This document shows, in pieces, positions 1 through 64,000 of a DNA stretch of 64,000 bases. The notes under the pieces were generated by a model that was not told the origin of the DNA, ran no database searches, and saw nothing but the letters and a program-made list of their open reading frames with translations. The number at the start of each line of letters is the position of its first letter. Position 1 is the stretch's first letter. The DNA is from Saccharibacillus sacchari DSM 19268 (GTDB lineage Bacteria; Bacillota; Bacilli; Paenibacillales; Paenibacillaceae). The DNA lies in contig NZ_KK073875.1 in the NCBI RefSeq assembly GCF_000585395.1, forward strand, positions 3,819,307-3,883,306, given 5' to 3'. The position numbers and the translations under genes were made by a program.

Positions 1-1671
1 TCGGGATACACGACGTTTGTACTCGATATCTCGCATGCCGTTCACTTCGGAGCAAACAATCGCATCGTGGTATCCGCCAACAACGAGCAGAGTCAGACGG
101 CTCTTCCGCTGGAAAATAGCTTCGATTGGGCCGATGACGGCGGCATCATTCGAGGCGTCTCCTTACTGGTTAGCGGGCAAAACGCAATCGACTACGCCAA
201 GCTGCACGCCGAGCCTATTTTTCAAACAGAAGGCGATAGCCTCACAGCTCCCTATGGCAGGCTATCCGGCGAGATTCATTTATGGAAGCGGCCGGCAGGG
301 GTAAACGAGGCTCCTATGCGAATCAAGGTGAGCATCGCGGATGAAGATGGGACGCCTATTTCCGAAGAATGGGCGACTGCCAGCAGCGACGTTTTTCTTT
401 TGCAACATATACGGGTCGATCACTTGAAGCTCTGGCATTTCGATCATCCGCACCTCTATACCGTTGACCTGGCTTTGTTCTCGGGAGATACGGTGCTGGA
501 TGAGCTTTCGATTCATGTAGGATTCCGAGAGATCGTGGCTGAAGGAAGTACGCTGCTGCTGAATCGCGAACCGGTTCGCTTGATGGGCGTCGAATGGATG
601 CCAGGCTCGCACCCGGAGCGCGGCATGGCGGAGACGGCAGAGCAGTTGGCGGAAATGCTGACGATCATCAAAGAAGCCAACTGCGTCATTACCCGTTTCC
701 ATTGGCAGCAAGATGGGCAATTGTTGGACTGGTGCGATCGCAACGGGTTGCTGGTTCAAGAAGAGATTCCCCACTGGCAGACCCCGCATGATCCGGACGA
801 TGAATGGCTTCAGACTTCCATGCAGCATGCGAGGGAAATGATTCATCGACATTACAATCATCCGTGCATCTATGCCTGGGGGCTGGGGAATGAGGTGAAT
901 GGGCAATCTCCGGTGACGGTGCGTTATTTTGAAAAATTGAAATCTCAGGTGCATAATCTGGATCGTACACGGTTTATCAATTACATTTCGAACACGGTGC
1001 ATGAAAATCCTTCAACCGACGCAACCGGCGTAGGCGATCTGCTGATGTGGAACGATTATATCGGAACCTGGCACGGCGATTTGGATCGGCCCGAGGTCAT
1101 TCAAAAGATCACCGAAGCTCATGACAAACCTCTGATCGTGGCCGAATACGGCTTGTGCGAACCTGCTTACGAAGGCGGAGACGCGCGGCGCACACAAATT
1201 CTGCAAGACAACACGATCGAATACCGAAAACACCCTTCGATCGCCGCATTAATCTATTTCAGCCTCAACGATTACCGAACCCAGATGGGCGAAGAAGGCG
1301 AAGGCGCGCTTCGGCAACGCGTGCATGGATCGACGGATCTATACGGCATACCCAAGCCTTCGTATGAAACATTGCGCGAGCTGGCTGCTCCGGTTAAGTT
1401 GACTGTAGAAGTAGAAAAAGGTACGACGAACATCAAAGTCACCCTAGAGGCTGCCTATGATATTCCATCTTACCGCATTACCGGATATACGCTAACACTC
1501 ACCGATTCGCTTGAATACCATCAAGAGCAAGAAATTCCAGAGTTGCGTCCGGGAGAACGCTACGAATTGATTATTGAAAAAATTCAAGCAAAAGACCTAC
1601 TGCTGGAGATTAAAAGACCCACCGGCTTTCCAGTCATACATAAGCCGCTGCAAGCCTATCTAAATATGTAA
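1..1671 (+). CDS. GH2 family glycoside hydrolase, 5' end outside window
   Basis: The reading frame is open from the first base, so the start codon lies upstream; 556 residues are visible. The first residues match the end of the GH2 sugar-binding jelly roll (a Y..F..DIS...GAN.I.V run followed by DWADDGGIIRGV). An Ig-like linker domain and a TIM barrel follow. The proposed acid/base Glu is in GNEVNG (codon at 892) and the nucleophile Glu in VAEYG (codon at 1144). Beta-glucuronidases and beta-galactosidases share this layout, and the sequence alone does not settle the substrate. The pectin and galactoside genes downstream suggest work on plant oligosaccharides. No signal peptide can be judged because the N-terminus is missing. 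A strong hairpin terminator follows the stop codon. Confidence 0.9.
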   Translation, partial: SGYTTFVLDISHAVHFGANNRIVVSANNEQSQTALPLENSFDWADDGGIIRGVSLLVSGQNAIDYAKLHAEPIFQTEGDSLTAPYGRLSGEIHLWKRPAGVNEAPMRIKVSIADEDGTPISEEWATASSDVFLLQHIRVDHLKLWHFDHPHLYTVDLALFSGDTVLDELSIHVGFREIVAEGSTLLLNREPVRLMGVEWMPGSHPERGMAETAEQLAEMLTIIKEANCVITRFHWQQDGQLLDWCDRNGLLVQEEIPHWQTPHDPDDEWLQTSMQHAREMIHRHYNHPCIYAWGLGNEVNGQSPVTVRYFEKLKSQVHNLDRTRFINYISNTVHENPSTDATGVGDLLMWNDYIGTWHGDLDRPEVIQKITEAHDKPLIVAEYGLCEPAYEGGDARRTQILQDNTIEYRKHPSIAALIYFSLNDYRTQMGEEGEGALRQRVHGSTDLYGIPKPSYETLRELAAPVKLTVEVEKGTTNIKVTLEAAYDIPSYRITGYTLTLTDSLEYHQEQEIPELRPGERYELIIEKIQAKDLLLEIKRPTGFPVIHKPLQAYLNM

Positions 1672-1700
1672 TTCCTCTGTCGAGAAAGTTCAACGTAACT

Positions 1701-1834
1701 GGAAGCGAGAAGACGGAGAGAAAAATTCAGGTCAAGACGCCTTTGAACTCGGAAAACTCCTTAATTTAAATCCAATCCATTTTCCGAGTGAGACAGCGAA
1801 TTGAACGAATTTTTCTCGGAGTCTTCTCGCTTCC
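1701..1834. repeat. Long imperfect inverted repeat with nested hairpin
   Basis: Arms at 1701-1728 and 1807-1834 are complementary at 25 of 28 positions: 14 perfect, 3 mismatched, 11 perfect. Inside the loop a second perfect 10-bp pair lies at 1747-1756 (ACTCGGAAAA) and 1780-1789. The element has no reading frame and sits between the GH2 gene and a conventional terminator. It could be a structured RNA 3' end or a small non-autonomous element. Confidence 0.7.
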
Positions 1835-1860
1835 CCATCGAAGCCGCTTTCTCCAAGGCA

Positions 1861-1886
1861 AAAGCCCTTCTTAAAGGGCTTTTTTC
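1861..1886 (+). terminator. Rho-independent terminator after GH2
   Basis: Stem AAAGCCCTT (1861-1869) pairs with AAGGGCTTT (1874-1882) and is followed by a T tract. Confidence 0.8.
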
Positions 1887-1930
1887 GCTTTAAACAAACA
1901 ACCAAACAGGTATGACAAGAAGATGAATTC

Positions 1931-1992
1931 TGTATATGATCCTTTTCTTTTTGTCTATTATGATTTACATTTTGTACATGATCATATACAAT
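1931..1992 (+). promoter_or_regulatory. Promoter and operator of the XRE/DUF3169 pair
   Basis: A -35 TTTACA (1964-1969) and a -10 TACAAT (1987-1992) are separated by 17 bp. A near-perfect 18-bp palindrome (1973-1990, TGTACATGATCATATACA) covers the spacer and most of the -10. A matching half-site TGTATATGATC lies at 1931-1941. This geometry suggests repression, probably by the XRE protein encoded next. Confidence 0.7.
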
Positions 1993-2014
1993 TCAAATCA
2001 GGAGGTGAACAGGT

Positions 2015-2221
2015 TTGAGCAAATTGGTTAACCGTGTTCGCGAATTCAGAGCCAGAGATCGATTGTCGCAGGAAGAGTTGGCCAAGCGTATCGGCGCATC
2101 CCGGCAGACGATTGCATTGATTGAACGCGGAGACTATTCGCCGTCCGTGTTGTTGGGTCTGAAGATCGCCGAAGTATTCGCCGTGCGAGTAGAAGATGTT
2201 TTTTCAATCGAGTCTGAGTGA
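2015..2221 (+). CDS. XRE-family helix-turn-helix regulator
   Basis: This is a 68-residue, single-domain HTH_3 protein. The DNA-binding helices are visible as SQEELAKRIGASRQTIALIE at residues 19-38, with the usual C-terminal tail VFAVRVEDVFS. The TTG start at 2015 is chosen because a strong GGAGGTGA lies just upstream. Very short XRE proteins directly preceding a DUF3169 membrane protein are a recurrent Firmicute pairing, and here the genes are 19 bp apart. The palindromic operator over its promoter suggests autoregulation. The signal it responds to is unknown. Confidence 0.85.
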   Translation: MSKLVNRVREFRARDRLSQEELAKRIGASRQTIALIERGDYSPSVLLGLKIAEVFAVRVEDVFSIESE

Positions 2222-2240
2222 TAAAAGGAGCGTGCGAGTC

Positions 2241-3008
2241 ATGATGAACAAGTCCAATTCCAACTCGAAGTTGCCGAAAACGTGGAAACTGATTATTTTC
2301 GGTTTGATCGGAGGGGTTTTCGGCTATGCCTTGTCTTCCGGAAGCTTTGTGGTACCTCAGAATATAGACTTTAGCCTATCTCTGATTTATGAATACGATA
2401 TTTTATTTGCTTTTCTGATGCTTATGGTTCTTGTACTGCTGGTCGCGAATGTGACAGGGCTAGTTCGTTTGAAAGCCATGAAAGAACCTTCGCAAAGCTC
2501 GGATCTACCGATTACGCCGAAAGAAAAGCTGTTTAACGCAACGATGAAGTTCAGCAACTATAATATCATTATTAGTTTTATTACGATGGTGCTTGCGATG
2601 GCTTATGCGATGCGAAGCGTATCCGTGGATCGCGAAAACACGTATATGTTGGTCAATCTGATTGCGAGTCTCGTTTTGTTCATCATCGTTGCCGTTCTGC
2701 AAAACCGTACGCTCGCTATGTTCAACCAAATGTATCCGCATCGGAAGATCAACTTCAATGCAAGCACAAGCAAGGAAACCGAGCGCGAACTATTTGCCGA
2801 GATGGATGAAGGCGAGCAATGGATCGTTTATCGTTCCGCTTACTCGGCCTATAGGACCGCGAATGCGATGCTAATCGGGGGGATTGTATTCTTTTTGATC
2901 TATTCCGTAGCTTTCGGTTTTACGCCGCTGCCGATTATCGTCCTGGGTCTTGTATGGTTGGGACAAAATATGGCGTATCATCGCGAAGTAAATAGACAAT
3001 ACAGATAG
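2241..3008 (+). CDS. DUF3169 family membrane protein
   Basis: The 255-residue product has an N-terminal transmembrane helix (IIFGLIGGVFGYALSSGSF), three further hydrophobic spans around residues 45-65, 90-150 (a pair) and a final pair near 215-250. Two stretches between them are polar. The ATG at 2241 is preferred over an earlier in-frame ATG at 2196 because AAAGGAG lies about 11 bp ahead of it and the earlier start falls inside the XRE gene. The family has no established biochemical function. Its co-transcription with a small XRE regulator suggests an envelope or stress role, which is inference only. Confidence 0.75.
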   Translation: MMNKSNSNSKLPKTWKLIIFGLIGGVFGYALSSGSFVVPQNIDFSLSLIYEYDILFAFLMLMVLVLLVANVTGLVRLKAMKEPSQSSDLPITPKEKLFNATMKFSNYNIIISFITMVLAMAYAMRSVSVDRENTYMLVNLIASLVLFIIVAVLQNRTLAMFNQMYPHRKINFNASTSKETERELFAEMDEGEQWIVYRSAYSAYRTANAMLIGGIVFFLIYSVAFGFTPLPIIVLGLVWLGQNMAYHREVNRQYR

Positions 3009-3068
3009 AATTATGGCGATCAATCGTACAGAGTGGAAAAAAGGCAAAAGAAGAAAGGAGCGGCGATC

Positions 3069-3797
3069 ATGGACGAAGAAACGCTGCAAGGCGGAAATAC
3101 GAATTCGGTAAAACGGATCGGCGACCGCGTACATCGGAATTCAGGCCCGTGGACGCCAGCCGTTCATACCCTGTTGAATACGCTGCATGCGCAAGGCATT
3201 CGAGAAGTGCCGATGCCGGTCGGTTTCGATGCGGAGGGACGGGAGATCGTCACTTTTCTTCCGGGCGAGGTCGGTAACTATCCTCTTCCTGCCTGGTTAT
3301 GGGCGCCAGAGATCGTGGACGATGCGGGCAAGCTGCTGCGCCGTATCCATGATGCCAGCGTTTCCCTAATCGGAGAGCCTCTCGTATGGGGCATGGAGCC
3401 GCGCGATCCGATCGAAGTGATCTGCCATAACGACGTCGCGCCTTACAATATGACGTTCGTCGACGGGCGATTGAGCGGTTTGTTCGATTTCGATACCGCT
3501 TCGCCGGGGCCGAGAATTTGGGACTTGGCGTATCTGGCCTATCGCCTCGCACCGCTCGCCGAAGATACGGAGGATTGCGGTCTTGCTTTGAATGAAAGGC
3601 TGGAGCGCATCGATCGACTGACGGCCGCTTACGGTAAGCCTTTTGGCCGAATTGAGGTGCTGGAAACGATGGCCGAGCGACTGAACCTGCTGGCCATCTA
3701 TACGAAAAAGCGCGCGGAGGAGACCGGAAACCCGGATTTTTCGCAGCATGCCGCCATGTACGAGCGAGATCGCGAACGTATATTGACATATCGGTAA
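3069..3797 (+). CDS. Aminoglycoside-phosphotransferase-like kinase (APH family)
   Basis: The 242-residue protein has the APH catalytic loop CHNDVAPYNMTF (H-N-D...N) around residue 118 and the metal-binding GLFDFDTASPGPRIWDLAY around residue 138. It is shorter than classical aminoglycoside kinases and resembles the phosphotransferase enzyme family found next to small regulators. The natural substrate cannot be inferred; members also act on choline, homoserine or sugars. The start at 3069 has AAAGGAG 9 bp upstream, so an earlier in-frame ATG at 3033 is rejected. The promoter of the next gene overlaps its last codons. Confidence 0.8.
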   Translation: MDEETLQGGNTNSVKRIGDRVHRNSGPWTPAVHTLLNTLHAQGIREVPMPVGFDAEGREIVTFLPGEVGNYPLPAWLWAPEIVDDAGKLLRRIHDASVSLIGEPLVWGMEPRDPIEVICHNDVAPYNMTFVDGRLSGLFDFDTASPGPRIWDLAYLAYRLAPLAEDTEDCGLALNERLERIDRLTAAYGKPFGRIEVLETMAERLNLLAIYTKKRAEETGNPDFSQHAAMYERDRERILTYR

Positions 3798-3810
3798 AAA
3801 TCGATATAAT
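3783..3810 (+). promoter_or_regulatory. Consensus promoter with dyad, giving a likely leaderless arsR-type mRNA
   Basis: TTGACA (3783-3788) and TATAAT (3805-3810) are 16 bp apart, and the ATG of the next gene begins 7 bp after the -10. An inverted repeat ATATCG (3788-3793) / CGATAT (3802-3807) lies between and over the boxes and could be the ArsR operator. Confidence 0.75.
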
Positions 3811-3816
3811 AAAGAT

Positions 3817-4131
3817 ATGGAACCCATTGACATATTCAAAGCTTTATCGAACGAGACGCGCTTGAACATTTTGAAGTGGCTGAAGGAACCCGAACGGCAT
3901 TTCCCCGATCAAAGCGCAAATATCCCGAAAGGGGAGAGCTTCGAAGGCGGAGTTTGCGTAGGCGATATTCAGGAAAAAGCGAAGATTTCGCAATCTACCG
4001 TATCCCACTATCTGAACATGATGCAAAAAGCCGGATTGCTGGAATCGGCCCGTTACGGTCAATGGACATATTATAGACGCAACGAATCGTTTATCCGAGG
4101 ATTTATCCAATCGCTCGATACCGAGATTTGA
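3817..4131 (+). CDS. ArsR-family winged-helix repressor
   Basis: The 104-residue product begins MEPIDIFKALSNETRLNILKWL, a typical ArsR/SmtB N-terminus. The recognition helix is SQSTVSHYLNMMQKAGLLES near residues 58-77, and the wing is QWTYYRRN. A ~25-residue loop between helices 2 and 3 (FPDQSANIPKGESFEGGVCVGDIQ) is also seen in the HxlR-like subgroup of this family. Only one Cys is present, so the classic metal-binding ELCVC motif is absent and the effector may not be a metal. The start codon has no ribosome site upstream and lies at the predicted transcription start. Confidence 0.85.
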   Translation: MEPIDIFKALSNETRLNILKWLKEPERHFPDQSANIPKGESFEGGVCVGDIQEKAKISQSTVSHYLNMMQKAGLLESARYGQWTYYRRNESFIRGFIQSLDTEI

Positions 4132-4209
4132 CGCAGACGTCATTCGGTTCGAAGCCGCTGCCGATAGGGTGCGCCGGACGATCGCCGCGAAACGAAGGAG
4201 GACAAACAT

Positions 4210-4458
4210 ATGGTTATTCCGATCTTGGAAAGAATTAATGAACTGTCGAAAATGGAGAAAGAAAACGGTTTGACCGAGGAACAGCGGCAGGAGCAAACTC
4301 GCCTTCGCAAAGAATACTTGGGAATCTTCCGCGGTTCGGTTAACGACCTGCTGCTCAATTCCACGATCGTCGATCCGCTGGGCGACGACGTGACTCCGGA
4401 AAAATTGAGAGCGAAACAAAACGAGATCGCTCAAAACAAAGATAACGAATCGCTGTAA
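4210..4458 (+). CDS. DUF896 (YnzC/UPF0291) small protein
   Basis: The 82-residue, charged helical protein has the conserved core INELSKMEKENGLTEEQRQEQ followed by LRKEYLGIFRGSV. This matches the YnzC family of Bacillus, a short helical hairpin that in B. subtilis sits in the LexA-regulated yneA operon. The molecular role of the family is not established. AAGGAGG sits 8 bp ahead of the ATG. It is about 80 bp downstream of the ArsR gene and closed by a hairpin at 4471-4510. No LexA box is apparent. Confidence 0.85.
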   Translation: MVIPILERINELSKMEKENGLTEEQRQEQTRLRKEYLGIFRGSVNDLLLNSTIVDPLGDDVTPEKLRAKQNEIAQNKDNESL

Positions 4459-4470
4459 CTCTTCACATCG

Positions 4471-4510
4471 AACTCGCCGCATCGCGCCACTGCGATCACG
4501 GCGAGTTTTT
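4471..4510 (+). terminator. Terminator after the DUF896 gene
   Basis: AACTCGCCG (4471-4479) pairs with CGGCGAGTT (4499-4507), with an inner ATCGC/GCGAT stem and a following T run. Confidence 0.8.
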
Positions 4511-4539
4511 TGATGTGAAAAATTTGTTCGGAAAAGGAC

Positions 4540-4598
4540 TTGCCAGAATAGCGAATAGCGACTACAATGTTGATGCATCAACTGTTGATATATCAACA
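4540..4598 (+). promoter_or_regulatory. Promoter plus two tandem palindromic operators of the SDR gene
   Basis: TTGCCA (4540-4545) and TACAAT (4563-4568) are 17 bp apart. Immediately downstream lie two perfect palindromes, GTTGATGCATCAAC (4569-4582) and TGTTGATATATCAACA (4583-4598), placed over the transcription start. The shared TTGAT....ATCAA half-sites resemble MarR-family operators, and a MarR gene lies downstream at 5442. Confidence 0.8.
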
Positions 4599-4619
4599 TT
4601 ATAAAAAGGAGAATGAATC

Positions 4620-5321
4620 ATGACGAAAATAGCTTTGGTAACAGGCGCGAATAAAGGGATCGGTTTTGAAACGGCGAAGCATCTGCTGCAAGCGGGATAC
4701 CGCGTATTGGTAGGCGCGCGCGATCAAGCACGCGGCGAAGCGGCCGTAGCCGAGCTGCAAGCTTTCGGAGACGCGAAGCTGCTCGTATTAGACGTTGCCG
4801 ACCTCGGCAGCATCGACAATGCCGTCGCGACGATCAACGAACAGTACACGGATTTGTCGCTGCTGATCAATAACGCGGGCATCCCCGGCGATATGCACCG
4901 CGTCGGCTGGGAGTCGAACGTCGAAGAACTGCGCGAGACGCACCAGGTCAACTTTATCGGACCGTTCGCGTTGTCGAAAGGACTGCTTCCGCTGTTGATT
5001 GCCAATCAGGGCATCATCCAAAACATCACGATTCCGATCGAGCCGCTGTCGTTCTTCAATCCGTTCGCGTACTCCACGTCCAAAGCGCCTTTGAACGTGA
5101 TGACGAAGTCGTGGGGCATGGCGTTCGAACAAGAAAACATTCCGGTGCAGATCTTTGCCGTGATGCCGGGAGGCGTGACCACGGATTTGAACGACAATAT
5201 GACCGGCGATTTCATGAAGACGCCGGCTCAAGCCGCCGAGCTGATTACCGGTTTCGTGCTGGACGGCGATAATCGCAACGGGCAAGTGATCAACTACGAC
5301 GGTACGCTGTCGGTCTACTGA
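4620..5321 (+). CDS. SDR-family NAD(P)-dependent oxidoreductase
   Basis: The 233-residue classical short-chain dehydrogenase has the cofactor motif TGANKGIG (residues 8-15), NNAG near 87, and the catalytic YSTSK near 151 with a Thr/Ser upstream. It resembles carbonyl-reductase-like SDRs of the 'GANKGIG' type, which often act on reactive carbonyls or quinones. The substrate is unknown. The MarR gene behind it and the double operator in front suggest induction by an electrophile or phenolic compound. A hairpin separates the two genes, so they probably have separate transcripts. Confidence 0.9.
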   Translation: MTKIALVTGANKGIGFETAKHLLQAGYRVLVGARDQARGEAAVAELQAFGDAKLLVLDVADLGSIDNAVATINEQYTDLSLLINNAGIPGDMHRVGWESNVEELRETHQVNFIGPFALSKGLLPLLIANQGIIQNITIPIEPLSFFNPFAYSTSKAPLNVMTKSWGMAFEQENIPVQIFAVMPGGVTTDLNDNMTGDFMKTPAQAAELITGFVLDGDNRNGQVINYDGTLSVY

Positions 5322-5340
5322 TCCTCATCCGATCCCATGC

Positions 5341-5370
5341 AGCCCTTTCTCCGACGGAGAGAGGGCTTTT
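5341..5370 (+). terminator. Terminator between SDR and MarR genes
   Basis: AGCCCTTTCTCC (5341-5352) pairs with GGAGAGAGGGCT (5356-5367) with one G-U pair, followed by TTTT. Confidence 0.75.
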
Positions 5371-5441
5371 GCTGCATTTTGCGTTATAATGAAGAATATC
5401 GTAAATCCATTCGAAATCAATCCGAGAAAGATGTGATAGCT

Positions 5442-5882
5442 TTGAGCAAAGATTGGTCGCAGGAATCCGCCCTTTTATATGAAATCTACCGCGTCAATAA
5501 CGCGATCAATACGACGTTCGATGCCTATATCAGTATCAGCCAGTCGCGTTTCGAGATTCTGGCCCTGATCTATAACGAAAGCGAAATCAGCCAAAGCGAC
5601 CTTCAGCGAAAAGTCACGCTCGACAAAGCAGCCGTCGCCCGGCATCTCAAGCAGCTGGAGGAAAACAAGATCGTGACCCGGCGCAAAAAAGACGGAGACA
5701 ACCGCTCGGTATTCGTACAGCTGACCGACTCGGGTCGGGAAATGATCGAGACGTCGCAAAAAGAAAAAGAACAGTTTGCGAACGAGTTGCTGGCAGAGAT
5801 CGGCGAAGCGGATCTGGACAGTCTGCGAAAGACGCTCGCGCAGCTGAACAAAAACGTGGAGCGTATGAAGCAGCGAGGTTGA
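5442..5882 (+). CDS. MarR-family transcriptional regulator
   Basis: The 146-residue winged-helix protein has helices ISQSDLQRKVTLDKAAVARH, then LKQLEENKIVTRRKKDGDNR. This is the MarR recognition helix and wing with its conserved D-x-R. An in-frame ATG at 5337 lies at the edge of a terminator hairpin, so translation most likely begins at TTG 5442. A -10-like TATAAT is seen at 5385-5390, without a good -35. The protein lacks the OhrR-type N-terminal Cys, so any redox sensing would differ from OhrR. It is the best candidate for the factor binding the tandem palindromes at 4569-4598. Confidence 0.85.
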   Translation: MSKDWSQESALLYEIYRVNNAINTTFDAYISISQSRFEILALIYNESEISQSDLQRKVTLDKAAVARHLKQLEENKIVTRRKKDGDNRSVFVQLTDSGREMIETSQKEKEQFANELLAEIGEADLDSLRKTLAQLNKNVERMKQRG

Positions 5883-5906
5883 GCGTAAATGAGCATAAGC
5901 AAACGC

Positions 5907-5951
5907 AAAGAGCCTGAAGGCAGAAGGAAATCTGCTGATCAGGCTCTTTTT
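5907..5951. terminator. Bidirectional terminator between marR and the VOC gene
   Basis: AAAGAGCCTGA (5907-5917) pairs with TCAGGCTCTTT (5939-5949), with an inner CAGA/TCTG stem and T/A tracts on both sides. Confidence 0.8.
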
Positions 5952-5992
5952 GTCGTGCATGCGTATGGTTAACGAGCTTTACCGCACTTTCA

Positions 5993-6361
5993 TCAAGGCT
6001 TGCTGTGCAGCGTAATGAGGTAACCGTCCGGATCGGCAAACGTGAACGTGCGGCCGAACGGTCCGTCGATCGGCGCGGACGCGATCGTCACGCCTGCCGA
6101 AGCCAACTTGTCGTGAATGTCTTGCGCGTCGGGAGCGTACAGCCATAAAGCAACGCCGAGACCGGGCTGAGCGCTTGCGTTCAGTTCGACGCCCGGGATC
6201 AGGTCGCGAAGCGCGAACGCGATCGGCTTGGTGTCGAATACGACGGCATGAGGCGGTCCGGCTTGCGAGCGAACGAGACCGAGATGGTCTTGATAGAATT
6301 GCGCGGAGCTTTCGAGATCGCTTACCTGAAGAGAAATAAAGTCGGGTCCAATTACGGGCAT
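5993..6361 (-). CDS. VOC/glyoxalase-fold protein
   Basis: The 122-residue protein has the two beta-alpha-beta-beta-beta modules of the vicinal oxygen chelate fold: FISLQVSDLESSAQFYQDHLG near the start, and FGRTFTFADPDGYLITLH at the end. Proteins of this type serve as glyoxalases, dioxygenases or drug-binding resistance proteins. The substrate is not predictable. Start 6361 is preferred over an in-frame ATG at 6400 because the conserved fold begins at MPVIGPDFISL and GAGGA lies ahead of it. An 8-bp inverted repeat upstream probably binds a repressor encoded elsewhere. Confidence 0.8.
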   Translation of the reverse strand: MPVIGPDFISLQVSDLESSAQFYQDHLGLVRSQAGPPHAVVFDTKPIAFALRDLIPGVELNASAQPGLGVALWLYAPDAQDIHDKLASAGVTIASAPIDGPFGRTFTFADPDGYLITLHSKP

Positions 6362-6413
6362 GATAGGTGAATCCTCGCTTTCGTTAAGGTATGTCTTCAC
6401 TATACAAGCCCGC

Positions 6414-6435
6414 TGCTGACAACAGTATGTCAGTA
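6414..6435. promoter_or_regulatory. Inverted-repeat operator upstream of the VOC gene
   Basis: TGCTGACA (6414-6421) and TGTCAGTA (6428-6435) form a nearly perfect dyad with a 6-bp centre. A -10-like TATAGT lies downstream on the minus strand. HxlR and MarR proteins use sites of this shape. Confidence 0.5.
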
Positions 6436-6628
6436 GTGAAAAAGGCGGTTTACGAATGAACTACATGTACGTCGTATCAGAGCCGTACCCACTATATGTT
6501 CATTTTGTGCTACTTCTAATCTGGATAATCCTAACGCGCCGAACCCCCTCTCCGTTACAATAAATTCACGAGCACTACATACACAAACAATCCTAAAATC
6601 ATTAAAATCGAGAGAGGGCGACTCAGCG

Positions 6629-8710
6629 ATGACGTATACGTTCAAGGAGTATCAGCAACCGGAAATCCTGCGCAACCATTTGAATCTGGGAGGCATCAAT
6701 CCGGAAGGCGAGCAAATCGACGTCACCAGTTTGTACATCGAACGGGGCGGCAAGCCGTACATCCCGGTTATGGGCGAGTTTCATTATTCCAGATGTAATC
6801 GCAACGACTGGCACGACGAGCTGTGTAAAATGAAAGCCGGCGGAATCAATCTGATATCAACCTATGTATTCTGGATCTATCACGAAGAAATCGAAGACGT
6901 CTTCGACTTTTCGGGCGATAACGATCTGCGTGCTTTTATTCAAGAATGCGAAAAAGTCGATCTGGACGTCGTGATCCGAATCGGTCCGTGGGCGCACGGC
7001 GAATGCCGAAACGGCGGGTTCCCTGATTGGCTGCTGGAGAAACCGTTCGAGCTTCGCGACAACAATCCGGCCTACCTGGCGCAAGTGCGTACGCTGTACA
7101 CGAACATTTTCGAACAGGTGCAAGGGCTTTTCTACAAAGATGGAGGAAAGATCATCGCCGTTCAGTTGGAAAATGAGCTGACAGATCGGGCCGACCACCT
7201 GGCGAAGTTAAAAGAAATCGCGATCGAATGCGGAATCATCGCTCCGATCTATACCGTGACCGGATGGAATGCGGTAGAAGGTGCTCAGATCCCGGTGGAT
7301 GAAGTGCTTCCGGTGTTCGGCGGGTATTGCGAAGCACCTTGGGAAGATCATACGAACCTGCTGCCGCCGTCTCCTCATTATTTTTTTACCGGCCTACGCA
7401 ACGACACCGGCATCGGGGCGGACCTGCTTCCTCAAGCGATCGAAACGGATTCGCAGTGGCGTCTGCCGTACGAACGGTATCCTTTTGCAACGTGTGAGCT
7501 GGGCAGCGGGATACAAGTCACGCATCATCGCAGACCGTGGATCAAGCCGATGGACATTTACAGCCTCTCGCTCGTGAAGATCGGTGACGGCAATAACCTG
7601 ATCGGTTATTATATGTATCACGGCGGCACGAATCAGATCGGCAAGTTGTCGACGTTCCAGGAATCGAAAGCTACCGGCTATCCGAACGATTATCCAATTC
7701 TGTCGTATGATTTTCAATGCGCGTTGTCCGAATACGGAGAAGTGCGGGAACAATATCGACTGCTGAATCTTCTGCATTTATTCGTTCAGGATTTTCAGGA
7801 AACGCTTGCACCGATGACGCGGGTAGAAGCTGCGCAATCGGTGGCTAGGGAGGATACGACTTCTTTGCGGTATGCGATGCGTACGGACGGAGATCGCGGG
7901 TTCGTATTCGTGAATCATTATCAACGGCTGACCGAGCTTGCGGATGTGCAAGAGGTGGTGATCGATACGGGGAGCATCGTATTTCCGAACATCGATGTGC
8001 GCGGCGAAGTCAGTTTCTTGATGCCGTTTCGTATGGAGCTGCCGGGCGCGGTTCTCGATTATGCGACGGCTCAACCTTTGTGTATCGCAGGCAATACGTA
8101 TTTCTTCGCGCAAATTCCCGGAATCAAGCCTGAATATCAATTCGGCGACGGGCAAAAGGTTACGGTTCAAGCTGGAATCGATTCGGCTTTTGAGATTAAC
8201 GAGGCGACGATTGTTACGTTGACTTGGGAGCAGGCCAAATATTTGCGCAGATTGGACGGGGAACTGTACGTAGGCGAACAATGCGATTTGTACCGATCGG
8301 GCGGCGAAATTCGTTCTGTTGCGGGCGGTGACGTTCGTTATCTGCATTGGACGGGGAAAAGCTTTGAGCCGCACTCCATTCAACAGTCGTATACGGCACC
8401 TGTGGTCACGTATGAGGAGGTCGCGGAACTTCCTTTTGAACCGAAGCATACCGAAGAATTGCAGATCGGCGGCGAGCGGAACGTTCAATGGCAAAAAATT
8501 TCCGTGACCGGAGCCGAAGGATTCGTCGATATCGAGTATTATGGAGATACGGCTCAGATTTATGCAGACGGGCAACTGGTTGCGGATAGTTATTATTACG
8601 GAGAGACATGGAGAGTACCGGCAAAGCTGTTGCAAGGAAAAGAGTGTTACCTTGCCGTGTCTGAAATGCGGGATGACTTTTACAAAGAGTTCGAGAGCAA
8701 GACCGGCTAA
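6629..8710 (+). CDS. GH35 beta-galactosidase
   Basis: The 693-residue protein carries the GH35 signatures GEFHYSR (residue ~50), TYVFWIYHEE (~74), RIGPWAHGECRNGGFPDWLL (~113) and MYHGGTN (~330). The likely acid/base is within QLENE (~181) and the nucleophile within CELGSG (~290). It has no signal peptide, so it should act in the cytoplasm on imported beta-galactosides such as galactan or arabinogalactan fragments. The C-terminal third is a beta-rich accessory region. An AraC regulator starts 34 bp downstream in the same direction, suggesting a two-gene unit. Confidence 0.93.
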   Translation: MTYTFKEYQQPEILRNHLNLGGINPEGEQIDVTSLYIERGGKPYIPVMGEFHYSRCNRNDWHDELCKMKAGGINLISTYVFWIYHEEIEDVFDFSGDNDLRAFIQECEKVDLDVVIRIGPWAHGECRNGGFPDWLLEKPFELRDNNPAYLAQVRTLYTNIFEQVQGLFYKDGGKIIAVQLENELTDRADHLAKLKEIAIECGIIAPIYTVTGWNAVEGAQIPVDEVLPVFGGYCEAPWEDHTNLLPPSPHYFFTGLRNDTGIGADLLPQAIETDSQWRLPYERYPFATCELGSGIQVTHHRRPWIKPMDIYSLSLVKIGDGNNLIGYYMYHGGTNQIGKLSTFQESKATGYPNDYPILSYDFQCALSEYGEVREQYRLLNLLHLFVQDFQETLAPMTRVEAAQSVAREDTTSLRYAMRTDGDRGFVFVNHYQRLTELADVQEVVIDTGSIVFPNIDVRGEVSFLMPFRMELPGAVLDYATAQPLCIAGNTYFFAQIPGIKPEYQFGDGQKVTVQAGIDSAFEINEATIVTLTWEQAKYLRRLDGELYVGEQCDLYRSGGEIRSVAGGDVRYLHWTGKSFEPHSIQQSYTAPVVTYEEVAELPFEPKHTEELQIGGERNVQWQKISVTGAEGFVDIEYYGDTAQIYADGQLVADSYYYGETWRVPAKLLQGKECYLAVSEMRDDFYKEFESKTG

Positions 8711-8744
8711 CCGGCTTATCAAATCGAAGGAGATCGAACCGAAC

Positions 8745-9599
8745 ATGTTACCCTTCAGACTTTTTCATCATAAAGGCCATATCGAATACCCGTTGTCCTT
8801 ATACAGCTGCGGCTTGCATGAACAGCACCGGGTGCATCGGGCAATCGGTTATCCGACTTTTCAATGCATGATTTGTTTCGGCGGCGCGGGGACCTTTGAT
8901 TTTGAAAACGGTTCTTCCTTAACGATGCAGAGGGGAGACGTGCTGCTTGTGCCGGGCAAACAGGCTCATGCGTACGGTCCGAAAGCAGAAGGCGGTTGGG
9001 TGTTGGGGTATATGGGCATCGAGGGGCGTTTGATCGAGCCTTTGATTCATTCCCTGGAGCTTCCGCTTATGCAACCGATCGCGGTGGTAGGCGAGCATCA
9101 TATGAAGCAGCTCGAAAATGATCTGAGGCAGTTATGGAACGGAAGCGAACCGGACGGGCGGGACAGTTACGATCAGCAGCATGCTTCTACGCAAATTTAT
9201 CATGTGCTGATTTCGATTGCCGCGATGACGCGCAGGGAGAATCCCGTATCCAAAGACCGAAGCAATGCCGGAGTCAAAACGTTGCTTCGCGAATCGGTGC
9301 AATATATGGAGCAGCATTATATGGAAGAATTAAGCATTGCGAATATCGCCGATACGGTGGGATACTCCAAGCAACATTTTCAACGCAAATTCAAAGAAAT
9401 CTACGGCGTAAACCCTAATCACTATCTGCAACGTCTGCGACTGCTCAAAGGCGAGCAGCTATTGGCCGAACAATCCGAACTTTCCGTAGGCGAGATCGCG
9501 ATCAGGGTCGGCATGGAATTCAATTATTTCGTGCGTTTATTCAAAAGGGAGCACGGAATCACGCCGGCGCAGTATCGGTTGACCCGAGCGTATGAATAA
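8745..9599 (+). CDS. AraC-family regulator linked to the GH35 gene
   Basis: The 284-residue protein has an N-terminal cupin-like arabinose-binding fold (MQRGDVLLVPGKQAHAYGP near residues 60-80) and two C-terminal AraC helix-turn-helix motifs: LSIANIADTVGYSKQHFQRKF and LSVGEIAIRVGMEFNYFVRLF. The ATG at 8745 follows AAGGAG by 12 bp. The open frame continues upstream into the GH35 gene but without homology. Its position directly behind GH35 suggests it activates that gene in response to a galactoside. Confidence 0.9.
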   Translation: MLPFRLFHHKGHIEYPLSLYSCGLHEQHRVHRAIGYPTFQCMICFGGAGTFDFENGSSLTMQRGDVLLVPGKQAHAYGPKAEGGWVLGYMGIEGRLIEPLIHSLELPLMQPIAVVGEHHMKQLENDLRQLWNGSEPDGRDSYDQQHASTQIYHVLISIAAMTRRENPVSKDRSNAGVKTLLRESVQYMEQHYMEELSIANIADTVGYSKQHFQRKFKEIYGVNPNHYLQRLRLLKGEQLLAEQSELSVGEIAIRVGMEFNYFVRLFKREHGITPAQYRLTRAYE

Positions 9600-9698
9600 T
9601 GAAGCATAGATCTATTTATCCATGCGAAATATAAAAATATTCGAGGTCTATAATCGATAAAAGTCACATTAGTCTATATGAAAGAGTAATACGCATAA

Positions 9699-9752
9699 AA
9701 ATAAACCGACCTGATCCTGATTTGAATAGGATTTAAGGTCGGTTTATTTGTT
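9699..9752. terminator. Bidirectional terminator between AraC and DinB genes
   Basis: AAATAAACCGACCT (9699-9712) pairs with AGGTCGGTTTATTT (9736-9749), with an inner ATCCT/AGGAT stem. Confidence 0.85.
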
Positions 9753-9754
9753 TT

Positions 9755-10225
9755 TTAATTTTCAATGAGGCTCTTCATGTTTTTGATCGTTGCAAAGTGC
9801 ATGGCTTCATGATAAATCAGAAAACCCAGCAGTTGCTCTACAGTGGTAAAGGTCAGTCCTGTAGAAGATTGGTAAGGCGAATCGATCTCTTCTGTCAATC
9901 GGTTTGAGAGAACCTGTTCAACCCGCTGCATTTGTTTCGTCAACAAGTCGATGAGTTGGGACAACGTTGGAGGTTCTATATCCCAGTCGGACGGTTTGGT
10001 TCCCGGATCAAATAACCTATTGAAGTTAGCCGGATATTGGGTTTCTTGTCCGGCAAGTTGGAAAGCGAACTTCTCGTGGATCACGTACATGTGGCCCAGA
10101 TTCCATTTGATATGGTTTTTCAAACCGATCGGAATGATTTCCGTGGTAGAGTCATCCATGCCTTTTACATACTCAATCGCCTGACGACGAACGAACTTCA
10201 ATTGATCCATAACAAAATTGCTCAT
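9755..10225 (-). CDS. DinB-family protein
   Basis: The 156-residue four-helix protein has the metal-site histidines of DinB/YfiT folds: HIKWNLGHMYVIHEKFAF around residue 38-55, and LIYHEAMHFATIKNM near the end. DinB proteins are metal-dependent, thiol-linked enzymes or stress proteins. The specific reaction is unknown. TAGGAGG lies upstream of the ATG. It precedes no partner gene and ends at a strong shared terminator. Confidence 0.85.
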   Translation of the reverse strand: MSNFVMDQLKFVRRQAIEYVKGMDDSTTEIIPIGLKNHIKWNLGHMYVIHEKFAFQLAGQETQYPANFNRLFDPGTKPSDWDIEPPTLSQLIDLLTKQMQRVEQVLSNRLTEEIDSPYQSSTGLTFTTVEQLLGFLIYHEAMHFATIKNMKSLIEN

Positions 10226-10276
10226 CTTATTAACCTCCTATACAGTCGCTGGCGAAAAGAAATTGGTGTCGTTGCA

Positions 10277-10858
10277 TCAGTGAGCCGAATGGCTGTCCGA
10301 AATGCTAGCCGAGACCCGCTGCGTCAGATTGGCCAACGTGCGTCCGAATAAGGCTTCATCATGCAGCGCTCTGCTCAGAACCAATCCTCCCTGAATGCCC
10401 ACGATCGTTTCTTCGGACAAGCGGTCGGCCGTCTCTTGGGAAAGACCGATTCGAACTAACGCCGCGCTAAACGCTTCGATCCATCTTACGAAATATTGCC
10501 GAATCGCGGCAGCGAACCGATCCCGGGTTTCGTCCAAAGCGAATGCGCCGATCAAGCAAATCCGCTGACCCGACTGAAAGTAGGTATTGACTTCTTGCCA
10601 CATCTGATCGATCGCTGACCGAGCTTCGTTCTGTTCCAGCGGTTCAAAAATTTGACGGGTAAACCATTGATCGATATGCGTCAGAACTTCGGAAGCCATC
10701 TCGTCTTTTCCTCCAGGGAAGAAATGATACAAGCTTCCTTTGGAGAGACCTGTCCGGGCTGTAATCTTGCTCATGGACGCACCTTCATAACCTAATTCGC
10801 GAAACACTTCGGTAACGAGAGGGATGACGTCTGGCTTTTCGAAAACGGTACGTGTCAT
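10277..10858 (-). CDS. TetR-family repressor
   Basis: The 193-residue protein has an N-terminal TetR HTH ([20 protein letters not shown], then [17 protein letters not shown]) and a helical ligand domain. This form, with [10 protein letters not shown], is close to YxaF/LmrA-like repressors. The ATG at 10858 overlaps the stop of the upstream gene as ATGA, so the two genes are translationally coupled. The longer upstream open frame is rejected. A perfect 16-bp palindrome within the promoter of the pair is the probable autoregulatory site. Confidence 0.9.
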
Positions 10859-11316
10859 AGGCCTAAGTCGCTTAAGCTTGGATGATCGGCAGGGCGGGTA
10901 CCGAGCGGCCAATGGAATTTGCGTTCTTCTTCCTTGATCGGCATGTCGTTGATCGAAGCGAATCGGCGCTGCATCAAGCCGTTTTCGGCGAATTCCCAAT
11001 TCTCGTTGCCGTAAGATCTGAACCAATTGTTGCTATCGTCACGCCATTCGTATGCGAAGCGTACTGCGATACGGTTATCCGTAAACGACCACAATTCTTT
11101 GATCAGTCTGTAATCGAGTTCTTTTGCCCATTTGCGGGTGAGTAAAGAGACGATGGCTTCGCGGCCCGTGATAAATTCGCTCCGATTTCTCCAATAACAA
11201 TCTTCGGTGTAGACCAACGACACGCGCTGCGGATCACGGCTGTTCCAACTGTCCTCGGCCTTGCGCGTTTTTTGGATTGCCGTTTCGAGAGTGAATGGAG
11301 GGTTCAAGTTTTGCAT
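10855..11316 (-). CDS. DUF1348 / NTF2-like protein
   Basis: The 153-residue protein has the compact NTF2-like fold sequence [20 protein letters not shown], then [13 protein letters not shown], typical of the DUF1348 (nuclear transport factor 2) family. The ATG at 11316 is preferred over an upstream frame because the conserved region starts shortly after it. Family members are thought to bind small ligands or act as isomerase-like enzymes, and the substrate here is unknown. The TetR gene overlaps its 3' end, so it is the likely structural target of that repressor. Confidence 0.8.
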
Positions 11317-11349
11317 GATTATTTCCTCGCTTTCTGTACTGTTTGTCTC

Positions 11350-11378
11350 AGTATAAACCGATCGGTTTAGAAACACAA
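11350..11378 (-). promoter_or_regulatory. Promoter with TetR-type operator
   Basis: On the minus strand TTGTGT (11378-11373) and TATACT (11355-11350) are 17 bp apart. The perfect palindrome TAAACCGATCGGTTTA (11354-11369) fills the spacer, an ideal arrangement for TetR repression. Confidence 0.8.
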
Positions 11379-11436
11379 GTTTATATTTTTGTTTTGAAAA
11401 AATACACATTGTATGATCGTTATAGGACGCACGCAA

Positions 11437-12277
11437 TCGGTTGTGAGCGGTTGATATTGCAATCGTAAAAGGTCGGCTACATGTGCATACGGGATTTACG
11501 CAAGCAGGCGGGATATGAAGAAAAAAGCATTCTGTATGCGCGGTTTGGGACTAAAAGCATCGTAAGACAATTTTCGATGAATTCGACTTAGATCTGACCG
11601 AGCGGGTATTAAGTTTATATGATACGGAAAAGTATTGAGCTATTCGTTCATCTTGGATGCACAATTTAGCGAAGGTACAGCGATTCGGTAAATGAAGAAT
11701 ACGTTAGAAAAAATAATTTTTATAAACGGATGATTAGAAGTAAATCTTTGAAAATCAGAGAATCCAATCGGAATTTTCGGTGGCAGAAGGTTATTAATTC
11801 GCCTACATACATATGTACAAAATACGGATTTTGTGAAGAAATATATACATAAATGAGCAATAGGCTCAATTTTAATCCTTGAATCAATCGGTTTGGCTTA
11901 ATTCGCTCTATATGAAATTACGCATGGTTTGCTTATCATATACGAATTTATTTGTGCGCCTATGTCCGTCTTAGTTAAATAATTTTCTGCGTCGTTCCGG
12001 GCCGATCTATTCAAGTTTGAATCGATGTCGCTCAATGAACAGCGCGCTATTCGTTGAATCGATCAAACTTCATCAACTTAGCTCAAACCACGGACTTATT
12101 CTTAAATTGCAAATTCAGGCCGCCCCTAAATAAACTTTTAATTTTGAACACCGCCTTGCTTGAACTTCTGTGAGATTATCATTTTCAAGAAAAATATTCG
12201 TAATTATTACTTTTAAAAAGTCAGCGGCTATCGACTTAATTGCCGATGCCGCCGCTTTATCGAATTTGTTCTTGTTC
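11437..12277. other. Gene-poor 840-bp region with possible coding remnants
   Basis: The stretch is richer in A/T than its neighbours and no frame of convincing length or composition was found. A 36-codon frame from ATG 11481 and an overlapping frame ending near 11637 look protein-like in places but are in different frames. This would fit a decayed gene. An imperfect inverted repeat lies at 12013-12026 / 12058-12070. Confidence 0.4.
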
Positions 12278-12667
12278 TTAACCTTTTCGCCAAACGCCTC
12301 CCATGCCCAGCTGAAAACCGCATGCTTCATAAAACTTCGCATTCTTCTCCTCGAACGTCAGCGTCACGATCTCCAAACCGTACGCTTCCGCTTCTTCTAA
12401 CAGCCTAACCACCAACTTCTTCCCAATTCCTTGCCCCTGATAATCCGGATGCACGATGATGTCTTCCATATACCCATGCTGCAAACCCATTCCGGCCACA
12501 TAACCGAACGCGATAAGTTCTCCCTTTTCGTTCTTCATGCCTGCCCAGAAATTGCAGCGCTCGAACAGTATAGGAAAGTCGCGATCGCGTCTTCCCCAAC
12601 CTACGGCTTCTCGGAGGTCAGGCACTTCCTCGCGGCGCAGCTTCGGATTAATCAAGACTTGAATCAT
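12278..12667 (-). CDS. GNAT-family N-acetyltransferase
   Basis: The 129-residue protein has the acetyl-CoA pyrophosphate loop as YQGQGIGKKLV (residues ~76-86), preceded by the beta strand MEDIIVHPD, and the C-terminal NAKFYEACGFQ. It is at the short end for this family but contains motifs A and B intact. The acceptor substrate is unknown. It lies 39 bp downstream of the dehydrogenase gene on the same strand and may be read through from that operon. Confidence 0.88.
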   Translation of the reverse strand: MIQVLINPKLRREEVPDLREAVGWGRRDRDFPILFERCNFWAGMKNEKGELIAFGYVAGMGLQHGYMEDIIVHPDYQGQGIGKKLVVRLLEEAEAYGLEIVTLTFEEKNAKFYEACGFQLGMGGVWRKG

Positions 12668-12706
12668 GAACCCCTCCTTCCAGTCACTGTTTACAGTATT
12701 CTCCGT

Positions 12707-13735
12707 TCAATCCCCCAACTCCACCATCGCCTTAATTACCCCAGACTCCGGTTTCAACCAACTTTCAAACTCCCCGATCATTTCCGCAAATCTCGCCCGA
12801 TGCGTAATATACCGATCGGTATCGATCACCCCGGCAGCAAGCGCCTCCCGGACCCATGCGAAGTCTTCCGGCGTTGCATTCCGACTTCCCAGAAGCGTCA
12901 ACTCGCGGCTATGAAAATGCGGATCGTTAAATGTAATATCATCCTTAACCAGTCCCACGTACACTATAGAACCGCCATGCGCAACATACCCGAAAGCCTG
13001 CTGCATCGACTGCACGCTACCCGTCGCATCGATCACGATCGGAGCCCCTGCGCCGTCGGTGAGTTCATCCAACTGCTGCTGTACCTCGCCGCCCGCGATA
13101 ATCGTATGCTCTACGCCCGCCCAATCCTTGCAAAAAGCCAACCGCTCTTCATTGATGTCCATCGCAATAACGCGTGCTCCCGCATAACGCGCCAACGCCA
13201 TAATCCCAAGCCCGATCGGCCCCGCTCCCACGACTAACACCGTCTCGCCGCTTCCCTTGATCAATCCCGAACGTCGAAGCCCGTGCGACCCGATTGCAAG
13301 CGGTTCCAATATTGCGGCTTGATCGAGCGTCAGTCCTTTCGCTCCGATCAGATGGCTCACCGGAATCGAAACGCGCTCCCGCATTCCGCCGTCGATATGA
13401 ACTCCGAACACTTGCATGTGTTGGCAGCAGTTCGTTTTTCCCGACCGACAGGCGTAGCAGTTTCCGCAGTGCATGTATGGGATCACGCTCACTGCATCGC
13501 CGACACCCAGCCCTTGCTCATTTTCGCCGATTTGCTCAATGACCCCTGCCAGCTCATGCCCCAGAATTCTCGGATAGCTGAAAAAAGGCTGCTTCCCGCG
13601 AAACGCATGCAGATCCGTTCCGCAGATTCCGATTCGTTTAATGCTGATGATCGCATGCCCGTGTTCCATGACCGGTTCCGGCAAATCCTCTCGCCAGTCC
13701 AGCCGTCCGATTTCTTCGCAAACGATGCCTTTCAT
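12707..13735 (-). CDS. lgoD: LgoD-like L-galactonate 5-dehydrogenase (Zn alcohol dehydrogenase family)
   Basis: The 342-residue medium-chain dehydrogenase has the catalytic zinc ligands in ICGTDLHAF (Cys ~38) and GHELAG (His ~60), a structural zinc cluster CGNCYACRSGKTNCC (~90-105) and the NAD site VVGAGPIGLG (~168). Stretches such as KQPFFSYPR, VIPYMHC, HGGSIVYVGL and LLGSRNATPEDFA match my recollection of E. coli LgoD (YjjN), which oxidises L-galactonate to D-tagaturonate. The match is from memory, not an alignment. The start codon overlaps the stop of the upstream reductase gene as ATGA, and the third gene upstream encodes a lactonase, so the three enzymes are likely to act in sequence. 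Confidence 0.8.
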   Translation of the reverse strand: MKGIVCEEIGRLDWREDLPEPVMEHGHAIISIKRIGICGTDLHAFRGKQPFFSYPRILGHELAGVIEQIGENEQGLGVGDAVSVIPYMHCGNCYACRSGKTNCCQHMQVFGVHIDGGMRERVSIPVSHLIGAKGLTLDQAAILEPLAIGSHGLRRSGLIKGSGETVLVVGAGPIGLGIMALARYAGARVIAMDINEERLAFCKDWAGVEHTIIAGGEVQQQLDELTDGAGAPIVIDATGSVQSMQQAFGYVAHGGSIVYVGLVKDDITFNDPHFHSRELTLLGSRNATPEDFAWVREALAAGVIDTDRYITHRARFAEMIGEFESWLKPESGVIKAMVELGD

Positions 13736-14703
13736 GCCTGATCCCCGCTTCCGCTTGCTAGGTTTGCCGAGTGATTATATACCGGAAGTCCGCTGGACCA
13801 ACTTTGATTATAGATCGGCTTGAGAATCTCCAATACTTCCTCCAATAACGTCTCGTCGATCGGCTCCTCGATCCACTTTGCATTCCGCACGATATTGGCA
13901 GACGAAGCCGTACTCACGAGCGTCGTCGGAATCTGCGCATGACTCGTCGAATATTGCATAGCCAACTTCGCGATGTCCGTACCGGAATTTTCGCAATGAA
14001 GCGCCGCTTGGCGGCATACAGTTTTCACTTCGTCGCCCGCAGGATGCCAAGACGAAGGTTCGCGCGTACTGAGCAGTCCCATCGCCAGAGGCGAGGCATT
14101 CACCAGACCGACCCCTTTTTCCTCCAATAGCGGCACCAGATCCAACAGAGAGTTATCGTTCAGCGCATAATGGCAGTACGACAGGATCGCATCGACCTCG
14201 ATCTGCGGCAGCATCTGCTCGAACAACGATAAAGGAAGTCCGCTGATCCCGCAGAAACGTATTTTTCCTTGCTCCTTCAGCTGATGCAGAGCCGGAACCG
14301 CTTCTTCCAAAATAATCCCCGGATCAACAAATTCAATATCATGCAAAAACAATATATCCAGATAATCCGTCCGAAGACGCTGCAAGCTTTCCTCTACGCT
14401 GCTGAAGATCCGTTTTGCCGTAAAATCGAACTCCGATTCTCCGTAACGCCCCGCTTTCGACGATAACAGGAACTTGTCTCGCGGAATCTGTCCGATCGCT
14501 TGGCCGAGCACCGTTTCCGCGCGCGTCAATCCGTAATAAGGCGACACGTCGATATAGTTGATGCCGCAGTCGATCGCCGCATGTACCGTTCGAATACTCT
14601 CTGAGTCATCCGTCTCCCGAAACACGCCGCCGAGCGAAGAAGCACCGAAGCTTAAAATCGAGACGTCCAGATCGGTTTTGCCCAGTTTGCGCGTTTGCAT
14701 CAT
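13732..14703 (-). CDS. Aldo-keto reductase, plant L-galactose dehydrogenase-like
   Basis: The 323-residue protein has the AKR tetrad: Asp/Tyr in YIDVSPYYG (~50-58), Lys in LLSSKAGRYG (~83) and His in FLHDIEF (~121). The combination of GASSLGGVF, HDIEF, ILSYCHYALND and ASPLAMGLL closely follows plant L-galactose dehydrogenase as I remember it. Bacterial L-fucose dehydrogenases fall in the same group. The predicted reaction is oxidation of L-galactose (or L-fucose) to its lactone with NAD(P). Both flanking genes overlap it by ATGA, so the operon order is lactonase, reductase, LgoD. GGAGG precedes the start. Confidence 0.8.
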   Translation of the reverse strand: MMQTRKLGKTDLDVSILSFGASSLGGVFRETDDSESIRTVHAAIDCGINYIDVSPYYGLTRAETVLGQAIGQIPRDKFLLSSKAGRYGESEFDFTAKRIFSSVEESLQRLRTDYLDILFLHDIEFVDPGIILEEAVPALHQLKEQGKIRFCGISGLPLSLFEQMLPQIEVDAILSYCHYALNDNSLLDLVPLLEEKGVGLVNASPLAMGLLSTREPSSWHPAGDEVKTVCRQAALHCENSGTDIAKLAMQYSTSHAQIPTTLVSTASSANIVRNAKWIEEPIDETLLEEVLEILKPIYNQSWSSGLPVYNHSANLASGSGDQA

Positions 14704-15566
14704 GAAATACCTCCGTTATTCAAGTAAAATGTTTTGGCGTTTTCTCCGAATAGCAAGACTTTCTCCCGATCGCCCCATTCCGCGGGAAGCGCATGTAAGA
14801 TGATATCCATGACCTGATCGTATTCCGCAGCCAACAGACACACTGGCCAATCGCTTCCGAACATGACTCTCTGCGGCCCGAACGCTTGCAGCACATGGCG
14901 CACATAAGGAACGAAGTCGTCGACGTTCCAGCCTGACGGATTCGCTTCAGTCACCATCCCGGAGACTTTGCAATATAGACCCGGGTAATCGGCAAAAGCA
15001 TTCAAATGATCCGCCCAAGCTTCAAAATGCTCTTGCTCGCTAGATTCTCCGCTTTGCGCAATGCGAGGCTTGCCGAGATGATCCAATACTCCGCGGAGGT
15101 TCGGAACCTTTTCCAACAAACGTAACGTCACTTCCATCTGAGGCGCCGTCAGCAGCAGATCGATTGGCACCTGTTCGTCGGCATATCCCCGCAGTGCTTC
15201 GACGAATGCCGGCTCCAAAATTCGCGAAGCATCGGGCATATCCTGAATCATCAGGCGAAAGCCGCGGAATTTGGGATTGCGGCGGAATCGTTCGTAATGA
15301 AGACGATGATCACCGTCGAACAAGTCGATCCAGCCCACGACCCCGAGGATCGAAGGCGTATGGTCGGCTAGCGACAAGATATATTCGGTCTCTTCCAGAG
15401 TCGGCGCTGATTGAACCAGAATACTTCCGTCCAACTTGTGCGCATGCAGCAGCGGTTCCAGATCTTGCGGCAAAAAGTCCCGATACAAAACCGGAAGCTC
15501 CGGCGTGATCCACCCATAATCTCCCCGTCCTATGTTCCAATAATGCTGATGAGCATCGATACGCAT
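14700..15566 (-). CDS. Amidohydrolase-family sugar lactonase
   Basis: The 288-residue COG3618-type metal hydrolase begins MRIDAHQHYW, the HxH metal site, and ends with FGSDWPVCLL, which carries the conserved Asp. Members include L-fuconolactonase, L-rhamnonolactonase and galactarolactone hydrolases. In this operon the likely substrate is the lactone made by the adjoining reductase. ATG 15566 is chosen over 15587 because AAAGGAG lies just upstream of it. It is the first gene of the operon. A weak -10 TACAAT is seen at 15598-15593 on the minus strand. Confidence 0.82.
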   Translation of the reverse strand: MRIDAHQHYWNIGRGDYGWITPELPVLYRDFLPQDLEPLLHAHKLDGSILVQSAPTLEETEYILSLADHTPSILGVVGWIDLFDGDHRLHYERFRRNPKFRGFRLMIQDMPDASRILEPAFVEALRGYADEQVPIDLLLTAPQMEVTLRLLEKVPNLRGVLDHLGKPRIAQSGESSEQEHFEAWADHLNAFADYPGLYCKVSGMVTEANPSGWNVDDFVPYVRHVLQAFGPQRVMFGSDWPVCLLAAEYDQVMDIILHALPAEWGDREKVLLFGENAKTFYLNNGGIS

Positions 15567-15660
15567 ACGGCAGCCCACTCCTTTCATGCCCTATTGTATC
15601 TAATGAAAAAAAGATTGAATATCATCGCTCCTTGCATATTTGTCGCTTTTTTTGATATTT

Positions 15661-15674
15661 TGTAAGCGTAATCT
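15661..15674. promoter_or_regulatory. Perfect cre (CcpA) site
   Basis: TGTAAGCGTAATCT matches the cre consensus TGNAANCGNWNNCW at every fixed position. It lies 33 bp ahead of the AraC start and about 95 bp from the divergent lactonase start, so it could impose glucose repression on the regulator or on both transcripts. Confidence 0.7.
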
Positions 15675-15706
15675 ATTTTATCGAAAAAGGAAAGGAACGG
15701 TGCTGC

Positions 15707-16576
15707 ATGAAGCCTTTGCGCAAACCTTTTGCCGGCGATCCTCTTTTCCCGCTTGAACTGTCTTACCGCACGATGAAAAAGCCGATCGACGAGCTGCCGG
15801 ACCATCTGCATGAACGGTATGAGATCGTATTCGTGCATAGCGGTCAAGGGGTGTTCTTTATCGACGATGCCTGGTACGAGAAAAAAGCAGGCGATTTGTT
15901 TCTGATTCCCGGTAACACCATCCATCGATCACTGCCTCATGACGAAGATCCGGTTGTGTCGTCTGTGCTATTTTTCGCGCCGCGTCTGCTGCATACGGAG
16001 TCCGTAGACGGTGCTTACCATGCGCTGCTCTGCTTCGATCGGGCGCGTAAACACAAAACATACCGCCTGGAGCTGCCCGATTTGTTAGTTACTGAAGTGG
16101 AAGCCGCGTTCAAAGCGATTCATTGGGAGCTTGATCAGCAGCAGCTCGGCAATCGCGAAGCAGTCAAGCTGATCGCGAGTACGCTGCTGCTGCGGATCAA
16201 CCGTCTGATCTACGCGCAGCAGCCGGATCACACCGAAGAAACTGCAAGCATTCCGTTTTGGATGAAAGAAGCGTTGCGCGAGATCGACGAACATCCCGAG
16301 CGTTCCAACGGATTATCTGCGCTAGCCGCCAAAGCCTGCATCTCTCCGCCGCATTTTTCCCGCGTGTTCAAGCAATTGACCGCCATGAACGTGACCCAAT
16401 ACGTCAATGCCAAGCGGATCGTGCGGGCAAAAGAACTGCTGGCGTCTACCGACCGCAGCGTCGCGGAGATCGCCCAAGGCTGCGGATACGAGACGACGGC
16501 GCATTTTCATCGGATATTCAAGCGTATAGCCGGTACGACGCCGAGCGGCTATCGGAAAACTGTACCTGAACAATAA
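15707..16576 (+). CDS. AraC-family regulator of the L-galactose operon
   Basis: The 289-residue protein has an N-terminal cupin (HLHERYEIVFVHSGQGVFFI and AGDLFLIPGNTIHRS) and the C-terminal AraC double HTH (LSALAAKACISPPHFSRVFK and VAEIAQGCGYETTAHFHRIF). It is divergent from the lactonase-reductase-LgoD operon with only 140 bp between the start codons. It is therefore the natural candidate activator of that operon. The substrate-binding ligand is unknown. The cre site in its leader suggests it is repressed while glucose is present. Confidence 0.9.
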   Translation: MKPLRKPFAGDPLFPLELSYRTMKKPIDELPDHLHERYEIVFVHSGQGVFFIDDAWYEKKAGDLFLIPGNTIHRSLPHDEDPVVSSVLFFAPRLLHTESVDGAYHALLCFDRARKHKTYRLELPDLLVTEVEAAFKAIHWELDQQQLGNREAVKLIASTLLLRINRLIYAQQPDHTEETASIPFWMKEALREIDEHPERSNGLSALAAKACISPPHFSRVFKQLTAMNVTQYVNAKRIVRAKELLASTDRSVAEIAQGCGYETTAHFHRIFKRIAGTTPSGYRKTVPEQ

Positions 16577-16578
16577 AA

Positions 16579-16618
16579 AAAGACGACAGAAAGCGATTCG
16601 CTTCTTTGCCGTCTTTGG
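16579..16618. terminator. Terminator between AraC and methyltransferase genes
   Basis: AAAGACG (16579-16585) pairs with CGTCTTT (16610-16616) around an inner AAGCG/CGCTT stem. It is positioned to serve both converging genes. Confidence 0.75.
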
Positions 16619-16627
16619 TTCGTTTAA

Positions 16628-17191
16628 TTACACGCTACAAGAAAAGACATAAGCAGGCGGAACATTTCGAAGCTCTTTTTCAATCTCTATCTTCGAAAAG
16701 TAGTTCCCGATCAGATCCTTTTTCAACAGCGTGTACTGAAAGGTTATGAACGTTCCGCCTTGCTGCAAATGCTTCTGCGTAAGCCTGAGAATCTCGAAGG
16801 ATACCTGCTGCGGCAGACTGGCAAAAGGAAGACCGGACACAATGTAATCGATCCGCGGAATATTCAAGCTTGTCAGATGCTGCTCCAGATTTTCTGCCGA
16901 ATCGTGAATAAGATGAAAATCGGCTTCATGCGGATACTTCTGCTTCAATAGATGATAAAACTCCGCGTTGCTCTCGAATACAATCAGAGTCGTTCCTTTT
17001 TGGCGATTGGCTAACAACTGCTCCGTAAATACGCCTGTACCGGGTCCGTACTCCACGATATAACGGGCGTGCGCAAAATCTACGGGAGCCATCATTTTTC
17101 GCGCTAGGTATTTGGAGCTTGGAAGAATCGCTCCGACTGTTCGGGGTTTCGTTGCGTATTGTTTGAAAAAAGACAGAAAGTCCAGCGTCAT
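16628..17191 (-). CDS. Class I SAM-dependent methyltransferase (PmtA/KsgA-like)
   Basis: The 187-residue protein has the AdoMet site VEYGPGTGVFT (residues ~46-56) and the downstream motif YIVSGLPFASLP (~115). This places it with phospholipid N-methyltransferases and the rRNA adenine dimethylase fold (COG3963). The substrate could be phosphatidylethanolamine or another lipid. Start 17191 has AGGGAGG only about 2 bp upstream, which is unusually close. No better start is visible. It faces the AraC gene and shares the terminator with it. Confidence 0.75.
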   Translation of the reverse strand: MTLDFLSFFKQYATKPRTVGAILPSSKYLARKMMAPVDFAHARYIVEYGPGTGVFTEQLLANRQKGTTLIVFESNAEFYHLLKQKYPHEADFHLIHDSAENLEQHLTSLNIPRIDYIVSGLPFASLPQQVSFEILRLTQKHLQQGGTFITFQYTLLKKDLIGNYFSKIEIEKELRNVPPAYVFSCSV

Positions 17192-17281
17192 TGCCTCCCT
17201 ATTGAACGTTTTAACTTTAGTATAGGGGGCGGGCCTCAAACTACAACTTCTTATATTCTTAATAATTCTTAAGGTGCTTTG

Positions 17282-18409
17282 TTAGGATACTTCTTCAGCT
17301 TCCAGTATAGCCAACATCAACGGAGCAACACCCATCGGCGTATCGCTGACAACCTCTTCCGAGATGTAATAATCATACGAACCGTTGCGGTCGATGCTCA
17401 GCCCGGCGCCGTGGCAGATTCCGTTCAGATGAAGCCCCTCTTCGTCTTCCGTGACCAGATGTTGCAAAATCCCTTCGTACCCGCGCCGCATCGGCTCTGT
17501 AAAGTTGTTTTCCAGATAACCTAACCGCAGCCCTTTCGCCATCGCGTACACGAACATGCACGAACCCGAAGCCTCCAGATAGTTGCCTTTGCGTTCTCCT
17601 TGATCCAATACCTGATACCATAATCCGCTGTCCGCATCCTGAACTTTGACCAGTGCGCCGATCATTCGTTGGAAAATACCGATGAGCGTACCCCGTTGAC
17701 GATGCGTGATCGGAACATGATCCAGCACGTCCACGACCGCCATCGCGTACCATCCCATCGCCCGGCTCCAAAAATGCGAAGACAACCCGGTCGATGAATC
17801 GGCCCATTCCTGTTCCTTCGACTCGTCCCAACCGTGATAAAGCAGCCCCGTGCGCGGATCGCGGGTACGGCGTTCGATTAACAGCAGCTGATGTACCGCC
17901 TCGTCAATGAGATCGGGACGGTCGAACGTTTTGCCGTACTCGGCCAGAAACGGCGAAGCCATGTACAGACCGTCGAGCCACATCTGAAACGGATATACTT
18001 TTTTATGCCAAAATCCGCCTTCGGAAGTTCGAGGTTGGGAAATAAGCTGGGCGGCGAGCATATGCGCGGCTTCGGCGTACAGATTCTCTCCCGTCGCCCG
18101 ATGCAGAGCAAATAAGTTTTTTCCTTGATTGATCTGATCCAGATTATATTCTTCCAACCGATACGTGCGAATACGTCCGTCTTCCTGAACAAACGCATCC
18201 ATATGTCGCTTCATGAACGCGACATATTCCGGTACATCCAGCTGCTCGCCTGCCCGCGCAAGCGCCATAAGCTGCATACCCGGAACATAGGCCCAGCGCT
18301 CCATGACCCAGGGGTGCTCGCCTTTATCGTTGCACTGCGACAGCAGTTGATCGGCGAATCGGCGTACCCGTTGCGCGCCTGCTGCATGGATTGTTTTTAA
18401 CATGCTCAT
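17282..18409 (-). CDS. GH105 unsaturated rhamnogalacturonyl hydrolase
   Basis: The 375-residue (alpha/alpha)6-barrel protein matches YteR/YesR. MWLDGLYMASPF carries the catalytic Asp (~residue 143) and SHFWSRAMGWYAMAVVD a conserved aromatic site (~210). It removes the unsaturated uronic acid left at the end of oligosaccharides by pectate or rhamnogalacturonan lyases. No signal peptide is present, so it works in the cytoplasm on imported fragments. GGAGG is 10 bp ahead of the ATG, which overlaps the stop of the esterase gene by 4 bases. It is the last gene of a three-gene operon. Confidence 0.9.
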   Translation of the reverse strand: MSMLKTIHAAGAQRVRRFADQLLSQCNDKGEHPWVMERWAYVPGMQLMALARAGEQLDVPEYVAFMKRHMDAFVQEDGRIRTYRLEEYNLDQINQGKNLFALHRATGENLYAEAAHMLAAQLISQPRTSEGGFWHKKVYPFQMWLDGLYMASPFLAEYGKTFDRPDLIDEAVHQLLLIERRTRDPRTGLLYHGWDESKEQEWADSSTGLSSHFWSRAMGWYAMAVVDVLDHVPITHRQRGTLIGIFQRMIGALVKVQDADSGLWYQVLDQGERKGNYLEASGSCMFVYAMAKGLRLGYLENNFTEPMRRGYEGILQHLVTEDEEGLHLNGICHGAGLSIDRNGSYDYYISEEVVSDTPMGVAPLMLAILEAEEVS

Positions 18410-19518
18410 TTTTGCCGTACCTCCTTGGTGGTTGTCATCAATTGTCGCTTTAACCAGGCAAAAGCCGGATCGCCATGAATCTCATGCCCACCTGTAAAAA
18501 TGTCCGCTTCCACGCCGTCGAGGCGACCTGCTGCCTGGAAAATGGTGTGCAGCCGATCCAGCGCTTCGTGAACGCCGGCAGGCCCGAATAGATGATCGTT
18601 CACACCCGACTCCACAAACAGACCACGTGGCGCAATCAGGCCGAGAAGATCCGGCATTTCCGCTTCAAGCAAAATACCGGGAATATAATTATCCAAGCAG
18701 TGATTACGCGATAGAATACTTTTGGCAAACGTGTTAGTGTAACCGCTTACGACTGTACAACCAATACGGCGATCCAACGCAGCGGTGAATCCGGCGACAA
18801 GACCCCCACCTGAAATGCCCATAATCCCGACCTTATCGGAATCGAATTCATGGCGCGCCTGCACATAATCCAATGCACGCATCGTCTCATAGATCCGGTA
18901 GCCTGCCATCGTTTGCCCGACCATAAGCAGCGCCGAAGATAAGCGGAAACACGAATTTTTGCCCGGATCTTCGGCTGCCAAAGCCAAGTCCTCTTTCAAG
19001 CGGCGATCGCCGAAGCCCAACAGCTCGGGCGCGGCGACGACAAATCCTTGCCGCACGAGCGACAACGCAAAATCTTTATGCAGGCCGGGCTCGCTTTCCC
19101 TTGCCGATCCGTCCGGATGCAGCCCTACGATCTCGCGGCTTCCGTAACCGTGACCGTGGATCGCGAGTACGACAGGACGCGAAATGGAAGCCGCGGAATG
19201 CCCAGAGTCGTCACTCGTATTGAAATTTGGCACAGCACTATCGGGAAGTAGCAGATATAGCGGCATGCGCAGACCTTCATACGTCGTAATTTCGATGCGT
19301 TCCCGCACGTAACCGTCGCATCGCGTGTGCTCCATCAGCACCGGGTTCAATGCGGCGGGAACAGACGGGAACTCGCCCAGACGTTCGCGGAATCGCTGAC
19401 GAAGCTCCGTTTGCCATTGATCAAAAGGGATATCCGCTTCCCATTCCGAACGCCGGGGCGCCGATTCGCTTAGCGTATGGATAAACTGTTCTAACGTGTT
19501 CGGTTTATTTGGGTTCAT
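18406..19518 (-). CDS. Alpha/beta-hydrolase, acetylesterase-like
   Basis: The 370-residue protein has the nucleophile elbow GISGGG (~245), an Asp in SGVNDHLF (~305) and a His in TGGHEIHGD (~350). It resembles the dienelactone hydrolase/acetyl-xylan-esterase-like family seen in carbohydrate operons. A length near 370 residues with an N-terminal helical extension is common in this group. Being between pectin methylesterase and GH105 suggests removal of acetyl groups from pectin or rhamnogalacturonan fragments in the cytoplasm. The exact ester is not determined by sequence. Confidence 0.8.
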   Translation of the reverse strand: MNPNKPNTLEQFIHTLSESAPRRSEWEADIPFDQWQTELRQRFRERLGEFPSVPAALNPVLMEHTRCDGYVRERIEITTYEGLRMPLYLLLPDSAVPNFNTSDDSGHSAASISRPVVLAIHGHGYGSREIVGLHPDGSARESEPGLHKDFALSLVRQGFVVAAPELLGFGDRRLKEDLALAAEDPGKNSCFRLSSALLMVGQTMAGYRIYETMRALDYVQARHEFDSDKVGIMGISGGGLVAGFTAALDRRIGCTVVSGYTNTFAKSILSRNHCLDNYIPGILLEAEMPDLLGLIAPRGLFVESGVNDHLFGPAGVHEALDRLHTIFQAAGRLDGVEADIFTGGHEIHGDPAFAWLKRQLMTTTKEVRQK

Positions 19519-19519
19519 C

Positions 19520-20410
19520 TCAATATCCCTCCGGATGCCAGCCGCCCAGAATCTCGATCACCCGATAGCCGGCTGCCTCGTCGGCACTTAACTGACGAGA
19601 CCAAACTGCACGTGCATTAGGATTCGCTCCGGGTCCGCTGCTATCGAATTCCTCATAGCGGCTGGTCGATTCCCGATCCGGCTGTCCCCAATTGTGCCAG
19701 CCTTCGGGGATAATCGAGGCGTCGATCGTTGTCCGGATCCAAGCGACATGTGCGAAGGAGCGCCAAGGGCGTCCCAGATAGACGTCGCCGACGCCTTCCC
19801 CGCCGGTGATTGTACAATCGAGAAATACATAGCCGCACTTTTCGTCTTCGGGCGTGGAGGCTGCGGTTATATAACCGCGAGAGCGCTTGTTATGCAACCG
19901 GCAGCGGTCAAACACCGCAGTCGCCGCGCCGAAGATATAATCGACATCGCCTTCAATGTAACAGTCATCGTAGTATTGTTTGCCTTTTCCCGTATACAAG
20001 GTGTCCTGGTCGCCCAGCAATCGTACGCGTCGGAATACCGCATACCCGGCGTCGACGAACGCAGCAACGGCTTGGCCCGTACCAGGTCCGGAAGCGTTGC
20101 GGATCGTCACGTTTTCGGCGGTGAAATGTTCGGACAAGACGTTGAGCGTACCGCTGCGGAACGTGCCGAGCGGCTGTCCTGCATCATCCAGCGTATGCGC
20201 GTTGTCCGACCAGCTAATGATCGTGGAAGCGGCATCGTCACCCAGCAGCAGGATCGGCGGTGCATCGGCGCGAACCGTTACCTTTTCCTCGTATACCCCG
20301 GGTTTGATCCGCATCGTGACTGATTCGGTAGAACCGATCGGAATATAGTCGAGCGCCGACTGAAGCGTGGTGAAATCGGCATCGGACTGCTTAGAAACGG
20401 TAATGAGCAT
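19520..20410 (-). CDS. Pectin methylesterase (CE8)
   Basis: The 296-residue right-handed beta-helix protein has the CE8 signatures: LLGDQDTLYTG with the first catalytic Asp (~150), DYIFGAATAVFD with the second (~175), and YLGRPWRSFA with the substrate-binding Arg (~235). It hydrolyses methyl esters of polygalacturonate. There is no signal peptide, so it probably de-esterifies imported oligogalacturonides. ATG 20410 follows AAGGAG. A longer frame upstream runs antisense through the AraC gene and is rejected. The next gene starts 2 bp before the end of its stop codon region. Confidence 0.9.
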   Translation of the reverse strand: MLITVSKQSDADFTTLQSALDYIPIGSTESVTMRIKPGVYEEKVTVRADAPPILLLGDDAASTIISWSDNAHTLDDAGQPLGTFRSGTLNVLSEHFTAENVTIRNASGPGTGQAVAAFVDAGYAVFRRVRLLGDQDTLYTGKGKQYYDDCYIEGDVDYIFGAATAVFDRCRLHNKRSRGYITAASTPEDEKCGYVFLDCTITGGEGVGDVYLGRPWRSFAHVAWIRTTIDASIIPEGWHNWGQPDRESTSRYEEFDSSGPGANPNARAVWSRQLSADEAAGYRVIEILGGWHPEGY

Positions 20411-20500
20411 CAAGAGACGGTCTCCTTTCCCGGATTGGCGGGTATGTTCTATAATGAAGTCAAAGTTCAAATAGGTCGGTGCGAGAAAAGGAAGTGACGT

Positions 20501-21367
20501 ATGTCCAGTATCAGCAGCCCCAATCCCAAGCATGTTCTGGAAGACGGCCGATTCAGTATTCAACATATGAAGCGCAAAGGCATAACGGCCATGCCGCGTT
20601 CCCACAGTCACGAGCAGATCGAATTGTATTTCCTGTGCGAAGGCGAGCGCGTCTACTTCGTCGATGATCGCGTCGTCACCGTGCATAAAGGCGAGCTGAT
20701 CCTGATCCGCCCGAATCAGCTTCACGCGACGGCAAGCTCCGAGATCGCGGAGTTCGAGCGGATTTTGGTCAATTACGATCCACTGCTTCTTCCGGCTGCT
20801 CTGCAAAGCGAAAACAAATGGTTCCATAACAAGGGCTACCGGATGTTTCGGCTGACGTTGCGGGAGCAAGACGAGGTCAAGCAGCTGCTTAACCGAATAC
20901 TGGACGAATGTCTGGCAAGCCGCGACTATTACGAGAGCTGCGCGGTGGCTTTGTTTACGGAATTGATGATTCTGCTTCAACGTTCCGAAGGCGTGCAGCT
21001 TCAGCAAAACGGATCGGCCAAGCCGCCGCTGCATGATCTGGTCAACAACGTTGCGGCGCATATCCGCGAACATCATCGGGAAACGCTGACGTTGGAAGAA
21101 ACGGCCGCTCACTTTTTTATCAGTCCTTCGTATTTGAGCCGAGTGTTCCACCGTTTAACCGGGTTCCACTTCCGCGAATATATTTTGCATATCCGAATGC
21201 GGGAAGCCGAGCAGCGGTTGGCCGACTCGGAAGACCGGGTTCAGGAGATTGCTTCAGCCGTCGGATTCGAGCATTTGTCGCATTTCAACAAGACGTTCAA
21301 GAAAGCGACGGGACTGACGCCTCTGCAATACCGGAAGCAGGCGCGATCGCTTCGCCGTTCAGACTGA
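20501..21367 (+). CDS. AraC-family regulator within the pectin locus
   Basis: The 288-residue protein has an N-terminal cupin (HSHEQIELYFLCEGERVYFV and KGELILIRPNQLHATA) and the C-terminal HTH pair (LTLEETAAHFFISPSYLSRV and VQEIASAVGFEHLSHFNKTF). It is divergent from the pectin methylesterase operon, with 90 bp between starts. A -10-like TATAAT lies at 20450-20455 without a good -35. Its last 71 bp overlap the 3' end of the converging GH28 gene, which is an unusually long convergent overlap. Confidence 0.9.
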   Translation: MSSISSPNPKHVLEDGRFSIQHMKRKGITAMPRSHSHEQIELYFLCEGERVYFVDDRVVTVHKGELILIRPNQLHATASSEIAEFERILVNYDPLLLPAALQSENKWFHNKGYRMFRLTLREQDEVKQLLNRILDECLASRDYYESCAVALFTELMILLQRSEGVQLQQNGSAKPPLHDLVNNVAAHIREHHRETLTLEETAAHFFISPSYLSRVFHRLTGFHFREYILHIRMREAEQRLADSEDRVQEIASAVGFEHLSHFNKTFKKATGLTPLQYRKQARSLRRSD

Positions 21368-22751
21368 CGTTCCGGCAGCGATGGATGGTTAACTGAGGAC
21401 GTTCCCGGGTCTGGAGCGCGATATTTTCCAGCTCTATTCCGTCGGCGTGCCGCAGGACGATCCCTTTCTCACTGGTTGCCCGAAGCCCTTCGATACGCAG
21501 ATTATGGAGGGGCATTTCGGGAAGACCGTTCACCAGAAGCGCCGCAGCCGCTCCTACGCACACGACGTCCCGAATGGCGATATCCCGAAATACCGGGGTC
21601 TCTTCCGTTACGGGATACACTTCGTCGTCGCTGCCCTCAGACCCTTCCACGCCCGCATAAAAGAGATGGAACGAGATCGCTTCGTGCACGATGTCCCGCA
21701 TCACGATCCGCTCGATCTCGATATCCTCCACCACGCCGCCGCGTCCGCGCGTGCTTTTGAACCGCAGGCCGATATCCGTTCCGCTGAACAGACAATCGCT
21801 GACGCGCACCCCGCGTACGCCGCCGGACATCTCGCTGCCGATCACGACGCCGCCATGCCCGTGATACACGCTGCAATGCCGGATCGTGATCGACTGGCAG
21901 GGCATTCCCGCACGCCGGCCTGCTTCGTCCTTACCGGATTTTAGGCAAATGGCATCGTCGCCGACATCGAATACGCTATGTTCCACCAGCGCACGGGTGC
22001 ACGATTCGAGATCCAGTCCGTCTCCGTTTTGCGAGTACCAGGGGTTACGGACTTGCACCCCGCGAATGGTGACTTCTTCACAACCCACCGGATGCAAACA
22101 CCAGGCGGGGGAATTTTGAAACGTAGGCCCTTCAAGCAAAATCCGTTGACACGAGCGCAGGCTCACCATGTTCGGACGCAGAAAGGTGCGGGCAGGCAGA
22201 TAATCTTCCGCGCTGGCTGTGGGGTGCGAAATTCCTGCGTGTTCGATATGCTCGGATGTCGACCATAATCGCTCGCGCAATTCCCGGCAGTACGCTTCCC
22301 CGTCCCGGGCTTCAGCGTTGGGCCACCAAATTTCATTTGCCGTATCCACGACGCCGCCGGATTGAACCAACTGCGTCCATTGCGGCTGCGTTGTCTTGAA
22401 ACGCTTGACCGGACGCCAGCCTTCGCCGCCGCCGTCGAAAATTCCGCCGCCGGTAATCGCGATATCTGTCAACTCTGAGCCGTCCAGCGGAGCTTGGCAT
22501 CGCCATTCGGGGCGGCCTTCGAAATGCGAAGGCACCAACGGATACAGCTCAGGATCGGAGTCGAATTGGACAAGAGCGCCGCTTTCTACGCGGAGATTGA
22601 TCCGACTTCGCAGCGTTAGCGGGCCGGTGCGCCATAATCCGGCAGGAATGATTACCGTTCCGCCGCCGGAAGCGGCACAGTCGTCGATAGCGGCTTGCAA
22701 GCCGGACGTGCATAACTCCAATCCGTCTCCAATCGCGCCGTAGTTCAGCAC
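21297..22751 (-). CDS. GH28 polygalacturonase / exo-galacturonosidase, start uncertain
   Basis: The 484-residue beta-helix protein has the GH28 sites: NPWYSQNGDGLDLESC (first Asp), VGDDAICLKSGKD (the Asp pair), GHGGVVIGSEMSGGV and a conserved RFKSTRGRGG. It hydrolyses galacturonic acid polymers, most likely the exo type given the cytoplasmic context. The GTG at 22751 has only a weak ribosome site. The frame is open to 22817, and those upstream residues (GYPLPELPQIPDRSVNV) look like genuine N-terminus. A TAA at 22820-22818 then separates it from an SD-preceded 28-codon frame in the same register. See the finding on this stop. Confidence 0.82.
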   Translation of the reverse strand: MLNYGAIGDGLELCTSGLQAAIDDCAASGGGTVIIPAGLWRTGPLTLRSRINLRVESGALVQFDSDPELYPLVPSHFEGRPEWRCQAPLDGSELTDIAITGGGIFDGGGEGWRPVKRFKTTQPQWTQLVQSGGVVDTANEIWWPNAEARDGEAYCRELRERLWSTSEHIEHAGISHPTASAEDYLPARTFLRPNMVSLRSCQRILLEGPTFQNSPAWCLHPVGCEEVTIRGVQVRNPWYSQNGDGLDLESCTRALVEHSVFDVGDDAICLKSGKDEAGRRAGMPCQSITIRHCSVYHGHGGVVIGSEMSGGVRGVRVSDCLFSGTDIGLRFKSTRGRGGVVEDIEIERIVMRDIVHEAISFHLFYAGVEGSEGSDDEVYPVTEETPVFRDIAIRDVVCVGAAAALLVNGLPEMPLHNLRIEGLRATSEKGIVLRHADGIELENIALQTRERPQLTIHRCRNVSLNGEAIAPASGIAEASVPSLS

Positions 22752-22817
22752 GTTGACGCTTCGATCCGGAATTTGCGGCAGTTCGGGCAGCGGATATCCG
22801 GTGTCGTGCGCCTGGGA

Positions 22818-22904
22818 TTAGTGCTTCAACTGATCCGCTGCATCCCATTCATCAAGATGTTGCGCTTTGCGTTCGGCCTCGTTGCGGGTTCGATATTTAT
22901 TCAT
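22818..22904 (-). CDS. 28-residue leader ORF in frame with GH28
   Basis: ATG 22904 is preceded by a very strong AGGAGGG about 10 bp upstream. The frame reads MNKYRTRNEAERKAQHLDEW followed by DAADQLKH and then TAA. It lies 23 bp after the GH43 stop and is in register with GH28, so it may be a leader peptide or the severed N-terminus of the GH28 enzyme. The sequence is charged and helical, with no signal peptide. No family assignment can be made at this length. Confidence 0.5.
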   Translation of the reverse strand: MNKYRTRNEAERKAQHLDEWDAADQLKH

Positions 22905-22927
22905 CTGCGGAATTCCCTCCTATCCTT

Positions 22928-24508
22928 CTATTCCAAGCCTTCGTAACTGAACCAATCAAAGTCGGCGTGGTTGGAACTGTCTGCTCCGTTCGAGCTGGCA
23001 TATAGTCCGATATAAGCACCCGTAAATCCGCCTGCCGTATCCGTGCTCAGCACTCGGCCGTCGGCATTTCGATGCAGCGGCGTCCATGTGTGCTGTTCAT
23101 TTTCCCGGTAAAAGAAACTGTAGTCCTGCCCGTAAGCTTCGACTTTGAACTGGGTATGCGCGTTGTTCCACGGGATGCTGGCTAACACGGTTTCTTCGCC
23201 GTACAAACGTACCGTCAGCGTTAGAGTCCCTGTTTCGCCTGCGAAACCTTTTTCCCCGGAAGCCATTTCGAATCGGAAATGGTTATCCGCGTTTTGGAAC
23301 AACACCAACCCGGCCGTTTCGTCGACCGTAGCGGGTTCGAACGTCATGTCCGCGGCTGTACGGAACGAAAGGTGCTGCTGTCTGCGTGCGACCAGTGCCG
23401 GATTGGCAAGGTCGCTCAGCTTCTCCGGCTTCAAGCGCAGGCGCAAATGTCCCGGGGCACCCTTCAAGCTCCAAAAGTCGCCTTGCGGCGTGCGCAGGAA
23501 GTTCCACGCCAACGACAACTCGTCTTCATCGAAATCATCGCGAACAGAAAGCAGCGGCCAAAGCGTTTCCGGCAGATCCGGCGCAGTCGATTCGAATTCC
23601 AAGATGCCTTTTCCCGGATTGACGATCGGCCATTCGTTTTCCCACTTTACGGGCGTCAGGAAAGTCTCGCGTCCGAGATTCCGGTAATAACCGCCGCTTG
23701 TCCGCGAGGCTAGGCAGAACATCCACCAATCGCCGTGCTGCGTCTCGACCAATTCGCCGTGGCCTACGTTCACGATCGGGAACTCCCGGCCCAGATGGCG
23801 GTGAGTCAGGATCGGGTTGGCTTTGTTGCCTTCGTAAGGGCCCGTGATCTGTTTGCTGCGCGCAATCGTGATCGCATGGGTATGTCCCGTGCCGCCTTCG
23901 GCAATCAAGACGTAATACCAATCTCCGATTTTATAAATATGCGGGCCTTCTTGGGCATGGCCGACCTTTAGCGCTCCCTGCCAGATGCTGAGCTTGTCGC
24001 CGATCAGCTTGCCCGACTTCAAATCAATCTCTTGCAGCCAGATATCCATATGCTTGGCATATTCCTGACCTTCCGGCGGAACGCGGTTCCCCGTGTAATA
24101 GACTCGACCATCATCATCGAAAAAGAGCGAAGGATCGATACCCGGCGCATCCTCCAGCCAGACCGGGTCCGACCATTCTCCTGCCGGGTCGGTAGCGGTC
24201 ACGTAGAAGTTATGACAGTCCTTGTCATTGTCAACGAAGGTCGTTATCATATAGAACACGCCTTCGTGGTAACGAATTGTCGGTGCCCAGATGCCTCGGG
24301 ACGGCGTGGTCCGATCCAGATTTAACTGGGAAGGGCGATCCAACACATGACCGAGCTGGCGCCAATGAATCAGGTCTTTGCTGTGGAAGATCGGTACGCC
24401 GGGGAAAAATTCGAAGCTCGAAGTAACCAGATAATAATCTTCGCCGACGCGGATCGCCGATGGATCGGGATAAAAGCCGGGCAGAATGGGATTACGGAAC
24501 GTTTTCAA
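22928..24508 (-). CDS. GH43 family glycosidase (beta-xylosidase / arabinofuranosidase type)
   Basis: The 526-residue protein starts with the five-bladed propeller signature NPILPGFYPDPSAIRVGED. The general-base Asp is in this PDPS motif, a second Asp is in DAPGIDPSLFFDDDG (~130) and the acid Glu is in KVGHAQEGPHIYK (~200). The C-terminal ~200 residues form the concanavalin-like GH43 C2 domain. It is predicted to release xylose or arabinose from side chains and lacks a secretion signal. TTG 24508 is chosen because AAGGAGG lies 7 bp upstream. A cre-like site lies in its leader. Confidence 0.9.
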   Translation of the reverse strand: MKTFRNPILPGFYPDPSAIRVGEDYYLVTSSFEFFPGVPIFHSKDLIHWRQLGHVLDRPSQLNLDRTTPSRGIWAPTIRYHEGVFYMITTFVDNDKDCHNFYVTATDPAGEWSDPVWLEDAPGIDPSLFFDDDGRVYYTGNRVPPEGQEYAKHMDIWLQEIDLKSGKLIGDKLSIWQGALKVGHAQEGPHIYKIGDWYYVLIAEGGTGHTHAITIARSKQITGPYEGNKANPILTHRHLGREFPIVNVGHGELVETQHGDWWMFCLASRTSGGYYRNLGRETFLTPVKWENEWPIVNPGKGILEFESTAPDLPETLWPLLSVRDDFDEDELSLAWNFLRTPQGDFWSLKGAPGHLRLRLKPEKLSDLANPALVARRQQHLSFRTAADMTFEPATVDETAGLVLFQNADNHFRFEMASGEKGFAGETGTLTLTVRLYGEETVLASIPWNNAHTQFKVEAYGQDYSFFYRENEQHTWTPLHRNADGRVLSTDTAGGFTGAYIGLYASSNGADSSNHADFDWFSYEGLE

Positions 24509-24533
24509 CGGGATTCCTCCTTCAAAGTGAAAA

Positions 24534-24547
24534 TACAACCGTTTACA
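24534..24547 (-). promoter_or_regulatory. cre-like site upstream of GH43
   Basis: On the minus strand TGTAAACGGTTGTA matches the cre consensus with one deviation (T for C near the end). It lies about 26-39 bp upstream of the TTG start, downstream of a possible -10 TATAAT (24569-24564). It overlaps the 12-bp palindrome TTACATATGTAA at 24543-24554. Confidence 0.5.
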
Positions 24548-24596
24548 TATGTAAGCCTTATCAATTATAGTTCGTATACATTTAATTTTCTTGCTA

Positions 24597-24627
24597 TTGA
24601 CATGTCTATTTTGATCATTTTTATACT
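24597..24627 (+). promoter_or_regulatory. Promoter of the membrane AraC sensor gene
   Basis: TTGACA (24597-24602) and TATACT (24622-24627) are separated by 19 bp, or 18 bp if TTATAC is taken as the -10. The gene's AGGAGTG and ATG follow within 35 bp. Confidence 0.5.
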
Positions 24628-24657
24628 TTCATGCTTTTTAACTTAGGAGTGATGATA

Positions 24658-26850
24658 ATGAAAAAGAGAATGAAGCTGCATACGCCTTTTTTTCTGAGTT
24701 TGACGCTGATCGCGGTATGCAGCATTCTGGTGCTCTCCGTTGCGATCTTTTTCTGGTACCGGAGCTTAACGATTCAGAACGTCAATAAGGCCAACGAAAG
24801 CGTGTTATTGAATACCGCCAACGTGTATCAAAATTATAAAGACGTCGCCCAAAACTATACGATGGATTTCTATGCGAATCCGAATATCCATGCGCTCATG
24901 ATGAGCGGCGATACCGACTGGAGCGACCAACTTTACAGCGCTTTGAGCCAGATCAAAGGCGCTCTAATCGTCAATCCTTATCTGGAAAATGCCTATATCT
25001 TCGGAACCGAAGAACCTGTGGCGATGTTCGAAAATCTGCCGCTTAGCCTGGATTCCAAAGAAGCATTATTTCGCAAAATTCAGGAGAGCCGAATCGTCGA
25101 GTCACCTTTTTTGTGGACCGCACAGCGAAACGACGGGAGCGACGTGCAGTTGATTACCGTTTTCTACAATGACCGGGCTTTTGCCAACAGCGCCTATTAC
25201 GGCGGCGTTGCGATCACGATCAATCCGGCGGAGCTGCAAAAAAATCTGTTCGTGCAGCAAGGCGAAGATTCTACGCATTACCGAATTCTTGACGAGCACG
25301 GAAATCTGTTGATGCATAGCCCCGGAATTTCGGAAATCGACTCCGAAATGGCGCAGCGTATTATCCAAACGGACGCTTCGGCTGAACATTCTTTCGTTTT
25401 CAAAGGCCATGATGAAGCGAAGCTTATTACCTATGTGCACTCGGAAAAAGACGGCTTATGGTTCGTTTCCGAAACCTCTTATACCAACAGCGTGCGCGAT
25501 ATTTCCAATGCCCGGAACCTGATGATGCTTTTGTGCCTGGCTCTCACTTTTGTCGCGATCGCGATTGCTTTCTGGATCTCGCGCCGTATGTATCAACCGA
25601 TCGATCGGATCTTCGGCAGCATCGTTCATCTGTCAGGCAGCACAGATTCCCCGCAGAGCCGGGATTATCGGATCGTCAATCGCGAACTGGAAACAATCGG
25701 CGAACGGATGGCTCAACTGCGCAAAGAAAACGACGACAGCGCCGTGCTGCATTGGCTGCTTGCTCCCCGCGATGCCGACGGGAGCGGTACGCCGCAGCGT
25801 TTGGCCGAGTTGGAAGGTTCTTATTGCGTATGCGTATTGTCCGCGGAAAAAAGCTGCGACGAGATGTTGACGCTGATTAAGCTAACGTTCGAAGAATGGG
25901 CCAATCTCCGAATCTTCCGCCCGCACCGCCATACCGCCGTGCTGATTGTCAGCGAATTAACGCCGGGGTGTTTGGATGATCCCGAAGCTTTTCAAAAGCG
26001 CTGGAACCAAGTCGAACATTGCGCAGACGCAGCGGGGATTCGTTATACGCTGGGCGTCAGCGGGTTGACCGGTGTCGCGGAACAGCTGAAAGACCGCTAC
26101 GACGAAGCTTGCGACTGTCGACGACATGTAAAATTTCGCAAGCAGCAATCTATGATGTTCGCCGAAGATCTGCTTCCGCTTCATGCAGGGCCGATTCCGG
26201 AAAATCATATGGAACCGATTCGGACGGCCGTGCGCAAGCGGGACGAAGCATCGATCAATCAGGCAGTCGGGCAGCTTTTGTCCGTGACCTGCGAGTATCG
26301 GGCGGAAGCCTCGACGGCTTTTCTCGCCAGCCTGGCTTCGGAGCTGAGTCGTATCGGCGTGAAAAAGGCGGAGCATTGGGATCTCAATCTGCTCGACCTC
26401 TATCCGTTGATCGATCGGATCGAGAACCACGACGAACTGCGGGAATGGCTGGAACATCACTGCCGCGTTGCGAGCGAGAGGCTGGATCGAATCGACGGCC
26501 TGCAAACGCGCAGCCTCGCCGTAGAAGCGGTACGCTATATCGCCGAGCATTACAACGATCCCGAATTGTCCCTCAACGCGCTGGCGGAAAAGCTGTCGAT
26601 CAGTTCGGCGTATCTCAGCCGTTTGATCGCGGACGGAACCGGAAGCAATTTCCCCGAATTAGTGAACCTGCACCGCCTGGAACAGGCCCAGCGGCTGTTA
26701 ATTGGAGAACTTGAACTGGATATTCGCGAGATTGCCAAGCAGGTCGGTTATAACAGCAGCACCTATTTTACGACCCAGTTCAAAAAGCGCTACGGCGTCA
26801 CTCCTTCCAAATGGAGAATCCACCATGTGCTGGAGCATAAAGAACCGTAA
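24658..26850 (+). CDS. Membrane-anchored AraC-type sensor-regulator
   Basis: The 730-residue protein has transmembrane helices at about residues 12-34 and 287-308, flanking an extracellular ~250-residue Cache-like sensor domain. A cytoplasmic linker and a C-terminal AraC double HTH follow (LSLNALAEKLSISSAYLSRL and LDIREIAKQVGYNSSTYFTT). This is the YesS/YtdP layout of Bacillus and Paenibacillus regulators that sense sugars or transporter-bound sugars outside the cell. It stands directly upstream of the ABC transporter genes, so it probably activates them. ATG 24658 follows AGGAGTG; earlier ATGs in frame lack one. Confidence 0.9.
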   Translation: MKKRMKLHTPFFLSLTLIAVCSILVLSVAIFFWYRSLTIQNVNKANESVLLNTANVYQNYKDVAQNYTMDFYANPNIHALMMSGDTDWSDQLYSALSQIKGALIVNPYLENAYIFGTEEPVAMFENLPLSLDSKEALFRKIQESRIVESPFLWTAQRNDGSDVQLITVFYNDRAFANSAYYGGVAITINPAELQKNLFVQQGEDSTHYRILDEHGNLLMHSPGISEIDSEMAQRIIQTDASAEHSFVFKGHDEAKLITYVHSEKDGLWFVSETSYTNSVRDISNARNLMMLLCLALTFVAIAIAFWISRRMYQPIDRIFGSIVHLSGSTDSPQSRDYRIVNRELETIGERMAQLRKENDDSAVLHWLLAPRDADGSGTPQRLAELEGSYCVCVLSAEKSCDEMLTLIKLTFEEWANLRIFRPHRHTAVLIVSELTPGCLDDPEAFQKRWNQVEHCADAAGIRYTLGVSGLTGVAEQLKDRYDEACDCRRHVKFRKQQSMMFAEDLLPLHAGPIPENHMEPIRTAVRKRDEASINQAVGQLLSVTCEYRAEASTAFLASLASELSRIGVKKAEHWDLNLLDLYPLIDRIENHDELREWLEHHCRVASERLDRIDGLQTRSLAVEAVRYIAEHYNDPELSLNALAEKLSISSAYLSRLIADGTGSNFPELVNLHRLEQAQRLLIGELELDIREIAKQVGYNSSTYFTTQFKKRYGVTPSKWRIHHVLEHKEP

Positions 26851-26855
26851 TGCTT

Positions 26856-26931
26856 GCTTAAGGCAGCTTAAGTTCAAAAAAATGATGCTTTTTTCGTTTT
26901 GTTAAGCCCGTTTTTTCGCGATTTGTTAAGC
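26856..26931. promoter_or_regulatory. Four GCTTAA(G)-type boxes upstream of the transporter operon
   Basis: GCTTAAG occurs at 26856-26862 and 26866-26872 (10 bp apart, one helical turn). The complementary GTTAAGC occurs at 26901-26907 and 26925-26931. Repeated half-sites with helical phasing are typical of AraC-family binding. Confidence 0.5.
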
Positions 26932-26946
26932 TTTATCTCTTTATTT

Positions 26947-26960
26947 TGATAGCGCTTACA
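26947..26960. promoter_or_regulatory. cre-like site upstream of the ABC transporter operon
   Basis: TGATAGCGCTTACA matches the cre consensus except for one A-to-T change. It lies 70 bp ahead of the first permease ATG. Confidence 0.55.
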
Positions 26961-27030
26961 TATTTCTCGGGCTTATGCTGATGACGTTACGAATCCAACA
27001 CGTCAAAACGAAAAAAGGAGTGAAACGTCG

Positions 27031-28011
27031 ATGGTGCAACAAGCTACGCCGCGTGACACGAACGATCGTCTCGCCAAGCGTCAGGCTGTAAGCTTCGGTC
27101 GGCTGCGAAAGTCGATCGGAAGAGATGCTCCCTTATACTTGCTGGCGCTGCCGGGAATCGCGGTTCTGATCCTGTTCGCCTACCTGCCGATGAGCGGACT
27201 GATCCTCGTATTCAAGAACTACAACTTCAATGACGGCATCTTCGGCAGCCCCTGGGCAGGATTCGCCAACTTCGAGTTCTTTTTCTCCAGTATGGAAGAT
27301 GCGATTCGAGCAACGCGAAACACGGTCATGCTGAACGTGCTGTACATGTTGACCGGTACCTTTTTCTCCGTCGCGATCGCGATCGTATTGAATGAAATGC
27401 GCAGCAAATGGTTCGTCAAAATCACGCAAAGCGTCATGTTCTTCCCCTACTTTATTTCGTGGATCATCATCGGCGCGATTCTGTTCTCCCTGCTGGACTA
27501 CGATAAAGGCATCTTGAACCAATCGCTTGCCGCATTAGGATTAAGCCAGGTCGATTGGTATTCGAGTCCATGGCTGTTCATGGTCATTCTGGTGCTAGCG
27601 AACATCTGGAAAAGTGCCGGCTACGGCGCCATCATCTACTATGCAGTGCTTCAGGGTATCGACACCTCCTACTATGAAGCGGCCCGGATCGACGGCGCTT
27701 CGCGGTGGCAGATTATCATGCGGATCACGCTGCCGATGCTGATTCCGTCTATTATCCTGATGAGCCTGCTCAGCATCGGCGGCATGCTCAAAGGCGATCT
27801 CAGCATGATCATGGGCGTTACCTTCCTGAATCCTTTGCTGCTGCCGACCACCGATATCATCGACGTGTACGTCTACCGTACCGCGATCCGTTCCGGCGAA
27901 TTCGGCTTCGCGTCGGCGATTACGTTGTACCAATCCGTATTCGGCTTCATTCTGGTGCTGGTCGCCAACAAAATGGCAGGTTGGTACGACAAAGACAGCA
28001 AACTCTTCTAG
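27031..28011 (+). CDS. LplB-type sugar ABC transporter permease
   Basis: The 326-residue membrane protein has six predicted helices, an N-terminal APLYLLALPGIAVLILFAYLPM span and the cytoplasmic EAA loop YYEAARIDGASRWQIIMRITLP (starting near residue 213), which docks to the ATPase. It belongs to the binding-protein-dependent carbohydrate uptake group 1, LplB/YtcP partners. The AAAGGAG upstream of the ATG is optimal. It is the first gene of a three-component operon with no ATPase. Such systems usually share MsmX/UgpC from elsewhere. The substrate is inferred to be a pectin or rhamnogalacturonan oligosaccharide from the neighbours. Confidence 0.92.
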   Translation: MVQQATPRDTNDRLAKRQAVSFGRLRKSIGRDAPLYLLALPGIAVLILFAYLPMSGLILVFKNYNFNDGIFGSPWAGFANFEFFFSSMEDAIRATRNTVMLNVLYMLTGTFFSVAIAIVLNEMRSKWFVKITQSVMFFPYFISWIIIGAILFSLLDYDKGILNQSLAALGLSQVDWYSSPWLFMVILVLANIWKSAGYGAIIYYAVLQGIDTSYYEAARIDGASRWQIIMRITLPMLIPSIILMSLLSIGGMLKGDLSMIMGVTFLNPLLLPTTDIIDVYVYRTAIRSGEFGFASAITLYQSVFGFILVLVANKMAGWYDKDSKLF

Positions 28012-28023
28012 GAGGTGAAAAGC

Positions 28024-28908
28024 ATGCCCAAGGCTGAAAACAAAGGCTTATTGATCTTTTTCTATGTCTGCATCGCCGTATTTTCCGTGATTTGCTTCGC
28101 TCCGTTCGTTCTGGCCGTCTCCGGCTCGTTATCGACCGAGTCCCGGATCGCGGCGGAAGGTTACTCGTTCTGGCCGCGCGGCTTTTCGCTGGAGACGTAT
28201 CAGTTTTTGTTCGGCTCCAAACTGGAACAGATCGTGCGCGCCTACGCCGTTTCGTTGACCGTGACCGTGCTGGGCACCGTGTCGGCGGTTCTGGTCACGA
28301 CGGCGTACGCCTATGTGGTTTCCGTCAAAAGTTTCCGCTTCCGCAACGTCTTTGCCTTTTTCGCCTACTTCACCATGTTGTTCAGCGGCGGCACGCTCCC
28401 TTGGTATCTGCTCAGCACGAAATACTATCATCTCGACGACAAGCTGATCGGTCTGATCGTTCCTTACCTGCTTAGCGTGTTCCTGATGTTCCTGATGACC
28501 AACTATTTCCGCAGCATTCCGCACGAGATCGTGGAATCGGCGCAGATTGACGGTGCCGGACATCTGCGCATTTTTATCCGGATTATGCTCCCGCTCGGGC
28601 GGGTCGGCGTGGTCACCATTTCCCTGTTCTACGCGCTGCAATATTGGAACGACTTCTACCTGCCGCTGATGCTGGTCACCGACGAACGGCTGTACACGAT
28701 CCAATATCTGATGTACACCATGATGGCTAACATCCAGTTCCTCGCTTCCGGCAACGCCGCGCAGGTCGGCGGAGCGATCATCGCCCCGCCGCTCGAGACG
28801 GCCAAGATGGCCATGACCTGTCTGACCGTGCTGCCGATCGCGATTTTGTATCCGTTTCTTCAAGGCTTTTTCGTCAAAGGGATCGTGGTCGGCTCGGTCA
28901 AAGGTTGA
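28024..28908 (+). CDS. LplC/YtcP-type sugar ABC transporter permease
   Basis: The 294-residue six-helix permease has the EAA loop IVESAQIDGAGHLRIFIRIM (near residue 175) and the C-terminal GFFVKGIVVGSVKG typical of YtcP/LplC. It starts 12 bp after the first permease gene with GGAGGTG placed for ATG 28024; an earlier in-frame GTG falls inside that ribosome site. It pairs with the preceding permease to form the transmembrane channel. Confidence 0.92.
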   Translation: MPKAENKGLLIFFYVCIAVFSVICFAPFVLAVSGSLSTESRIAAEGYSFWPRGFSLETYQFLFGSKLEQIVRAYAVSLTVTVLGTVSAVLVTTAYAYVVSVKSFRFRNVFAFFAYFTMLFSGGTLPWYLLSTKYYHLDDKLIGLIVPYLLSVFLMFLMTNYFRSIPHEIVESAQIDGAGHLRIFIRIMLPLGRVGVVTISLFYALQYWNDFYLPLMLVTDERLYTIQYLMYTMMANIQFLASGNAAQVGGAIIAPPLETAKMAMTCLTVLPIAILYPFLQGFFVKGIVVGSVKG

Positions 28909-28961
28909 TCTAGGGGCATCGCGATTGAATCTTCAACTACATTAGGGAGGTTGGTTGATTT

Positions 28962-30488
28962 ATGTTCAGAAAAAAAGGCTGGCTCGGCTTGCTGATGACT
29001 GCGGTTCTGCTGCTTGGCGCGTGTTCGCAAGGCGGAGGTGAAGCGACGACCGGAACGGGCGGCAACGACGCAAATCCGACGGACGCGTCCGGTAACGAAG
29101 CAAGCGGCGAGTTGGCTCCGGCCAAGCTCAAGATCGTGCTGTACGGAGACGAGTCCAACCGGATGAAGGAATTGGCGAAGACGGAGTTTTACGACCGCAT
29201 CAAGCAGGAAATCAACGCCGAAGTCGAGTTCCAGTTCCTGCCGTGGACCGAATACGCGGGCGGCAAGACGGATCTGATGCTCTCCACGGGCGAAGATTTC
29301 GCGACCTATACCGACGCCAACTACATGGTCAAATCGGTTGCCAAAGGTCTGTACGCGGATCTCACCCCCTATACGGAAGCTTCCGCCGATCTGAGCAAAA
29401 CGGTAGACGAAGCTTCGTTCAAAGCCTTCCAATTGGGCGGCAAACAGTATGCGATTCCGGTAGGCAACAAACCCAATTCCGCCGAGTTTTACAGCGTGCT
29501 CGTCCGTCAGGACCTGCTGGAAGAAGTCGGCATGAGCGAAGTGACTTCGCTTGCGCAGCTGGAGGAATATTACGATAAAGCCCATGCCGCCCATCCCGAG
29601 CTGATCGGTTACGCCGGAGTCGATGCGCGCCGAATGCTGCTATACGACTACACGGACAAAAATCTGTATTGGCAAAACGACTTTGTCGCATTGGACGAAT
29701 CGGCGCAGGATGATCAGATCCTCAATTGGTTCGAGTCCGAAGAATTCAAGAAATATGCGGATCTGATGCGCGGTTGGTACGAAAAAGGCATCATCCCGAA
29801 ATACGCCGCCACCAACGTCCCGCAGCTGCAATCCGACTGGAATTCCGGCAAAGCGATGTTCTGGGCCGGTACGGCGGCGCGTCCGTTCGAAGGCGCGGCG
29901 ACGATCTCCCAAGCCGTGCCGGACGCCAAGCTGGTCAATTACTTCCTCGGCGAAGGTCGTTCGAAGATCAGCCGCGGCACGTATAGCACCGCCTTCTTCG
30001 TTTCCTCGGCCGCGAAAGATCCGGAACGTTACGTGATGTTTTTCAACCTGCTGCAAAAAGATCAGGAACTTTACGACCTGTTCGCTTACGGGATCGAAGG
30101 AACGGATTATACGCTGGACGAGAACGATCGGATCACCCGTCTGACAACCGATTCGTTGATCCCCGACTGGTTGCTGATGAATAAGAACTTTATCCGTTTC
30201 GATAACAGCGTGCCGGACGATTTTATCGCCGAATACAAAGCTTGGGACGACGACGCGATCATTTCGAAAGGCGCGGGCTTCAACTTCGACAACACGCCGG
30301 TTAAAAACGAAGAAACCAAGCTGAACGGCGTATTGACCGAATACCTGGCTCCGATCGGCAGCGGCTTCGTCGACTATGAGACGGGCTATCCGAAAGCGCT
30401 GGAACGGCTCAAATCGGCAGGCATCGACAAGTATATCGCGGAATATCAGAAGCAATTCTCGGCGTGGTACGCGGAGCAGAATCAATAA
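28962..30488 (+). CDS. Sugar-binding lipoprotein of the ABC transporter (LplA-type)
   Basis: The 508-residue protein has a lipoprotein signal (MFRKKGWLGLLMTAVLLLGAC, lipobox LGAC with Cys at ~21) and a low-complexity Gly/Thr/Ser/Glu linker. The family-1 extracellular binding domain follows, with a calcium-like DENDR..RLTTDSLIPDWL segment. It is about 60 residues longer than typical maltose-binding proteins, as is usual for LplA. It is anchored outside the membrane and delivers the sugar to the two permeases. GGGAGG precedes the ATG. Confidence 0.92.
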   Translation: MFRKKGWLGLLMTAVLLLGACSQGGGEATTGTGGNDANPTDASGNEASGELAPAKLKIVLYGDESNRMKELAKTEFYDRIKQEINAEVEFQFLPWTEYAGGKTDLMLSTGEDFATYTDANYMVKSVAKGLYADLTPYTEASADLSKTVDEASFKAFQLGGKQYAIPVGNKPNSAEFYSVLVRQDLLEEVGMSEVTSLAQLEEYYDKAHAAHPELIGYAGVDARRMLLYDYTDKNLYWQNDFVALDESAQDDQILNWFESEEFKKYADLMRGWYEKGIIPKYAATNVPQLQSDWNSGKAMFWAGTAARPFEGAATISQAVPDAKLVNYFLGEGRSKISRGTYSTAFFVSSAAKDPERYVMFFNLLQKDQELYDLFAYGIEGTDYTLDENDRITRLTTDSLIPDWLLMNKNFIRFDNSVPDDFIAEYKAWDDDAIISKGAGFNFDNTPVKNEETKLNGVLTEYLAPIGSGFVDYETGYPKALERLKSAGIDKYIAEYQKQFSAWYAEQNQ

Positions 30489-30549
30489 AGGACGGAAAGA
30501 ACGCAAAGACCCTTTTCGAGGGAAAAGGAAATATGAGGGGTATTGAATC

Positions 30550-31566
30550 ATGATCCATAACGATGTCGAGCTTTACAATGTGCAGGGCTTGATCGAAGAC
30601 GGCAAAGGCGGCTTTCGCTTGAGCCGCCTGCCTGTCGAGGTTCGAGCGAAGGTGAATGAACGGGCGCAATTTGCTTGCTTATCGGGGAGCGGCGTGGAAA
30701 TCCGGTTTCGATTGCTGGGAGAACAGGCAACTTTGATCCTTGCACGCGATTCTGTGCCGGATGATGTATCGCCTTACGGCATAGCCGAGGTGTATATCGG
30801 TTCTTTTCAAGGATCGTATCACGCGTCGCCGCAGGCGGTGACCACGAATAAGACGCGCATCACGATTACCCGCCAAGATCTCGAACGCGTTCAAAGCAAT
30901 TGGAATACGGAAAAACAGCCTTTTGACTCTGAGTTGGTTCGGGTATTGCTTCCTTATGATTGGGCTAACCGGCTTTACGATATCGAAGGCGACGTTGCCC
31001 CTCCGCTGCCTGACCAAGTTCCGTCCGAACGTTACCTTGCCTACGGTTCGTCGATCACGCACGGCGGCAGCGCTTCTCTCCATTCGGCTGCTTATGCAAG
31101 CAGGTTGGCCGAAAAGCTTCAGATGGATCTGATCAATCTGGGCATGGCGGGAAGCGCTCAAATGGATCTTGCGTTAGCCGAATATATCGCCCGTCGCCAA
31201 GATTGGAATATCGCAACGCTTGAGATGGGCGTCAACTTGACCGACTGGCCGATCGAACGTTTCCGCGAAACGGCGGAAGCTTTCGTGCGAACTATCGCGG
31301 AAGCGCATCCCGAGCGTTGGATCTTTTGCACGGACATCATCCGCAATCGCCATGATGATGCCGGAAGCGGCGTCAATGATGCGTTTCGGGAAGCCGTAAC
31401 GGACATCGTGAGCAATCTGGCGTCTCCGCGAGTGATTTACGTAAACGGACTGAAACTGCTGAGCACGATCACCGGCTTGAGTTCGGACGGGCTGCATCCT
31501 TCCGATCGAGGTTTCTCCGAAATCGCCGATTGTTGGCATGAACGAATCGTGCAGACGATTCTATGA
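30550..31566 (+). CDS. SGNH/GDSL-family carbohydrate esterase
   Basis: The 338-residue protein has an N-terminal ~160-residue beta-sandwich and a C-terminal SGNH domain. Its blocks are YLAYGSSITHGG (block I Ser), INLGMAGSAQMD (block II Gly), EMGVNLTD (block III Asn) and SDGLHPSDRG (block V Asp-His). This two-domain layout resembles CE2/CE3-like deacetylases. No signal peptide is visible. Following the transporter genes by 61 bp, it likely removes acetyl groups from imported oligosaccharides. A terminator follows, so it closes the operon. Confidence 0.82.
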   Translation: MIHNDVELYNVQGLIEDGKGGFRLSRLPVEVRAKVNERAQFACLSGSGVEIRFRLLGEQATLILARDSVPDDVSPYGIAEVYIGSFQGSYHASPQAVTTNKTRITITRQDLERVQSNWNTEKQPFDSELVRVLLPYDWANRLYDIEGDVAPPLPDQVPSERYLAYGSSITHGGSASLHSAAYASRLAEKLQMDLINLGMAGSAQMDLALAEYIARRQDWNIATLEMGVNLTDWPIERFRETAEAFVRTIAEAHPERWIFCTDIIRNRHDDAGSGVNDAFREAVTDIVSNLASPRVIYVNGLKLLSTITGLSSDGLHPSDRGFSEIADCWHERIVQTIL

Positions 31567-31586
31567 TCAGGCGTATTAACCAATCG

Positions 31587-31626
31587 AAAAACGCGCTTTC
31601 CGACTTGGGAAGGCGCGTTTTGTTTT
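31587..31626. terminator. Terminator between SGNH esterase and MocR genes
   Basis: AAAACGCGC (31588-31596) pairs with GCGCGTTTT (31613-31621), followed by TTTT on the plus strand and A-rich on the other. Confidence 0.8.
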
Positions 31627-31647
31627 CGTTTTTGAACGAAGAGCTGC

Positions 31648-33174
31648 TTACTGCCTTCGTATTCGCTGGATATCCCATGCCGCAGCCAATATCTTCACGC
31701 CTTCCTCGATCGCCGCTTCATTCGCTCCCGCGTATCCAAGCAGCACCTGCGCTTGGTCCGAAGCAGTTGGAGGATCGATATAACAATCGGCTACCGGGTA
31801 GACTCTGACTCCCCATTTTTCCGCAGCACCAATCAACTCCTGTTCGGTCATTCCGTTATTCGGTTCCAGCAACAGGTGTAGGCCGGAGGCCGCGCCGATG
31901 ATCCGCACCTTTTGATTCATGTAAGTTCGAATAGACGCCAGCAACGCCAAGTATCTTTTTTTGTACAAATTCCGCATTCGATTGAGATGTCTGGCCCACT
32001 CCCCGCTCTGCATGAACAACGCCAACGTATATTGATCCAATCTCGAAGTCGTTTGTTTATAATGCTGCCCCTTTGCCTGATAAGCGTTCATTAACTTGTC
32101 GGGAAGCACCAGATAGCCGATGCGTACCGAAGGCATAAGCGATTTTGAAAATGTGCCGACATAAACCGTATTGCCGTGGTTGTCCAAACTATGCAAAGAA
32201 GGAATCGGCCGTCCCTCGTAGCGAAATTCGCTGTCGTAATCGTCCTCGATGATCGTTCCGCCCGCAGACCGCGCCCATTCGATCAATTCCAGTCGCCGGG
32301 ATACGGACATTACCGTGCCGGTCGGGAATTGATGGGACGGCGTGACGTAGACGGCTTGCACCCCGCCCTGCCTAAGTTCATGTACGCGTATGCCCGATTC
32401 GTCCAAGTTTGCGGCAAACGGAGATCGACCGCAATCCTCGAAAATCTTGCGCATTCGCACATATCCCGGCTCTTCCATTCCGTATCTCGCTTCGCGCCCG
32501 ATCAACCGGCATAACAAGTCCATCAACCACTGCGTGCCTGCGCCGATCACGATTTGTTCAGGCAAGCAGCTTACCCCGCGAGACTGGTACAGATACTCGG
32601 CGATTTGTTGTCTCAATTCGATCTCTCCTTGCTGATCGCCGTGTTGGAAAAGACGCGCATGCTCGGGAGATAGGCTTTTCATCAGAAACTGGCGCCATAA
32701 GCGATACGGAAAATGCCGCGTATCGACGTCGCCGTATCTAAAGTCGCATAAAGGCTCGTTGGCGGCTTTCGCGGATTCAGCCACGTCTCCGACATCCAAA
32801 GCCGAGCCGTCGGAATCCCATCGGTTTTTATCCTGGTTCAAATGGGCGATTTCGAACTTTTCGATATTGGATTTTCCGCTTCTCGGTTCTTCTTCGCTCT
32901 CGGGCAGCTCGGATACGAACAAGCCTCGCCGCGGTTCGCTGTGCAGGTAACCTTCCGCAAGCAGCTGCTGATAAGCGGCATCCACCGTATTCCGACTGAC
33001 ATTCAGATGATCGGCCAGCCGGCGCTGAGACGGTAATTTGCTGCCCGAAGAAATTCTGCCTGCGCGGATTTCCGTTCTTATATGCGCGTACAACTGCTCG
33101 TAGATCGGTTGTTTTCGCTTCAAATCCCATATTCCGTTCGGATGCTCTGCCAACAGCGGTGTAAGCTCCAACAT
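31648..33174 (-). CDS. MocR/PdxR-type regulator (GntR HTH plus aminotransferase domain)
   Basis: The 508-residue protein has an N-terminal GntR winged helix (PIYEQLYAHIRTEIRAGRIS, then KLPSQRRLADHLNVSRNTVD) and a C-terminal type I PLP fold. The PLP lysine is in GTFSKSLMPSVRIGYL (~320) and the phosphate site upstream. MocR proteins regulate PLP, GABA, taurine or amino-acid genes through an aldimine effector. ATG 33174 is preferred to TTG 33180 because the AAGGGG site is then about 10 bp away. It diverges from an aldolase and an exporter, which are its probable targets. Confidence 0.9.
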   Translation of the reverse strand: MLELTPLLAEHPNGIWDLKRKQPIYEQLYAHIRTEIRAGRISSGSKLPSQRRLADHLNVSRNTVDAAYQQLLAEGYLHSEPRRGLFVSELPESEEEPRSGKSNIEKFEIAHLNQDKNRWDSDGSALDVGDVAESAKAANEPLCDFRYGDVDTRHFPYRLWRQFLMKSLSPEHARLFQHGDQQGEIELRQQIAEYLYQSRGVSCLPEQIVIGAGTQWLMDLLCRLIGREARYGMEEPGYVRMRKIFEDCGRSPFAANLDESGIRVHELRQGGVQAVYVTPSHQFPTGTVMSVSRRLELIEWARSAGGTIIEDDYDSEFRYEGRPIPSLHSLDNHGNTVYVGTFSKSLMPSVRIGYLVLPDKLMNAYQAKGQHYKQTTSRLDQYTLALFMQSGEWARHLNRMRNLYKKRYLALLASIRTYMNQKVRIIGAASGLHLLLEPNNGMTEQELIGAAEKWGVRVYPVADCYIDPPTASDQAQVLLGYAGANEAAIEEGVKILAAAWDIQRIRRQ

Positions 33175-33213
33175 CTGCAACTGGCCCCTTCCGTTTCATT
33201 GAAACTGGTTCTA

Positions 33214-33242
33214 TTGAACAAGCCAGCTTATCTATATACTAT
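33214..33242 (+). promoter_or_regulatory. Promoter of the DapA-like/EamA unit
   Basis: TTGAAC (33214-33219) and TACTAT (33237-33242) are 17 bp apart, between the divergent MocR gene and the aldolase gene. ATTGAA is repeated at 33198 and 33213, a direct-repeat pattern of the kind used by MocR proteins. Confidence 0.45.
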
Positions 33243-33275
33243 ACGAAATGAAAACAGAAATGGGAGTGTTGGGTT

Positions 33276-34160
33276 ATGTTCAAGGGGTTATCTGCTTTTC
33301 CGCTTACGCCGTTTAAGGAGGAGCATGTAGACGAGCATGCTTTTCTAGCTTTGCTTGGCCGTTTGGTTGAAGCTAACGTGGATTCGATCGGCGTACTTGG
33401 TTCTACCGGCAGTTACATGTACCTCAGCCGGGAAGAACGTCGGCGGGTGATCGAATTATCGGTTCGCGAAGCTGGAACTATTCCGATCATGGCGAGTATT
33501 AGCGAGCTTCGTCTGCGCGACGTGCTGGCGTTGGCGGAAGATGCGCAACAAGCCGGGGCAAGTGCCGTACTGCTTGCTCCCGTGTCGTACCAACCGCTTG
33601 GGGAAGAAGAAGCCTACTCGCTATATGAAGAGGTTTCCCGCCATGCGTCCGTTCCGATCTGCGTCTACGACAATCCCCGCACCACAAGGTTTACGTTCAG
33701 CGACGAGCTGCATGGACGAATCGCGGCTTTGCCTCATGTGCAGTCGATCAAGATTCCCGGCGTTGCGGCCGACGGCATCGAGGCCAAAGAGCACATCGAC
33801 CGTCTGCGTTCGGTCGTGCCTGCGAAGTTCGCGCTCGGCATCAGCGGCGACGATTGCGCGGCAACGGGGCTGACTGCGGGCTGCGACGTCTGGTATTCGG
33901 TATTGGGCGGTCTGTTCCCGCGAATTTGCCTTGAGCTGACCCGTCATGCCCAAGCAAGGCGAGCGGACGAAGCTCTTCGCGTCTCCGCGCAGTTGGCTCC
34001 GGTCTGGTCGCTCTTCAAACGTTACGGCAGCGTGCGCACCGCTGCGGCAATCGCTATCCGTCAAGGCTGGATGAGCGCGCCGGGCCTGCCTCTTCCGCTT
34101 GCTCCCGTTCCGGCTTCCGAGATCGGGCGGATTGTCGACTGCCTGGATGCTTTATCCTAA
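33276..34160 (+). CDS. DapA-family Schiff-base aldolase/lyase
   Basis: The 294-residue TIM-barrel protein has the family motifs GVLGSTGSYMYLSREERRRV (residues ~38-57), VYDNPRTTRF with the catalytic Tyr (~133) and SIKIPG with the Schiff-base Lys (~160). The usual GTTGE entry of DapA is here GSTGS, so lysine biosynthesis is unlikely. Candidate activities include keto-acid-sugar or hydroxyproline-type lyases. It is controlled by a MocR protein and followed by an exporter, so it may degrade or make an amino-acid-like compound. The substrate is unknown. Confidence 0.8.
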   Translation: MFKGLSAFPLTPFKEEHVDEHAFLALLGRLVEANVDSIGVLGSTGSYMYLSREERRRVIELSVREAGTIPIMASISELRLRDVLALAEDAQQAGASAVLLAPVSYQPLGEEEAYSLYEEVSRHASVPICVYDNPRTTRFTFSDELHGRIAALPHVQSIKIPGVAADGIEAKEHIDRLRSVVPAKFALGISGDDCAATGLTAGCDVWYSVLGGLFPRICLELTRHAQARRADEALRVSAQLAPVWSLFKRYGSVRTAAAIAIRQGWMSAPGLPLPLAPVPASEIGRIVDCLDALS

Positions 34161-34235
34161 TCTATATGAAGGAAAACAGCGCCTATAGCGCGAATGAAGC
34201 ATGGAGAGATTGATTGAGGAGGTTTAAGTCAAGTC

Positions 34236-35186
34236 GTGTGGTTTATGTTTGCAGTTGCCGCTTCCGCTTGCTTCGGTATTCGCGGAATTTTGTATCAATG
34301 GACTTCTCAGCGGCCGGTAGACCGGAATCTGCTGTTCGTCGGCGTGTATTTGTCGGGAATTATCGTCTCGCTGCTGTTGAATATCCAGGCCGGACAACCT
34401 TGGAATGACGGTATCGAGCTTGGAATCCTGATGGGCCTGTTTTCGTTTGCAGCCAATGCTTCGTTATACCGGGGCTATGAGGTAGGCCGTGCTTCGGTTG
34501 TGGCATTTTTCTCGGCGCTGTCGCCGCTCGTTGTCGTCTTGGCCGCTTACCTGATGTGGAGCGAAGCGCCGGGCGCGGTGCAGGGAATCGGGTTTGCTAT
34601 CGTTGTACTGGCGCTTGTCATCGTCCGTTACGGGCAAGATCTTCGCAGCGGTCAGCTTCGCGGTTGGAGTTGGGGAACGCTCGCCATGCTGCTATACAGC
34701 TTCACCGACCTGAGTTCCAAGCAATCCGTGCTGATCGGCGCATCGATGCTGCCGGTATTGACGATGATGTTTATGACAGGAACCGTATTGTTTCTTGGGA
34801 TGCACGTCACGGACCGGGTTCGGAAAAGTAGCGGGAAAAAGAGCCTAACAGATGGTGCGGAGCAAGACCATCATGAAGCATCGCCGAGCATCGCCTCTTC
34901 CGCCGCAACGTCTTCCGAACAAGGTGCAGCTCGTACCGTTTGGCCCGCCCGCCGCACGTTGCTCTGGGGCATGACGGTCGGCTTGACCAATATCGCGGGC
35001 ATGGTTCTGATGCTGAACGCGCTGCAAGAAGGCGTCACGGGCATTGTCTCCGCGATTACCGCGATGAGCGTGATCGTTGTCATTTTGTACGCGCGATTCT
35101 ATTTGAAAGAAGCGATGAGCCGCCGCGAAGCATTGGGTATCCTGCTTGCTTTTGCGGGGATTATCGTGTTGAGATTGGCTTCTTGA
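34236..35186 (+). CDS. EamA/DMT-family transporter
   Basis: The 316-residue protein has ten hydrophobic spans in two EamA repeats, with a polar ~50-residue loop near residues 195-245 that is longer than usual. The GTG start at 34236 follows GAGGAGG by about 12 bp. EamA proteins export amino acids, nucleotides or drugs. Its place behind a DapA-like enzyme under MocR control suggests it moves the substrate or product of that enzyme. A bidirectional terminator follows. Confidence 0.85.
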   Translation: MWFMFAVAASACFGIRGILYQWTSQRPVDRNLLFVGVYLSGIIVSLLLNIQAGQPWNDGIELGILMGLFSFAANASLYRGYEVGRASVVAFFSALSPLVVVLAAYLMWSEAPGAVQGIGFAIVVLALVIVRYGQDLRSGQLRGWSWGTLAMLLYSFTDLSSKQSVLIGASMLPVLTMMFMTGTVLFLGMHVTDRVRKSSGKKSLTDGAEQDHHEASPSIASSAATSSEQGAARTVWPARRTLLWGMTVGLTNIAGMVLMLNALQEGVTGIVSAITAMSVIVVILYARFYLKEAMSRREALGILLAFAGIIVLRLAS

Positions 35187-35191
35187 ACAAG

Positions 35192-35221
35192 AAAAAGCAC
35201 CCGTTTTCATGGGTGCTTTTT
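35192..35221. terminator. Bidirectional terminator between the EamA gene and ecfT
   Basis: AAAAAGCACCC (35192-35202) pairs perfectly with GGGTGCTTTTT (35211-35221). Confidence 0.9.
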
Positions 35222-35225
35222 CTTT

Positions 35226-36050
35226 TCAAATGCGGGTGTTGGATAGGTGTAAATCGATTACCAAAAGGATAGCGATGCTGAGCAGGATCAAGCATCCGGC
35301 TGCGAGATCGGGTTTCGTTAGGCGGAGCGGACGGAAGATCGTTCTTCCCCGCCCGTCGCCGTAGGCCCGCGCTTCGATCGCAAAAGTCAGGTTGTCTGCG
35401 CGGCGAGCGGTGCTGACCAGCAAAGGAACCAGAATCGGGATAAATTCCGTCAGGCGAGAGAACGGATTGCGGTTCGACGGCTCGAATCCTCTGGCCCGGC
35501 GCGCAAGCCGGATGCGTTGGATTTCTTCAAGGATCGTCGGGATGAACCGAATCGCGATCACGATCATTAACGAGAATTGTTCAACGGGAACGCGCAGCTT
35601 GGACAAAGGCTTCAGCAGCGTTTCCAGCCCCTGCGCCAGCACGAGGGGGCGGGTCGTGCCGGTTAACGCGGACGCTGCAAGAATCATCAGCAGGATGCGC
35701 CAAACGATTCGGACTCCTTCCAGGATGCCCTCGACGGTGATATGCAGAAACCCGTACGAAACGAGGAGCGTTTGTCCTTTTCCCAATGTCGTGTGGTACA
35801 GCAGCGTGAGGATCAGAACCGGAAGCAGCGGAAGCAGGCCGCGGAAGTAGAAACCCAGCGGAATTTTCGAAAGGAGCAGAATGATTAAAACAACTACCGT
35901 CGCCGCCGCGTAGCCGCTTCGGCTGTCCATCATCATAATCACAATCATCAGCAGCAATAAGCCGATGATCTTGATGCGCGGATCGAGACGATGCACCGCA
36001 GAGTCCCGTTCGATAAACTGGCCGACGAGCATTCGATCAGAAGCATTCAT
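35226..36050 (-). CDS. ecfT: ECF transporter transmembrane subunit EcfT
   Basis: The 274-residue membrane protein has four or five helices and the two Ala-Arg coupling motifs: RLARRARGFEPSN (~183) and AIEARAYGDGRGR (~225). These contact EcfA1 and EcfA2. It is the last gene of a bioY-ecfA1-ecfA2-ecfT operon; its ATG overlaps the ecfA2 stop as ATGA. It assembles the energy-coupling module that drives uptake through BioY, and in Firmicutes often through other S components as well. Confidence 0.92.
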   Translation of the reverse strand: MNASDRMLVGQFIERDSAVHRLDPRIKIIGLLLLMIVIMMMDSRSGYAAATVVVLIILLLSKIPLGFYFRGLLPLLPVLILTLLYHTTLGKGQTLLVSYGFLHITVEGILEGVRIVWRILLMILAASALTGTTRPLVLAQGLETLLKPLSKLRVPVEQFSLMIVIAIRFIPTILEEIQRIRLARRARGFEPSNRNPFSRLTEFIPILVPLLVSTARRADNLTFAIEARAYGDGRGRTIFRPLRLTKPDLAAGCLILLSIAILLVIDLHLSNTRI

Positions 36051-36952
36051 CGGCCGTTCCTCCTGTTTTCTTTTCGGGCATTCCAGGCTTCTTTTACCTG
36101 ATCCAAGACATCCGCTTCGCCGCAGCTTGAAGGACTTACCGTTCGACCTGACAAATGCTCGGTCAAGCGCAGCAGTTCAATCGCCTCCGGCAGCGGCATT
36201 CCGGACTGGATCAGCAGATCGTTTCGCTGCAAAAACAAATCGTCTGCCGTCTCGTGCGCCAACAAATGTCCTTCATGCAGCAGCGCGACGCGATCCGAAT
36301 ACTCCGCAACATCCTCTATCCGATGCGAAATAAACAACACCGTACGCCGCTCTCCGTGCAAGCCGCCTCGCTGCCAAGCTCGAAGAACACGCAGCAGTTC
36401 GCGTCGGCTGACCGGATCGAGCGCGGCTGTCGGTTCGTCCAGGATCAGCAGCCCGGGATTAGCAATAAGCACGGAAGCAATTGCCAGCCGTCTTTTCTGT
36501 CCGCCGCTGAGCAACAAAGGCGATTGATGCAGAATTTCTTCGCGCAGCCCGAATACCGGCAAGATCGCGCGAATCGCCATCGCGATTTCTTTTGAAGAAT
36601 CCCCTCGCATCCGCAGCGCAAAGCTTAATTCCTTCTCGACAGTAGTCTCGAAGATTTGATGCTCCGGGTATTGAAAAACAAATCCGATCTCCGGCACAAC
36701 GCGAACTCGTCCTTTGCGGTCCCGGGCTATGGGTTCTCCTGCCAGCCTATATTCGCCCGTGAACTCGGGGATCAGGCCTTTGATCAGGCGGACCAACGTA
36801 GACTTTCCTGCCCCGGTCTTTCCGATCAACGAGGTCCAGCTTCCGGGTTCCAGTCTCAGATCGATATGCCGTAACACGGGAGTCCCGCCCAGTTCCACGC
36901 AAATATCCCGAAGTTCCCAACCGCTTTGCCGTGCAATAACGGTCTTTTTCAT
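36047..36952 (-). CDS. ecfA2: ECF transporter ATPase EcfA2
   Basis: The 301-residue ATPase has Walker A GKTGAGKST (~38), Q-loop FVFQYPEHQIF (~90), signature LLSGGQKRRLAIA (~145) and Walker B LLILDEPTAALDP (~168). It lacks nothing obvious of an ABC ATPase. The Q-loop YPEHQIF is typical of the ECF ATPases. ATG 36952 overlaps the ecfA1 stop as ATGA. A second possible ATG lies at 36964 with a less convincing site. It forms a heterodimer with EcfA1. Confidence 0.92.
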   Translation of the reverse strand: MKKTVIARQSGWELRDICVELGGTPVLRHIDLRLEPGSWTSLIGKTGAGKSTLVRLIKGLIPEFTGEYRLAGEPIARDRKGRVRVVPEIGFVFQYPEHQIFETTVEKELSFALRMRGDSSKEIAMAIRAILPVFGLREEILHQSPLLLSGGQKRRLAIASVLIANPGLLILDEPTAALDPVSRRELLRVLRAWQRGGLHGERRTVLFISHRIEDVAEYSDRVALLHEGHLLAHETADDLFLQRNDLLIQSGMPLPEAIELLRLTEHLSGRTVSPSSCGEADVLDQVKEAWNARKENRRNGR

Positions 36953-37749
36953 TCGATTGACCATTGCGATGCAGCACGTCCTTTCCAATCGGCGGTTGCT
37001 TCTCCGCTCCACCCGAGCTGCTGACCGATTCGAACAGCAAACGGCCGCTCCAACCCATACGGTTCAAGCGGTACTTCCCGGAAAAAACGATCCGTCGGAC
37101 CGTCAAACGCCAACTTGCCCTGATCCAGCAGCAAAACACGGCGCGAAGCCAATACTTCGTCCATATGATGCGTGATTTGTATAATGGTGATTCCTTGTGC
37201 ATGCAAATCCCGCATAAGCTTGATCAGTTCGTTGCGGCCTTCGGGATCGAGCATGGAGGTCGCTTCGTCGAAGACGATGAATTGAGGTTGCATCGCGATA
37301 ACCGCGGCAACGGCAGCCCTTTGCTTCTGTCCGCCTGATAACTCGTGCGGAGCGGCATCGGCATATCGTTCCAGCCCCGTCGCCCGCAAAGCGTCCTGAA
37401 CCCGTCCTCCGATCTGTTCAGGAGGCACACGGATGTTTTCCAGACCGAATACGATCTCGTCCGTGACATTCGTCGTAATAAATTGGTCTTCCGGATTCTG
37501 GAATACCAGACCGATTGTTTGGCGAACATCACGAGCTTGATCGGGATCGGACGTCGCTTGCTCACCGAGTGCAACAGAACCTTGCTTGGCAAGCAGCAAT
37601 CCGTTCATCAGCTTGGCTAGGGTGGATTTTCCGCTTCCGTTACCGCCTACGATCGAGATAAACTCCCCTTTTTGAATCGTGAAACTCACTTCCTTCACGA
37701 CTTCTTGCCCTCTGCGATAATAATAACCGACTTGATCGAAGACCAGCAT
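36949..37749 (-). CDS. ecfA1: ECF transporter ATPase EcfA1
   Basis: The 266-residue ATPase has Walker A GGNGSGKSTLAK (~35), Q-loop VFQNPEDQFI (~88), signature ELSGGQKQRAAVA (~140) and Walker B FIVFDEATSMLDPEGR (~160). The D-E-A-T form of Walker B, instead of D-E-P-T, is characteristic of EcfA1. It follows bioY by one base and precedes ecfA2 with an ATGA overlap. Confidence 0.93.
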   Translation of the reverse strand: MLVFDQVGYYYRRGQEVVKEVSFTIQKGEFISIVGGNGSGKSTLAKLMNGLLLAKQGSVALGEQATSDPDQARDVRQTIGLVFQNPEDQFITTNVTDEIVFGLENIRVPPEQIGGRVQDALRATGLERYADAAPHELSGGQKQRAAVAAVIAMQPQFIVFDEATSMLDPEGRNELIKLMRDLHAQGITIIQITHHMDEVLASRRVLLLDQGKLAFDGPTDRFFREVPLEPYGLERPFAVRIGQQLGWSGEATADWKGRAASQWSIE

Positions 37750-37750
37750 A

Positions 37751-38305
37751 TCAGGCGCCGAGCACTTTCTCTTCGACCGGACTGACCGCGCGAGCCTGCA
37801 CGACGACGATTGCGGCGATTACGGCCTTAACGATATCCCCCGGCACAAAAGCAAGCGAGGCGACTAACCCTGCCCAGATCGGCGTGTTTGTAATCAAAGC
37901 CATAACAACAGCCCCGATCACTCCCCCCATAATGACGCTAAATGCAATATTGATCGCGATAAGCTTCCACGTTTTCAGCTTCGGCCATACTTGCTCGGTC
38001 GCCCAGCCGATGCAGAACGCGACCAGCGGCCAACTGAAGATGTAGCCGGCAGTCGGCCCGACGAGCGGAGCCAATCCGCCTGCTCCCCCGGCAAGGATCG
38101 GCAATCCGAGCGCAACCAGCACGATAAACAGAATCAAGCTGATCAAGCCCGTTTTTTTGCCCAGAAAACCGCCGGCCAGCATAACGCCCAGTGTCTGAAG
38201 CGTGATGGGCACCGGAATGAATCCAAGCGGAATCGGAGGAATCATCCCCAACACGGCGATCAGTGCAGCGAATAGAGCGGCATATACCATTTCTTTTGTT
38301 TTCAT
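37751..38305 (-). CDS. bioY: Biotin transporter substrate-binding subunit BioY
   Basis: The 184-residue protein has six hydrophobic spans and the family core LGMIPPIPLGFIPVPITLQT and GPTAGYIFSWPLVAF. This binds biotin in the membrane. ATG 38305 has GGAGG upstream, so an in-frame ATG at 38359 is rejected. Its promoter carries a BirA operator over the -35, so the operon is off when biotin is plentiful. It is followed directly by the energy-coupling genes, making a complete biotin uptake system. Confidence 0.93.
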   Translation of the reverse strand: MKTKEMVYAALFAALIAVLGMIPPIPLGFIPVPITLQTLGVMLAGGFLGKKTGLISLILFIVLVALGLPILAGGAGGLAPLVGPTAGYIFSWPLVAFCIGWATEQVWPKLKTWKLIAINIAFSVIMGGVIGAVVMALITNTPIWAGLVASLAFVPGDIVKAVIAAIVVVQARAVSPVEEKVLGA

Positions 38306-38382
38306 GACAGGGTTAACCTCCAGTATTGTTCTTCTTACTATGTAGGCAAGCCGGTTCAAATCTGCTTGCTTCGTGCCTTTGC

Positions 38383-38437
38383 ATTATAGCTTGATTAATT
38401 ATCATTGTAAACCCATATAAAAATTATTGGTTAACAA
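38383..38437 (-). promoter_or_regulatory. bioY promoter with BirA operator
   Basis: The operator TTGTAAACC (38405-38413), 15 bp spacer, GGTTAACAA (38429-38437) matches the bipartite BirA site. The minus-strand -35 TTTACA (38411-38406) lies inside one half-site and the -10 TATAAT (38388-38383) is 17 bp away. Confidence 0.9.
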
Positions 38438-38460
38438 TAGAGACGCAGCCTATAAAAAAT

Positions 38461-38486
38461 AGCCCCTTTCCGTAGAAAGGAGCTCA
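38461..38486 (-). terminator. Terminator of the iron-uptake operon
   Basis: AGCCCCTTTC (38461-38470) pairs with GAAAGGAGCT (38475-38484) with one mismatch. On the minus strand a T tract follows. Confidence 0.7.
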
Positions 38487-38489
38487 TAC

Positions 38490-39551
38490 TTACTCAAACA
38501 AATCCGGATACAATTCTTTCGACAATTTTTCGATCCCTTTCAAGGAGTCGTATCCATAGCCGAACATATAGTTATAATTCATTGCGTAAACTTGTTGGTT
38601 TTGAATAGCTTGCATGCTTGAGAGCTTAGGATTCGCGTAGAGCGCTTCTTTGACTTTCTCGGTCTGGTCGCCGTCCGGAATGATAATGATATCCGGGTCG
38701 GTTTCGATCAGCATCTCGATGCTGCCGTCGCCATCGCGGTCTTTGAGCGGGTTGTCCAGTTTGATTTTATTCATGACGTCATTGAAGAATGTTTCGCCCT
38801 TCAGCGTCAGTAAAGCGACTTCGCTCGGATCAAACATGTGCAGATAAACGTACGTTTTGTTTTCCGTGATTGTGCTCAGCTTCGAGGTTACGGCTTCTTC
38901 GCGTTTTTTCAGGTCGTCGATAAAGGTCTGCGCATTATCCTGAACATCGAAGATTTTGCCCAGGTTTTCGATGTCGGCATAGACCGAATCATACGTTCCG
39001 CCCGCGATCGAGGATTCCAACACATACGTCTTAACGCCCATTTCGTTCAGCGAATCGACCGTGCCCGTGCCCCAATCCGCATTGTCGAATAATCCGCCGC
39101 GACCCAGCACGATGTCCGGATCAACGCCGAGCGTCACTTCTTTGCCGACATAACCTTGATCCAGAATGTTCAGCTTCGCGTATTCGTCGGCTACGTCCGG
39201 ATCGCCTTCGCCCTGCCCTGCGCCGACGCCGACGATCTTATCGCCGAGTCCCAAGTGCAGCAGCAATTCGGCAGTCGGGCGAGTGTTGGCCATGATGCGC
39301 TCCGGGGCTTTGTCGAAGGTCTGGTCTTTGGCGGTCCATTCGGTTCCGCCTTCGGCTTTTGCTACGTTCGAGATCGTTAACGGATAAAGAGCCGTTTCGG
39401 TTGGCGCTACCGCTTCCGTCGATCCTGTAGCCGCTGTTGCTGTCGATTCTGCAGCCGCTTCCGGTTGAGTGCTTGACGCGCCTCCGCACGCCGTTAGGGC
39501 CAACATCAAAGCCAGCGTCGCTCCTGCCATTACATTCACATTCTTTTTCAT
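38490..39551 (-). CDS. Siderophore/iron-binding lipoprotein
   Basis: The ~353-residue protein has a lipoprotein signal (VMAGATLALMLALTAC), an Ala/Thr/Ser-rich linker and the FecB/BtuF class III binding fold: two lobes joined by a long helix (near IADIENLGKIF). Substrate recognition segments such as RIMANTRPTAELLLHLGL are visible. The first three codons are ATG; the third (39551) is best placed relative to the AGGGGG site. It is the last gene of the Fur-boxed operon and would capture a ferric siderophore outside the membrane. Confidence 0.9.
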   Translation of the reverse strand: MKKNVNVMAGATLALMLALTACGGASSTQPEAAAESTATAATGSTEAVAPTETALYPLTISNVAKAEGGTEWTAKDQTFDKAPERIMANTRPTAELLLHLGLGDKIVGVGAGQGEGDPDVADEYAKLNILDQGYVGKEVTLGVDPDIVLGRGGLFDNADWGTGTVDSLNEMGVKTYVLESSIAGGTYDSVYADIENLGKIFDVQDNAQTFIDDLKKREEAVTSKLSTITENKTYVYLHMFDPSEVALLTLKGETFFNDVMNKIKLDNPLKDRDGDGSIEMLIETDPDIIIIPDGDQTEKVKEALYANPKLSSMQAIQNQQVYAMNYNYMFGYGYDSLKGIEKLSKELYPDLFE

Positions 39552-39584
39552 CATCATTTCCCCCTATATGTATGTAAGCTAGAT

Positions 39585-40346
<762 letters not shown>

Positions 40347-40349
40347 CGT

Positions 40350-41444
40350 TTACCCCCCGAAGTTATAGCCTTTTTTCACAATCATGTAAATAAAGAGCGG
40401 CGAACCGATCACCGACGTGATAATGCCAATCGGCAGCTCGACATTATGCACCAGCGTTCGCGACAGGATATCGGCCCAGATCAGGAACAGCGCGCCGAGC
40501 AGCAAAGTCGCCGGCATCAGCCGTTTATGATCCGCTCCGAACATGCCCCTCGTAATGTGCGGAATAATCAAGCCGACGAAGCCGATCATGCCCGCGTAAG
40601 CGACCATCGTGCCGGTGACAAGCGCCGTTGCGACCATGTACAGCTTGCGGTATACGCTCAAGTTGATCCCCAGCGTAATCGCCGACTCGTCTCCCAGCAG
40701 CATGGCATTCAGTATCCGATGCTGGAACAAGAAGATCAGACAGCCGAGCAGCACGACGATCGCCATGACCGGAACCTTTTGCCAACTCGACGAACCCAGG
40801 CTGCCCATCGACCAGAACGTAACGGTCTTGATGCCTTCCGCGTCGTTGGCGAAGTAGATGATCAAGCTGGAAAAAGAACCGCACATCGCCCCGACGACGA
40901 CTCCCGAAAGCACCAGTTTGACCGACGTTGCTTTACCGCCTATGCTCGACAGGAATAATACGCCGAGCGACGTGATCATTGCACCGACAAAAGCTGCCGA
41001 AGCCACGCCGAATTGCGAGAAGATCGTGCCGCTGCCGAAGCCGACCAGAATAGCAAATGTTGCACCGAGCGAAGCACCTGAGGAAATGCCCAATATGTAG
41101 GGATCGGCAAGCGGATTTTGAACGACTGCCTGCATCACTGTGCCGCATAGCGACAATCCCAATCCGATCAGCAGCGCGAAGATCACTCTCGGCATCCGGA
41201 CCTGCATGATGATGTTCAGATACGATCCGTTATCGATCTGCTCGATCGAACCGAGATGGCCTCCCGATAGCGCATGCAGCAGAATATTCATCGCTTGTCG
41301 AAAAGGGATCTGCACCTGCCCGATCGACACCGAATAGACGGCCGATATAAGAATCAGACCTACCATAGCCAGAATGAACGCACTATAAAAACCGGTCGCC
41401 CGGGCTTTATGCGTCCGCGTTTTTTGCAATGTTGCCTCCTGCAT
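40350..41444 (-). CDS. FecCD-family siderophore ABC permease
   Basis: The 364-residue membrane protein has nine to ten hydrophobic spans and the FecCD motif GFVGLIIPHITRGMFGADHK near residue 288. It is a single-polypeptide permease acting as a homodimer. It is the first gene of the operon and lies 45 bp downstream of a near-consensus Fur box. It starts in the reverse direction from its regulatory region at 41445-41560. Confidence 0.92.
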   Translation of the reverse strand: MQEATLQKTRTHKARATGFYSAFILAMVGLILISAVYSVSIGQVQIPFRQAMNILLHALSGGHLGSIEQIDNGSYLNIIMQVRMPRVIFALLIGLGLSLCGTVMQAVVQNPLADPYILGISSGASLGATFAILVGFGSGTIFSQFGVASAAFVGAMITSLGVLFLSSIGGKATSVKLVLSGVVVGAMCGSFSSLIIYFANDAEGIKTVTFWSMGSLGSSSWQKVPVMAIVVLLGCLIFLFQHRILNAMLLGDESAITLGINLSVYRKLYMVATALVTGTMVAYAGMIGFVGLIIPHITRGMFGADHKRLMPATLLLGALFLIWADILSRTLVHNVELPIGIITSVIGSPLFIYMIVKKGYNFGG

Positions 41445-41488
41445 GTTTCCAAATTCACCTCCGTGTATGGAATTAAAAACGGATATTC

Positions 41489-41507
41489 GATAATGATTAT
41501 CATTTTC
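41489..41507. promoter_or_regulatory. Fur box
   Basis: GATAATGATTATCATTTTC matches 17 of 19 positions of the Fur consensus. It lies 45-63 bp upstream of the permease start and indicates iron repression of the operon. Confidence 0.9.
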
Positions 41508-41599
41508 ATAAAAGCCATCGTACCTCTATTTTGCACAAAAAACAATCTTTATAAAGAAAAAATGTACATTTAATATTGTAAACAGATAAACAAATGTAA

Positions 41600-41632
41600 A
41601 AAGAGAAGAGTATCAAAGCTACTCTTCTCTTT
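41600..41632 (-). terminator. Terminator after the UvrA2-like gene
   Basis: AAAGAGAAGAGTA (41600-41612) pairs perfectly with TACTCTTCTCTTT (41620-41632), followed on the minus strand by TTTTT. Confidence 0.85.
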
Positions 41633-41649
41633 CGATCTCCTTGCGCCAG

Positions 41650-41694
41650 GGCGTGTCTTCAAACCTCGACGGAAGCAGATTTTGAAGACACGCC
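41650..41694. repeat. 14-bp perfect inverted repeat
   Basis: GGCGTGTCTTCAAA (41650-41663) pairs with TTTGAAGACACGCC (41681-41694) around a 17-bp loop. It is just 3' of the UvrA2-like gene and just before the terminator. No T tract follows, so it is more like a small intergenic repeat than a second terminator. Confidence 0.65.
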
Positions 41695-41704
41695 TTAGCG
41701 ACTG

Positions 41705-44200
41705 CTAGCCATTCATTCTCAAATGCTCGGCTGTAGCCGTCGTACCGCTTTGCTTCATTTCTTCCGGCGTTCCTTCAAACACGATCTGTCCGCCTTTAAT
41801 CCCGCCTTCAGGGCCCAGATCGACGATTCGGTCCGCGGCTTCAATCACTTGCAGATTATGCTCGACGATAATGACCGTATGTCCGGCTTCCACCATTCGA
41901 TGCAGCAACGTCAAAAAGTGCTCGGTATCCAGCGGATGCAAGCCTGACGTCGGTTCATCCATGAGATACAGAATTTTTTTCCCTTTCGTCCCCAGCAGTT
42001 CGGTCGCCAGCTTCAATCGTTGACCTTCGCCGCCGGATAGCGTCGTCAGCGTTTGTCCCAGTTCCAAATAGCCCAATCCTACATCCTTAAGCAGATCCAG
42101 CGTCCTCATGATGCCGGCACGTCCTTCAAACAACTCGGCCGCTTCTTCGATGGAAGTATGCAGCACGTCGTGAATAGAATGTCCCCGATACTGTATCGCG
42201 AGCACTTGATCCTGGAATTGCTGCCCTCCGCAAACCGGACAAGTCACCTCGATATTTTGGAAAAAGAGCATATTGCTTGTCACGGTTCCGACTCCTTCGC
42301 AGTTCTCGCAGCGCCCTCCCGCCGTATTGAACGAGAAACTTTTTGCGGATAATCCGGCTTCTTTAGCTTGATCCAAGGAACCAAACAGCTTGCGAATTTC
42401 CGCGTACACATCAGAGTAAGTCGCCACATTTGAACGCTTCATGCGGGAGATCTGCGTCTGTCTGATGCTCGCGATCCGGTCAAACTGCGCAAGCCCGGTG
42501 ATACGCTTGGCCGCAGGATGCGCGCCGCCTTCAGCCAATAAGCCGAATATGAGCGAGGACTTGCCGGACCCCGATACCCCGGTAACTGCGGTTAAGATCC
42601 CTGTAGGGAAATTCACGCTAACCTCGTTCAAATTATGCAAAGAAGCTAACTCGATTCCGATTGAAGACCCGTCTCCGCTGCGGCGCTTCGGTTTCGTGAT
42701 GCGCGCAGAATTCGCGACTGCGGCAGACTTGGCTTCAGCAATTGCGTTCAAATATTGTCCCGTTACCGATCCGCTTAGCCGCTTAAGCTCATCCAGTGTT
42801 CCAGTCGCAATGACTTCGCCGCCGTGCCGTCCCGCTCCGGGTCCCATATCGACTAAATAATCCGCCGCGTTCATCATATCGGGATCGTGCTCGATGACCA
42901 ACACGGTGTTACCCAGATCGCGCAACCGTTCCAACATTGCGATCACGCCTTCCGTATCGCGAGGATGCAGACCGGCCGTCGGCTCATCGAAAATATACAA
43001 AATGCCCGTCAAATCCGAATCGAGTGCAGCCGCCATTCGGACACGCTGGCCTTCGCCGCCGGAGAGCGTCATCATCTGGCGATCGATCGACAAATAGCCG
43101 AGCCCCGTCCGCATCAGTCTGCCGAGCTTGGTATGCAGGTCATTCAAGTAAATTTGGGCAGGTTCCCGCTCCGCGACGCCGAGAGAATCGTTCAACTTCG
43201 ATATCCATTCCTTTAATTCCTCAAGCGAAAACTTTCCAAGCTGCGGCAACCGGGTATCGCCTACGGTGACGTTTCGAGACTGTTCATTCAAACGTTCCCC
43301 TTCGCAATCCGGGCAGATCACCGAGTCGAAAAACGCCTCGGCTTCTTTCGATTCTCCGCCTTTTTCCGAAATGCGTCGCCAAAGCGTCGTGTAAACGCCT
43401 TCGAACTTTCCGCTACCGACGGTTTTGGGAGGAAGAATATTAGGGAACAGCTTCTTTGTTTCGCCAGAATCAGTTCCGTGCAGCAGAATAGCTTGACGTC
43501 CTTCTCCGTAATCGCGAATCGGGATGTTAGGCTCAACCGGTACGCCGTAGTGACGAAAAGCCTTATACAAAACATCCACCTGATAAGCTAAATATCCGCT
43601 TTGCCCCCAGTAGAGCACCCCGCCCTCTTCCGGACAAAGGGATTCATCGATGCAGCGCTCCGGCAGAATGCTCAGCACGCTTCCGAACCCCTCGCAGCGC
43701 ATGCAGGCCCCTTCTTTTGTGTTATACGAAAAGTGCGTGCGGGTCAGCTTGTCCATTCGTTGTCCGCAGCGGTTGCAGTCCATGTACACATGAAACTGCC
43801 CCTCCGACTTTACCGTCTCTTCCCGACATTCGGCAGCAGATACCTTTTCCCCGCAATGCGGACAAATACGCTCGCCCAGTTTCTCGTAAATCATGCGCAG
43901 GTTGGTGTAAATGTCCGTCTTGGTCCCTACTGTCGAGCGGGGATTGCGATTGTTCTCATTCTGCACGATCTGCACGGCTGGCGAGAGATTACGAATAGAT
44001 TCAACCTTCGGCTTGCGTATGCCTTCCATGCCGATCGTCTCCAGGTACTGCCGCCCGCATTCCTGGAAAAGCGTATCGACCAGCGTCGACTTGCCCGAGC
44101 CGGACAAACCGGTAAATACCGTCAGCTTTCCACGCGGAATGTCCAGGTTCACCTGCTTCAGATTGCCTTCCGTCGCGCCTCTGATTTGGATCATGTTCAT
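41705..44200 (-). CDS. UvrA2-type excinuclease-like ATPase
   Basis: The 831-residue protein has two ABC modules of the UvrA class: Walker A GLSGSGKSTLV (~33) and GVSGSGKSSLI (~545), each with an LSGGEGQR signature, plus zinc modules CPHCGEKV..CNRCGQRM (~105-140) and CENCEGVG..CPVCGG (~620-650). It is over 100 residues shorter than canonical UvrA (about 940-960). UvrA2 proteins lack the UvrB-binding region, which probably explains this. They are linked to resistance against DNA-binding drugs. A tandem-MerR regulator is divergent from it. Confidence 0.85.
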   Translation of the reverse strand: MNMIQIRGATEGNLKQVNLDIPRGKLTVFTGLSGSGKSTLVDTLFQECGRQYLETIGMEGIRKPKVESIRNLSPAVQIVQNENNRNPRSTVGTKTDIYTNLRMIYEKLGERICPHCGEKVSAAECREETVKSEGQFHVYMDCNRCGQRMDKLTRTHFSYNTKEGACMRCEGFGSVLSILPERCIDESLCPEEGGVLYWGQSGYLAYQVDVLYKAFRHYGVPVEPNIPIRDYGEGRQAILLHGTDSGETKKLFPNILPPKTVGSGKFEGVYTTLWRRISEKGGESKEAEAFFDSVICPDCEGERLNEQSRNVTVGDTRLPQLGKFSLEELKEWISKLNDSLGVAEREPAQIYLNDLHTKLGRLMRTGLGYLSIDRQMMTLSGGEGQRVRMAAALDSDLTGILYIFDEPTAGLHPRDTEGVIAMLERLRDLGNTVLVIEHDPDMMNAADYLVDMGPGAGRHGGEVIATGTLDELKRLSGSVTGQYLNAIAEAKSAAVANSARITKPKRRSGDGSSIGIELASLHNLNEVSVNFPTGILTAVTGVSGSGKSSLIFGLLAEGGAHPAAKRITGLAQFDRIASIRQTQISRMKRSNVATYSDVYAEIRKLFGSLDQAKEAGLSAKSFSFNTAGGRCENCEGVGTVTSNMLFFQNIEVTCPVCGGQQFQDQVLAIQYRGHSIHDVLHTSIEEAAELFEGRAGIMRTLDLLKDVGLGYLELGQTLTTLSGGEGQRLKLATELLGTKGKKILYLMDEPTSGLHPLDTEHFLTLLHRMVEAGHTVIIVEHNLQVIEAADRIVDLGPEGGIKGGQIVFEGTPEEMKQSGTTATAEHLRMNG

Positions 44201-44278
44201 TTTTTTGCCTCCTTTGCCGCGGTTCTTTTACGATCATACAACATTCATGCAACCTTTCGGCTCAGATCATGCGAACGC

Positions 44279-44309
44279 TTGCGCCGTATACGCGATTCTA
44301 TGATAAAAT
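44279..44309 (+). promoter_or_regulatory. MerR-type spaced promoter of the tandem-MerR gene
   Basis: TTGCGC (44279-44284) and TAAAAT (44304-44309) are 19 bp apart, the long spacing typical of MerR-controlled promoters. It lies in the 178-bp divergent region shared with the UvrA2 gene. Confidence 0.45.
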
Positions 44310-44378
44310 TACCGTAGCGGTTTAAGGTTTGACTTGAAGGTTGATTCAGGATTTTTCGCATCGAGGGAGGAATGCCTG

Positions 44379-45179
44379 ATGACTGCAGAATTTATGTCCG
44401 GGAAAAAGAAATCCGAGTGGACGCCTAAGCAAGCTTCGTTGCTGCTCCAGGTCAGTACGACCACGCTGCGCCGCTACGAGCAATTGGAACTGATCCCGAT
44501 CGTCTCCCGACACGGCGTGAATCGCAGAGTGTACACCCAGGTGCATATGAACGCTTTTGCTGCTTTACGGATACTGGCTCCCGGGTACGGAATCTCGGTG
44601 TCGTATGAAGCCATGCGTCTTATTCGCTCCGGGAAAACAAACGATGCCTTCTGGCTGATTAACGAACAACAGTCTCTGATCCACGAGGAAAAGCAGCGGG
44701 TGATGCAGATGATGCAATTGATCGCGCAGGCCGACTTTTGCCGCTACAACGGACGACATGTGACGGAAAACATGACCATTCGCGATGTTGCGGAAATGGC
44801 AGGCGTCAACACCTCCGCTATCCGTTACTGGGAAAAGGAAGGGCTGATCTCCCCCGCCCGTAATGCGAGAAGCGGTTATCGAGTATTCGGCCCGCGTGAG
44901 CTGCGTCGAATCGTAGTCATTAGCAGCCTGCGCCGAACCGTTTATTTTATCGAAAATATGAGGCGTCTACTGGACGATCTGGACACCCACAATCTCGCAG
45001 CTGTAGAAAAGTCTTTCCGCATCGCGCTCGAAAAACTGGATCAGCAGTTGGCGCTACAATATAAAGGAATCACCGCGATGATGCGGTATGCGGATTCGCT
45101 TCGGGAGGAGAATCAGGATCGATCCCAACGAGACGTCAAGATTCAAAAAAGTCCCCTGCCGGGTAATCCGAATATATAA
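44379..45179 (+). CDS. Regulator with two MerR-type DNA-binding domains
   Basis: The 266-residue protein has two winged-helix MerR modules in tandem. The first runs from ~17-75 (WTPKQASLLLQVSTTTLRRY and RRVYTQVHM) and the second from ~130-190 (MTIRDVAEMAGVNTSAIRYW, then EKEGLISPARNARSGYRVFG). The first is divergent in sequence, lacking the usual effector tail. Canonical MerR proteins carry one such domain and dimerise through a C-terminal coil; here the tail is about 75 residues. ATG 44379 follows GGGAGG by 8 bp. It is divergent from the UvrA2 gene and probably controls it. Confidence 0.85.
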   Translation: MTAEFMSGKKKSEWTPKQASLLLQVSTTTLRRYEQLELIPIVSRHGVNRRVYTQVHMNAFAALRILAPGYGISVSYEAMRLIRSGKTNDAFWLINEQQSLIHEEKQRVMQMMQLIAQADFCRYNGRHVTENMTIRDVAEMAGVNTSAIRYWEKEGLISPARNARSGYRVFGPRELRRIVVISSLRRTVYFIENMRRLLDDLDTHNLAAVEKSFRIALEKLDQQLALQYKGITAMMRYADSLREENQDRSQRDVKIQKSPLPGNPNI

Positions 45180-45202
45180 GCAACTTTAGGAGGGATTTCA
45201 TT

Positions 45203-45445
45203 ATGGCTAACGAAGGCAGACCGGAAGACACCGAAACCATGAGCAGACGCGAGCGCGAAGAAATCGGCCGCCGAGCGAATGAAGGATTCGAACGGGTGGA
45301 ACGCACCGACTATGATCCGCGCAGCGACATCCCGACCGGACCCGCGATCAAGAAACTGTCCGAAGACGAGATCCGCCGCCGCGTCGGCGACGGCAATTTC
45401 GAATCCGCGAAAAACGATGGGCAGAGTGCTTCGATTAATAGCTAA
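45203..45445 (+). CDS. Small hydrophilic protein, unknown function
   Basis: The 80-residue protein is highly charged (runs such as MSRREREEIGRRANEGFERV), with no transmembrane or signal segment, and is likely helical or disordered. It starts 23 bp after the tandem-MerR gene with a strong AGGAGGG 8 bp ahead of the ATG. It is therefore translated and probably cotranscribed with it. It ends at a hairpin terminator. No family is recognised. Confidence 0.65.
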   Translation: MANEGRPEDTETMSRREREEIGRRANEGFERVERTDYDPRSDIPTGPAIKKLSEDEIRRRVGDGNFESAKNDGQSASINS

Positions 45446-45471
45446 AAATAATATCTAAAAGCAAATGAAAA

Positions 45472-45508
45472 AGCCTTCGCCCCAACGGGTCGAAGGCTTT
45501 AAATTTTG
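45472..45508. terminator. Terminator after the small hydrophilic gene
   Basis: AAAGCCTTCG (45472-45481) pairs perfectly with CGAAGGCTTT (45493-45502). It serves both the plus-strand gene and the converging moaA transcript. Confidence 0.85.
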
Positions 45509-45553
45509 AAAAAATCCAACGTAACTAGAAGCCGGAAAACCCTACACCTCCCA

Positions 45554-46570
45554 TTAACCGCCGATGTACGACATGTTGATCTTTTTGCGATTTCGCGCCG
45601 TCTGCTCGGTCCGTTCATCCGAATAACGGTCTGCGCGCGCTTCCCAGACCTCGACGATCGCGGACAGAATCTCCTCGTCGCTTGCGCCTCCGCGCAGAAG
45701 CGCACGAAGATCAAATCCTTTGTAAGCGAACAAACAGGTGTAGAAGATTCCATTGGAAGACAAGCGAGCGCGCGTGCAAGAGGAGCAGAACGATTCCGAT
45801 ACCGACGTAATAAAACCGACCTCCGACTGCGTGCCTTTGTACCGATAACGAGAAGCCACTTCGCCGAAGTAGTCCGGGTCGACGGGCTCCAACTCGTGGA
45901 TTTCCGCCAGGCGCTCATAAATTTCTTTTTTCGTGACAACCCTTTTAAAGCTCCAGCCATTGTCGTTGCCGACGTCCATAAATTCGATAAAACGCAGCGT
46001 TACGCCTTTGTCTTTGAAATAAGCAGCCATCGGAAGAATCTCTGATTCATTTACGCCTTTTTGCACGACCATATTGACCTTGACTTCGAAACCCGTCTCA
46101 ACTGCGTGATCGATTTGCTTTAAAATCAGCGCCGAGTCGACCCCTCGACCGTTTAAACGTCCGAACAGTTCGGAATCGAGTGCATCCAGGCTGACATTCA
46201 ATCGTCTTAGTCCGGCGTCATGAAGGGCTTGGGCATGAGCGCCAAGCATTACGCCGTTGGTAGTCAGGCCCACGTCCTCCACGCCGTCGACCTGCATGAT
46301 GCGCGAAACTAAAGTCGGCATGTCTTTGCGCAGCAAAGGCTCACCGCCGGTTAGACGAATCTTTTTCACGCCAATTGAAGCAAATAATCGCGTAAGACGT
46401 TCAATTTCCTCGAAGGTAAGCAGTTCGCTTTTCGGCATGAACGCAAAGTCGTCGCCGAAGATTTCCTTGGGCATGCAGTAGGAACAACGGAAGTTGCAGC
46501 GATCCGTAACGGAGATGCGCAGATCGCGAATCGGCCTGCGCAACCGGTCTATTGGCGTTTGATGGTTCAT
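45554..46570 (-). CDS. moaA: GTP 3',8-cyclase MoaA
   Basis: The 338-residue radical-SAM enzyme has the N-terminal cluster motif CNFRCSYC (~24-31), the SAM motif LTGGEPLLR (~70), a C-terminal cluster [18 protein letters not shown] (~262-280) and the conserved C-terminal Gly-Gly (YIGG). It rearranges GTP to the cyclic intermediate of molybdopterin. It is the downstream end of a coupled minus-strand operon and lies 21 bp from mobA. Confidence 0.95.
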
Positions 46571-46591
46571 GGTCCTTCCTCCTTTCCCGAT

Positions 46592-47233
46592 TCAGCGCAA
46601 GTCGCTGTTGCCAGGGGTATTATAATTGCGGAATATACCATCGTCGGGATTGATTGCCGCGGATTCAATCCAATGGGTGTTTAACTGTGCCAGCATCTTC
46701 ATCACGCTCAGTTTTCCGGATAAAACGGATTCTTCCAGCAGCTTGGATACATCATACTGCCAGACGCCAAAGAGCGGTATGGCGGCCTCTGTTGCACGAA
46801 CCGCGACTACATCGGCCTTAGGAACGGTTAAAGCCCGTTCTTGAAGCCTCTGCACGTCTGCTGATTGGATCAAAGGCATATCGCAAGCCATCACGATATA
46901 TCGACTATTCGGATATTTTCGCATAGCGGTGCAGATGCCTGCAAGCGGTCCTTGGCCTTCCAGGTGCGGCAGGTCGATGCAGGCTTCAAGCTCCGGCGGG
47001 AATCGGCTCTCCAATTCTCGGTTGGTGACGATCACGAGCGAATCGCAGGTGTCGCGGAGCGCATCCAAGGCCCGTTCATAGAACATTCGACCTTCTGAGC
47101 CGTTCGAGGTCAATCTGGCGAATGCTTTCGGCGAGCCGAATCGACGGGATAAACCGCCTGCGAGCAGAATGCCCACGGTCCGACGTCCAGCGGAATCGGG
47201 CCGATTGGCAGAGGTGCCGCCGGGTTCGATCAT
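46592..47233 (-). CDS. mobA: Molybdenum cofactor guanylyltransferase MobA
   Basis: The 213-residue protein has the nucleotide-binding loop GILLAGGLSRRFGSPKAFAR (~22-41) and the metal-binding MACDMPLIQ (~117). It adds GMP to the molybdenum cofactor, making the dinucleotide form required by NarG. ATG 47233 overlaps the moaD stop as ATGA. The N-terminus carries ~18 extra polar residues. Confidence 0.93.
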   Translation of the reverse strand: MIEPGGTSANRPDSAGRRTVGILLAGGLSRRFGSPKAFARLTSNGSEGRMFYERALDALRDTCDSLVIVTNRELESRFPPELEACIDLPHLEGQGPLAGICTAMRKYPNSRYIVMACDMPLIQSADVQRLQERALTVPKADVVAVRATEAAIPLFGVWQYDVSKLLEESVLSGKLSVMKMLAQLNTHWIESAAINPDDGIFRNYNTPGNSDLR

Positions 47234-47463
47234 CCGCCGCTCACCGGAGGAATCAGCGCCGCCGTATCGCCGGCTTGCAGGATGTCTTCCGCAAGCGCGT
47301 ATTCTTCATTAACCGCAACGCGAACCGCATCCAACGACAGATGCGGATATTGATGACCTACCCACTCCAATAACTCGCTCACGGTATGACCTGCAAGCTC
47401 GGCTTGTTCTTGAGCTTTGCCTGCGGCTTCTCTTAATCCCGCAAAATAAAAGATGGTAATCAT
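47230..47463 (-). CDS. moaD: Molybdopterin synthase small subunit MoaD
   Basis: The 77-residue beta-grasp protein starts MITIFYFAGLREAAGK and ends with the diagnostic PPVSGG, the Gly-Gly that is thiocarboxylated by MoeB. ATG 47463 is preferred over 47526 because the ubiquitin-like fold starts here and the stop of moaE overlaps it as ATGA. It supplies sulfur to precursor Z. Confidence 0.93.
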   Translation of the reverse strand: MITIFYFAGLREAAGKAQEQAELAGHTVSELLEWVGHQYPHLSLDAVRVAVNEEYALAEDILQAGDTAALIPPVSGG

Positions 47464-47903
47464 AACGACTCTCCTTCTTCGGGTTTCTTCCGCTGATCGC
47501 CGATCCATTCCGTGCCGTCTTCCCATATTTCTTTCTTCCAGATCGGGACCAGCTCTTTGATCCGTTCAATCGCATATTCATTGGCTTCATAGGCATCATG
47601 ACGATGCGGAGACGATACCGCGATTACGACCGCAATCTCGCCGATCTTCAACTCGCCGATCCGGTGGGCGATGGCGGTCCGGGTACCCGGCCATTTCTTT
47701 TCGATCTCCATGCCGATCTTGGCCAACATTTTCTCGGCCATCGGGATGTAGGCTTCGTAAGCCAGATACAGCGTTCGAATCCCGCGTGTCCATTCCCGCA
47801 CGTGGCCGGTGAACAGCGTGACCGCTCCCGCTTCCGGACGTAATACATAATCCGCGTAGAGCTGGGGATTAATCGGTTCGGTTACAATCTCATAGGCTTT
47901 CAT
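47460..47903 (-). CDS. moaE: Molybdopterin synthase large subunit MoaE
   Basis: The 147-residue protein has the MoaE core GAVTLFTGHVREWTRG (~27), IAVSSPHRHDAYEANEY (~94) and the catalytic lysines in VPIWKKEIW (~120). It binds MoaD at its C-terminal tail and makes molybdopterin. It overlaps mobB by 14 bp and moaD by 4 bp. Confidence 0.95.
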   Translation of the reverse strand: MKAYEIVTEPINPQLYADYVLRPEAGAVTLFTGHVREWTRGIRTLYLAYEAYIPMAEKMLAKIGMEIEKKWPGTRTAIAHRIGELKIGEIAVVIAVSSPHRHDAYEANEYAIERIKELVPIWKKEIWEDGTEWIGDQRKKPEEGESL

Positions 47904-48516
47904 GATCTGCTCCTTTCAGCCACTTCGTAAACCAGGCCGTGATCTGTTCGGTTTGTTGTCGGGAGAATACCGGAAGTTTCGATCTCCCATCCGCATGTTC
48001 TTGCGTTGCTTTAACTTCAGCCGAAAGTTCTTCATTCACCGTGACGATGACCTCGATGTTAGATAATAATCGAAGGCTTGTCCAGTCTTCAAGGGAGCGA
48101 ACCAATACGATCTTGGGATAACGCTCATCTTTGAATCCTTCGACTAGAATAAGATCCGGACTAGCGTAGGTCTCCGTATATCGAATCAACGTATTCAGAT
48201 CATCAATTCGATCGGATTCTTGCTGTTGCGCGGCTTGCAGTAAGACGATTTCGCCGCCGACCACGATAGAACTGGCTGCTCCTGCTTGAAAAAAGCGCGA
48301 GGCATCTGTAGTCGGCGGCGGAAGGTCCGGTGCTCCGCCATGTCCATGATGCTTGATTGCCGAGGTTCGGAAGCCGAGTTCCAGAGCCGCGAGAATCAGG
48401 TTTTCGGTCAGTGTTGTTTTTCCGCTATTCTTGAAGCCGACAATCTGAAGCTTCTTGGAGTTCTTTTTTGCATGTGCAGAAGAGATATCGCCGTGCCGCC
48501 GCCTGATTTTCCTCAT
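47890..48516 (-). CDS. mobB: Molybdopterin-guanine dinucleotide accessory protein MobB
   Basis: The 208-residue protein has a P-loop IVGFKNSGKTTLTENLI (~25-41), IKHHGHG (~53), and the switch region DLILVEGFKDERYPKIVL (~122). MobB binds GTP and assists MobA. The first ~20 residues are basic and extend beyond the usual start. ATG 48516 overlaps the moeA stop. Confidence 0.92.
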   Translation of the reverse strand: MRKIRRRHGDISSAHAKKNSKKLQIVGFKNSGKTTLTENLILAALELGFRTSAIKHHGHGGAPDLPPPTTDASRFFQAGAASSIVVGGEIVLLQAAQQQESDRIDDLNTLIRYTETYASPDLILVEGFKDERYPKIVLVRSLEDWTSLRLLSNIEVIVTVNEELSAEVKATQEHADGRSKLPVFSRQQTEQITAWFTKWLKGADHESL

Positions 48517-49790
48517 AGTTTCCAGACAGACGAGCCTTCCTCCATGCCGGGAAGAATCACATCCACCGTGTCTCCGGCCTTGAAGCCTCGGCTTCCGCCC
48601 GGCAAAACGATCAAAGCGTTGCCGCGTCCGATCGACGATACCGCATTAGACTTATTGAATCCGGCCGGCCGAACGGTTTGACCATCGTAGACGGCGCGGA
48701 CAAAACGAGTAAACGGGTTCGCTTTTCCGAAATCTTCTCCAAGAACTGCCTGAGTCTGCATCGGGTAGACCCGTTCCGCTCCCATCATGCGCAGCAGCGC
48801 AGGCCGTGCGAATAATTCGAATCCTGTATAACAAGCCGAAGGATTACCGGATAGTCCAAACAAGTAACGTCCATCCCGAACGGCCACCGTTGTCACGCTC
48901 CCCGGACGCATGGCTACCTTGTTGAACAATACGGTTGCTCCCAGTTGTTCGTAAACGGCGGGCAGCAGATCAAAATCGCCGACCGATACGCCCCCTGTCG
49001 TAATCAGACAATCGCATTCCGTCAAAGCTTGTCGAACCGTCTCCATCATATCGTCCAGACGGTCAACCGCAGCTGCATACATCCGGCTTTGAACGCCCAT
49101 CCGACGTAATTGAGCCGCAATCATCGGACCGTTGCTGTTGCGGATCTTGCCGGGTTGAAGCGCGGAGCCCGGTTCCAGCAATTCGGTTCCTGTCGCTAGA
49201 ATGCCCACGACCGGAAGCTTTGCAACCTCGACCTGCTCATAACCGAATGTGGCCAGAAGCGCGATCGTTCCCGGGTGAACCAAGCTGCCCGCCGGCAAGA
49301 CTTCTTCTCCTAAACGCATGTCTTCGCCGCGGAACGAAACGTTCTCTCCTGCTTCGAACGGCTTGCGGATCGTGAACGCGGCACGAACTTCTGCGCCTTC
49401 CGCATCTGCCGATCCGGCAGCTTCCTGCGTCTGCTCCAACATGACTACGGCATCCGCTCCCTGCGGCAGCTGCGCACCGGTCATAATGCGAACGGCTTGA
49501 TGTTTTCCGACTTTTTTGCCGGACACTGCCCCTGCGCCGATATGGTCGACGACTTCGAAACTTACACGGTTCGCGCCCGAGGCGCCTGCGGAATCTTTGG
49601 CGCGGATCGCAAAACCATCGTAGGGCGAACGGTCAAACGAAGGCACGTCATGAGCTGCAATCAAAGGCTTGGCCAAGATGCGTCCGTAGGACTCCTCGAT
49701 CGGAATAAGCTCGCTGCCTACCCTTCCGGCTCCCGCTTGTACGCGTTTTACAGCTTCGCTTACGGAAATGGGGGTTCTCACTTCAACCAT
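48513..49790 (-). CDS. moeA: Molybdopterin molybdenumtransferase MoeA
   Basis: The 425-residue protein has the MoeA signatures DRSPYDGFAIRAKD (~55), TGAQLPQGADAVVMLEQ (~110), KIRNSNGPMIAAQL (~205), TTGGVSVGDFDL (~255) and FGLSGNPSACYTGF (~307). It inserts molybdate into molybdopterin. ATG 49790 follows AAGGAG; the longer frame reading antisense through moaC is rejected. It is the first gene of the moeA-mobB-moaE-moaD-mobA-moaA operon and divergent from moaC. Confidence 0.95.
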   Translation of the reverse strand: MVEVRTPISVSEAVKRVQAGAGRVGSELIPIEESYGRILAKPLIAAHDVPSFDRSPYDGFAIRAKDSAGASGANRVSFEVVDHIGAGAVSGKKVGKHQAVRIMTGAQLPQGADAVVMLEQTQEAAGSADAEGAEVRAAFTIRKPFEAGENVSFRGEDMRLGEEVLPAGSLVHPGTIALLATFGYEQVEVAKLPVVGILATGTELLEPGSALQPGKIRNSNGPMIAAQLRRMGVQSRMYAAAVDRLDDMMETVRQALTECDCLITTGGVSVGDFDLLPAVYEQLGATVLFNKVAMRPGSVTTVAVRDGRYLFGLSGNPSACYTGFELFARPALLRMMGAERVYPMQTQAVLGEDFGKANPFTRFVRAVYDGQTVRPAGFNKSNAVSSIGRGNALIVLPGGSRGFKAGDTVDVILPGMEEGSSVWKL

Positions 49791-49811
49791 TGATGTCTTC
49801 TCCTTTGCTCG

Positions 49812-49820
49812 TGCTATACT
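49812..49820 (+). promoter_or_regulatory. Extended -10 of moaC
   Basis: TGCTATACT contains an extended -10 (TGn then TATACT). It lies in the 63-bp divergent gap between moeA and moaC. No strong -35 is seen, as expected for the extended class. Confidence 0.5.
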
Positions 49821-49853
49821 GGGTTCATCTGAAACGATGAAGGGATGATATTT

Positions 49854-50345
49854 TTGTCTGAATTGACTCATTTTAACGAACAAGGACGCGCTCGCATGGT
49901 AGACGTATCGGAAAAAAACGAGACAGTACGCACCGCGCGCGCCATGACTTCCGTCCGCGTCAATGAAACGATCTATAATCAGATCCAAACCGGCGGCAAT
50001 AAAAAGGGGGATGTGCTTGCCGTGGCCCAGATTGCGGGCGTCATGGCTGCTAAAAATACGGCTCAGATTATTCCGATGTGCCATCCCTTGATGTTGAGCG
50101 GCGTGGATATCGAATTCGAATGGAAAGTCGACGACGCAGAGTCTTACTACGAAGTTTTCCTGTATGCGACGGTCCGCACGAAAGGCCCGACCGGCGTTGA
50201 GATGGAAGCTCTGACTGCCGCGAGCGCTGCCGCGCTGACGATCTACGACATGTGCAAGGCGGCAGGGAAAGACATGGTGATCGGGCCGACGATGTTGCTT
50301 GAGAAAACGGGCGGCAAATCAGGGGATTACGTTAGGGAGCGCTAA
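49854..50345 (+). CDS. moaC: Cyclic pyranopterin monophosphate synthase MoaC
   Basis: The 163-residue protein has [20 protein letters not shown] (~66-85), [20 protein letters not shown] (~113-132) and the C-terminal EKTGGKSG. It works with MoaA to make cyclic pyranopterin. TTG 49854 is taken as start because an AAGGG site lies 9 bp upstream, and an in-frame ATG at 49845 is too close to that site. The last codons form one arm of the terminator. Confidence 0.95.
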
Positions 50346-50359
50346 GCGCTCCTTTTTTT
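50336..50359 (+). terminator. Terminator with the moaC stop codon in its loop
   Basis: GGAGCGC (50336-50342) pairs with GCGCTCC (50346-50352), and TAA of moaC forms the 3-base loop. A T7 tract follows. Confidence 0.85.
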
Positions 50360-50406
50360 GAGGGTAGAAGGCAAAGCTTAAACCCGTTTAAATTTCCGTT
50401 TTTAAA

Positions 50407-50928
50407 TTATTCTGCTCGATGTTTCGTCAGTTCGTGCAGCATGTGGCGCAGTTCCGGCAGGATGATGCGCTTCATGGCGAGCGTGACGGCGCCTGTTGAG
50501 CCTGGGAGCGCGAATATGACCTTGTCTTTGGCTGTGCCTGCCGTTGCGCGGCTTAGGACGGACCTTGTGCCGATGTCTTCGGCGAAGCTTAAGTAGCGGA
50601 ACAGTTCGCCGAAGCCGTCGAGTTCTTTTTCGAACAGAGGGCGAACGGCTTCGAGGGTGACGTCGCGGATTGCGATTCCGGTGCCGCCGGTTGTGATGAC
50701 AGCGTCGATCTCGTCGCGCAATAACCAACCTGCAATGATGGAGTGAATCGCTTCGGCGTCATCGGCGCATAGTGTATATTCGGCGATTTCGATTCCTGCT
50801 TCGCCCGCCAATTCCAAAATACGTCCGCCGCTTTTATCCGTTTCTTTGGTTCGCGTATCGCTGACTGTTAGCACGGCCAAACGGATTGCAGGTTCATTTG
50901 CCGCCTTATCCGGTATATATTCGCTCAT
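50407..50928 (-). CDS. moaB: Molybdopterin adenylyltransferase MoaB/MogA type
   Basis: The 173-residue protein has RLAVLTVSDTRTKETDKSGG (~16-35), ITTGGTGIAIRDVTLEAV (~78) and FALPGSTGAVTLAMKRI (~138). It adenylates molybdopterin before MoeA acts. ATG 50928 follows GGAGGG by 7 bp. An earlier in-frame start at 50958 is rejected. It is 26 bp downstream of moeB. Confidence 0.92.
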   Translation of the reverse strand: MSEYIPDKAANEPAIRLAVLTVSDTRTKETDKSGGRILELAGEAGIEIAEYTLCADDAEAIHSIIAGWLLRDEIDAVITTGGTGIAIRDVTLEAVRPLFEKELDGFGELFRYLSFAEDIGTRSVLSRATAGTAKDKVIFALPGSTGAVTLAMKRIILPELRHMLHELTKHRAE

Positions 50929-50954
50929 TGTAAGTCCCTCCCCGATCCTCCATG

Positions 50955-51986
50955 TCAACCGAACAATTTCCGATGCAACGTTCGTCCTTCATCAATATTA
51001 CCTGTTCCGTGAATCAGTAATCTACCGTTAATAAACAAAATGAATCGGGCTTCCAGGGCATGGAACTCTACAAAATGCGGCGTGCGCCGAACTTTGCTGC
51101 CTGCTCGGCGGCCGATGCGTTCGGCGTCGTCCAGCGTGATTGGACGATCGGGATCGGGCAAGACCTGCACCGTATCCCTTCCGCAAAGTGAAGCATATGC
51201 GGGTCTGGCGCTGCGGATCAGCGACGGGTATGTCGGAGTCGGACCGCAAGACGGACAATCGGCTTTTCGGATTCGGGATATGCCGGTATCCATCTGGGTT
51301 CCCGTCCATAGGTCGAAGTGATGCACTTTCGTTCGAAGCGCCTGATCGTTTCCGGTGAGCCATTTCATCGCTTCCGCGCATTGAATGGCCGCGGTAGTCT
51401 GCACGGCCGGTGCTATAATCCCTGCTGTATCACAGGTGTCGTTGGCTGCCGGAAGTACGGGAAGCAGGCAGCGGAAGCAAGCCGATCGTCCCGGAACGAA
51501 CGGAAATACCGTGCCTGAGCTGCCCACGCATGCCCCGTAGATCCAGGGGATTTTTGCTTGCAGCGCTGCATCGTTAATGAGCAATCGCGTCTCGAAGTTA
51601 TCGGTTGCGTCCATAATCAAGGAACAGGTGCCGGCAAGGCGGCGGATCAAAGCCGCATCCAGATCGTCGAAATACGTATGCAATCGAATATCCGAACGGA
51701 TCTGAAGCAATCTTTCGCGCGCAGCCTCGACTTTCGGGGTCATTTGCTCGGCATCTTGTTCGGTAAAAAGCTGCTGGCGTTGAAGATTGGACCACTCTAC
51801 GTAATCCCGATCAACCAGATGAAGTTCGGCTACGCCGGCGCGAGTTAACGTCTCGGCAATTGCCGAACCGAGCGCTCCGCAGCCGATCACGGCTACAGAA
51901 GCTTGCTCCAATTCGGATTGCCCAGACTTACCGATCGGACTGAACAAGGTTTGACGGGAATAACGATCGTCTTGAAGAGTGTTCAT
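50955..51986 (-). CDS. moeB: MoeB/ThiF-family adenylyltransferase
   Basis: The 343-residue E1-like protein has the nucleotide site VIGCGALGSAIAETLTRAGV (~33), Arg finger VDRDYVEWSNLQRQQLF (~62), zinc ligands CFRC (~173) and CPSC (~252), and a Cys-rich loop DTCDTAGI (~187). It activates the MoaD C-terminus for sulfur transfer. The last 80 residues contain LCGRDTVQVL, the same extra segment as in Bacillus MoeB/ThiF. It might also serve ThiS, but the moaB neighbour favours the Moco role. Confidence 0.9.
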   Translation of the reverse strand: MNTLQDDRYSRQTLFSPIGKSGQSELEQASVAVIGCGALGSAIAETLTRAGVAELHLVDRDYVEWSNLQRQQLFTEQDAEQMTPKVEAARERLLQIRSDIRLHTYFDDLDAALIRRLAGTCSLIMDATDNFETRLLINDAALQAKIPWIYGACVGSSGTVFPFVPGRSACFRCLLPVLPAANDTCDTAGIIAPAVQTTAAIQCAEAMKWLTGNDQALRTKVHHFDLWTGTQMDTGISRIRKADCPSCGPTPTYPSLIRSARPAYASLCGRDTVQVLPDPDRPITLDDAERIGRRAGSKVRRTPHFVEFHALEARFILFINGRLLIHGTGNIDEGRTLHRKLFG

Positions 51987-52010
51987 CGATTGATGCCTCC
52001 TTGCATGCGA

Positions 52011-52065
52011 AGCCGCCCGGCATTCCCGGACGGCTGTTTGCGTGTAAGCGGGTCGGTGCCCGCTT
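52011..52065. other. Two tandem hairpins between narK and moeB
   Basis: AGCCGCCCGG (52011-52020) pairs with CCGGACGGCT (52026-52035) with one G-U pair. AAGCGGG (52047-52053) pairs with CCCGCTT next to the narK stop. Neither has a T tract on the minus strand, so they may be mRNA-stabilising rather than terminators. Confidence 0.5.
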
Positions 52066-52067
52066 GT

Positions 52068-53273
52068 TTATTTGCGCATCGTTTTGGATTGCGCTTTGGA
52101 AACTTTTTTTCCGCCTACGGCGTCGGCCTGCATTTTATCTTGATAGTATAACCAGAATACGAGCACCATGCTGACCATCGCGACTTGGGAAAGAAGCATG
52201 AATCCGATCGAATATTGCCCTGTCACTCCGTGAATGGCTGCCAACATGATCGGCGGGAAGAACCCGCCCAAGCCGCCCATCATGGAAACGATCCCGTTGG
52301 CGATGCCGGCTTGCTTTTGGAAATAGAACGGTACGAGTTTGAAAATGATGCCGTTGCCCAGGCCCGCGCAGAAAGCAATCGCCAGACAGCCTACCGTATA
52401 GGGACCGAGCGACGGCGAGAACGCCAGCAGAATAGCCGCAACGGTATAAATGGCGAATGTGCCGATCAGCAACAGCAGCGGCTTGAATCGGTCTGCAAGC
52501 CAACCGCCGACCGGACGGAAGAATGTCGCGATCGCGATAAATCCGGCAGTTCGCATCCCGGCATCGACCTTGTCCAGACCGAAGTTCGTTACGAGGAAGT
52601 TCGGCAGGTAGACCGTGAACGCGACGAACGATCCGAATGTGATGAAGTAGAACAGCGAAACCAACCAAAGCTTTTCATTTTTGTAGATCCCTTTGATTTG
52701 CTCGATGATCGGCGTTTTCACTTTGATTTCGCGTCGGTCGCCGAACACAAAGTTCAAGATAATGAAGATGCCCAGCAAAACCAGATACCACTTGATCGCA
52801 GCCTGCCAGCCGATTTGCGTAGCCAAAACGGGAGCTGCGAACGTACTGATTGCCGTACCGATATTGCCCATCCCGTACATGCCGTTGACGAAGCCGTGCT
52901 TTTCGGCCGGATAATACTTGGGCAGCGACGTCACTCCGACAGAGAATACCGCACCTCCGACCCCGAGGAACAATCCGCCAATGATGAGCGCGGTCATGGA
53001 TTGGGCTACGCTGATATAATACACGGGAAACAGCAGAAGCACAAAGCTGATTAAGAAGACGAGACGCGCGCCGATGATGTTGGCATAGTACCCAAGCGGA
53101 ATGCGCAGGATCGAGCCGAGTACGACCGGAATGGCGGTTACGATCGCCAACCGATCCGCCGGAATGGCGATATCTTCTTTGATAAAGGGCATCAGCGACG
53201 AGATGATGACCCAGACCATGAATCCGACGGTGAGATTCAGGGTTTGAAGCGGGAGCTGCATTTTTTTGATCAT
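52068..53273 (-). CDS. narK: Nitrate/nitrite transporter NarK
   Basis: The 401-residue MFS protein has 12 predicted helices and the nitrate-signature segments GGAVFSVGVTSLPKYYP (~105) and GLGNGIIFKLVPFYF (~305). It belongs to the NarK1/NarK2 group that exchanges nitrate and nitrite. It sits among the nar and nre genes on the minus strand and has its own promoter with the NreC-like dyad. A strong terminator precedes it. Confidence 0.93.
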   Translation of the reverse strand: MIKKMQLPLQTLNLTVGFMVWVIISSLMPFIKEDIAIPADRLAIVTAIPVVLGSILRIPLGYYANIIGARLVFLISFVLLLFPVYYISVAQSMTALIIGGLFLGVGGAVFSVGVTSLPKYYPAEKHGFVNGMYGMGNIGTAISTFAAPVLATQIGWQAAIKWYLVLLGIFIILNFVFGDRREIKVKTPIIEQIKGIYKNEKLWLVSLFYFITFGSFVAFTVYLPNFLVTNFGLDKVDAGMRTAGFIAIATFFRPVGGWLADRFKPLLLLIGTFAIYTVAAILLAFSPSLGPYTVGCLAIAFCAGLGNGIIFKLVPFYFQKQAGIANGIVSMMGGLGGFFPPIMLAAIHGVTGQYSIGFMLLSQVAMVSMVLVFWLYYQDKMQADAVGGKKVSKAQSKTMRK

Positions 53274-53359
53274 GTTGCACGCACCTTTTCGACAGTTATT
53301 CGTCCGGTCGGAAAGCGATCCTCTTGAAGACGCCCGCCACCCGCCGATCTACTGTCCTC

Positions 53360-53402
53360 ATTGTAGCGACCCCCTCGCTTAGGGCATATAGGGGAGTCCC
53401 CT
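53360..53402 (-). promoter_or_regulatory. narK promoter and putative NreC operator
   Basis: The minus-strand -10 TACAAT (53365-53360) has no good -35. The perfect palindrome AGGGGAGTCCCCT (53390-53402) is centred 36 bp upstream of the -10 end, about -43 from the start. narG has the same arrangement. Confidence 0.65.
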
Positions 53403-53474
53403 TTCAACGGCAGGGGAAACCCTGAAAAGCCCTTTTCCAAGCAATAACGAAGCTTTTAGGTGCACATAAACGTC

Positions 53475-53522
53475 AAAACGACTCTGAAATCCCCGTAACA
53501 GCGGGCTTCAAAGTCGTTTTTT
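53475..53522. terminator. Hairpin between narK and the hemerythrin gene
   Basis: AAAACGACT (53475-53483) pairs with AGTCGTTTT (53512-53520). The T tract is longer on the plus strand, but on the minus strand a TTTT also follows the hemerythrin gene. Confidence 0.65.
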
Positions 53523-53550
53523 TGTCACAATTTAGAGCCTGTATCCATTA

Positions 53551-54063
53551 TCAAGAAATCATCGTATTCATGCGCTCGAAGAGTTTCAACATCTGTTTGG
53601 GCAAAATACGAGCTTCAGCCATAGGGAATAGCACCGTTTCTTCCTTCACATGGTTGACGGTCAGTACCTCGAACGCCTCACCCGCATCACGAACCGCAGC
53701 ACGGATCTTCTCCAGAGTAAAGTCCTCGGGATCTCCCTCGGTATGGTGCATGAAGTGATCCAGGTAAGCTTCAATTTCCCGGTGTTCTTCTTGAATGCCC
53801 ACGAGCGGCCCTTGTTCAAAACCGATATAGCCGCCCAACGCGGGGAAAAAGTGTTCTTCTTCCTTGTCCATATGTTTTTTCAAAGGAATCCGGAATCTCT
53901 CCAGCTTCTCGCGCAGCGTACCGAGCAGCACGCGCGCCGTATGCGGATCTTGTTCTTCCTCCAAACGCAGCACGAGCGGATGCCACTCTTCGGCCAGATA
54001 GGACAGGTAACGATGCTCGTTTTCAAGCAATCGCATCGCGGGTTTTTCGAATGTCAGATTCAT
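53551..54063 (-). CDS. Hemerythrin-domain protein
   Basis: The 170-residue four-helix protein has iron-ligand motifs: NEHRYLSYLAEEWH (~16-29), HMDKEEEHFFPAL (~64-76), EEHREIEAYLDHF (~91) and NHVKEETVLFP (~136). Hemerythrin-like proteins bind a di-iron site and in nitrate respirers are often linked to NO or oxygen handling. It sits 28 bp after nreC, so it is probably part of the nre transcript. Its exact role here is unknown. Confidence 0.88.
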   Translation of the reverse strand: MNLTFEKPAMRLLENEHRYLSYLAEEWHPLVLRLEEEQDPHTARVLLGTLREKLERFRIPLKKHMDKEEEHFFPALGGYIGFEQGPLVGIQEEHREIEAYLDHFMHHTEGDPEDFTLEKIRAAVRDAGEAFEVLTVNHVKEETVLFPMAEARILPKQMLKLFERMNTMIS

Positions 54064-54091
54064 AATGATGTTCCTTTCCGCCTTATTCCGA

Positions 54092-54739
54092 TCAGAAGTC
54101 GAGCAGCTTTTTGCGCAGGGCGTACTCGACCAGCTCCGGTCGGCTTTTAAGCTGAAGTTTCTCCATAATCTTGGCTTTATGCGCTTCTACCGTTTTTACG
54201 GAAATAAACAATTTCTCTGCCACTTCCTTATTCCCGTAACCTTTGGCGATCAGGGGCAAGATCTCCAGCTCGCGCTTCGACAGCAGCTCAAATGGATCTT
54301 CCGAGTTGCCCGACTTGTCGTGTTTGATAAATTCCCGCACCAACGAAGTCGCCATCTTGGGATGGATGTATGTACCTCCCGCATGAACGGTTCGGATCGC
54401 CAGCAGAAGCTCCTCGTCCGGCGCATTTTTGAGCACGTAACCGGAAGCGCCGCTTTTTAAAATGTGGAACAAATACTCTTCGTCGTCGTGCATGGTCAGA
54501 ATAAGGATTTTCGTGTCCGGATAGTCCTCTTTGATTTTTCCGGTCGCAATCAGCCCGCTTTCTCCCGGCGGCATGCTGAGGTCCATCATCAGAATATCCG
54601 GCTTGTTTTTTGCGACTGCCGCGTAGGCTTCGATCCCGTCGGCAGCCGTCGCGATCACTTCCATGTCCGGCTGAAAATTCAGGATCATGGAAAAGCCGCT
54701 CCGCACAATGGCGTGGTCGTCCGCGATTACAATTTTCAT
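54092..54739 (-). CDS. nreC: NreC, NarL-type response regulator of nitrate respiration
   Basis: The 215-residue protein has a receiver domain (acidic DD at ~8, phosphorylated Asp in [10 protein letters not shown] (~54) and conserved Lys ~105) and a LuxR-type HTH ([37 protein letters not shown]). It follows nreB by 6 bp and completes the NreABC system. It is predicted to activate narG and narK under low oxygen with nitrate. Confidence 0.92.
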
Positions 54740-54745
54740 CCGTCA

Positions 54746-55816
54746 TTACTCCTCTTCCTTGGATTCCGCTATCGGGATTTGAAGCAGCACTCGCGTACCG
54801 ATTCCGGGTTCGGATTGAACGCTTAACGATCCGTCCGCCAATTCGGCACGTTCGCGCATCCCGTACAGGCCGAGCCCGGTTCCGATCGGATCGGAGCCTT
54901 CTGCAAAGCCTGCTCCTTCGTCCTCGACTTCAAGTCGAAGCATCCCGTCGCGCTCGAACAGATGCACGCTGACCGTATCGACTTGAGCATACTTCAGCGC
55001 ATTCAATACCGCTTCTTGGCAGATGCGATAAATGACGGTCTCGATATCACTATCATACCGCTTGCGAGCAACTCCGGATACGAATTGAATGATCAGCCCG
55101 TAATTCTCTTCTACTCTTTTAAAATGAGAACGGAAAGCGGCTTCCAGCCCGAAATCATCGAGCGCCGCCGGGCGAAGCTCAACGGACAGATGCCGAATAT
55201 CATCGAGCAGACGAGTCATTGCCGCTTCGGTCTGCTTCACTTTTTTCAACACGGTATCATCGTCTGTCATATATTTAAGCACGCGAAGGTCAACGACGGC
55301 ACTCATCAGTTCCTGAGCAACGCTATCGTGCAACTCACGGGAAAGGCGCTTGCGTTCGTTCTCCTGCGCTTCGATTACATGCTTCATCATCTTGTTCTGA
55401 TAGAGTTTCTCTTGCACGCGCAGCTGAGGGGTCAAGTCGCGCAACATGAATACGCGCGTTCCGTTTTCCGGATCTACCGTATGGAACGAACCCGCATAAG
55501 GGACAACCCCTTTGCCCTTTGTCTCCAGGTAGACCTGAAAAGACGAATGCTCGGCAGAAGCGGGAAGCTGAAAGTAACAGTCGAGGCATGTAATCTGCTC
55601 CGTATCGCTCGTGTATCCGCGGCAAGTCCCGCATAACGCATTCTCGCTACCTTCATACAGCTTCATCAATACATCCTCGGAAACAATCTCCTCAGCTGCC
55701 GGGTTCATGGCCAAAGCACGTCCGGACTTATCAAAAAAGAAAATGGCTTCTTTACTGTTCTCGAATAACTTCATCATCAACGGGCTCATCGGTCCGACTT
55801 CCAGAGGGGAATTCAT
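54746..55816 (-). CDS. nreB: NreB, oxygen-sensing histidine kinase
   Basis: The 356-residue cytoplasmic kinase has a PAS-like N-terminus with four cysteines at residues 62, 65, 77 and 80 (C-x2-C-x11-C-x2-C). This is the spacing of the [4Fe-4S] oxygen sensor of Staphylococcus NreB (59, 62, 74, 77). The HisKA_3 phosphorylation site is in LSRELHDSVAQELMSAVVDL and the HATPase has EDEGAGFAEG and GLGLYGMRERAEL. It has no membrane helix. ATG 55816 overlaps nreA. Confidence 0.93.
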   Translation of the reverse strand: MNSPLEVGPMSPLMMKLFENSKEAIFFFDKSGRALAMNPAAEEIVSEDVLMKLYEGSENALCGTCRGYTSDTEQITCLDCYFQLPASAEHSSFQVYLETKGKGVVPYAGSFHTVDPENGTRVFMLRDLTPQLRVQEKLYQNKMMKHVIEAQENERKRLSRELHDSVAQELMSAVVDLRVLKYMTDDDTVLKKVKQTEAAMTRLLDDIRHLSVELRPAALDDFGLEAAFRSHFKRVEENYGLIIQFVSGVARKRYDSDIETVIYRICQEAVLNALKYAQVDTVSVHLFERDGMLRLEVEDEGAGFAEGSDPIGTGLGLYGMRERAELADGSLSVQSEPGIGTRVLLQIPIAESKEEE

Positions 55817-56271
55817 TGCGAAGCCACCTCCTTGCCGTCCAATTCGCCGATTCCGTGCCGTGCTGCTTGTTCAAGCGCAAACATCAAATCCGGTGTCATC
55901 AAATCTTCTTCGCGAAATCCTCCGAGCAATACCCCGGAAACGCGGGAATCGTTCCAAATTGGCACAGCACCCAGACTTTCAAGCTTCTCGGACTGAACAA
56001 TCGGATAATTGAACAAACTGCTTGCCGCCACATAGTCACGAACGGAAGGAATAAAGACTGGTTTTCCTGTCTTGAACACCATCCCCGCAATGCCTTTGCC
56101 TGATTTGAGCACGATCCGGCGAAAACGTTCGTTGAGATTGCCGGTCGCATACTTCCAGCGAATCACATATTGTTGTTCAGCAGGCTCGACGAGCGCCAAT
56201 GCCAAAAAATCATAGCCGAATGCTTGCCGAATTGCATCCAACTCCATTTGGTAATCTGCGTGTAGTCCCAT
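55813..56271 (-). CDS. nreA: NreA, GAF-domain nitrate receptor
   Basis: The 152-residue single GAF domain protein has the segments FGYDFLALALVEPAEQQ, GKGIAGMVFKTGKPVFIPSV and ESLGAVPIWNDSRVSGVLLG. It matches the small cytoplasmic nitrate-binding partner of NreB. ATG 56271 follows GGGAG; the longer upstream frame is rejected. The stop overlaps nreB by 4 bp, so NreA and NreB should be made in step. Confidence 0.88.
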   Translation of the reverse strand: MGLHADYQMELDAIRQAFGYDFLALALVEPAEQQYVIRWKYATGNLNERFRRIVLKSGKGIAGMVFKTGKPVFIPSVRDYVAASSLFNYPIVQSEKLESLGAVPIWNDSRVSGVLLGGFREEDLMTPDLMFALEQAARHGIGELDGKEVASQ

Positions 56272-56396
56272 ATTTATGCATCTCCCAGCGAAAGTAGAAA
56301 AGCGGGCCAGGCCCGCTCCCTCCGATTCTTGACCGCATGTTTCATTCCGCTGGTTGTCTGCGAATTTCATTCAATGACTGCGGATCGGTCAAGCGA

Positions 56397-57083
56397 TTAA
56401 TTGGATTTGTGTCTTCTGTAAAGGATATAACTTCTGCCCACATAATTCAACGGCACGCTCCATACATGAACGAGTCTCGTGAACGGCCAGAAGGCAAAGA
56501 TCGCAAAGCCGCTAAGCGCATGGACCTTGAACGACCACGGCACATCATGCATGAGCGAAGCGTCCGGGCGAAGCATGAACAATCCGCGGAACCAGATCGA
56601 GATCGACTCACGGTAATCGAATTCCGGTTGTACGGCATTGGTGAACAACGTCGCGTACATGCCCATGAAGACGATAAACAGCAGTAATACATTGACGACG
56701 AGGTCGGACGCGGAGCTGAGACGGCGCACGTTGCGGATGGTGAAGCGGCGCGCCGTCAGCAGCAGCATGCCGATCAGCGTCATCGCGCCGAAAATCCCTC
56801 CGATATAAACCGCCCCGATATGGTACATGTGCTCGCTGACGCCCATCGCGTTCATCCACGATTTCGGGATCAACAGTCCAGAAATATGACCGAACGCGAC
56901 CGGAATGATGCCCAGATGGAACAGCAGGCTGCCGAACATCAGTTGTTTTTTCTCAATAAATTCGCTCGACTTGGCGGTCCAGTTGAACTGGTCGTGCCGA
57001 TAGCGGAAGATATGCCCGACGACAAAGATCATCAGGGCAGCATATGGGAAAATGACCCAAAGGAATTGATCGAACATGTTCAT
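56397..57083 (-). CDS. narI: Respiratory nitrate reductase gamma subunit NarI
   Basis: The 228-residue membrane protein has five helices with His residues at positions matching the b-type heme ligands: GHIFRYRHDQ (~22), HMYHIGAVY (~85) and KVHALSGFAIFAFWPFTRLVH (~185). It passes electrons from menaquinol to NarH. ATG 57083 overlaps the narJ stop as ATGA. 125 bp without a gene separate it from nreA. Confidence 0.93.
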   Translation of the reverse strand: MNMFDQFLWVIFPYAALMIFVVGHIFRYRHDQFNWTAKSSEFIEKKQLMFGSLLFHLGIIPVAFGHISGLLIPKSWMNAMGVSEHMYHIGAVYIGGIFGAMTLIGMLLLTARRFTIRNVRRLSSASDLVVNVLLLFIVFMGMYATLFTNAVQPEFDYRESISIWFRGLFMLRPDASLMHDVPWSFKVHALSGFAIFAFWPFTRLVHVWSVPLNYVGRSYILYRRHKSN

Positions 57084-57646
57084 GGATTCACGGTCTCCTG
57101 TTCTACGCAAGCTCTCAATGTACGGCGCAGTCCTTGCACCAGATAGCGGTACGGACTATCCAGCTTCTCAAGAGCTTGCACCAAGTGGTACGTGCCGTCT
57201 TCGAAAATGGCGAAAAGCAGCCGGAAGTTCTCGGGCGCCTTGCGTTCCTTCATCCATTCGGCGGCATAAAGGAATTCGCACATTAACGGCAGATAGTCCG
57301 GCAGTTCGCCTTCCGGCATTTCCAACCCGAACATCTCGTACAGGATTTTCATCCGCAGCAGCATTTGTCCGCGTTCCTTGGCATCTTCGAATTTGAAATA
57401 GGTCATATACAGCGCACAGTCTTTTTGAAAATCGAACGTCTCGGTATACTGCTCCTGAATTTCGTCCAGGCTCAATTCGTGCATCCGATTCCAATAAGCA
57501 TGCGCATCTTCATACGCCGGATGATCCGCAGCGAAGGACTCTTTCAGAAAAGCAGGATGAAAATCCCGCTTCTCCGGATACATGAGTTGACTTGCGAAAA
57601 ATCCGAAAGAGTTCTTGTAATCGTACAGTTTCGCAATATCAATCAC
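57080..57646 (-). CDS. narJ: Nitrate reductase assembly chaperone NarJ (delta subunit)
   Basis: The 188-residue TorD-family helical protein has NSFGFFASQLMYPEKRDFHPAF near the start, then CALYMTYFKFEDAKERGQML and LPLMCEFLYAAEWM, the conserved chaperone core. The GTG at 57646 is chosen because GGAGGG lies 7 bp upstream; the upstream ATG (57676) has no such site. It overlaps narH by 8 bp and inserts the cofactor into NarG. Confidence 0.92.
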   Translation of the reverse strand: MIDIAKLYDYKNSFGFFASQLMYPEKRDFHPAFLKESFAADHPAYEDAHAYWNRMHELSLDEIQEQYTETFDFQKDCALYMTYFKFEDAKERGQMLLRMKILYEMFGLEMPEGELPDYLPLMCEFLYAAEWMKERKAPENFRLLFAIFEDGTYHLVQALEKLDSPYRYLVQGLRRTLRACVEQETVNP

Positions 57647-59216
57647 GCCAGATCCCTCCATAGAAGTTCTCTTCATAGGCTTCCTTGCCTGTCTTGGCCG
57701 GCATTTCGGCGCCCATCATTTGTGCAGGTCCGCAACCGTCGCAGCCCGTGTTTGCTCCCATTGCGCCAAGCATATCGCCGAAGCCCGCTGCCCCTTGCGC
57801 CCGATAAGGATTCACGTAGCCTTCGCGGTGCGAGGTCGGAACGACGAAGCGGTCTTCGTATTTGGCAATCGCAAGCAGGCGGTACATGCTTTCGGTTTGG
57901 CGGGCCGTCAGTCCGACTCTGGCCAAACGGCTTTCGTCGAACTCTTTGCCCGTCGTTTTCGCACGCATGTAGGAGCGCATCATCGCCATGCGCTGCAGCG
58001 ATTCCTTGACCGTCACCGTGTCGCCAGCCGTGAGCATGTTCGCCAGGTATTGGATCGGCGTCCGCATCTCGTCGATGGCCGGGAAGATCATGTCCGGGTT
58101 CTCGATCGAGTCTTTGCCTTCGAAGTAGTTCATGATCGGGCTAAGCGGCGGCACGTACCAAACCATAGGCAGCGTGCGGTATTCCGGATGGAGCGGGAAC
58201 GCCAGCTTGTGCTCGATTGCCAGTTTGTAGACCGGTGAATTCTGCGCAGCTTCGATCCAGTCTTCGGAGATGCCGTCTTTGCGTGCTTGAGCAATGATTT
58301 CCGGATCGCTTGGGTTCAGGAACAGGTCACATTGGGCCATGTACAAGTCTTTTTCGTCCGGCGTCGAAGCCGCTTCGTGCACGCGATCCGCGTCGTAGAG
58401 CAGAACGCCGAGGTAACGAATACGTCCGGTACACGTTTCCGAGCAGACAGTTGGCAGGCCCGCTTCGATGCGCGGGAAACAGAATGTGCACTTCTCGGCT
58501 TTGTTTGTCTGCCAGTTGAAGTAGACCTTTTTGTACGGACAGCCCGTCATGCAATAACGCCAGCCGCGGCAAGCTTCCTGGTCGACGAGCACGATGCCGT
58601 CTTCTTCGCGCTTGTACATTGCGCCCGACGGGCACGATGCGACGCAGCTCGGATTCAGACAGTGTTCGCACAGACGCGGCAGATACACCATGAATGATTT
58701 TTCGAAATTGAACTTGATCTCTTCTTCGATCTTCTGGATATTCGGATCGAGCGGGCCGGTAATATGCGCGCCAGCCAGATCGTCTTCCCAGTTCGGGCCC
58801 CATTCGAGGTCCATTTTTTCGCCGGTGATGACGGAATGCGCGCGGGCAACCGGGGAGTGTTGTTGATCTTTCGCGTTCGTCAGATCCTCATAGTTGTAGG
58901 TCCACGGCTCGTAGTAATCTTTCATTTCCGGCATGTCCGGGTTGTAGAAGATTTTACCCAGTGCAATCTTGGACAGTTTGGTTCCGGATTTCAGCTCCAA
59001 CTTGCCTTTGCGCAGCTGCCAGCCGCCTTTGTACAGTTCCTGGTCTTCCCAGCGCTTCGGATATCCGATGCCGGGTTTGGTCTCGACGTTGTTGAACCAC
59101 ATGTATTCCGCGCCTTTGCGGTTCGTCCAGGTGGTTTTGCAGGTCACGCTGCATGTATGACAACCGATACATTTGTCGAGGTTCATGACCATTGCGATTT
59201 GCGCTTTAATTTTCAA
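57639..59216 (-). CDS. narH: Respiratory nitrate reductase beta subunit NarH
   Basis: The 525-residue protein has four iron-sulfur clusters: CIGCHTCSVTCKTTW (~16), CEHCLNPSCVASCPSGAMYK (~184), CRGWRYCMTGCPYKKVYFNW (~215, with a Trp where a Cys would be, giving the 3Fe-4S cluster) and CTFCFPRIEAGLPTVCSETC (~245). It carries electrons from NarI to NarG. The start is TTG 59216, with AAGGAGG 9 bp upstream. It overlaps narG by 11 bp. Confidence 0.95.
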   Translation of the reverse strand: MKIKAQIAMVMNLDKCIGCHTCSVTCKTTWTNRKGAEYMWFNNVETKPGIGYPKRWEDQELYKGGWQLRKGKLELKSGTKLSKIALGKIFYNPDMPEMKDYYEPWTYNYEDLTNAKDQQHSPVARAHSVITGEKMDLEWGPNWEDDLAGAHITGPLDPNIQKIEEEIKFNFEKSFMVYLPRLCEHCLNPSCVASCPSGAMYKREEDGIVLVDQEACRGWRYCMTGCPYKKVYFNWQTNKAEKCTFCFPRIEAGLPTVCSETCTGRIRYLGVLLYDADRVHEAASTPDEKDLYMAQCDLFLNPSDPEIIAQARKDGISEDWIEAAQNSPVYKLAIEHKLAFPLHPEYRTLPMVWYVPPLSPIMNYFEGKDSIENPDMIFPAIDEMRTPIQYLANMLTAGDTVTVKESLQRMAMMRSYMRAKTTGKEFDESRLARVGLTARQTESMYRLLAIAKYEDRFVVPTSHREGYVNPYRAQGAAGFGDMLGAMGANTGCDGCGPAQMMGAEMPAKTGKEAYEENFYGGIWRD

Positions 59217-62200
59217 GCCAATTGACCTCCTTCATCTTGCGGACGGCAACGTACACGTCGCGTTGGTTACCGATCGGGCCGTAGTAGTTGAAACCGTAAC
59301 TAAGCTGCGCGTAGCCGCCGACCATCTGCGTCGGTTTCAAGTGAATGCGCGTCGGCGCATTGTGGCTGCCGCCCCGCGTATCGGTAATTTCCGAACCGGG
59401 TACTTGAATATGCTTGTCCTGCGCGTGATACATGAACATGGTTCCGCGCGGCATCCGGTGACTGACGACAGCACGCGCCGTCACGACGCCGTTCCGGTTA
59501 TACACTTCCAGCCAATCGTTATCGTTGATGCCGTGCGCATCCGCGTCTTCGTTGTTGATCCAGACGGTCGGACCGCCGCGGAACAACGTCAGCATATGCT
59601 GGTTATCCTGGTACGTGGAGTGAATATTCCATTTGCCGTGCGGCGTCAGGTAACGCAGCACCAGCGTATCCACGCCGCCTTTCACTTCGCGGTCGCGAGG
59701 TCCGAAGACCATCGGCGGCAATGTTGGCTTGTATACCGGCAGCGCCTCGCCGTATTGCAGGAACACTTCGTGATCCAGATAGAAATGTTGGCGGCCGGTA
59801 AGCGTACGGAACGGAACCAGACGTTCGATATTCGTCGTGAACGGCGAGTAGCGACGTCCTTGCTTGTTCGATCCGCTAAATACCGGTGTTGGAATGACTT
59901 CCCGCGGCTGCGCCGTGATGCTTTGGAACGTAATTCGTTCGGCAGCACGGTCGGCGGAAATATCTTTCAACTCGACGCCGTGGTCATGTTCAGCCGACTC
60001 GTACGCTTTTTGCGATACGCGGCCGTTCGTTGCCGACGACAGATGCAGAATCGCATCGGCGGCATGGCGTGCCGAATCCAGCTTAGGCAGGCCGTCCTTG
60101 ATCGTTTCGTCGTAGTGTACGCCGTTCAATTGCTTGAGTTCTTCATACTCATCGGCAACGGAGAAGCTGACACCATGGGCGCCGGTTTTGCCGACGGCAA
60201 GGTTCGGGCCTAGCGTGATGTATTTATTATGAATTTGCGTGTAATCGCGCTCCACGATACTGAAGTTCGGCATCGTTTTGCCCGGGGTGGCTTCGATCTC
60301 GCCTTTGGACCAGTCTTTGATCAAGCCCATCGGCTGCGAGATTTCGCCGACCGAGTCGTGACCGAGCGGCGCGGTAACCAAATCCTTATAGACGCCCGGC
60401 AGATGCGTTTTCGCCATATCGGAGAATACTTCGGACAGACGGCGATAAATATCCCAGTCCGATCGCGATTCCCACAATGGGTTAACCGCCGGGTTGAACG
60501 GATGCACGAACGGGTGCATATCGGTTGAACTCAAGTCTGTTTTTTCATACCAGGTCGCGGCCGGAAGCACGATGTCGGCAAACAATGGAGTCGTCGTCAT
60601 GCGGAAGTCGAGCGCGACCATCAGGTCCAGCTTGCCTTCCACGTCTTCGCGCCAAACGATTTCTTCCGGCTTGTCTTCTTCGTTCGGCTTCGCCAGCAGT
60701 GCGTCGGACGCTCCGAGCAAATGCTTCATGAAGTATTCTTGACCTTTCGCGGAGCTGGAGATCAGATTGGAACGCCAGATGAACAGCGAACGCGGGAAGT
60801 TTTCCGGCGCGCCCGGATCTTCGACGGCGAACTTCGTTTTACCGCTGACCACTTCATCCACGGCGTGCTTGACGATTTCTTCGTTCGTCTTTTTGCCTTC
60901 GCGAGCGGCTTCTTCGGCGAACATCAAGCTGTTTTTATTAAACTGCGGATACGACGGCAGCCAGCCCAGACGAGCGGCAAGCACGTTGTAATCGGCCGGG
61001 TGACTGTACGTTACGTCTCCGCCGGTCGGCGATTTTAACGATTCGGTGCTGCTTTCTTCATAGCGCCATTGATCGGTCGCGAAGTAGAAGAACGATGTCG
61101 CGTTTTGCAAACGTGCAGGTCCCTGCCAGTCTTTGGCGAATGCCAGTGTCGACCAGCCTTCGATCGGACGGCATTTTTCCTGACCGACATAATGCGCCCA
61201 GCCGCCGCCGTTGACGCCTTGCGAAGCGGTCAGCACGACGAGGTTCAAGATCGAACGGTAGATCGTGTCGCTGTTGAACCAGTGGTTGATGCCCGCGCCC
61301 ATGATAATCATGGAACGTCCGCCGCTGTCAATCGAGTTCTGCGCGAACTCGCGAGCGATTTGCGTGACGACGGAGGCTTTGACGCTGGTGACTTTTTCCT
61401 GCCAAGCCGGGGTGTAGAACGATTCCGCATCGTCGTAGCCCGAAGCGTTGAGAGGACTTTCGATCCGAGCGACGCCGTATTGGCTCATCATCAAGTCGTA
61501 AACGGTTGCGGCGTAACGCTCCGTACCGTCGGCAAGCGTGATTTTTTTAGCCGGAATGACGCGTTTGAACGTGCCGTTGCCCGCATTGTCGAAGTAAGGG
61601 AACGCAATCTCGACCCATTCGCCGCCGTGGTTTTCCACGGACATAGCCGGTTCGACCTTGGTTCCGTCTTCGCGTTCGAGAATCAGGTTCCACTTCTTGC
61701 CCTGCTCCCAACGTTGGCCGAGCGTACCGTTCGGTACGAGCATCTCGTCGGAGGCTTCGTCGTAGATGACCGGCTTCCAATCCGCATGCTCTCCGGCTTC
61801 CGCCGCGCCCAGATCGCTCGAACGCAGGAAGCGTCCGCCTTTCCATACGTCTTCATGAGGATCAAGCAAGATCAGAAACGGCATATCGGTGTATTGTTTG
61901 GCGTAATCAATGAACATCGGCTCCTGGCGCTTTTGGTAAAACTCGTCCAAAATGACGTGCGTCATGGCCTGTGCCAGTGCGGCGTCGGTACCCGGATGCG
62001 GGGCCAGCCAGTTGTCGGCGAACTTCACGTTTTCGGCCAAGTCCGGCGCGACGGACACGACTTTCGTTCCTTTGTATCGCACTTCCGTCATAAAGTGGGC
62101 ATCCGGCGTACGCGTCAGCGGCACGTTCGAGCCCCACATCATCAGATAACTGGAGTTGTACCAGTCCGACGATTCAGGCACGTCCGTCTGCTCGCCCCAG

Positions 62201-62898
62201 ATTTGCGGCGAAGCCGGCGGAAGGTCGGCGTACCAATCGTAGAAGCTGAGCATTTCGCCGCCGAGCAGCGAGATGAAACGTGCGCCGGAAGCGTAGCTGA
62301 CCATCGACATGGCCGGAATCGGCGTGAAGCCCGCAATCCGGTCCGGACCATATTTGCGGATGGTGTAGATCAGCTGTGCAGAGATCAGCTGAAGCGCGTC
62401 GTCCCAGTTAACGCGGATATGGCCGCCTTTGCCGCGAGCTTTTTTGTATTCCATAGACTTGGCCGGATTTTCGACGATGCTGGCCCAAGCTTTGATCGGG
62501 TCCTGATGCTCGCGCAGAGCTGCTTCCCACATCCGGAAAAGCTTGCCGCGCATATATGGATATTTCACGCGCAGCGGACTGTATTCATACCAAGAGAACG
62601 TCGCGCCCCGCGGGCAACCACGCGGTTCGAACTCCGGCATGTCGGCTCCGCAGGACGGATAGTCGATTTGTTGGTTTTCCCAAGTGATGATGCCGTTCTT
62701 TACGAATACTTTCCAACTGCACGATCCGGTACAGTTGACGCCGTGCGTCGTGCGCACGACTTTATCGTGGGACCAACGTTGGCGGTAGACGTTTTCCCAT
62801 TCTCTGTTTTTCTCTTCGAGGATCGACCAACTATCGGAATAGCTTTCGACCGGTTTGAAAAAGTTGAGTCCGAATTTTCTTTTCGTCGGATTCTTCAT
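59206..62898 (-). CDS. narG: Respiratory nitrate reductase alpha subunit NarG
   Basis: The ~1230-residue molybdoenzyme has the FS0 cluster HGVNCTGSCSWKVFVKNG (~51), molybdenum ligand Asp region SWYEYSPLRVKYPYMRG, and DWYADLPPASPQIWGEQTDV (~217). The C-terminal MGD-binding domain has PRGTMFMYHAQDK near 1175. It reduces nitrate to nitrite on the cytoplasmic face. ATG 62898 is preferred to GTG 62910, because AAAGGAG is only one or two bases from that GTG. It is the first gene of narGHJI. Confidence 0.95.
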   Translation of the reverse strand: MKNPTKRKFGLNFFKPVESYSDSWSILEEKNREWENVYRQRWSHDKVVRTTHGVNCTGSCSWKVFVKNGIITWENQQIDYPSCGADMPEFEPRGCPRGATFSWYEYSPLRVKYPYMRGKLFRMWEAALREHQDPIKAWASIVENPAKSMEYKKARGKGGHIRVNWDDALQLISAQLIYTIRKYGPDRIAGFTPIPAMSMVSYASGARFISLLGGEMLSFYDWYADLPPASPQIWGEQTDVPESSDWYNSSYLMMWGSNVPLTRTPDAHFMTEVRYKGTKVVSVAPDLAENVKFADNWLAPHPGTDAALAQAMTHVILDEFYQKRQEPMFIDYAKQYTDMPFLILLDPHEDVWKGGRFLRSSDLGAAEAGEHADWKPVIYDEASDEMLVPNGTLGQRWEQGKKWNLILEREDGTKVEPAMSVENHGGEWVEIAFPYFDNAGNGTFKRVIPAKKITLADGTERYAATVYDLMMSQYGVARIESPLNASGYDDAESFYTPAWQEKVTSVKASVVTQIAREFAQNSIDSGGRSMIIMGAGINHWFNSDTIYRSILNLVVLTASQGVNGGGWAHYVGQEKCRPIEGWSTLAFAKDWQGPARLQNATSFFYFATDQWRYEESSTESLKSPTGGDVTYSHPADYNVLAARLGWLPSYPQFNKNSLMFAEEAAREGKKTNEEIVKHAVDEVVSGKTKFAVEDPGAPENFPRSLFIWRSNLISSSAKGQEYFMKHLLGASDALLAKPNEEDKPEEIVWREDVEGKLDLMVALDFRMTTTPLFADIVLPAATWYEKTDLSSTDMHPFVHPFNPAVNPLWESRSDWDIYRRLSEVFSDMAKTHLPGVYKDLVTAPLGHDSVGEISQPMGLIKDWSKGEIEATPGKTMPNFSIVERDYTQIHNKYITLGPNLAVGKTGAHGVSFSVADEYEELKQLNGVHYDETIKDGLPKLDSARHAADAILHLSSATNGRVSQKAYESAEHDHGVELKDISADRAAERITFQSITAQPREVIPTPVFSGSNKQGRRYSPFTTNIERLVPFRTLTGRQHFYLDHEVFLQYGEALPVYKPTLPPMVFGPRDREVKGGVDTLVLRYLTPHGKWNIHSTYQDNQHMLTLFRGGPTVWINNEDADAHGINDNDWLEVYNRNGVVTARAVVSHRMPRGTMFMYHAQDKHIQVPGSEITDTRGGSHNAPTRIHLKPTQMVGGYAQLSYGFNYYGPIGNQRDVYVAVRKMKEVNWLEN

Positions 62899-62925
62899 CG
62901 GATGATCCACACTCCTTTTCGGTTA

Positions 62926-62974
62926 CTTTCATTATGAAAGACCGGGAGTCGGCATCCCATTAGGGAATGTCCTA
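62926..62974 (-). promoter_or_regulatory. narG promoter and putative NreC operator
   Basis: The minus-strand -10 CATAAT (62936-62931) lies within the palindrome CTTTCATTATGAAAG (62926-62940). The dyad TAGGGAATGTCCTA (62961-62974) is centred about 36 bp upstream of the -10 end, the same as at narK. Confidence 0.65.
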
Positions 62975-63033
62975 TTGCGTGGGAGGAAAACCCTAAACGC
63001 GTGGAAAAGGTGGGGGGTGCGAGGTGGCGCTGC

Positions 63034-63160
63034 GGGAGAAATTCGTTCAGGACGCTGTCTCACGCATAAAACCTTCGGTTTTACGCGTTCAAAGGCCAAC
63101 ATATCGCTGAATGTTACCGCAGGTTTTCTTCGAAAGCCTGTATTTCACTGAATTTCTCCC
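63034..63160. repeat. Structured intergenic element with terminal inverted repeat
   Basis: GGGAGAAATTC (63034-63044) pairs perfectly with GAATTTCTCCC (63150-63160). Within it lie a strong hairpin at 63063-63085 (GCATAAAACC/GGTTTTACGC) and another near 63120-63138. No reading frame fits. Confidence 0.6.
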
Positions 63161-63253
63161 TTCGCTTGGCTCGCTGTTCTATCAATTTAATAATGCTAAA
63201 CTTCACAAAACCGGTTATACAACTTGCCTATTAGGTCAAGTTTTCGTTCGTTC

Positions 63254-63436
63254 TTGCGAATAAGCAAGAATTTAATGAGGGTTTTCGCTATTTGCGATGA
63301 TTGTTGCTAAAAAGCAGAAATTATTGGCCTAAACGGCTGATTTGGGGAGATGAGCGCGATGATTGTTGCTTATACGCAGGAATTGACTCGTTTTTCATGT
63401 TAATCGGCTTAAAATGTTGCTTTTTAGCAAGAATCG
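63254..63436. repeat. Four spaced copies of a TTGC-N5/6-GCARRAAT hairpin motif
   Basis: Copies start at 63254, 63304, 63366 and 63417, each 20 bp and each a short TTGC...GCA dyad followed by RRAAT. Spacings are 50, 62 and 51 bp. The second and third share the longer GCGATGATTGTTGCT. Confidence 0.6.
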
Positions 63437-63443
63437 GAGTCGA

Positions 63444-63878
63444 TCACTCGAAGTCTGCATGTTCCGCTTGCATGTCTGACTTCGATTGCGTTTTTGATTT
63501 CGCAGCGGATTCGGAGCGTTCCATGTTTCGGAAGAATTCAATCTTATAATCGATCTTGTCGAGGGAGTCTTGGAGTTCTTTCATTTGTTCGACGACTTTT
63601 TCGCGGTAGGTTTCCATGAATTCGCGTCTTGCGGTGGCGCTGGAGGTTTGGCCGTTTTTGGGTATATTGAACAATTTGATTTCTTGTACGCTTAAGCCCA
63701 ATTTACGAAAATAGGTGATGACCTGGAACCAGGCGATATCGGATGCGGAGTAGATACGGTAACCGTTTGCGTCGCGCTGGATGCCGTCGATGAGTCCTTC
63801 TTGCTCGTAATAGCGCAGCGTATGTACGCTGAGCCCCGTCTCTGCTGCGACTTGTTTGCTTGAGAATGTAGTTTCCAT
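63444..63878 (-). CDS. MerR-family regulator
   Basis: The 144-residue protein has the MerR HTH FSSKQVAAETGLSVHTLRYY, then EQEGLIDGIQRDANGYRIYS (~4-43), and a C-terminal dimerisation coil with many Lys/Glu. It lacks the conserved metal-binding Cys residues. ATG 63878 is preferred over 63923 because the HTH starts right after it. It is divergent from an SDR-type gene at the window edge, with a MerR operator between the two. Confidence 0.88.
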   Translation of the reverse strand: METTFSSKQVAAETGLSVHTLRYYEQEGLIDGIQRDANGYRIYSASDIAWFQVITYFRKLGLSVQEIKLFNIPKNGQTSSATARREFMETYREKVVEQMKELQDSLDKIDYKIEFFRNMERSESAAKSKTQSKSDMQAEHADFE

Positions 63879-63907
63879 GCCCGCATCATAGCACGAAAAA
63901 TAAACTC

Positions 63908-63938
63908 TTGCTATAGAGTTCACTTTATAGTTTAGGCT
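63908..63938 (+). promoter_or_regulatory. MerR-type promoter of the divergent gene
   Basis: TTGCTA (63908-63913) and TAGGCT (63933-63938) are separated by 19 bp. The spacer holds the near-perfect dyad CTATAGAGTTCACTTTATAG (63911-63930, one mismatch), the classical MerR activation layout. Confidence 0.7.
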
Positions 63939-63980
63939 GTGTTTGTAGCAATCAAATCAACCGGGCTGGAGGCGTCATTT

Positions 63981-64000
63981 ATGAAAGTATTTGTAACGGG
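63981..64000 (+). CDS. Start of an SDR/NAD-dependent epimerase-type gene, cut by the window
   Basis: GGAGG and then ATG (63981) are followed by codons for MKVFVT and the first base pair of the next codon. This is the usual opening of extended SDR proteins (MKVFVTGATG). Only 20 bp are visible, so the family call rests on these residues and on the MerR context. It is the probable target of the MerR protein. Confidence 0.5.

What the first reader, a model, noticed from the sequence alone, without database searches (positions are those of the whole stretch)
12707..16576. Candidate bacterial L-galactose oxidation cassette in a pectin locus
Three ATGA-coupled genes encode a plant L-galactose dehydrogenase-like reductase, a sugar lactonase and an LgoD-like L-galactonate dehydrogenase, beside an AraC regulator with a perfect cre site. 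Seen directly: the overlaps, motifs and cre site. Known: LgoD turns L-galactonate into D-tagaturonate. Inferred: together they move L-galactose, found in rhamnogalacturonan II and some mucilages, into the hexuronate pool that pectin also feeds. No dehydratase is present, which argues against a plain L-fucose pathway. As a complete three-step module with its own regulator it may be undescribed in this group.
Basis: partly seen in the sequence, partly recalled or inferred. Interest (0 to 1): 0.8.

Follow-up and report, generated by a model that had tools for sequence, protein, structure and literature searches.

The report
L-galactose breakdown operon, Bacillota version
Three adjoining bacterial genes most likely turn the rare sugar L-galactose into a compound that the pectin-breakdown pathway can burn; the same route is already known from other bacterial phyla, so this looks like a new member of a known kind rather than a new pathway.

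Summary
The three overlapping genes and the divergent AraC gene are real. The reductase is a clear relative of L-galactose dehydrogenases (E 1e-99 to a PDB chain of that name; catalytic tetrad kept). The zinc dehydrogenase is 43% identical to E. coli LgoD, more than to RspB or Tdh. The amidohydrolase resembles L-fuconolactonases. Best reading: L-galactose -> L-galactonolactone -> L-galactonate -> D-tagaturonate. Comparative support: the AKR occurs in 139 of 245 sampled genomes of the family; of 60 neighbourhoods read, 41 hold all three genes, 23 a tagaturonate reductase-like gene (16 between lactonase and AKR, but 4 without the dehydrogenase) and 18 a GH95 gene. The window's genome has uxaB, a uxaA-family gene and a uronate isomerase in one cluster elsewhere. 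Corrections: the route is not new (Phocaeicola vulgatus, Luteolibacter). The 'perfect' cre fits only a loose consensus and is shared by few relatives. The pectin neighbourhood is not a conserved partner (GH105 nearby in 3 of 60). Two called start codons are probably too far upstream. My paper searches showed no report of it in Paenibacillus-type bacteria, so it is a useful annotation and a well-posed test, not a surprise. Nothing was assayed.

The parts
12707..13735 (-). LgoD-like zinc dehydrogenase; proposed L-galactonate 5-dehydrogenase giving D-tagaturonate
   Evidence: 43% identity to E. coli LgoD (145 of 341 positions); 35.6% RspB, 28.0% Tdh, 36.6% P. plebeius operon ADH; GICGTD, GHE, LEP and structural-zinc Cys motif
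13732..14703 (-). L-galactose dehydrogenase-like aldo/keto reductase
   Evidence: the five best PDB sequences are all called L-galactose dehydrogenase: 9w6y E 9.7e-100, 7ezi 2e-90, 7lh6 3.7e-89 and two more; tetrad Asp/Tyr/Lys/His kept; next AKR of the genome only at E 3.6e-29
14700..15587 (-). COG3618-type (name recalled) amidohydrolase; proposed L-galactonolactonase; likely true start at 15566
   Evidence: 4dlf E 1.6e-45; NCBIfam L-fucono-1,5-lactonase 242 bits, below its 400-bit cut-off; DxHxH, LDHLG and GSDWP motifs
15707..16576 (+). AraC-family regulator with cupin sensor domain, divergent from the operon
   Evidence: Pfam HTH_18, AraC_binding; among the genes searched for, a divergent AraC relative is the next one upstream in 40 of 60 neighbourhoods
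15660..15674 (+). cre-like sequence, loose consensus only, conserved in few relatives

Best explanation
A sugar-inducible L-galactose catabolic operon. The AKR oxidises L-galactose at C1 with NAD(P)+ to L-galactonolactone, the amidohydrolase opens the lactone to L-galactonate, and the LgoD-like zinc dehydrogenase oxidises C5 to D-tagaturonate. D-tagaturonate is then reduced and dehydrated by UxaB/UxaA-type enzymes encoded elsewhere in this genome, joining galacturonate breakdown at KDG. The divergent AraC protein probably activates the operon on sensing the sugar or an intermediate. Shown here: gene structure, homology, motifs, conservation and synteny. Inferred: all activities, the cofactor, the inducer and the source glycan.
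For: AKR: the five best PDB sequences are L-galactose dehydrogenases, with a large gap to the next AKR (E 4.8e-87 vs 3.6e-34); in a tree it groups with the PDB and Bacteroidota relatives, apart from the 7 (of 18 other matches in the genome) genome AKRs included (98/99; long branches warned of). ADH: 43% to LgoD, and the relatives' ADHs join LgoD (95/95; long branches). Synteny over 60 neighbourhoods picked by hand across the 141 hits (listing, recount): 41 have LAC and ADH with the AKR; 23 a tagaturonate reductase-like gene, 16 of them between LAC and AKR; 21 also an altronate/galactarate dehydratase-like gene (a 27%-identity match in L098 dropped); 18 a GH95 gene (26% and 28% matches in L046, L053 dropped); 36 have uxaB or GH95. 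Representatives by models: uxaB of L044 and L082 over the tagaturonate reductase cut-off; L044 dehydratase domains and three GH95s (L072, L080, L099). Own genome: uxaB over cut-off, a galactarate/altronate dehydratase-family gene and a uronate isomerase in the same cluster, KDPG aldolase, one GH95. Named examples: Paenibacillus cellulositrophicus (AraC, amidohydrolase, AKR, ADH, ABC transporter, GH95), Catenovulum adriaticum (mannitol-DH family, ADH, amidohydrolase, AKR, altronate dehydratase family nearby), Phocaeicola plebeius (AKR, amidohydrolase, MFS-like, ADH, uxaB, uxaA), Bacteroides finegoldii (AKR, amidohydrolase, FucP, ADH).
Against: No assay. The lactonase is nearest to L-fuconolactonases and only 26.5% identical to the P. 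plebeius operon amidohydrolase, so its lactone could be L-fucono- or both. 19 of 60 neighbourhoods lack LAC, ADH or both (four of the 60 stretches were cut short by contig ends or choice). Four genus-mates, counted in the 23 with uxaB, have uxaB-uxaA-AKR (AKR 52-55%) with no LAC or ADH beside it and no ADH match above about 33% identity in the genome, so the AKR need not always serve this route. GH95 enzymes can be fucosidases; the Thr found in the 16 neighbouring GH95 ORFs read (15 of the 18 loci) and in the own copy fits an L-galactosidase but is not diagnostic. No sugar importer or GH95 lies in the cassette of this genome. KDG kinase was not checked. No altronate-specific model was reached for the uxaA-family genes.
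Confidence: 0.86

Rival explanations
1. The cassette serves L-fucose (or D-arabinose): AKR as L-fucose dehydrogenase, amidohydrolase as L-fuconolactonase, dehydrogenase acting on L-fuconate.
For: Lactonase resembles L-fuconolactonases; GH95, near 18 of 60, is a family with many fucosidases.
Against: C5 oxidation of L-fuconate gives a 6-deoxy product that the tagaturonate enzymes beside the cassette in 23 of 60 loci should not use (inference from pathway chemistry). The genome has an L-fucose isomerase-family gene elsewhere. Luteolibacter LguA, of the same AKR family, showed no activity on L-fucose or D-arabinose.
Confidence: 0.07
2. A dual L-glucose/L-galactose route as in Luteolibacter LG18.
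For: LguA and LguD take both sugar series.
Against: Needs a 5-keto-L-gluconate 4-epimerase, not looked for here. L-galactose is still the far better LguA substrate (40-fold kcat/Km).
Confidence: 0.03
3. A general aldose or uronate detoxification or redox module with no dedicated sugar.
For: Some relatives carry the AKR without partners (L049, L052, L068).
Against: Fixed gene order, a divergent AraC in 40 of 60, and recurrent uxaB/uxaA or GH95 partners in 36 of 60.
Confidence: 0.04

Closest known systems
L-galactose pathway of Phocaeicola (Bacteroides) vulgatus, BVU_0219/0220/0222 (Hobbs et al. 2014, recalled; not held; BVU_0219 and BVU_0222 cited in PMC12632266)
   Same: Same three reactions, same enzyme superfamilies (lactonase recalled); product D-tagaturonate.
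   Different: Compared only by proxy, with the P. plebeius operon: AKR 47% identical, lactonase 26.5%, dehydrogenase 36.6%. The dehydrogenase here is LgoD-like (43%) and the lactonase L-fuconolactonase-like; AraC regulator, no symporter in the operon.
lgu cluster of Luteolibacter sp. LG18 (PMC12632266; abstract, introduction, methods, results as far as LguF, and discussion read)
   Same: L-galactose dehydrogenase AKR, L-galactonate dehydrogenase, tagaturonate reductase, altronate dehydratase, divergent regulator.
   Different: The cluster genes named there include no lactonase; also handles L-glucose through a separate epimerase. Sequences not compared with the window here.
E. coli L-galactonate catabolism, LgoD
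   Same: LgoD, annotated L-galactonate oxidoreductase, is 43% identical.
   Different: In E. coli lgoD sits beside lgoR and lgoT, without AKR or lactonase.
Plant L-galactose dehydrogenase
   Same: Same AKR family and catalytic tetrad (that 7ezi is from rice is recalled).
   Different: Serves vitamin C synthesis in plants.

Membership tests
Bacterial L-galactose -> D-tagaturonate pathway | L-galactose dehydrogenase-type AKR | tested here: met
Bacterial L-galactose -> D-tagaturonate pathway | lactonase of the amidohydrolase superfamily in the operon | tested here: met
   sequence nearer fuconolactonases, 26.5% to the P. plebeius operon protein
Bacterial L-galactose -> D-tagaturonate pathway | L-galactonate 5-dehydrogenase of the zinc MDR family | tested here: met
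   by sequence only: 43% to LgoD; tree with long branches
Bacterial L-galactose -> D-tagaturonate pathway | route onward from D-tagaturonate (UxaB, UxaA, KDG kinase, KDPG aldolase) in the genome | tested here: inconclusive
   UxaB and KDPG aldolase over cut-off; dehydratase only as galactarate/altronate family, below the galactarate cut-off; KDG kinase not checked
Bacterial L-galactose -> D-tagaturonate pathway | growth on L-galactose and enzyme activities | not testable with these tools
   needs bench work
L-fucono-1,5-lactonase (NCBIfam NF052480) | score over the curated cut-off | tested here: not met
   242 bits vs 400
Non-phosphorylating L-fucose pathway | L-fuconate dehydratase in the operon | tested here: not met
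   the operon has three genes, none a dehydratase; the rest of the genome was not searched for one
CcpA cre site | match to TGWAANCGNTNWCA (consensus recalled) | tested here: not met
   absent at 15660 even with one mismatch; loose pattern met

The most novel reading that the evidence does not exclude
A lineage-wide L-galactose pathway of Paenibacillus-type bacteria, assembled from other parts than the Bacteroidota one: a shared L-galactose dehydrogenase joined to an LgoD-type dehydrogenase and a fuconolactonase-type lactonase, with GH95 alpha-L-galactosidases as suppliers. If so, L-galactose from plant walls is a common nutrient for these bacteria, and many 'GH95 fucosidases' and 'fuconolactonases' beside these genes are misnamed.
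Probability: 0.45. Interest if true: 0.42.

Novelty: new member of a known kind. Interest (0 to 1): 0.27.

Why it matters
It lets three genes with generic names ('aldo/keto reductase', 'amidohydrolase family protein', 'zinc-binding alcohol dehydrogenase' in the Paenibacillus record) be given a function in many genomes, and predicts a testable growth trait, L-galactose use, across a large bacterial family. It also offers context for sorting GH95 enzymes into L-galactosidases and fucosidases.

Tried and rejected
Considered and rejected: L-fucose as the main substrate; a strong CcpA site; a dedicated pectin or RG-II module (the pectin genes at 17282-24538 are neighbours here, with GH105 nearby in 3 of 60 relatives). 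The GH95 Thr/His position was tried as a discriminator and is not diagnostic. P. vulgatus was not among the 80 loci kept of 554 relatives, so P. plebeius served as proxy. The lactonase is hard to find with this query in Bacteroidota: 17 of 80 loci at E 1e-3. The first, ORF-based synteny missed genes; the tblastn version replaces it. In one search the query named UXAA was most likely a uxaB, so its UXAA/UXAB labels are not used. Papers: in the listings of searches (25 of 174 shown; 12 of 21; 15 of 3,516) and 66 I saw no title or abstract start that reports this pathway in Paenibacillus. I checked passages of PMC5385347, PMC5069468 and PMC5516027: they concern galacturonate, agar and 3,6-anhydro-L-galactose, not L-galactose itself. 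Subscription papers are mostly not held.
Full report
What is there. On the minus strand, 15587-12707 hold three overlapping genes, an amidohydrolase (LAC), an aldo/keto reductase (AKR) and a zinc dehydrogenase (ADH); an AraC-family gene runs the other way from 15707. Both junctions read ATGA. The LAC start at 15587 precedes its likely ribosome site (AAAGGAG); the internal ATG at 15566 begins MRIDAHQHYW, where the match to 4dlf also begins, and the AKR opens ATGATG with the three homologues aligned starting at the second Met.

The cre claim is weak. The 15660-15674 sequence fits WTGNAANCGNWNNCW, which occurs 6 times in the window against 1.18 expected (0 of 100 shuffles reach 6), but it does not fit TGWAANCGNTNWCA even with one mismatch; the one exact hit to that stricter pattern is at 26947-26960. 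Of the 32 relatives whose AraC-LAC gap could be read, 2 had a loose match (L041, L093) and 2 a strict one (L057, L093); L041, the nearest relative, has the same letters as the window. Both consensus patterns are recalled.

Enzymes. AKR: the five best PDB sequences are all named L-galactose dehydrogenase; the sixth is some 53 orders of magnitude weaker. The tetrad reported for spinach (Asp57, Tyr62, Lys90, His127; passage of review PMC10069634) has its counterparts in invariant columns of a four-sequence alignment. In the genome the next of 18 further AKR matches is at E 3.6e-29. ADH: 43% identical to E. coli LgoD, against 35.6% RspB, 28.0% Tdh and at most 32.7% for the four other genome MDRs compared; in the tree it lies with LgoD (95/95), with the warning that LgoD and several references are long branches. 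LAC: best PDB match 4dlf, named Amidohydrolase 2 there and recalled to be an L-fuconolactonase; the NCBIfam L-fucono-1,5-lactonase model gives 242 bits, below its cut-off of 400.

Distribution. The AKR at E <= 1e-70 is in 139 of 245 genomes sampled from the window's family, the own one included, and in 6 of 398 sampled from its phylum, all 6 in that family.

Neighbourhoods. From the 141 hits I took 60 by hand across the identity range (58 genomes, the window's own left out; 56 stretches of 15 kb, four shorter). By tblastn (recounted) 41 of 60 have both LAC and ADH, 11 ADH only, 1 LAC only, 7 neither. A divergent AraC relative is the next searched gene upstream in 40. A tagaturonate reductase-like gene is present in 23, in 16 of them between LAC and AKR; 21 of the 23 also have an altronate/galactarate dehydratase-like gene (one 27% match elsewhere dropped). 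GH95 is near in 18 (two matches at 26 and 28% dropped); 36 of 60 have uxaB or GH95; GH105 is near in 3. Model searches of a few representatives agree. Tagaturonate reductase inside the operon is the strongest sign that D-tagaturonate is the product. Against: 19 of 60 lack one or both partners nearby, and four genus-mates, counted in the 23, have uxaB-uxaA-AKR but no ADH match above about 33% identity in the genome; their genomes were not searched for LAC.

This genome. uxaB at 4101645 is over its cut-off and is followed by a galactarate/altronate dehydratase-family gene and a uronate isomerase. KDPG aldolase, one GH95, three GH29-family matches and an L-fucose isomerase-family gene are elsewhere. 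So the product can probably be used, and L-fucose probably has its own route.

Other phyla. The single genome-contig scan kept 80 loci of 554 relatives, all 80 Bacteroidota by their titles; the query was led by 7lh6, which favours that phylum. 69 of 80 also hold an ADH relative; LAC is found in 17 of 80 at E 1e-3. Phocaeicola plebeius, whose protein is identical to 7lh6 over the 309 residues compared, has AKR, amidohydrolase, an MFS-like transporter, ADH, uxaB and uxaA in a row (transporter named by eye). The same trio appears in Catenovulum adriaticum from algae and in Bacteroides finegoldii, and in P. cellulositrophicus together with an ABC transporter and GH95.

What is known. PMC12632266 (abstract, introduction, methods, results as far as LguF, and discussion read) describes the Luteolibacter L-glucose/L-galactose route through D-tagaturonate and cites P. 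vulgatus BVU_0219 and BVU_0222 as L-galactose and L-galactonate dehydrogenase; it notes Bacillota sequences in the LguA cluster. The original P. vulgatus paper is not held; its lactonase BVU_0220 is recalled. LguA showed no activity on L-fucose or D-arabinose. A GH95 enzyme can be L-galactose-specific (PMC4491172, passages), though the Thr/His position once proposed as the switch is not diagnostic (PMC10063614, passages). The 16 neighbouring GH95 ORFs read (from 15 of the 18 loci) and the own one carry Thr there, the position being taken from the motif around the two catalytic Asn.

Verdict. An L-galactose operon, confidence 0.86, common in its family and a new member of a known kind. What may be new is its description in Bacillota and the different make-up of two of its three enzymes; the listings of paper searches, several of them capped, showed no report of it there.

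Noticed in passing
window 26947-26960: The only exact match to the strict cre consensus TGWAANCGNTNWCA in the window, just before a run of ABC transporter-like genes starting at 27031.
   Followed up: no
window 17282-24538: Pectin/hemicellulose cluster on the minus strand: GH105-type (Pfam Glyco_hydro_88), esterase-like, pectinesterase, GH28, GH43, with an AraC-type gene at 20501 on the plus strand.
   Followed up: partly
window 6629-8710: GH35 gene overlapped by an AraC-type ORF called from 8541; the latter's true start is probably further in.
   Followed up: no
window 35226-41444: ECF-type and vitamin B12/F420-like ABC transporter genes on the minus strand.
   Followed up: no
L082, L083, L084, L085: Four genus-mates carry uxaB-uxaA-AKR (AKR 52-55%) beside a 678-aa gene that is GH42 in L082, without lactonase or LgoD-like dehydrogenase nearby; what this AKR does there is unexplained.
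   Followed up: partly
L196 (genome G081): A genus-mate without the AKR at E 1e-70 keeps a 72% identical ADH whose match holds one internal TGA, perhaps a decaying remnant of the operon.
   Followed up: no
L067, L090, L092: Three relatives have AKR and ADH without lactonase or AraC nearby; in L067 the gene before the AKR is radical SAM, CofH/MqnC-like.
   Followed up: no
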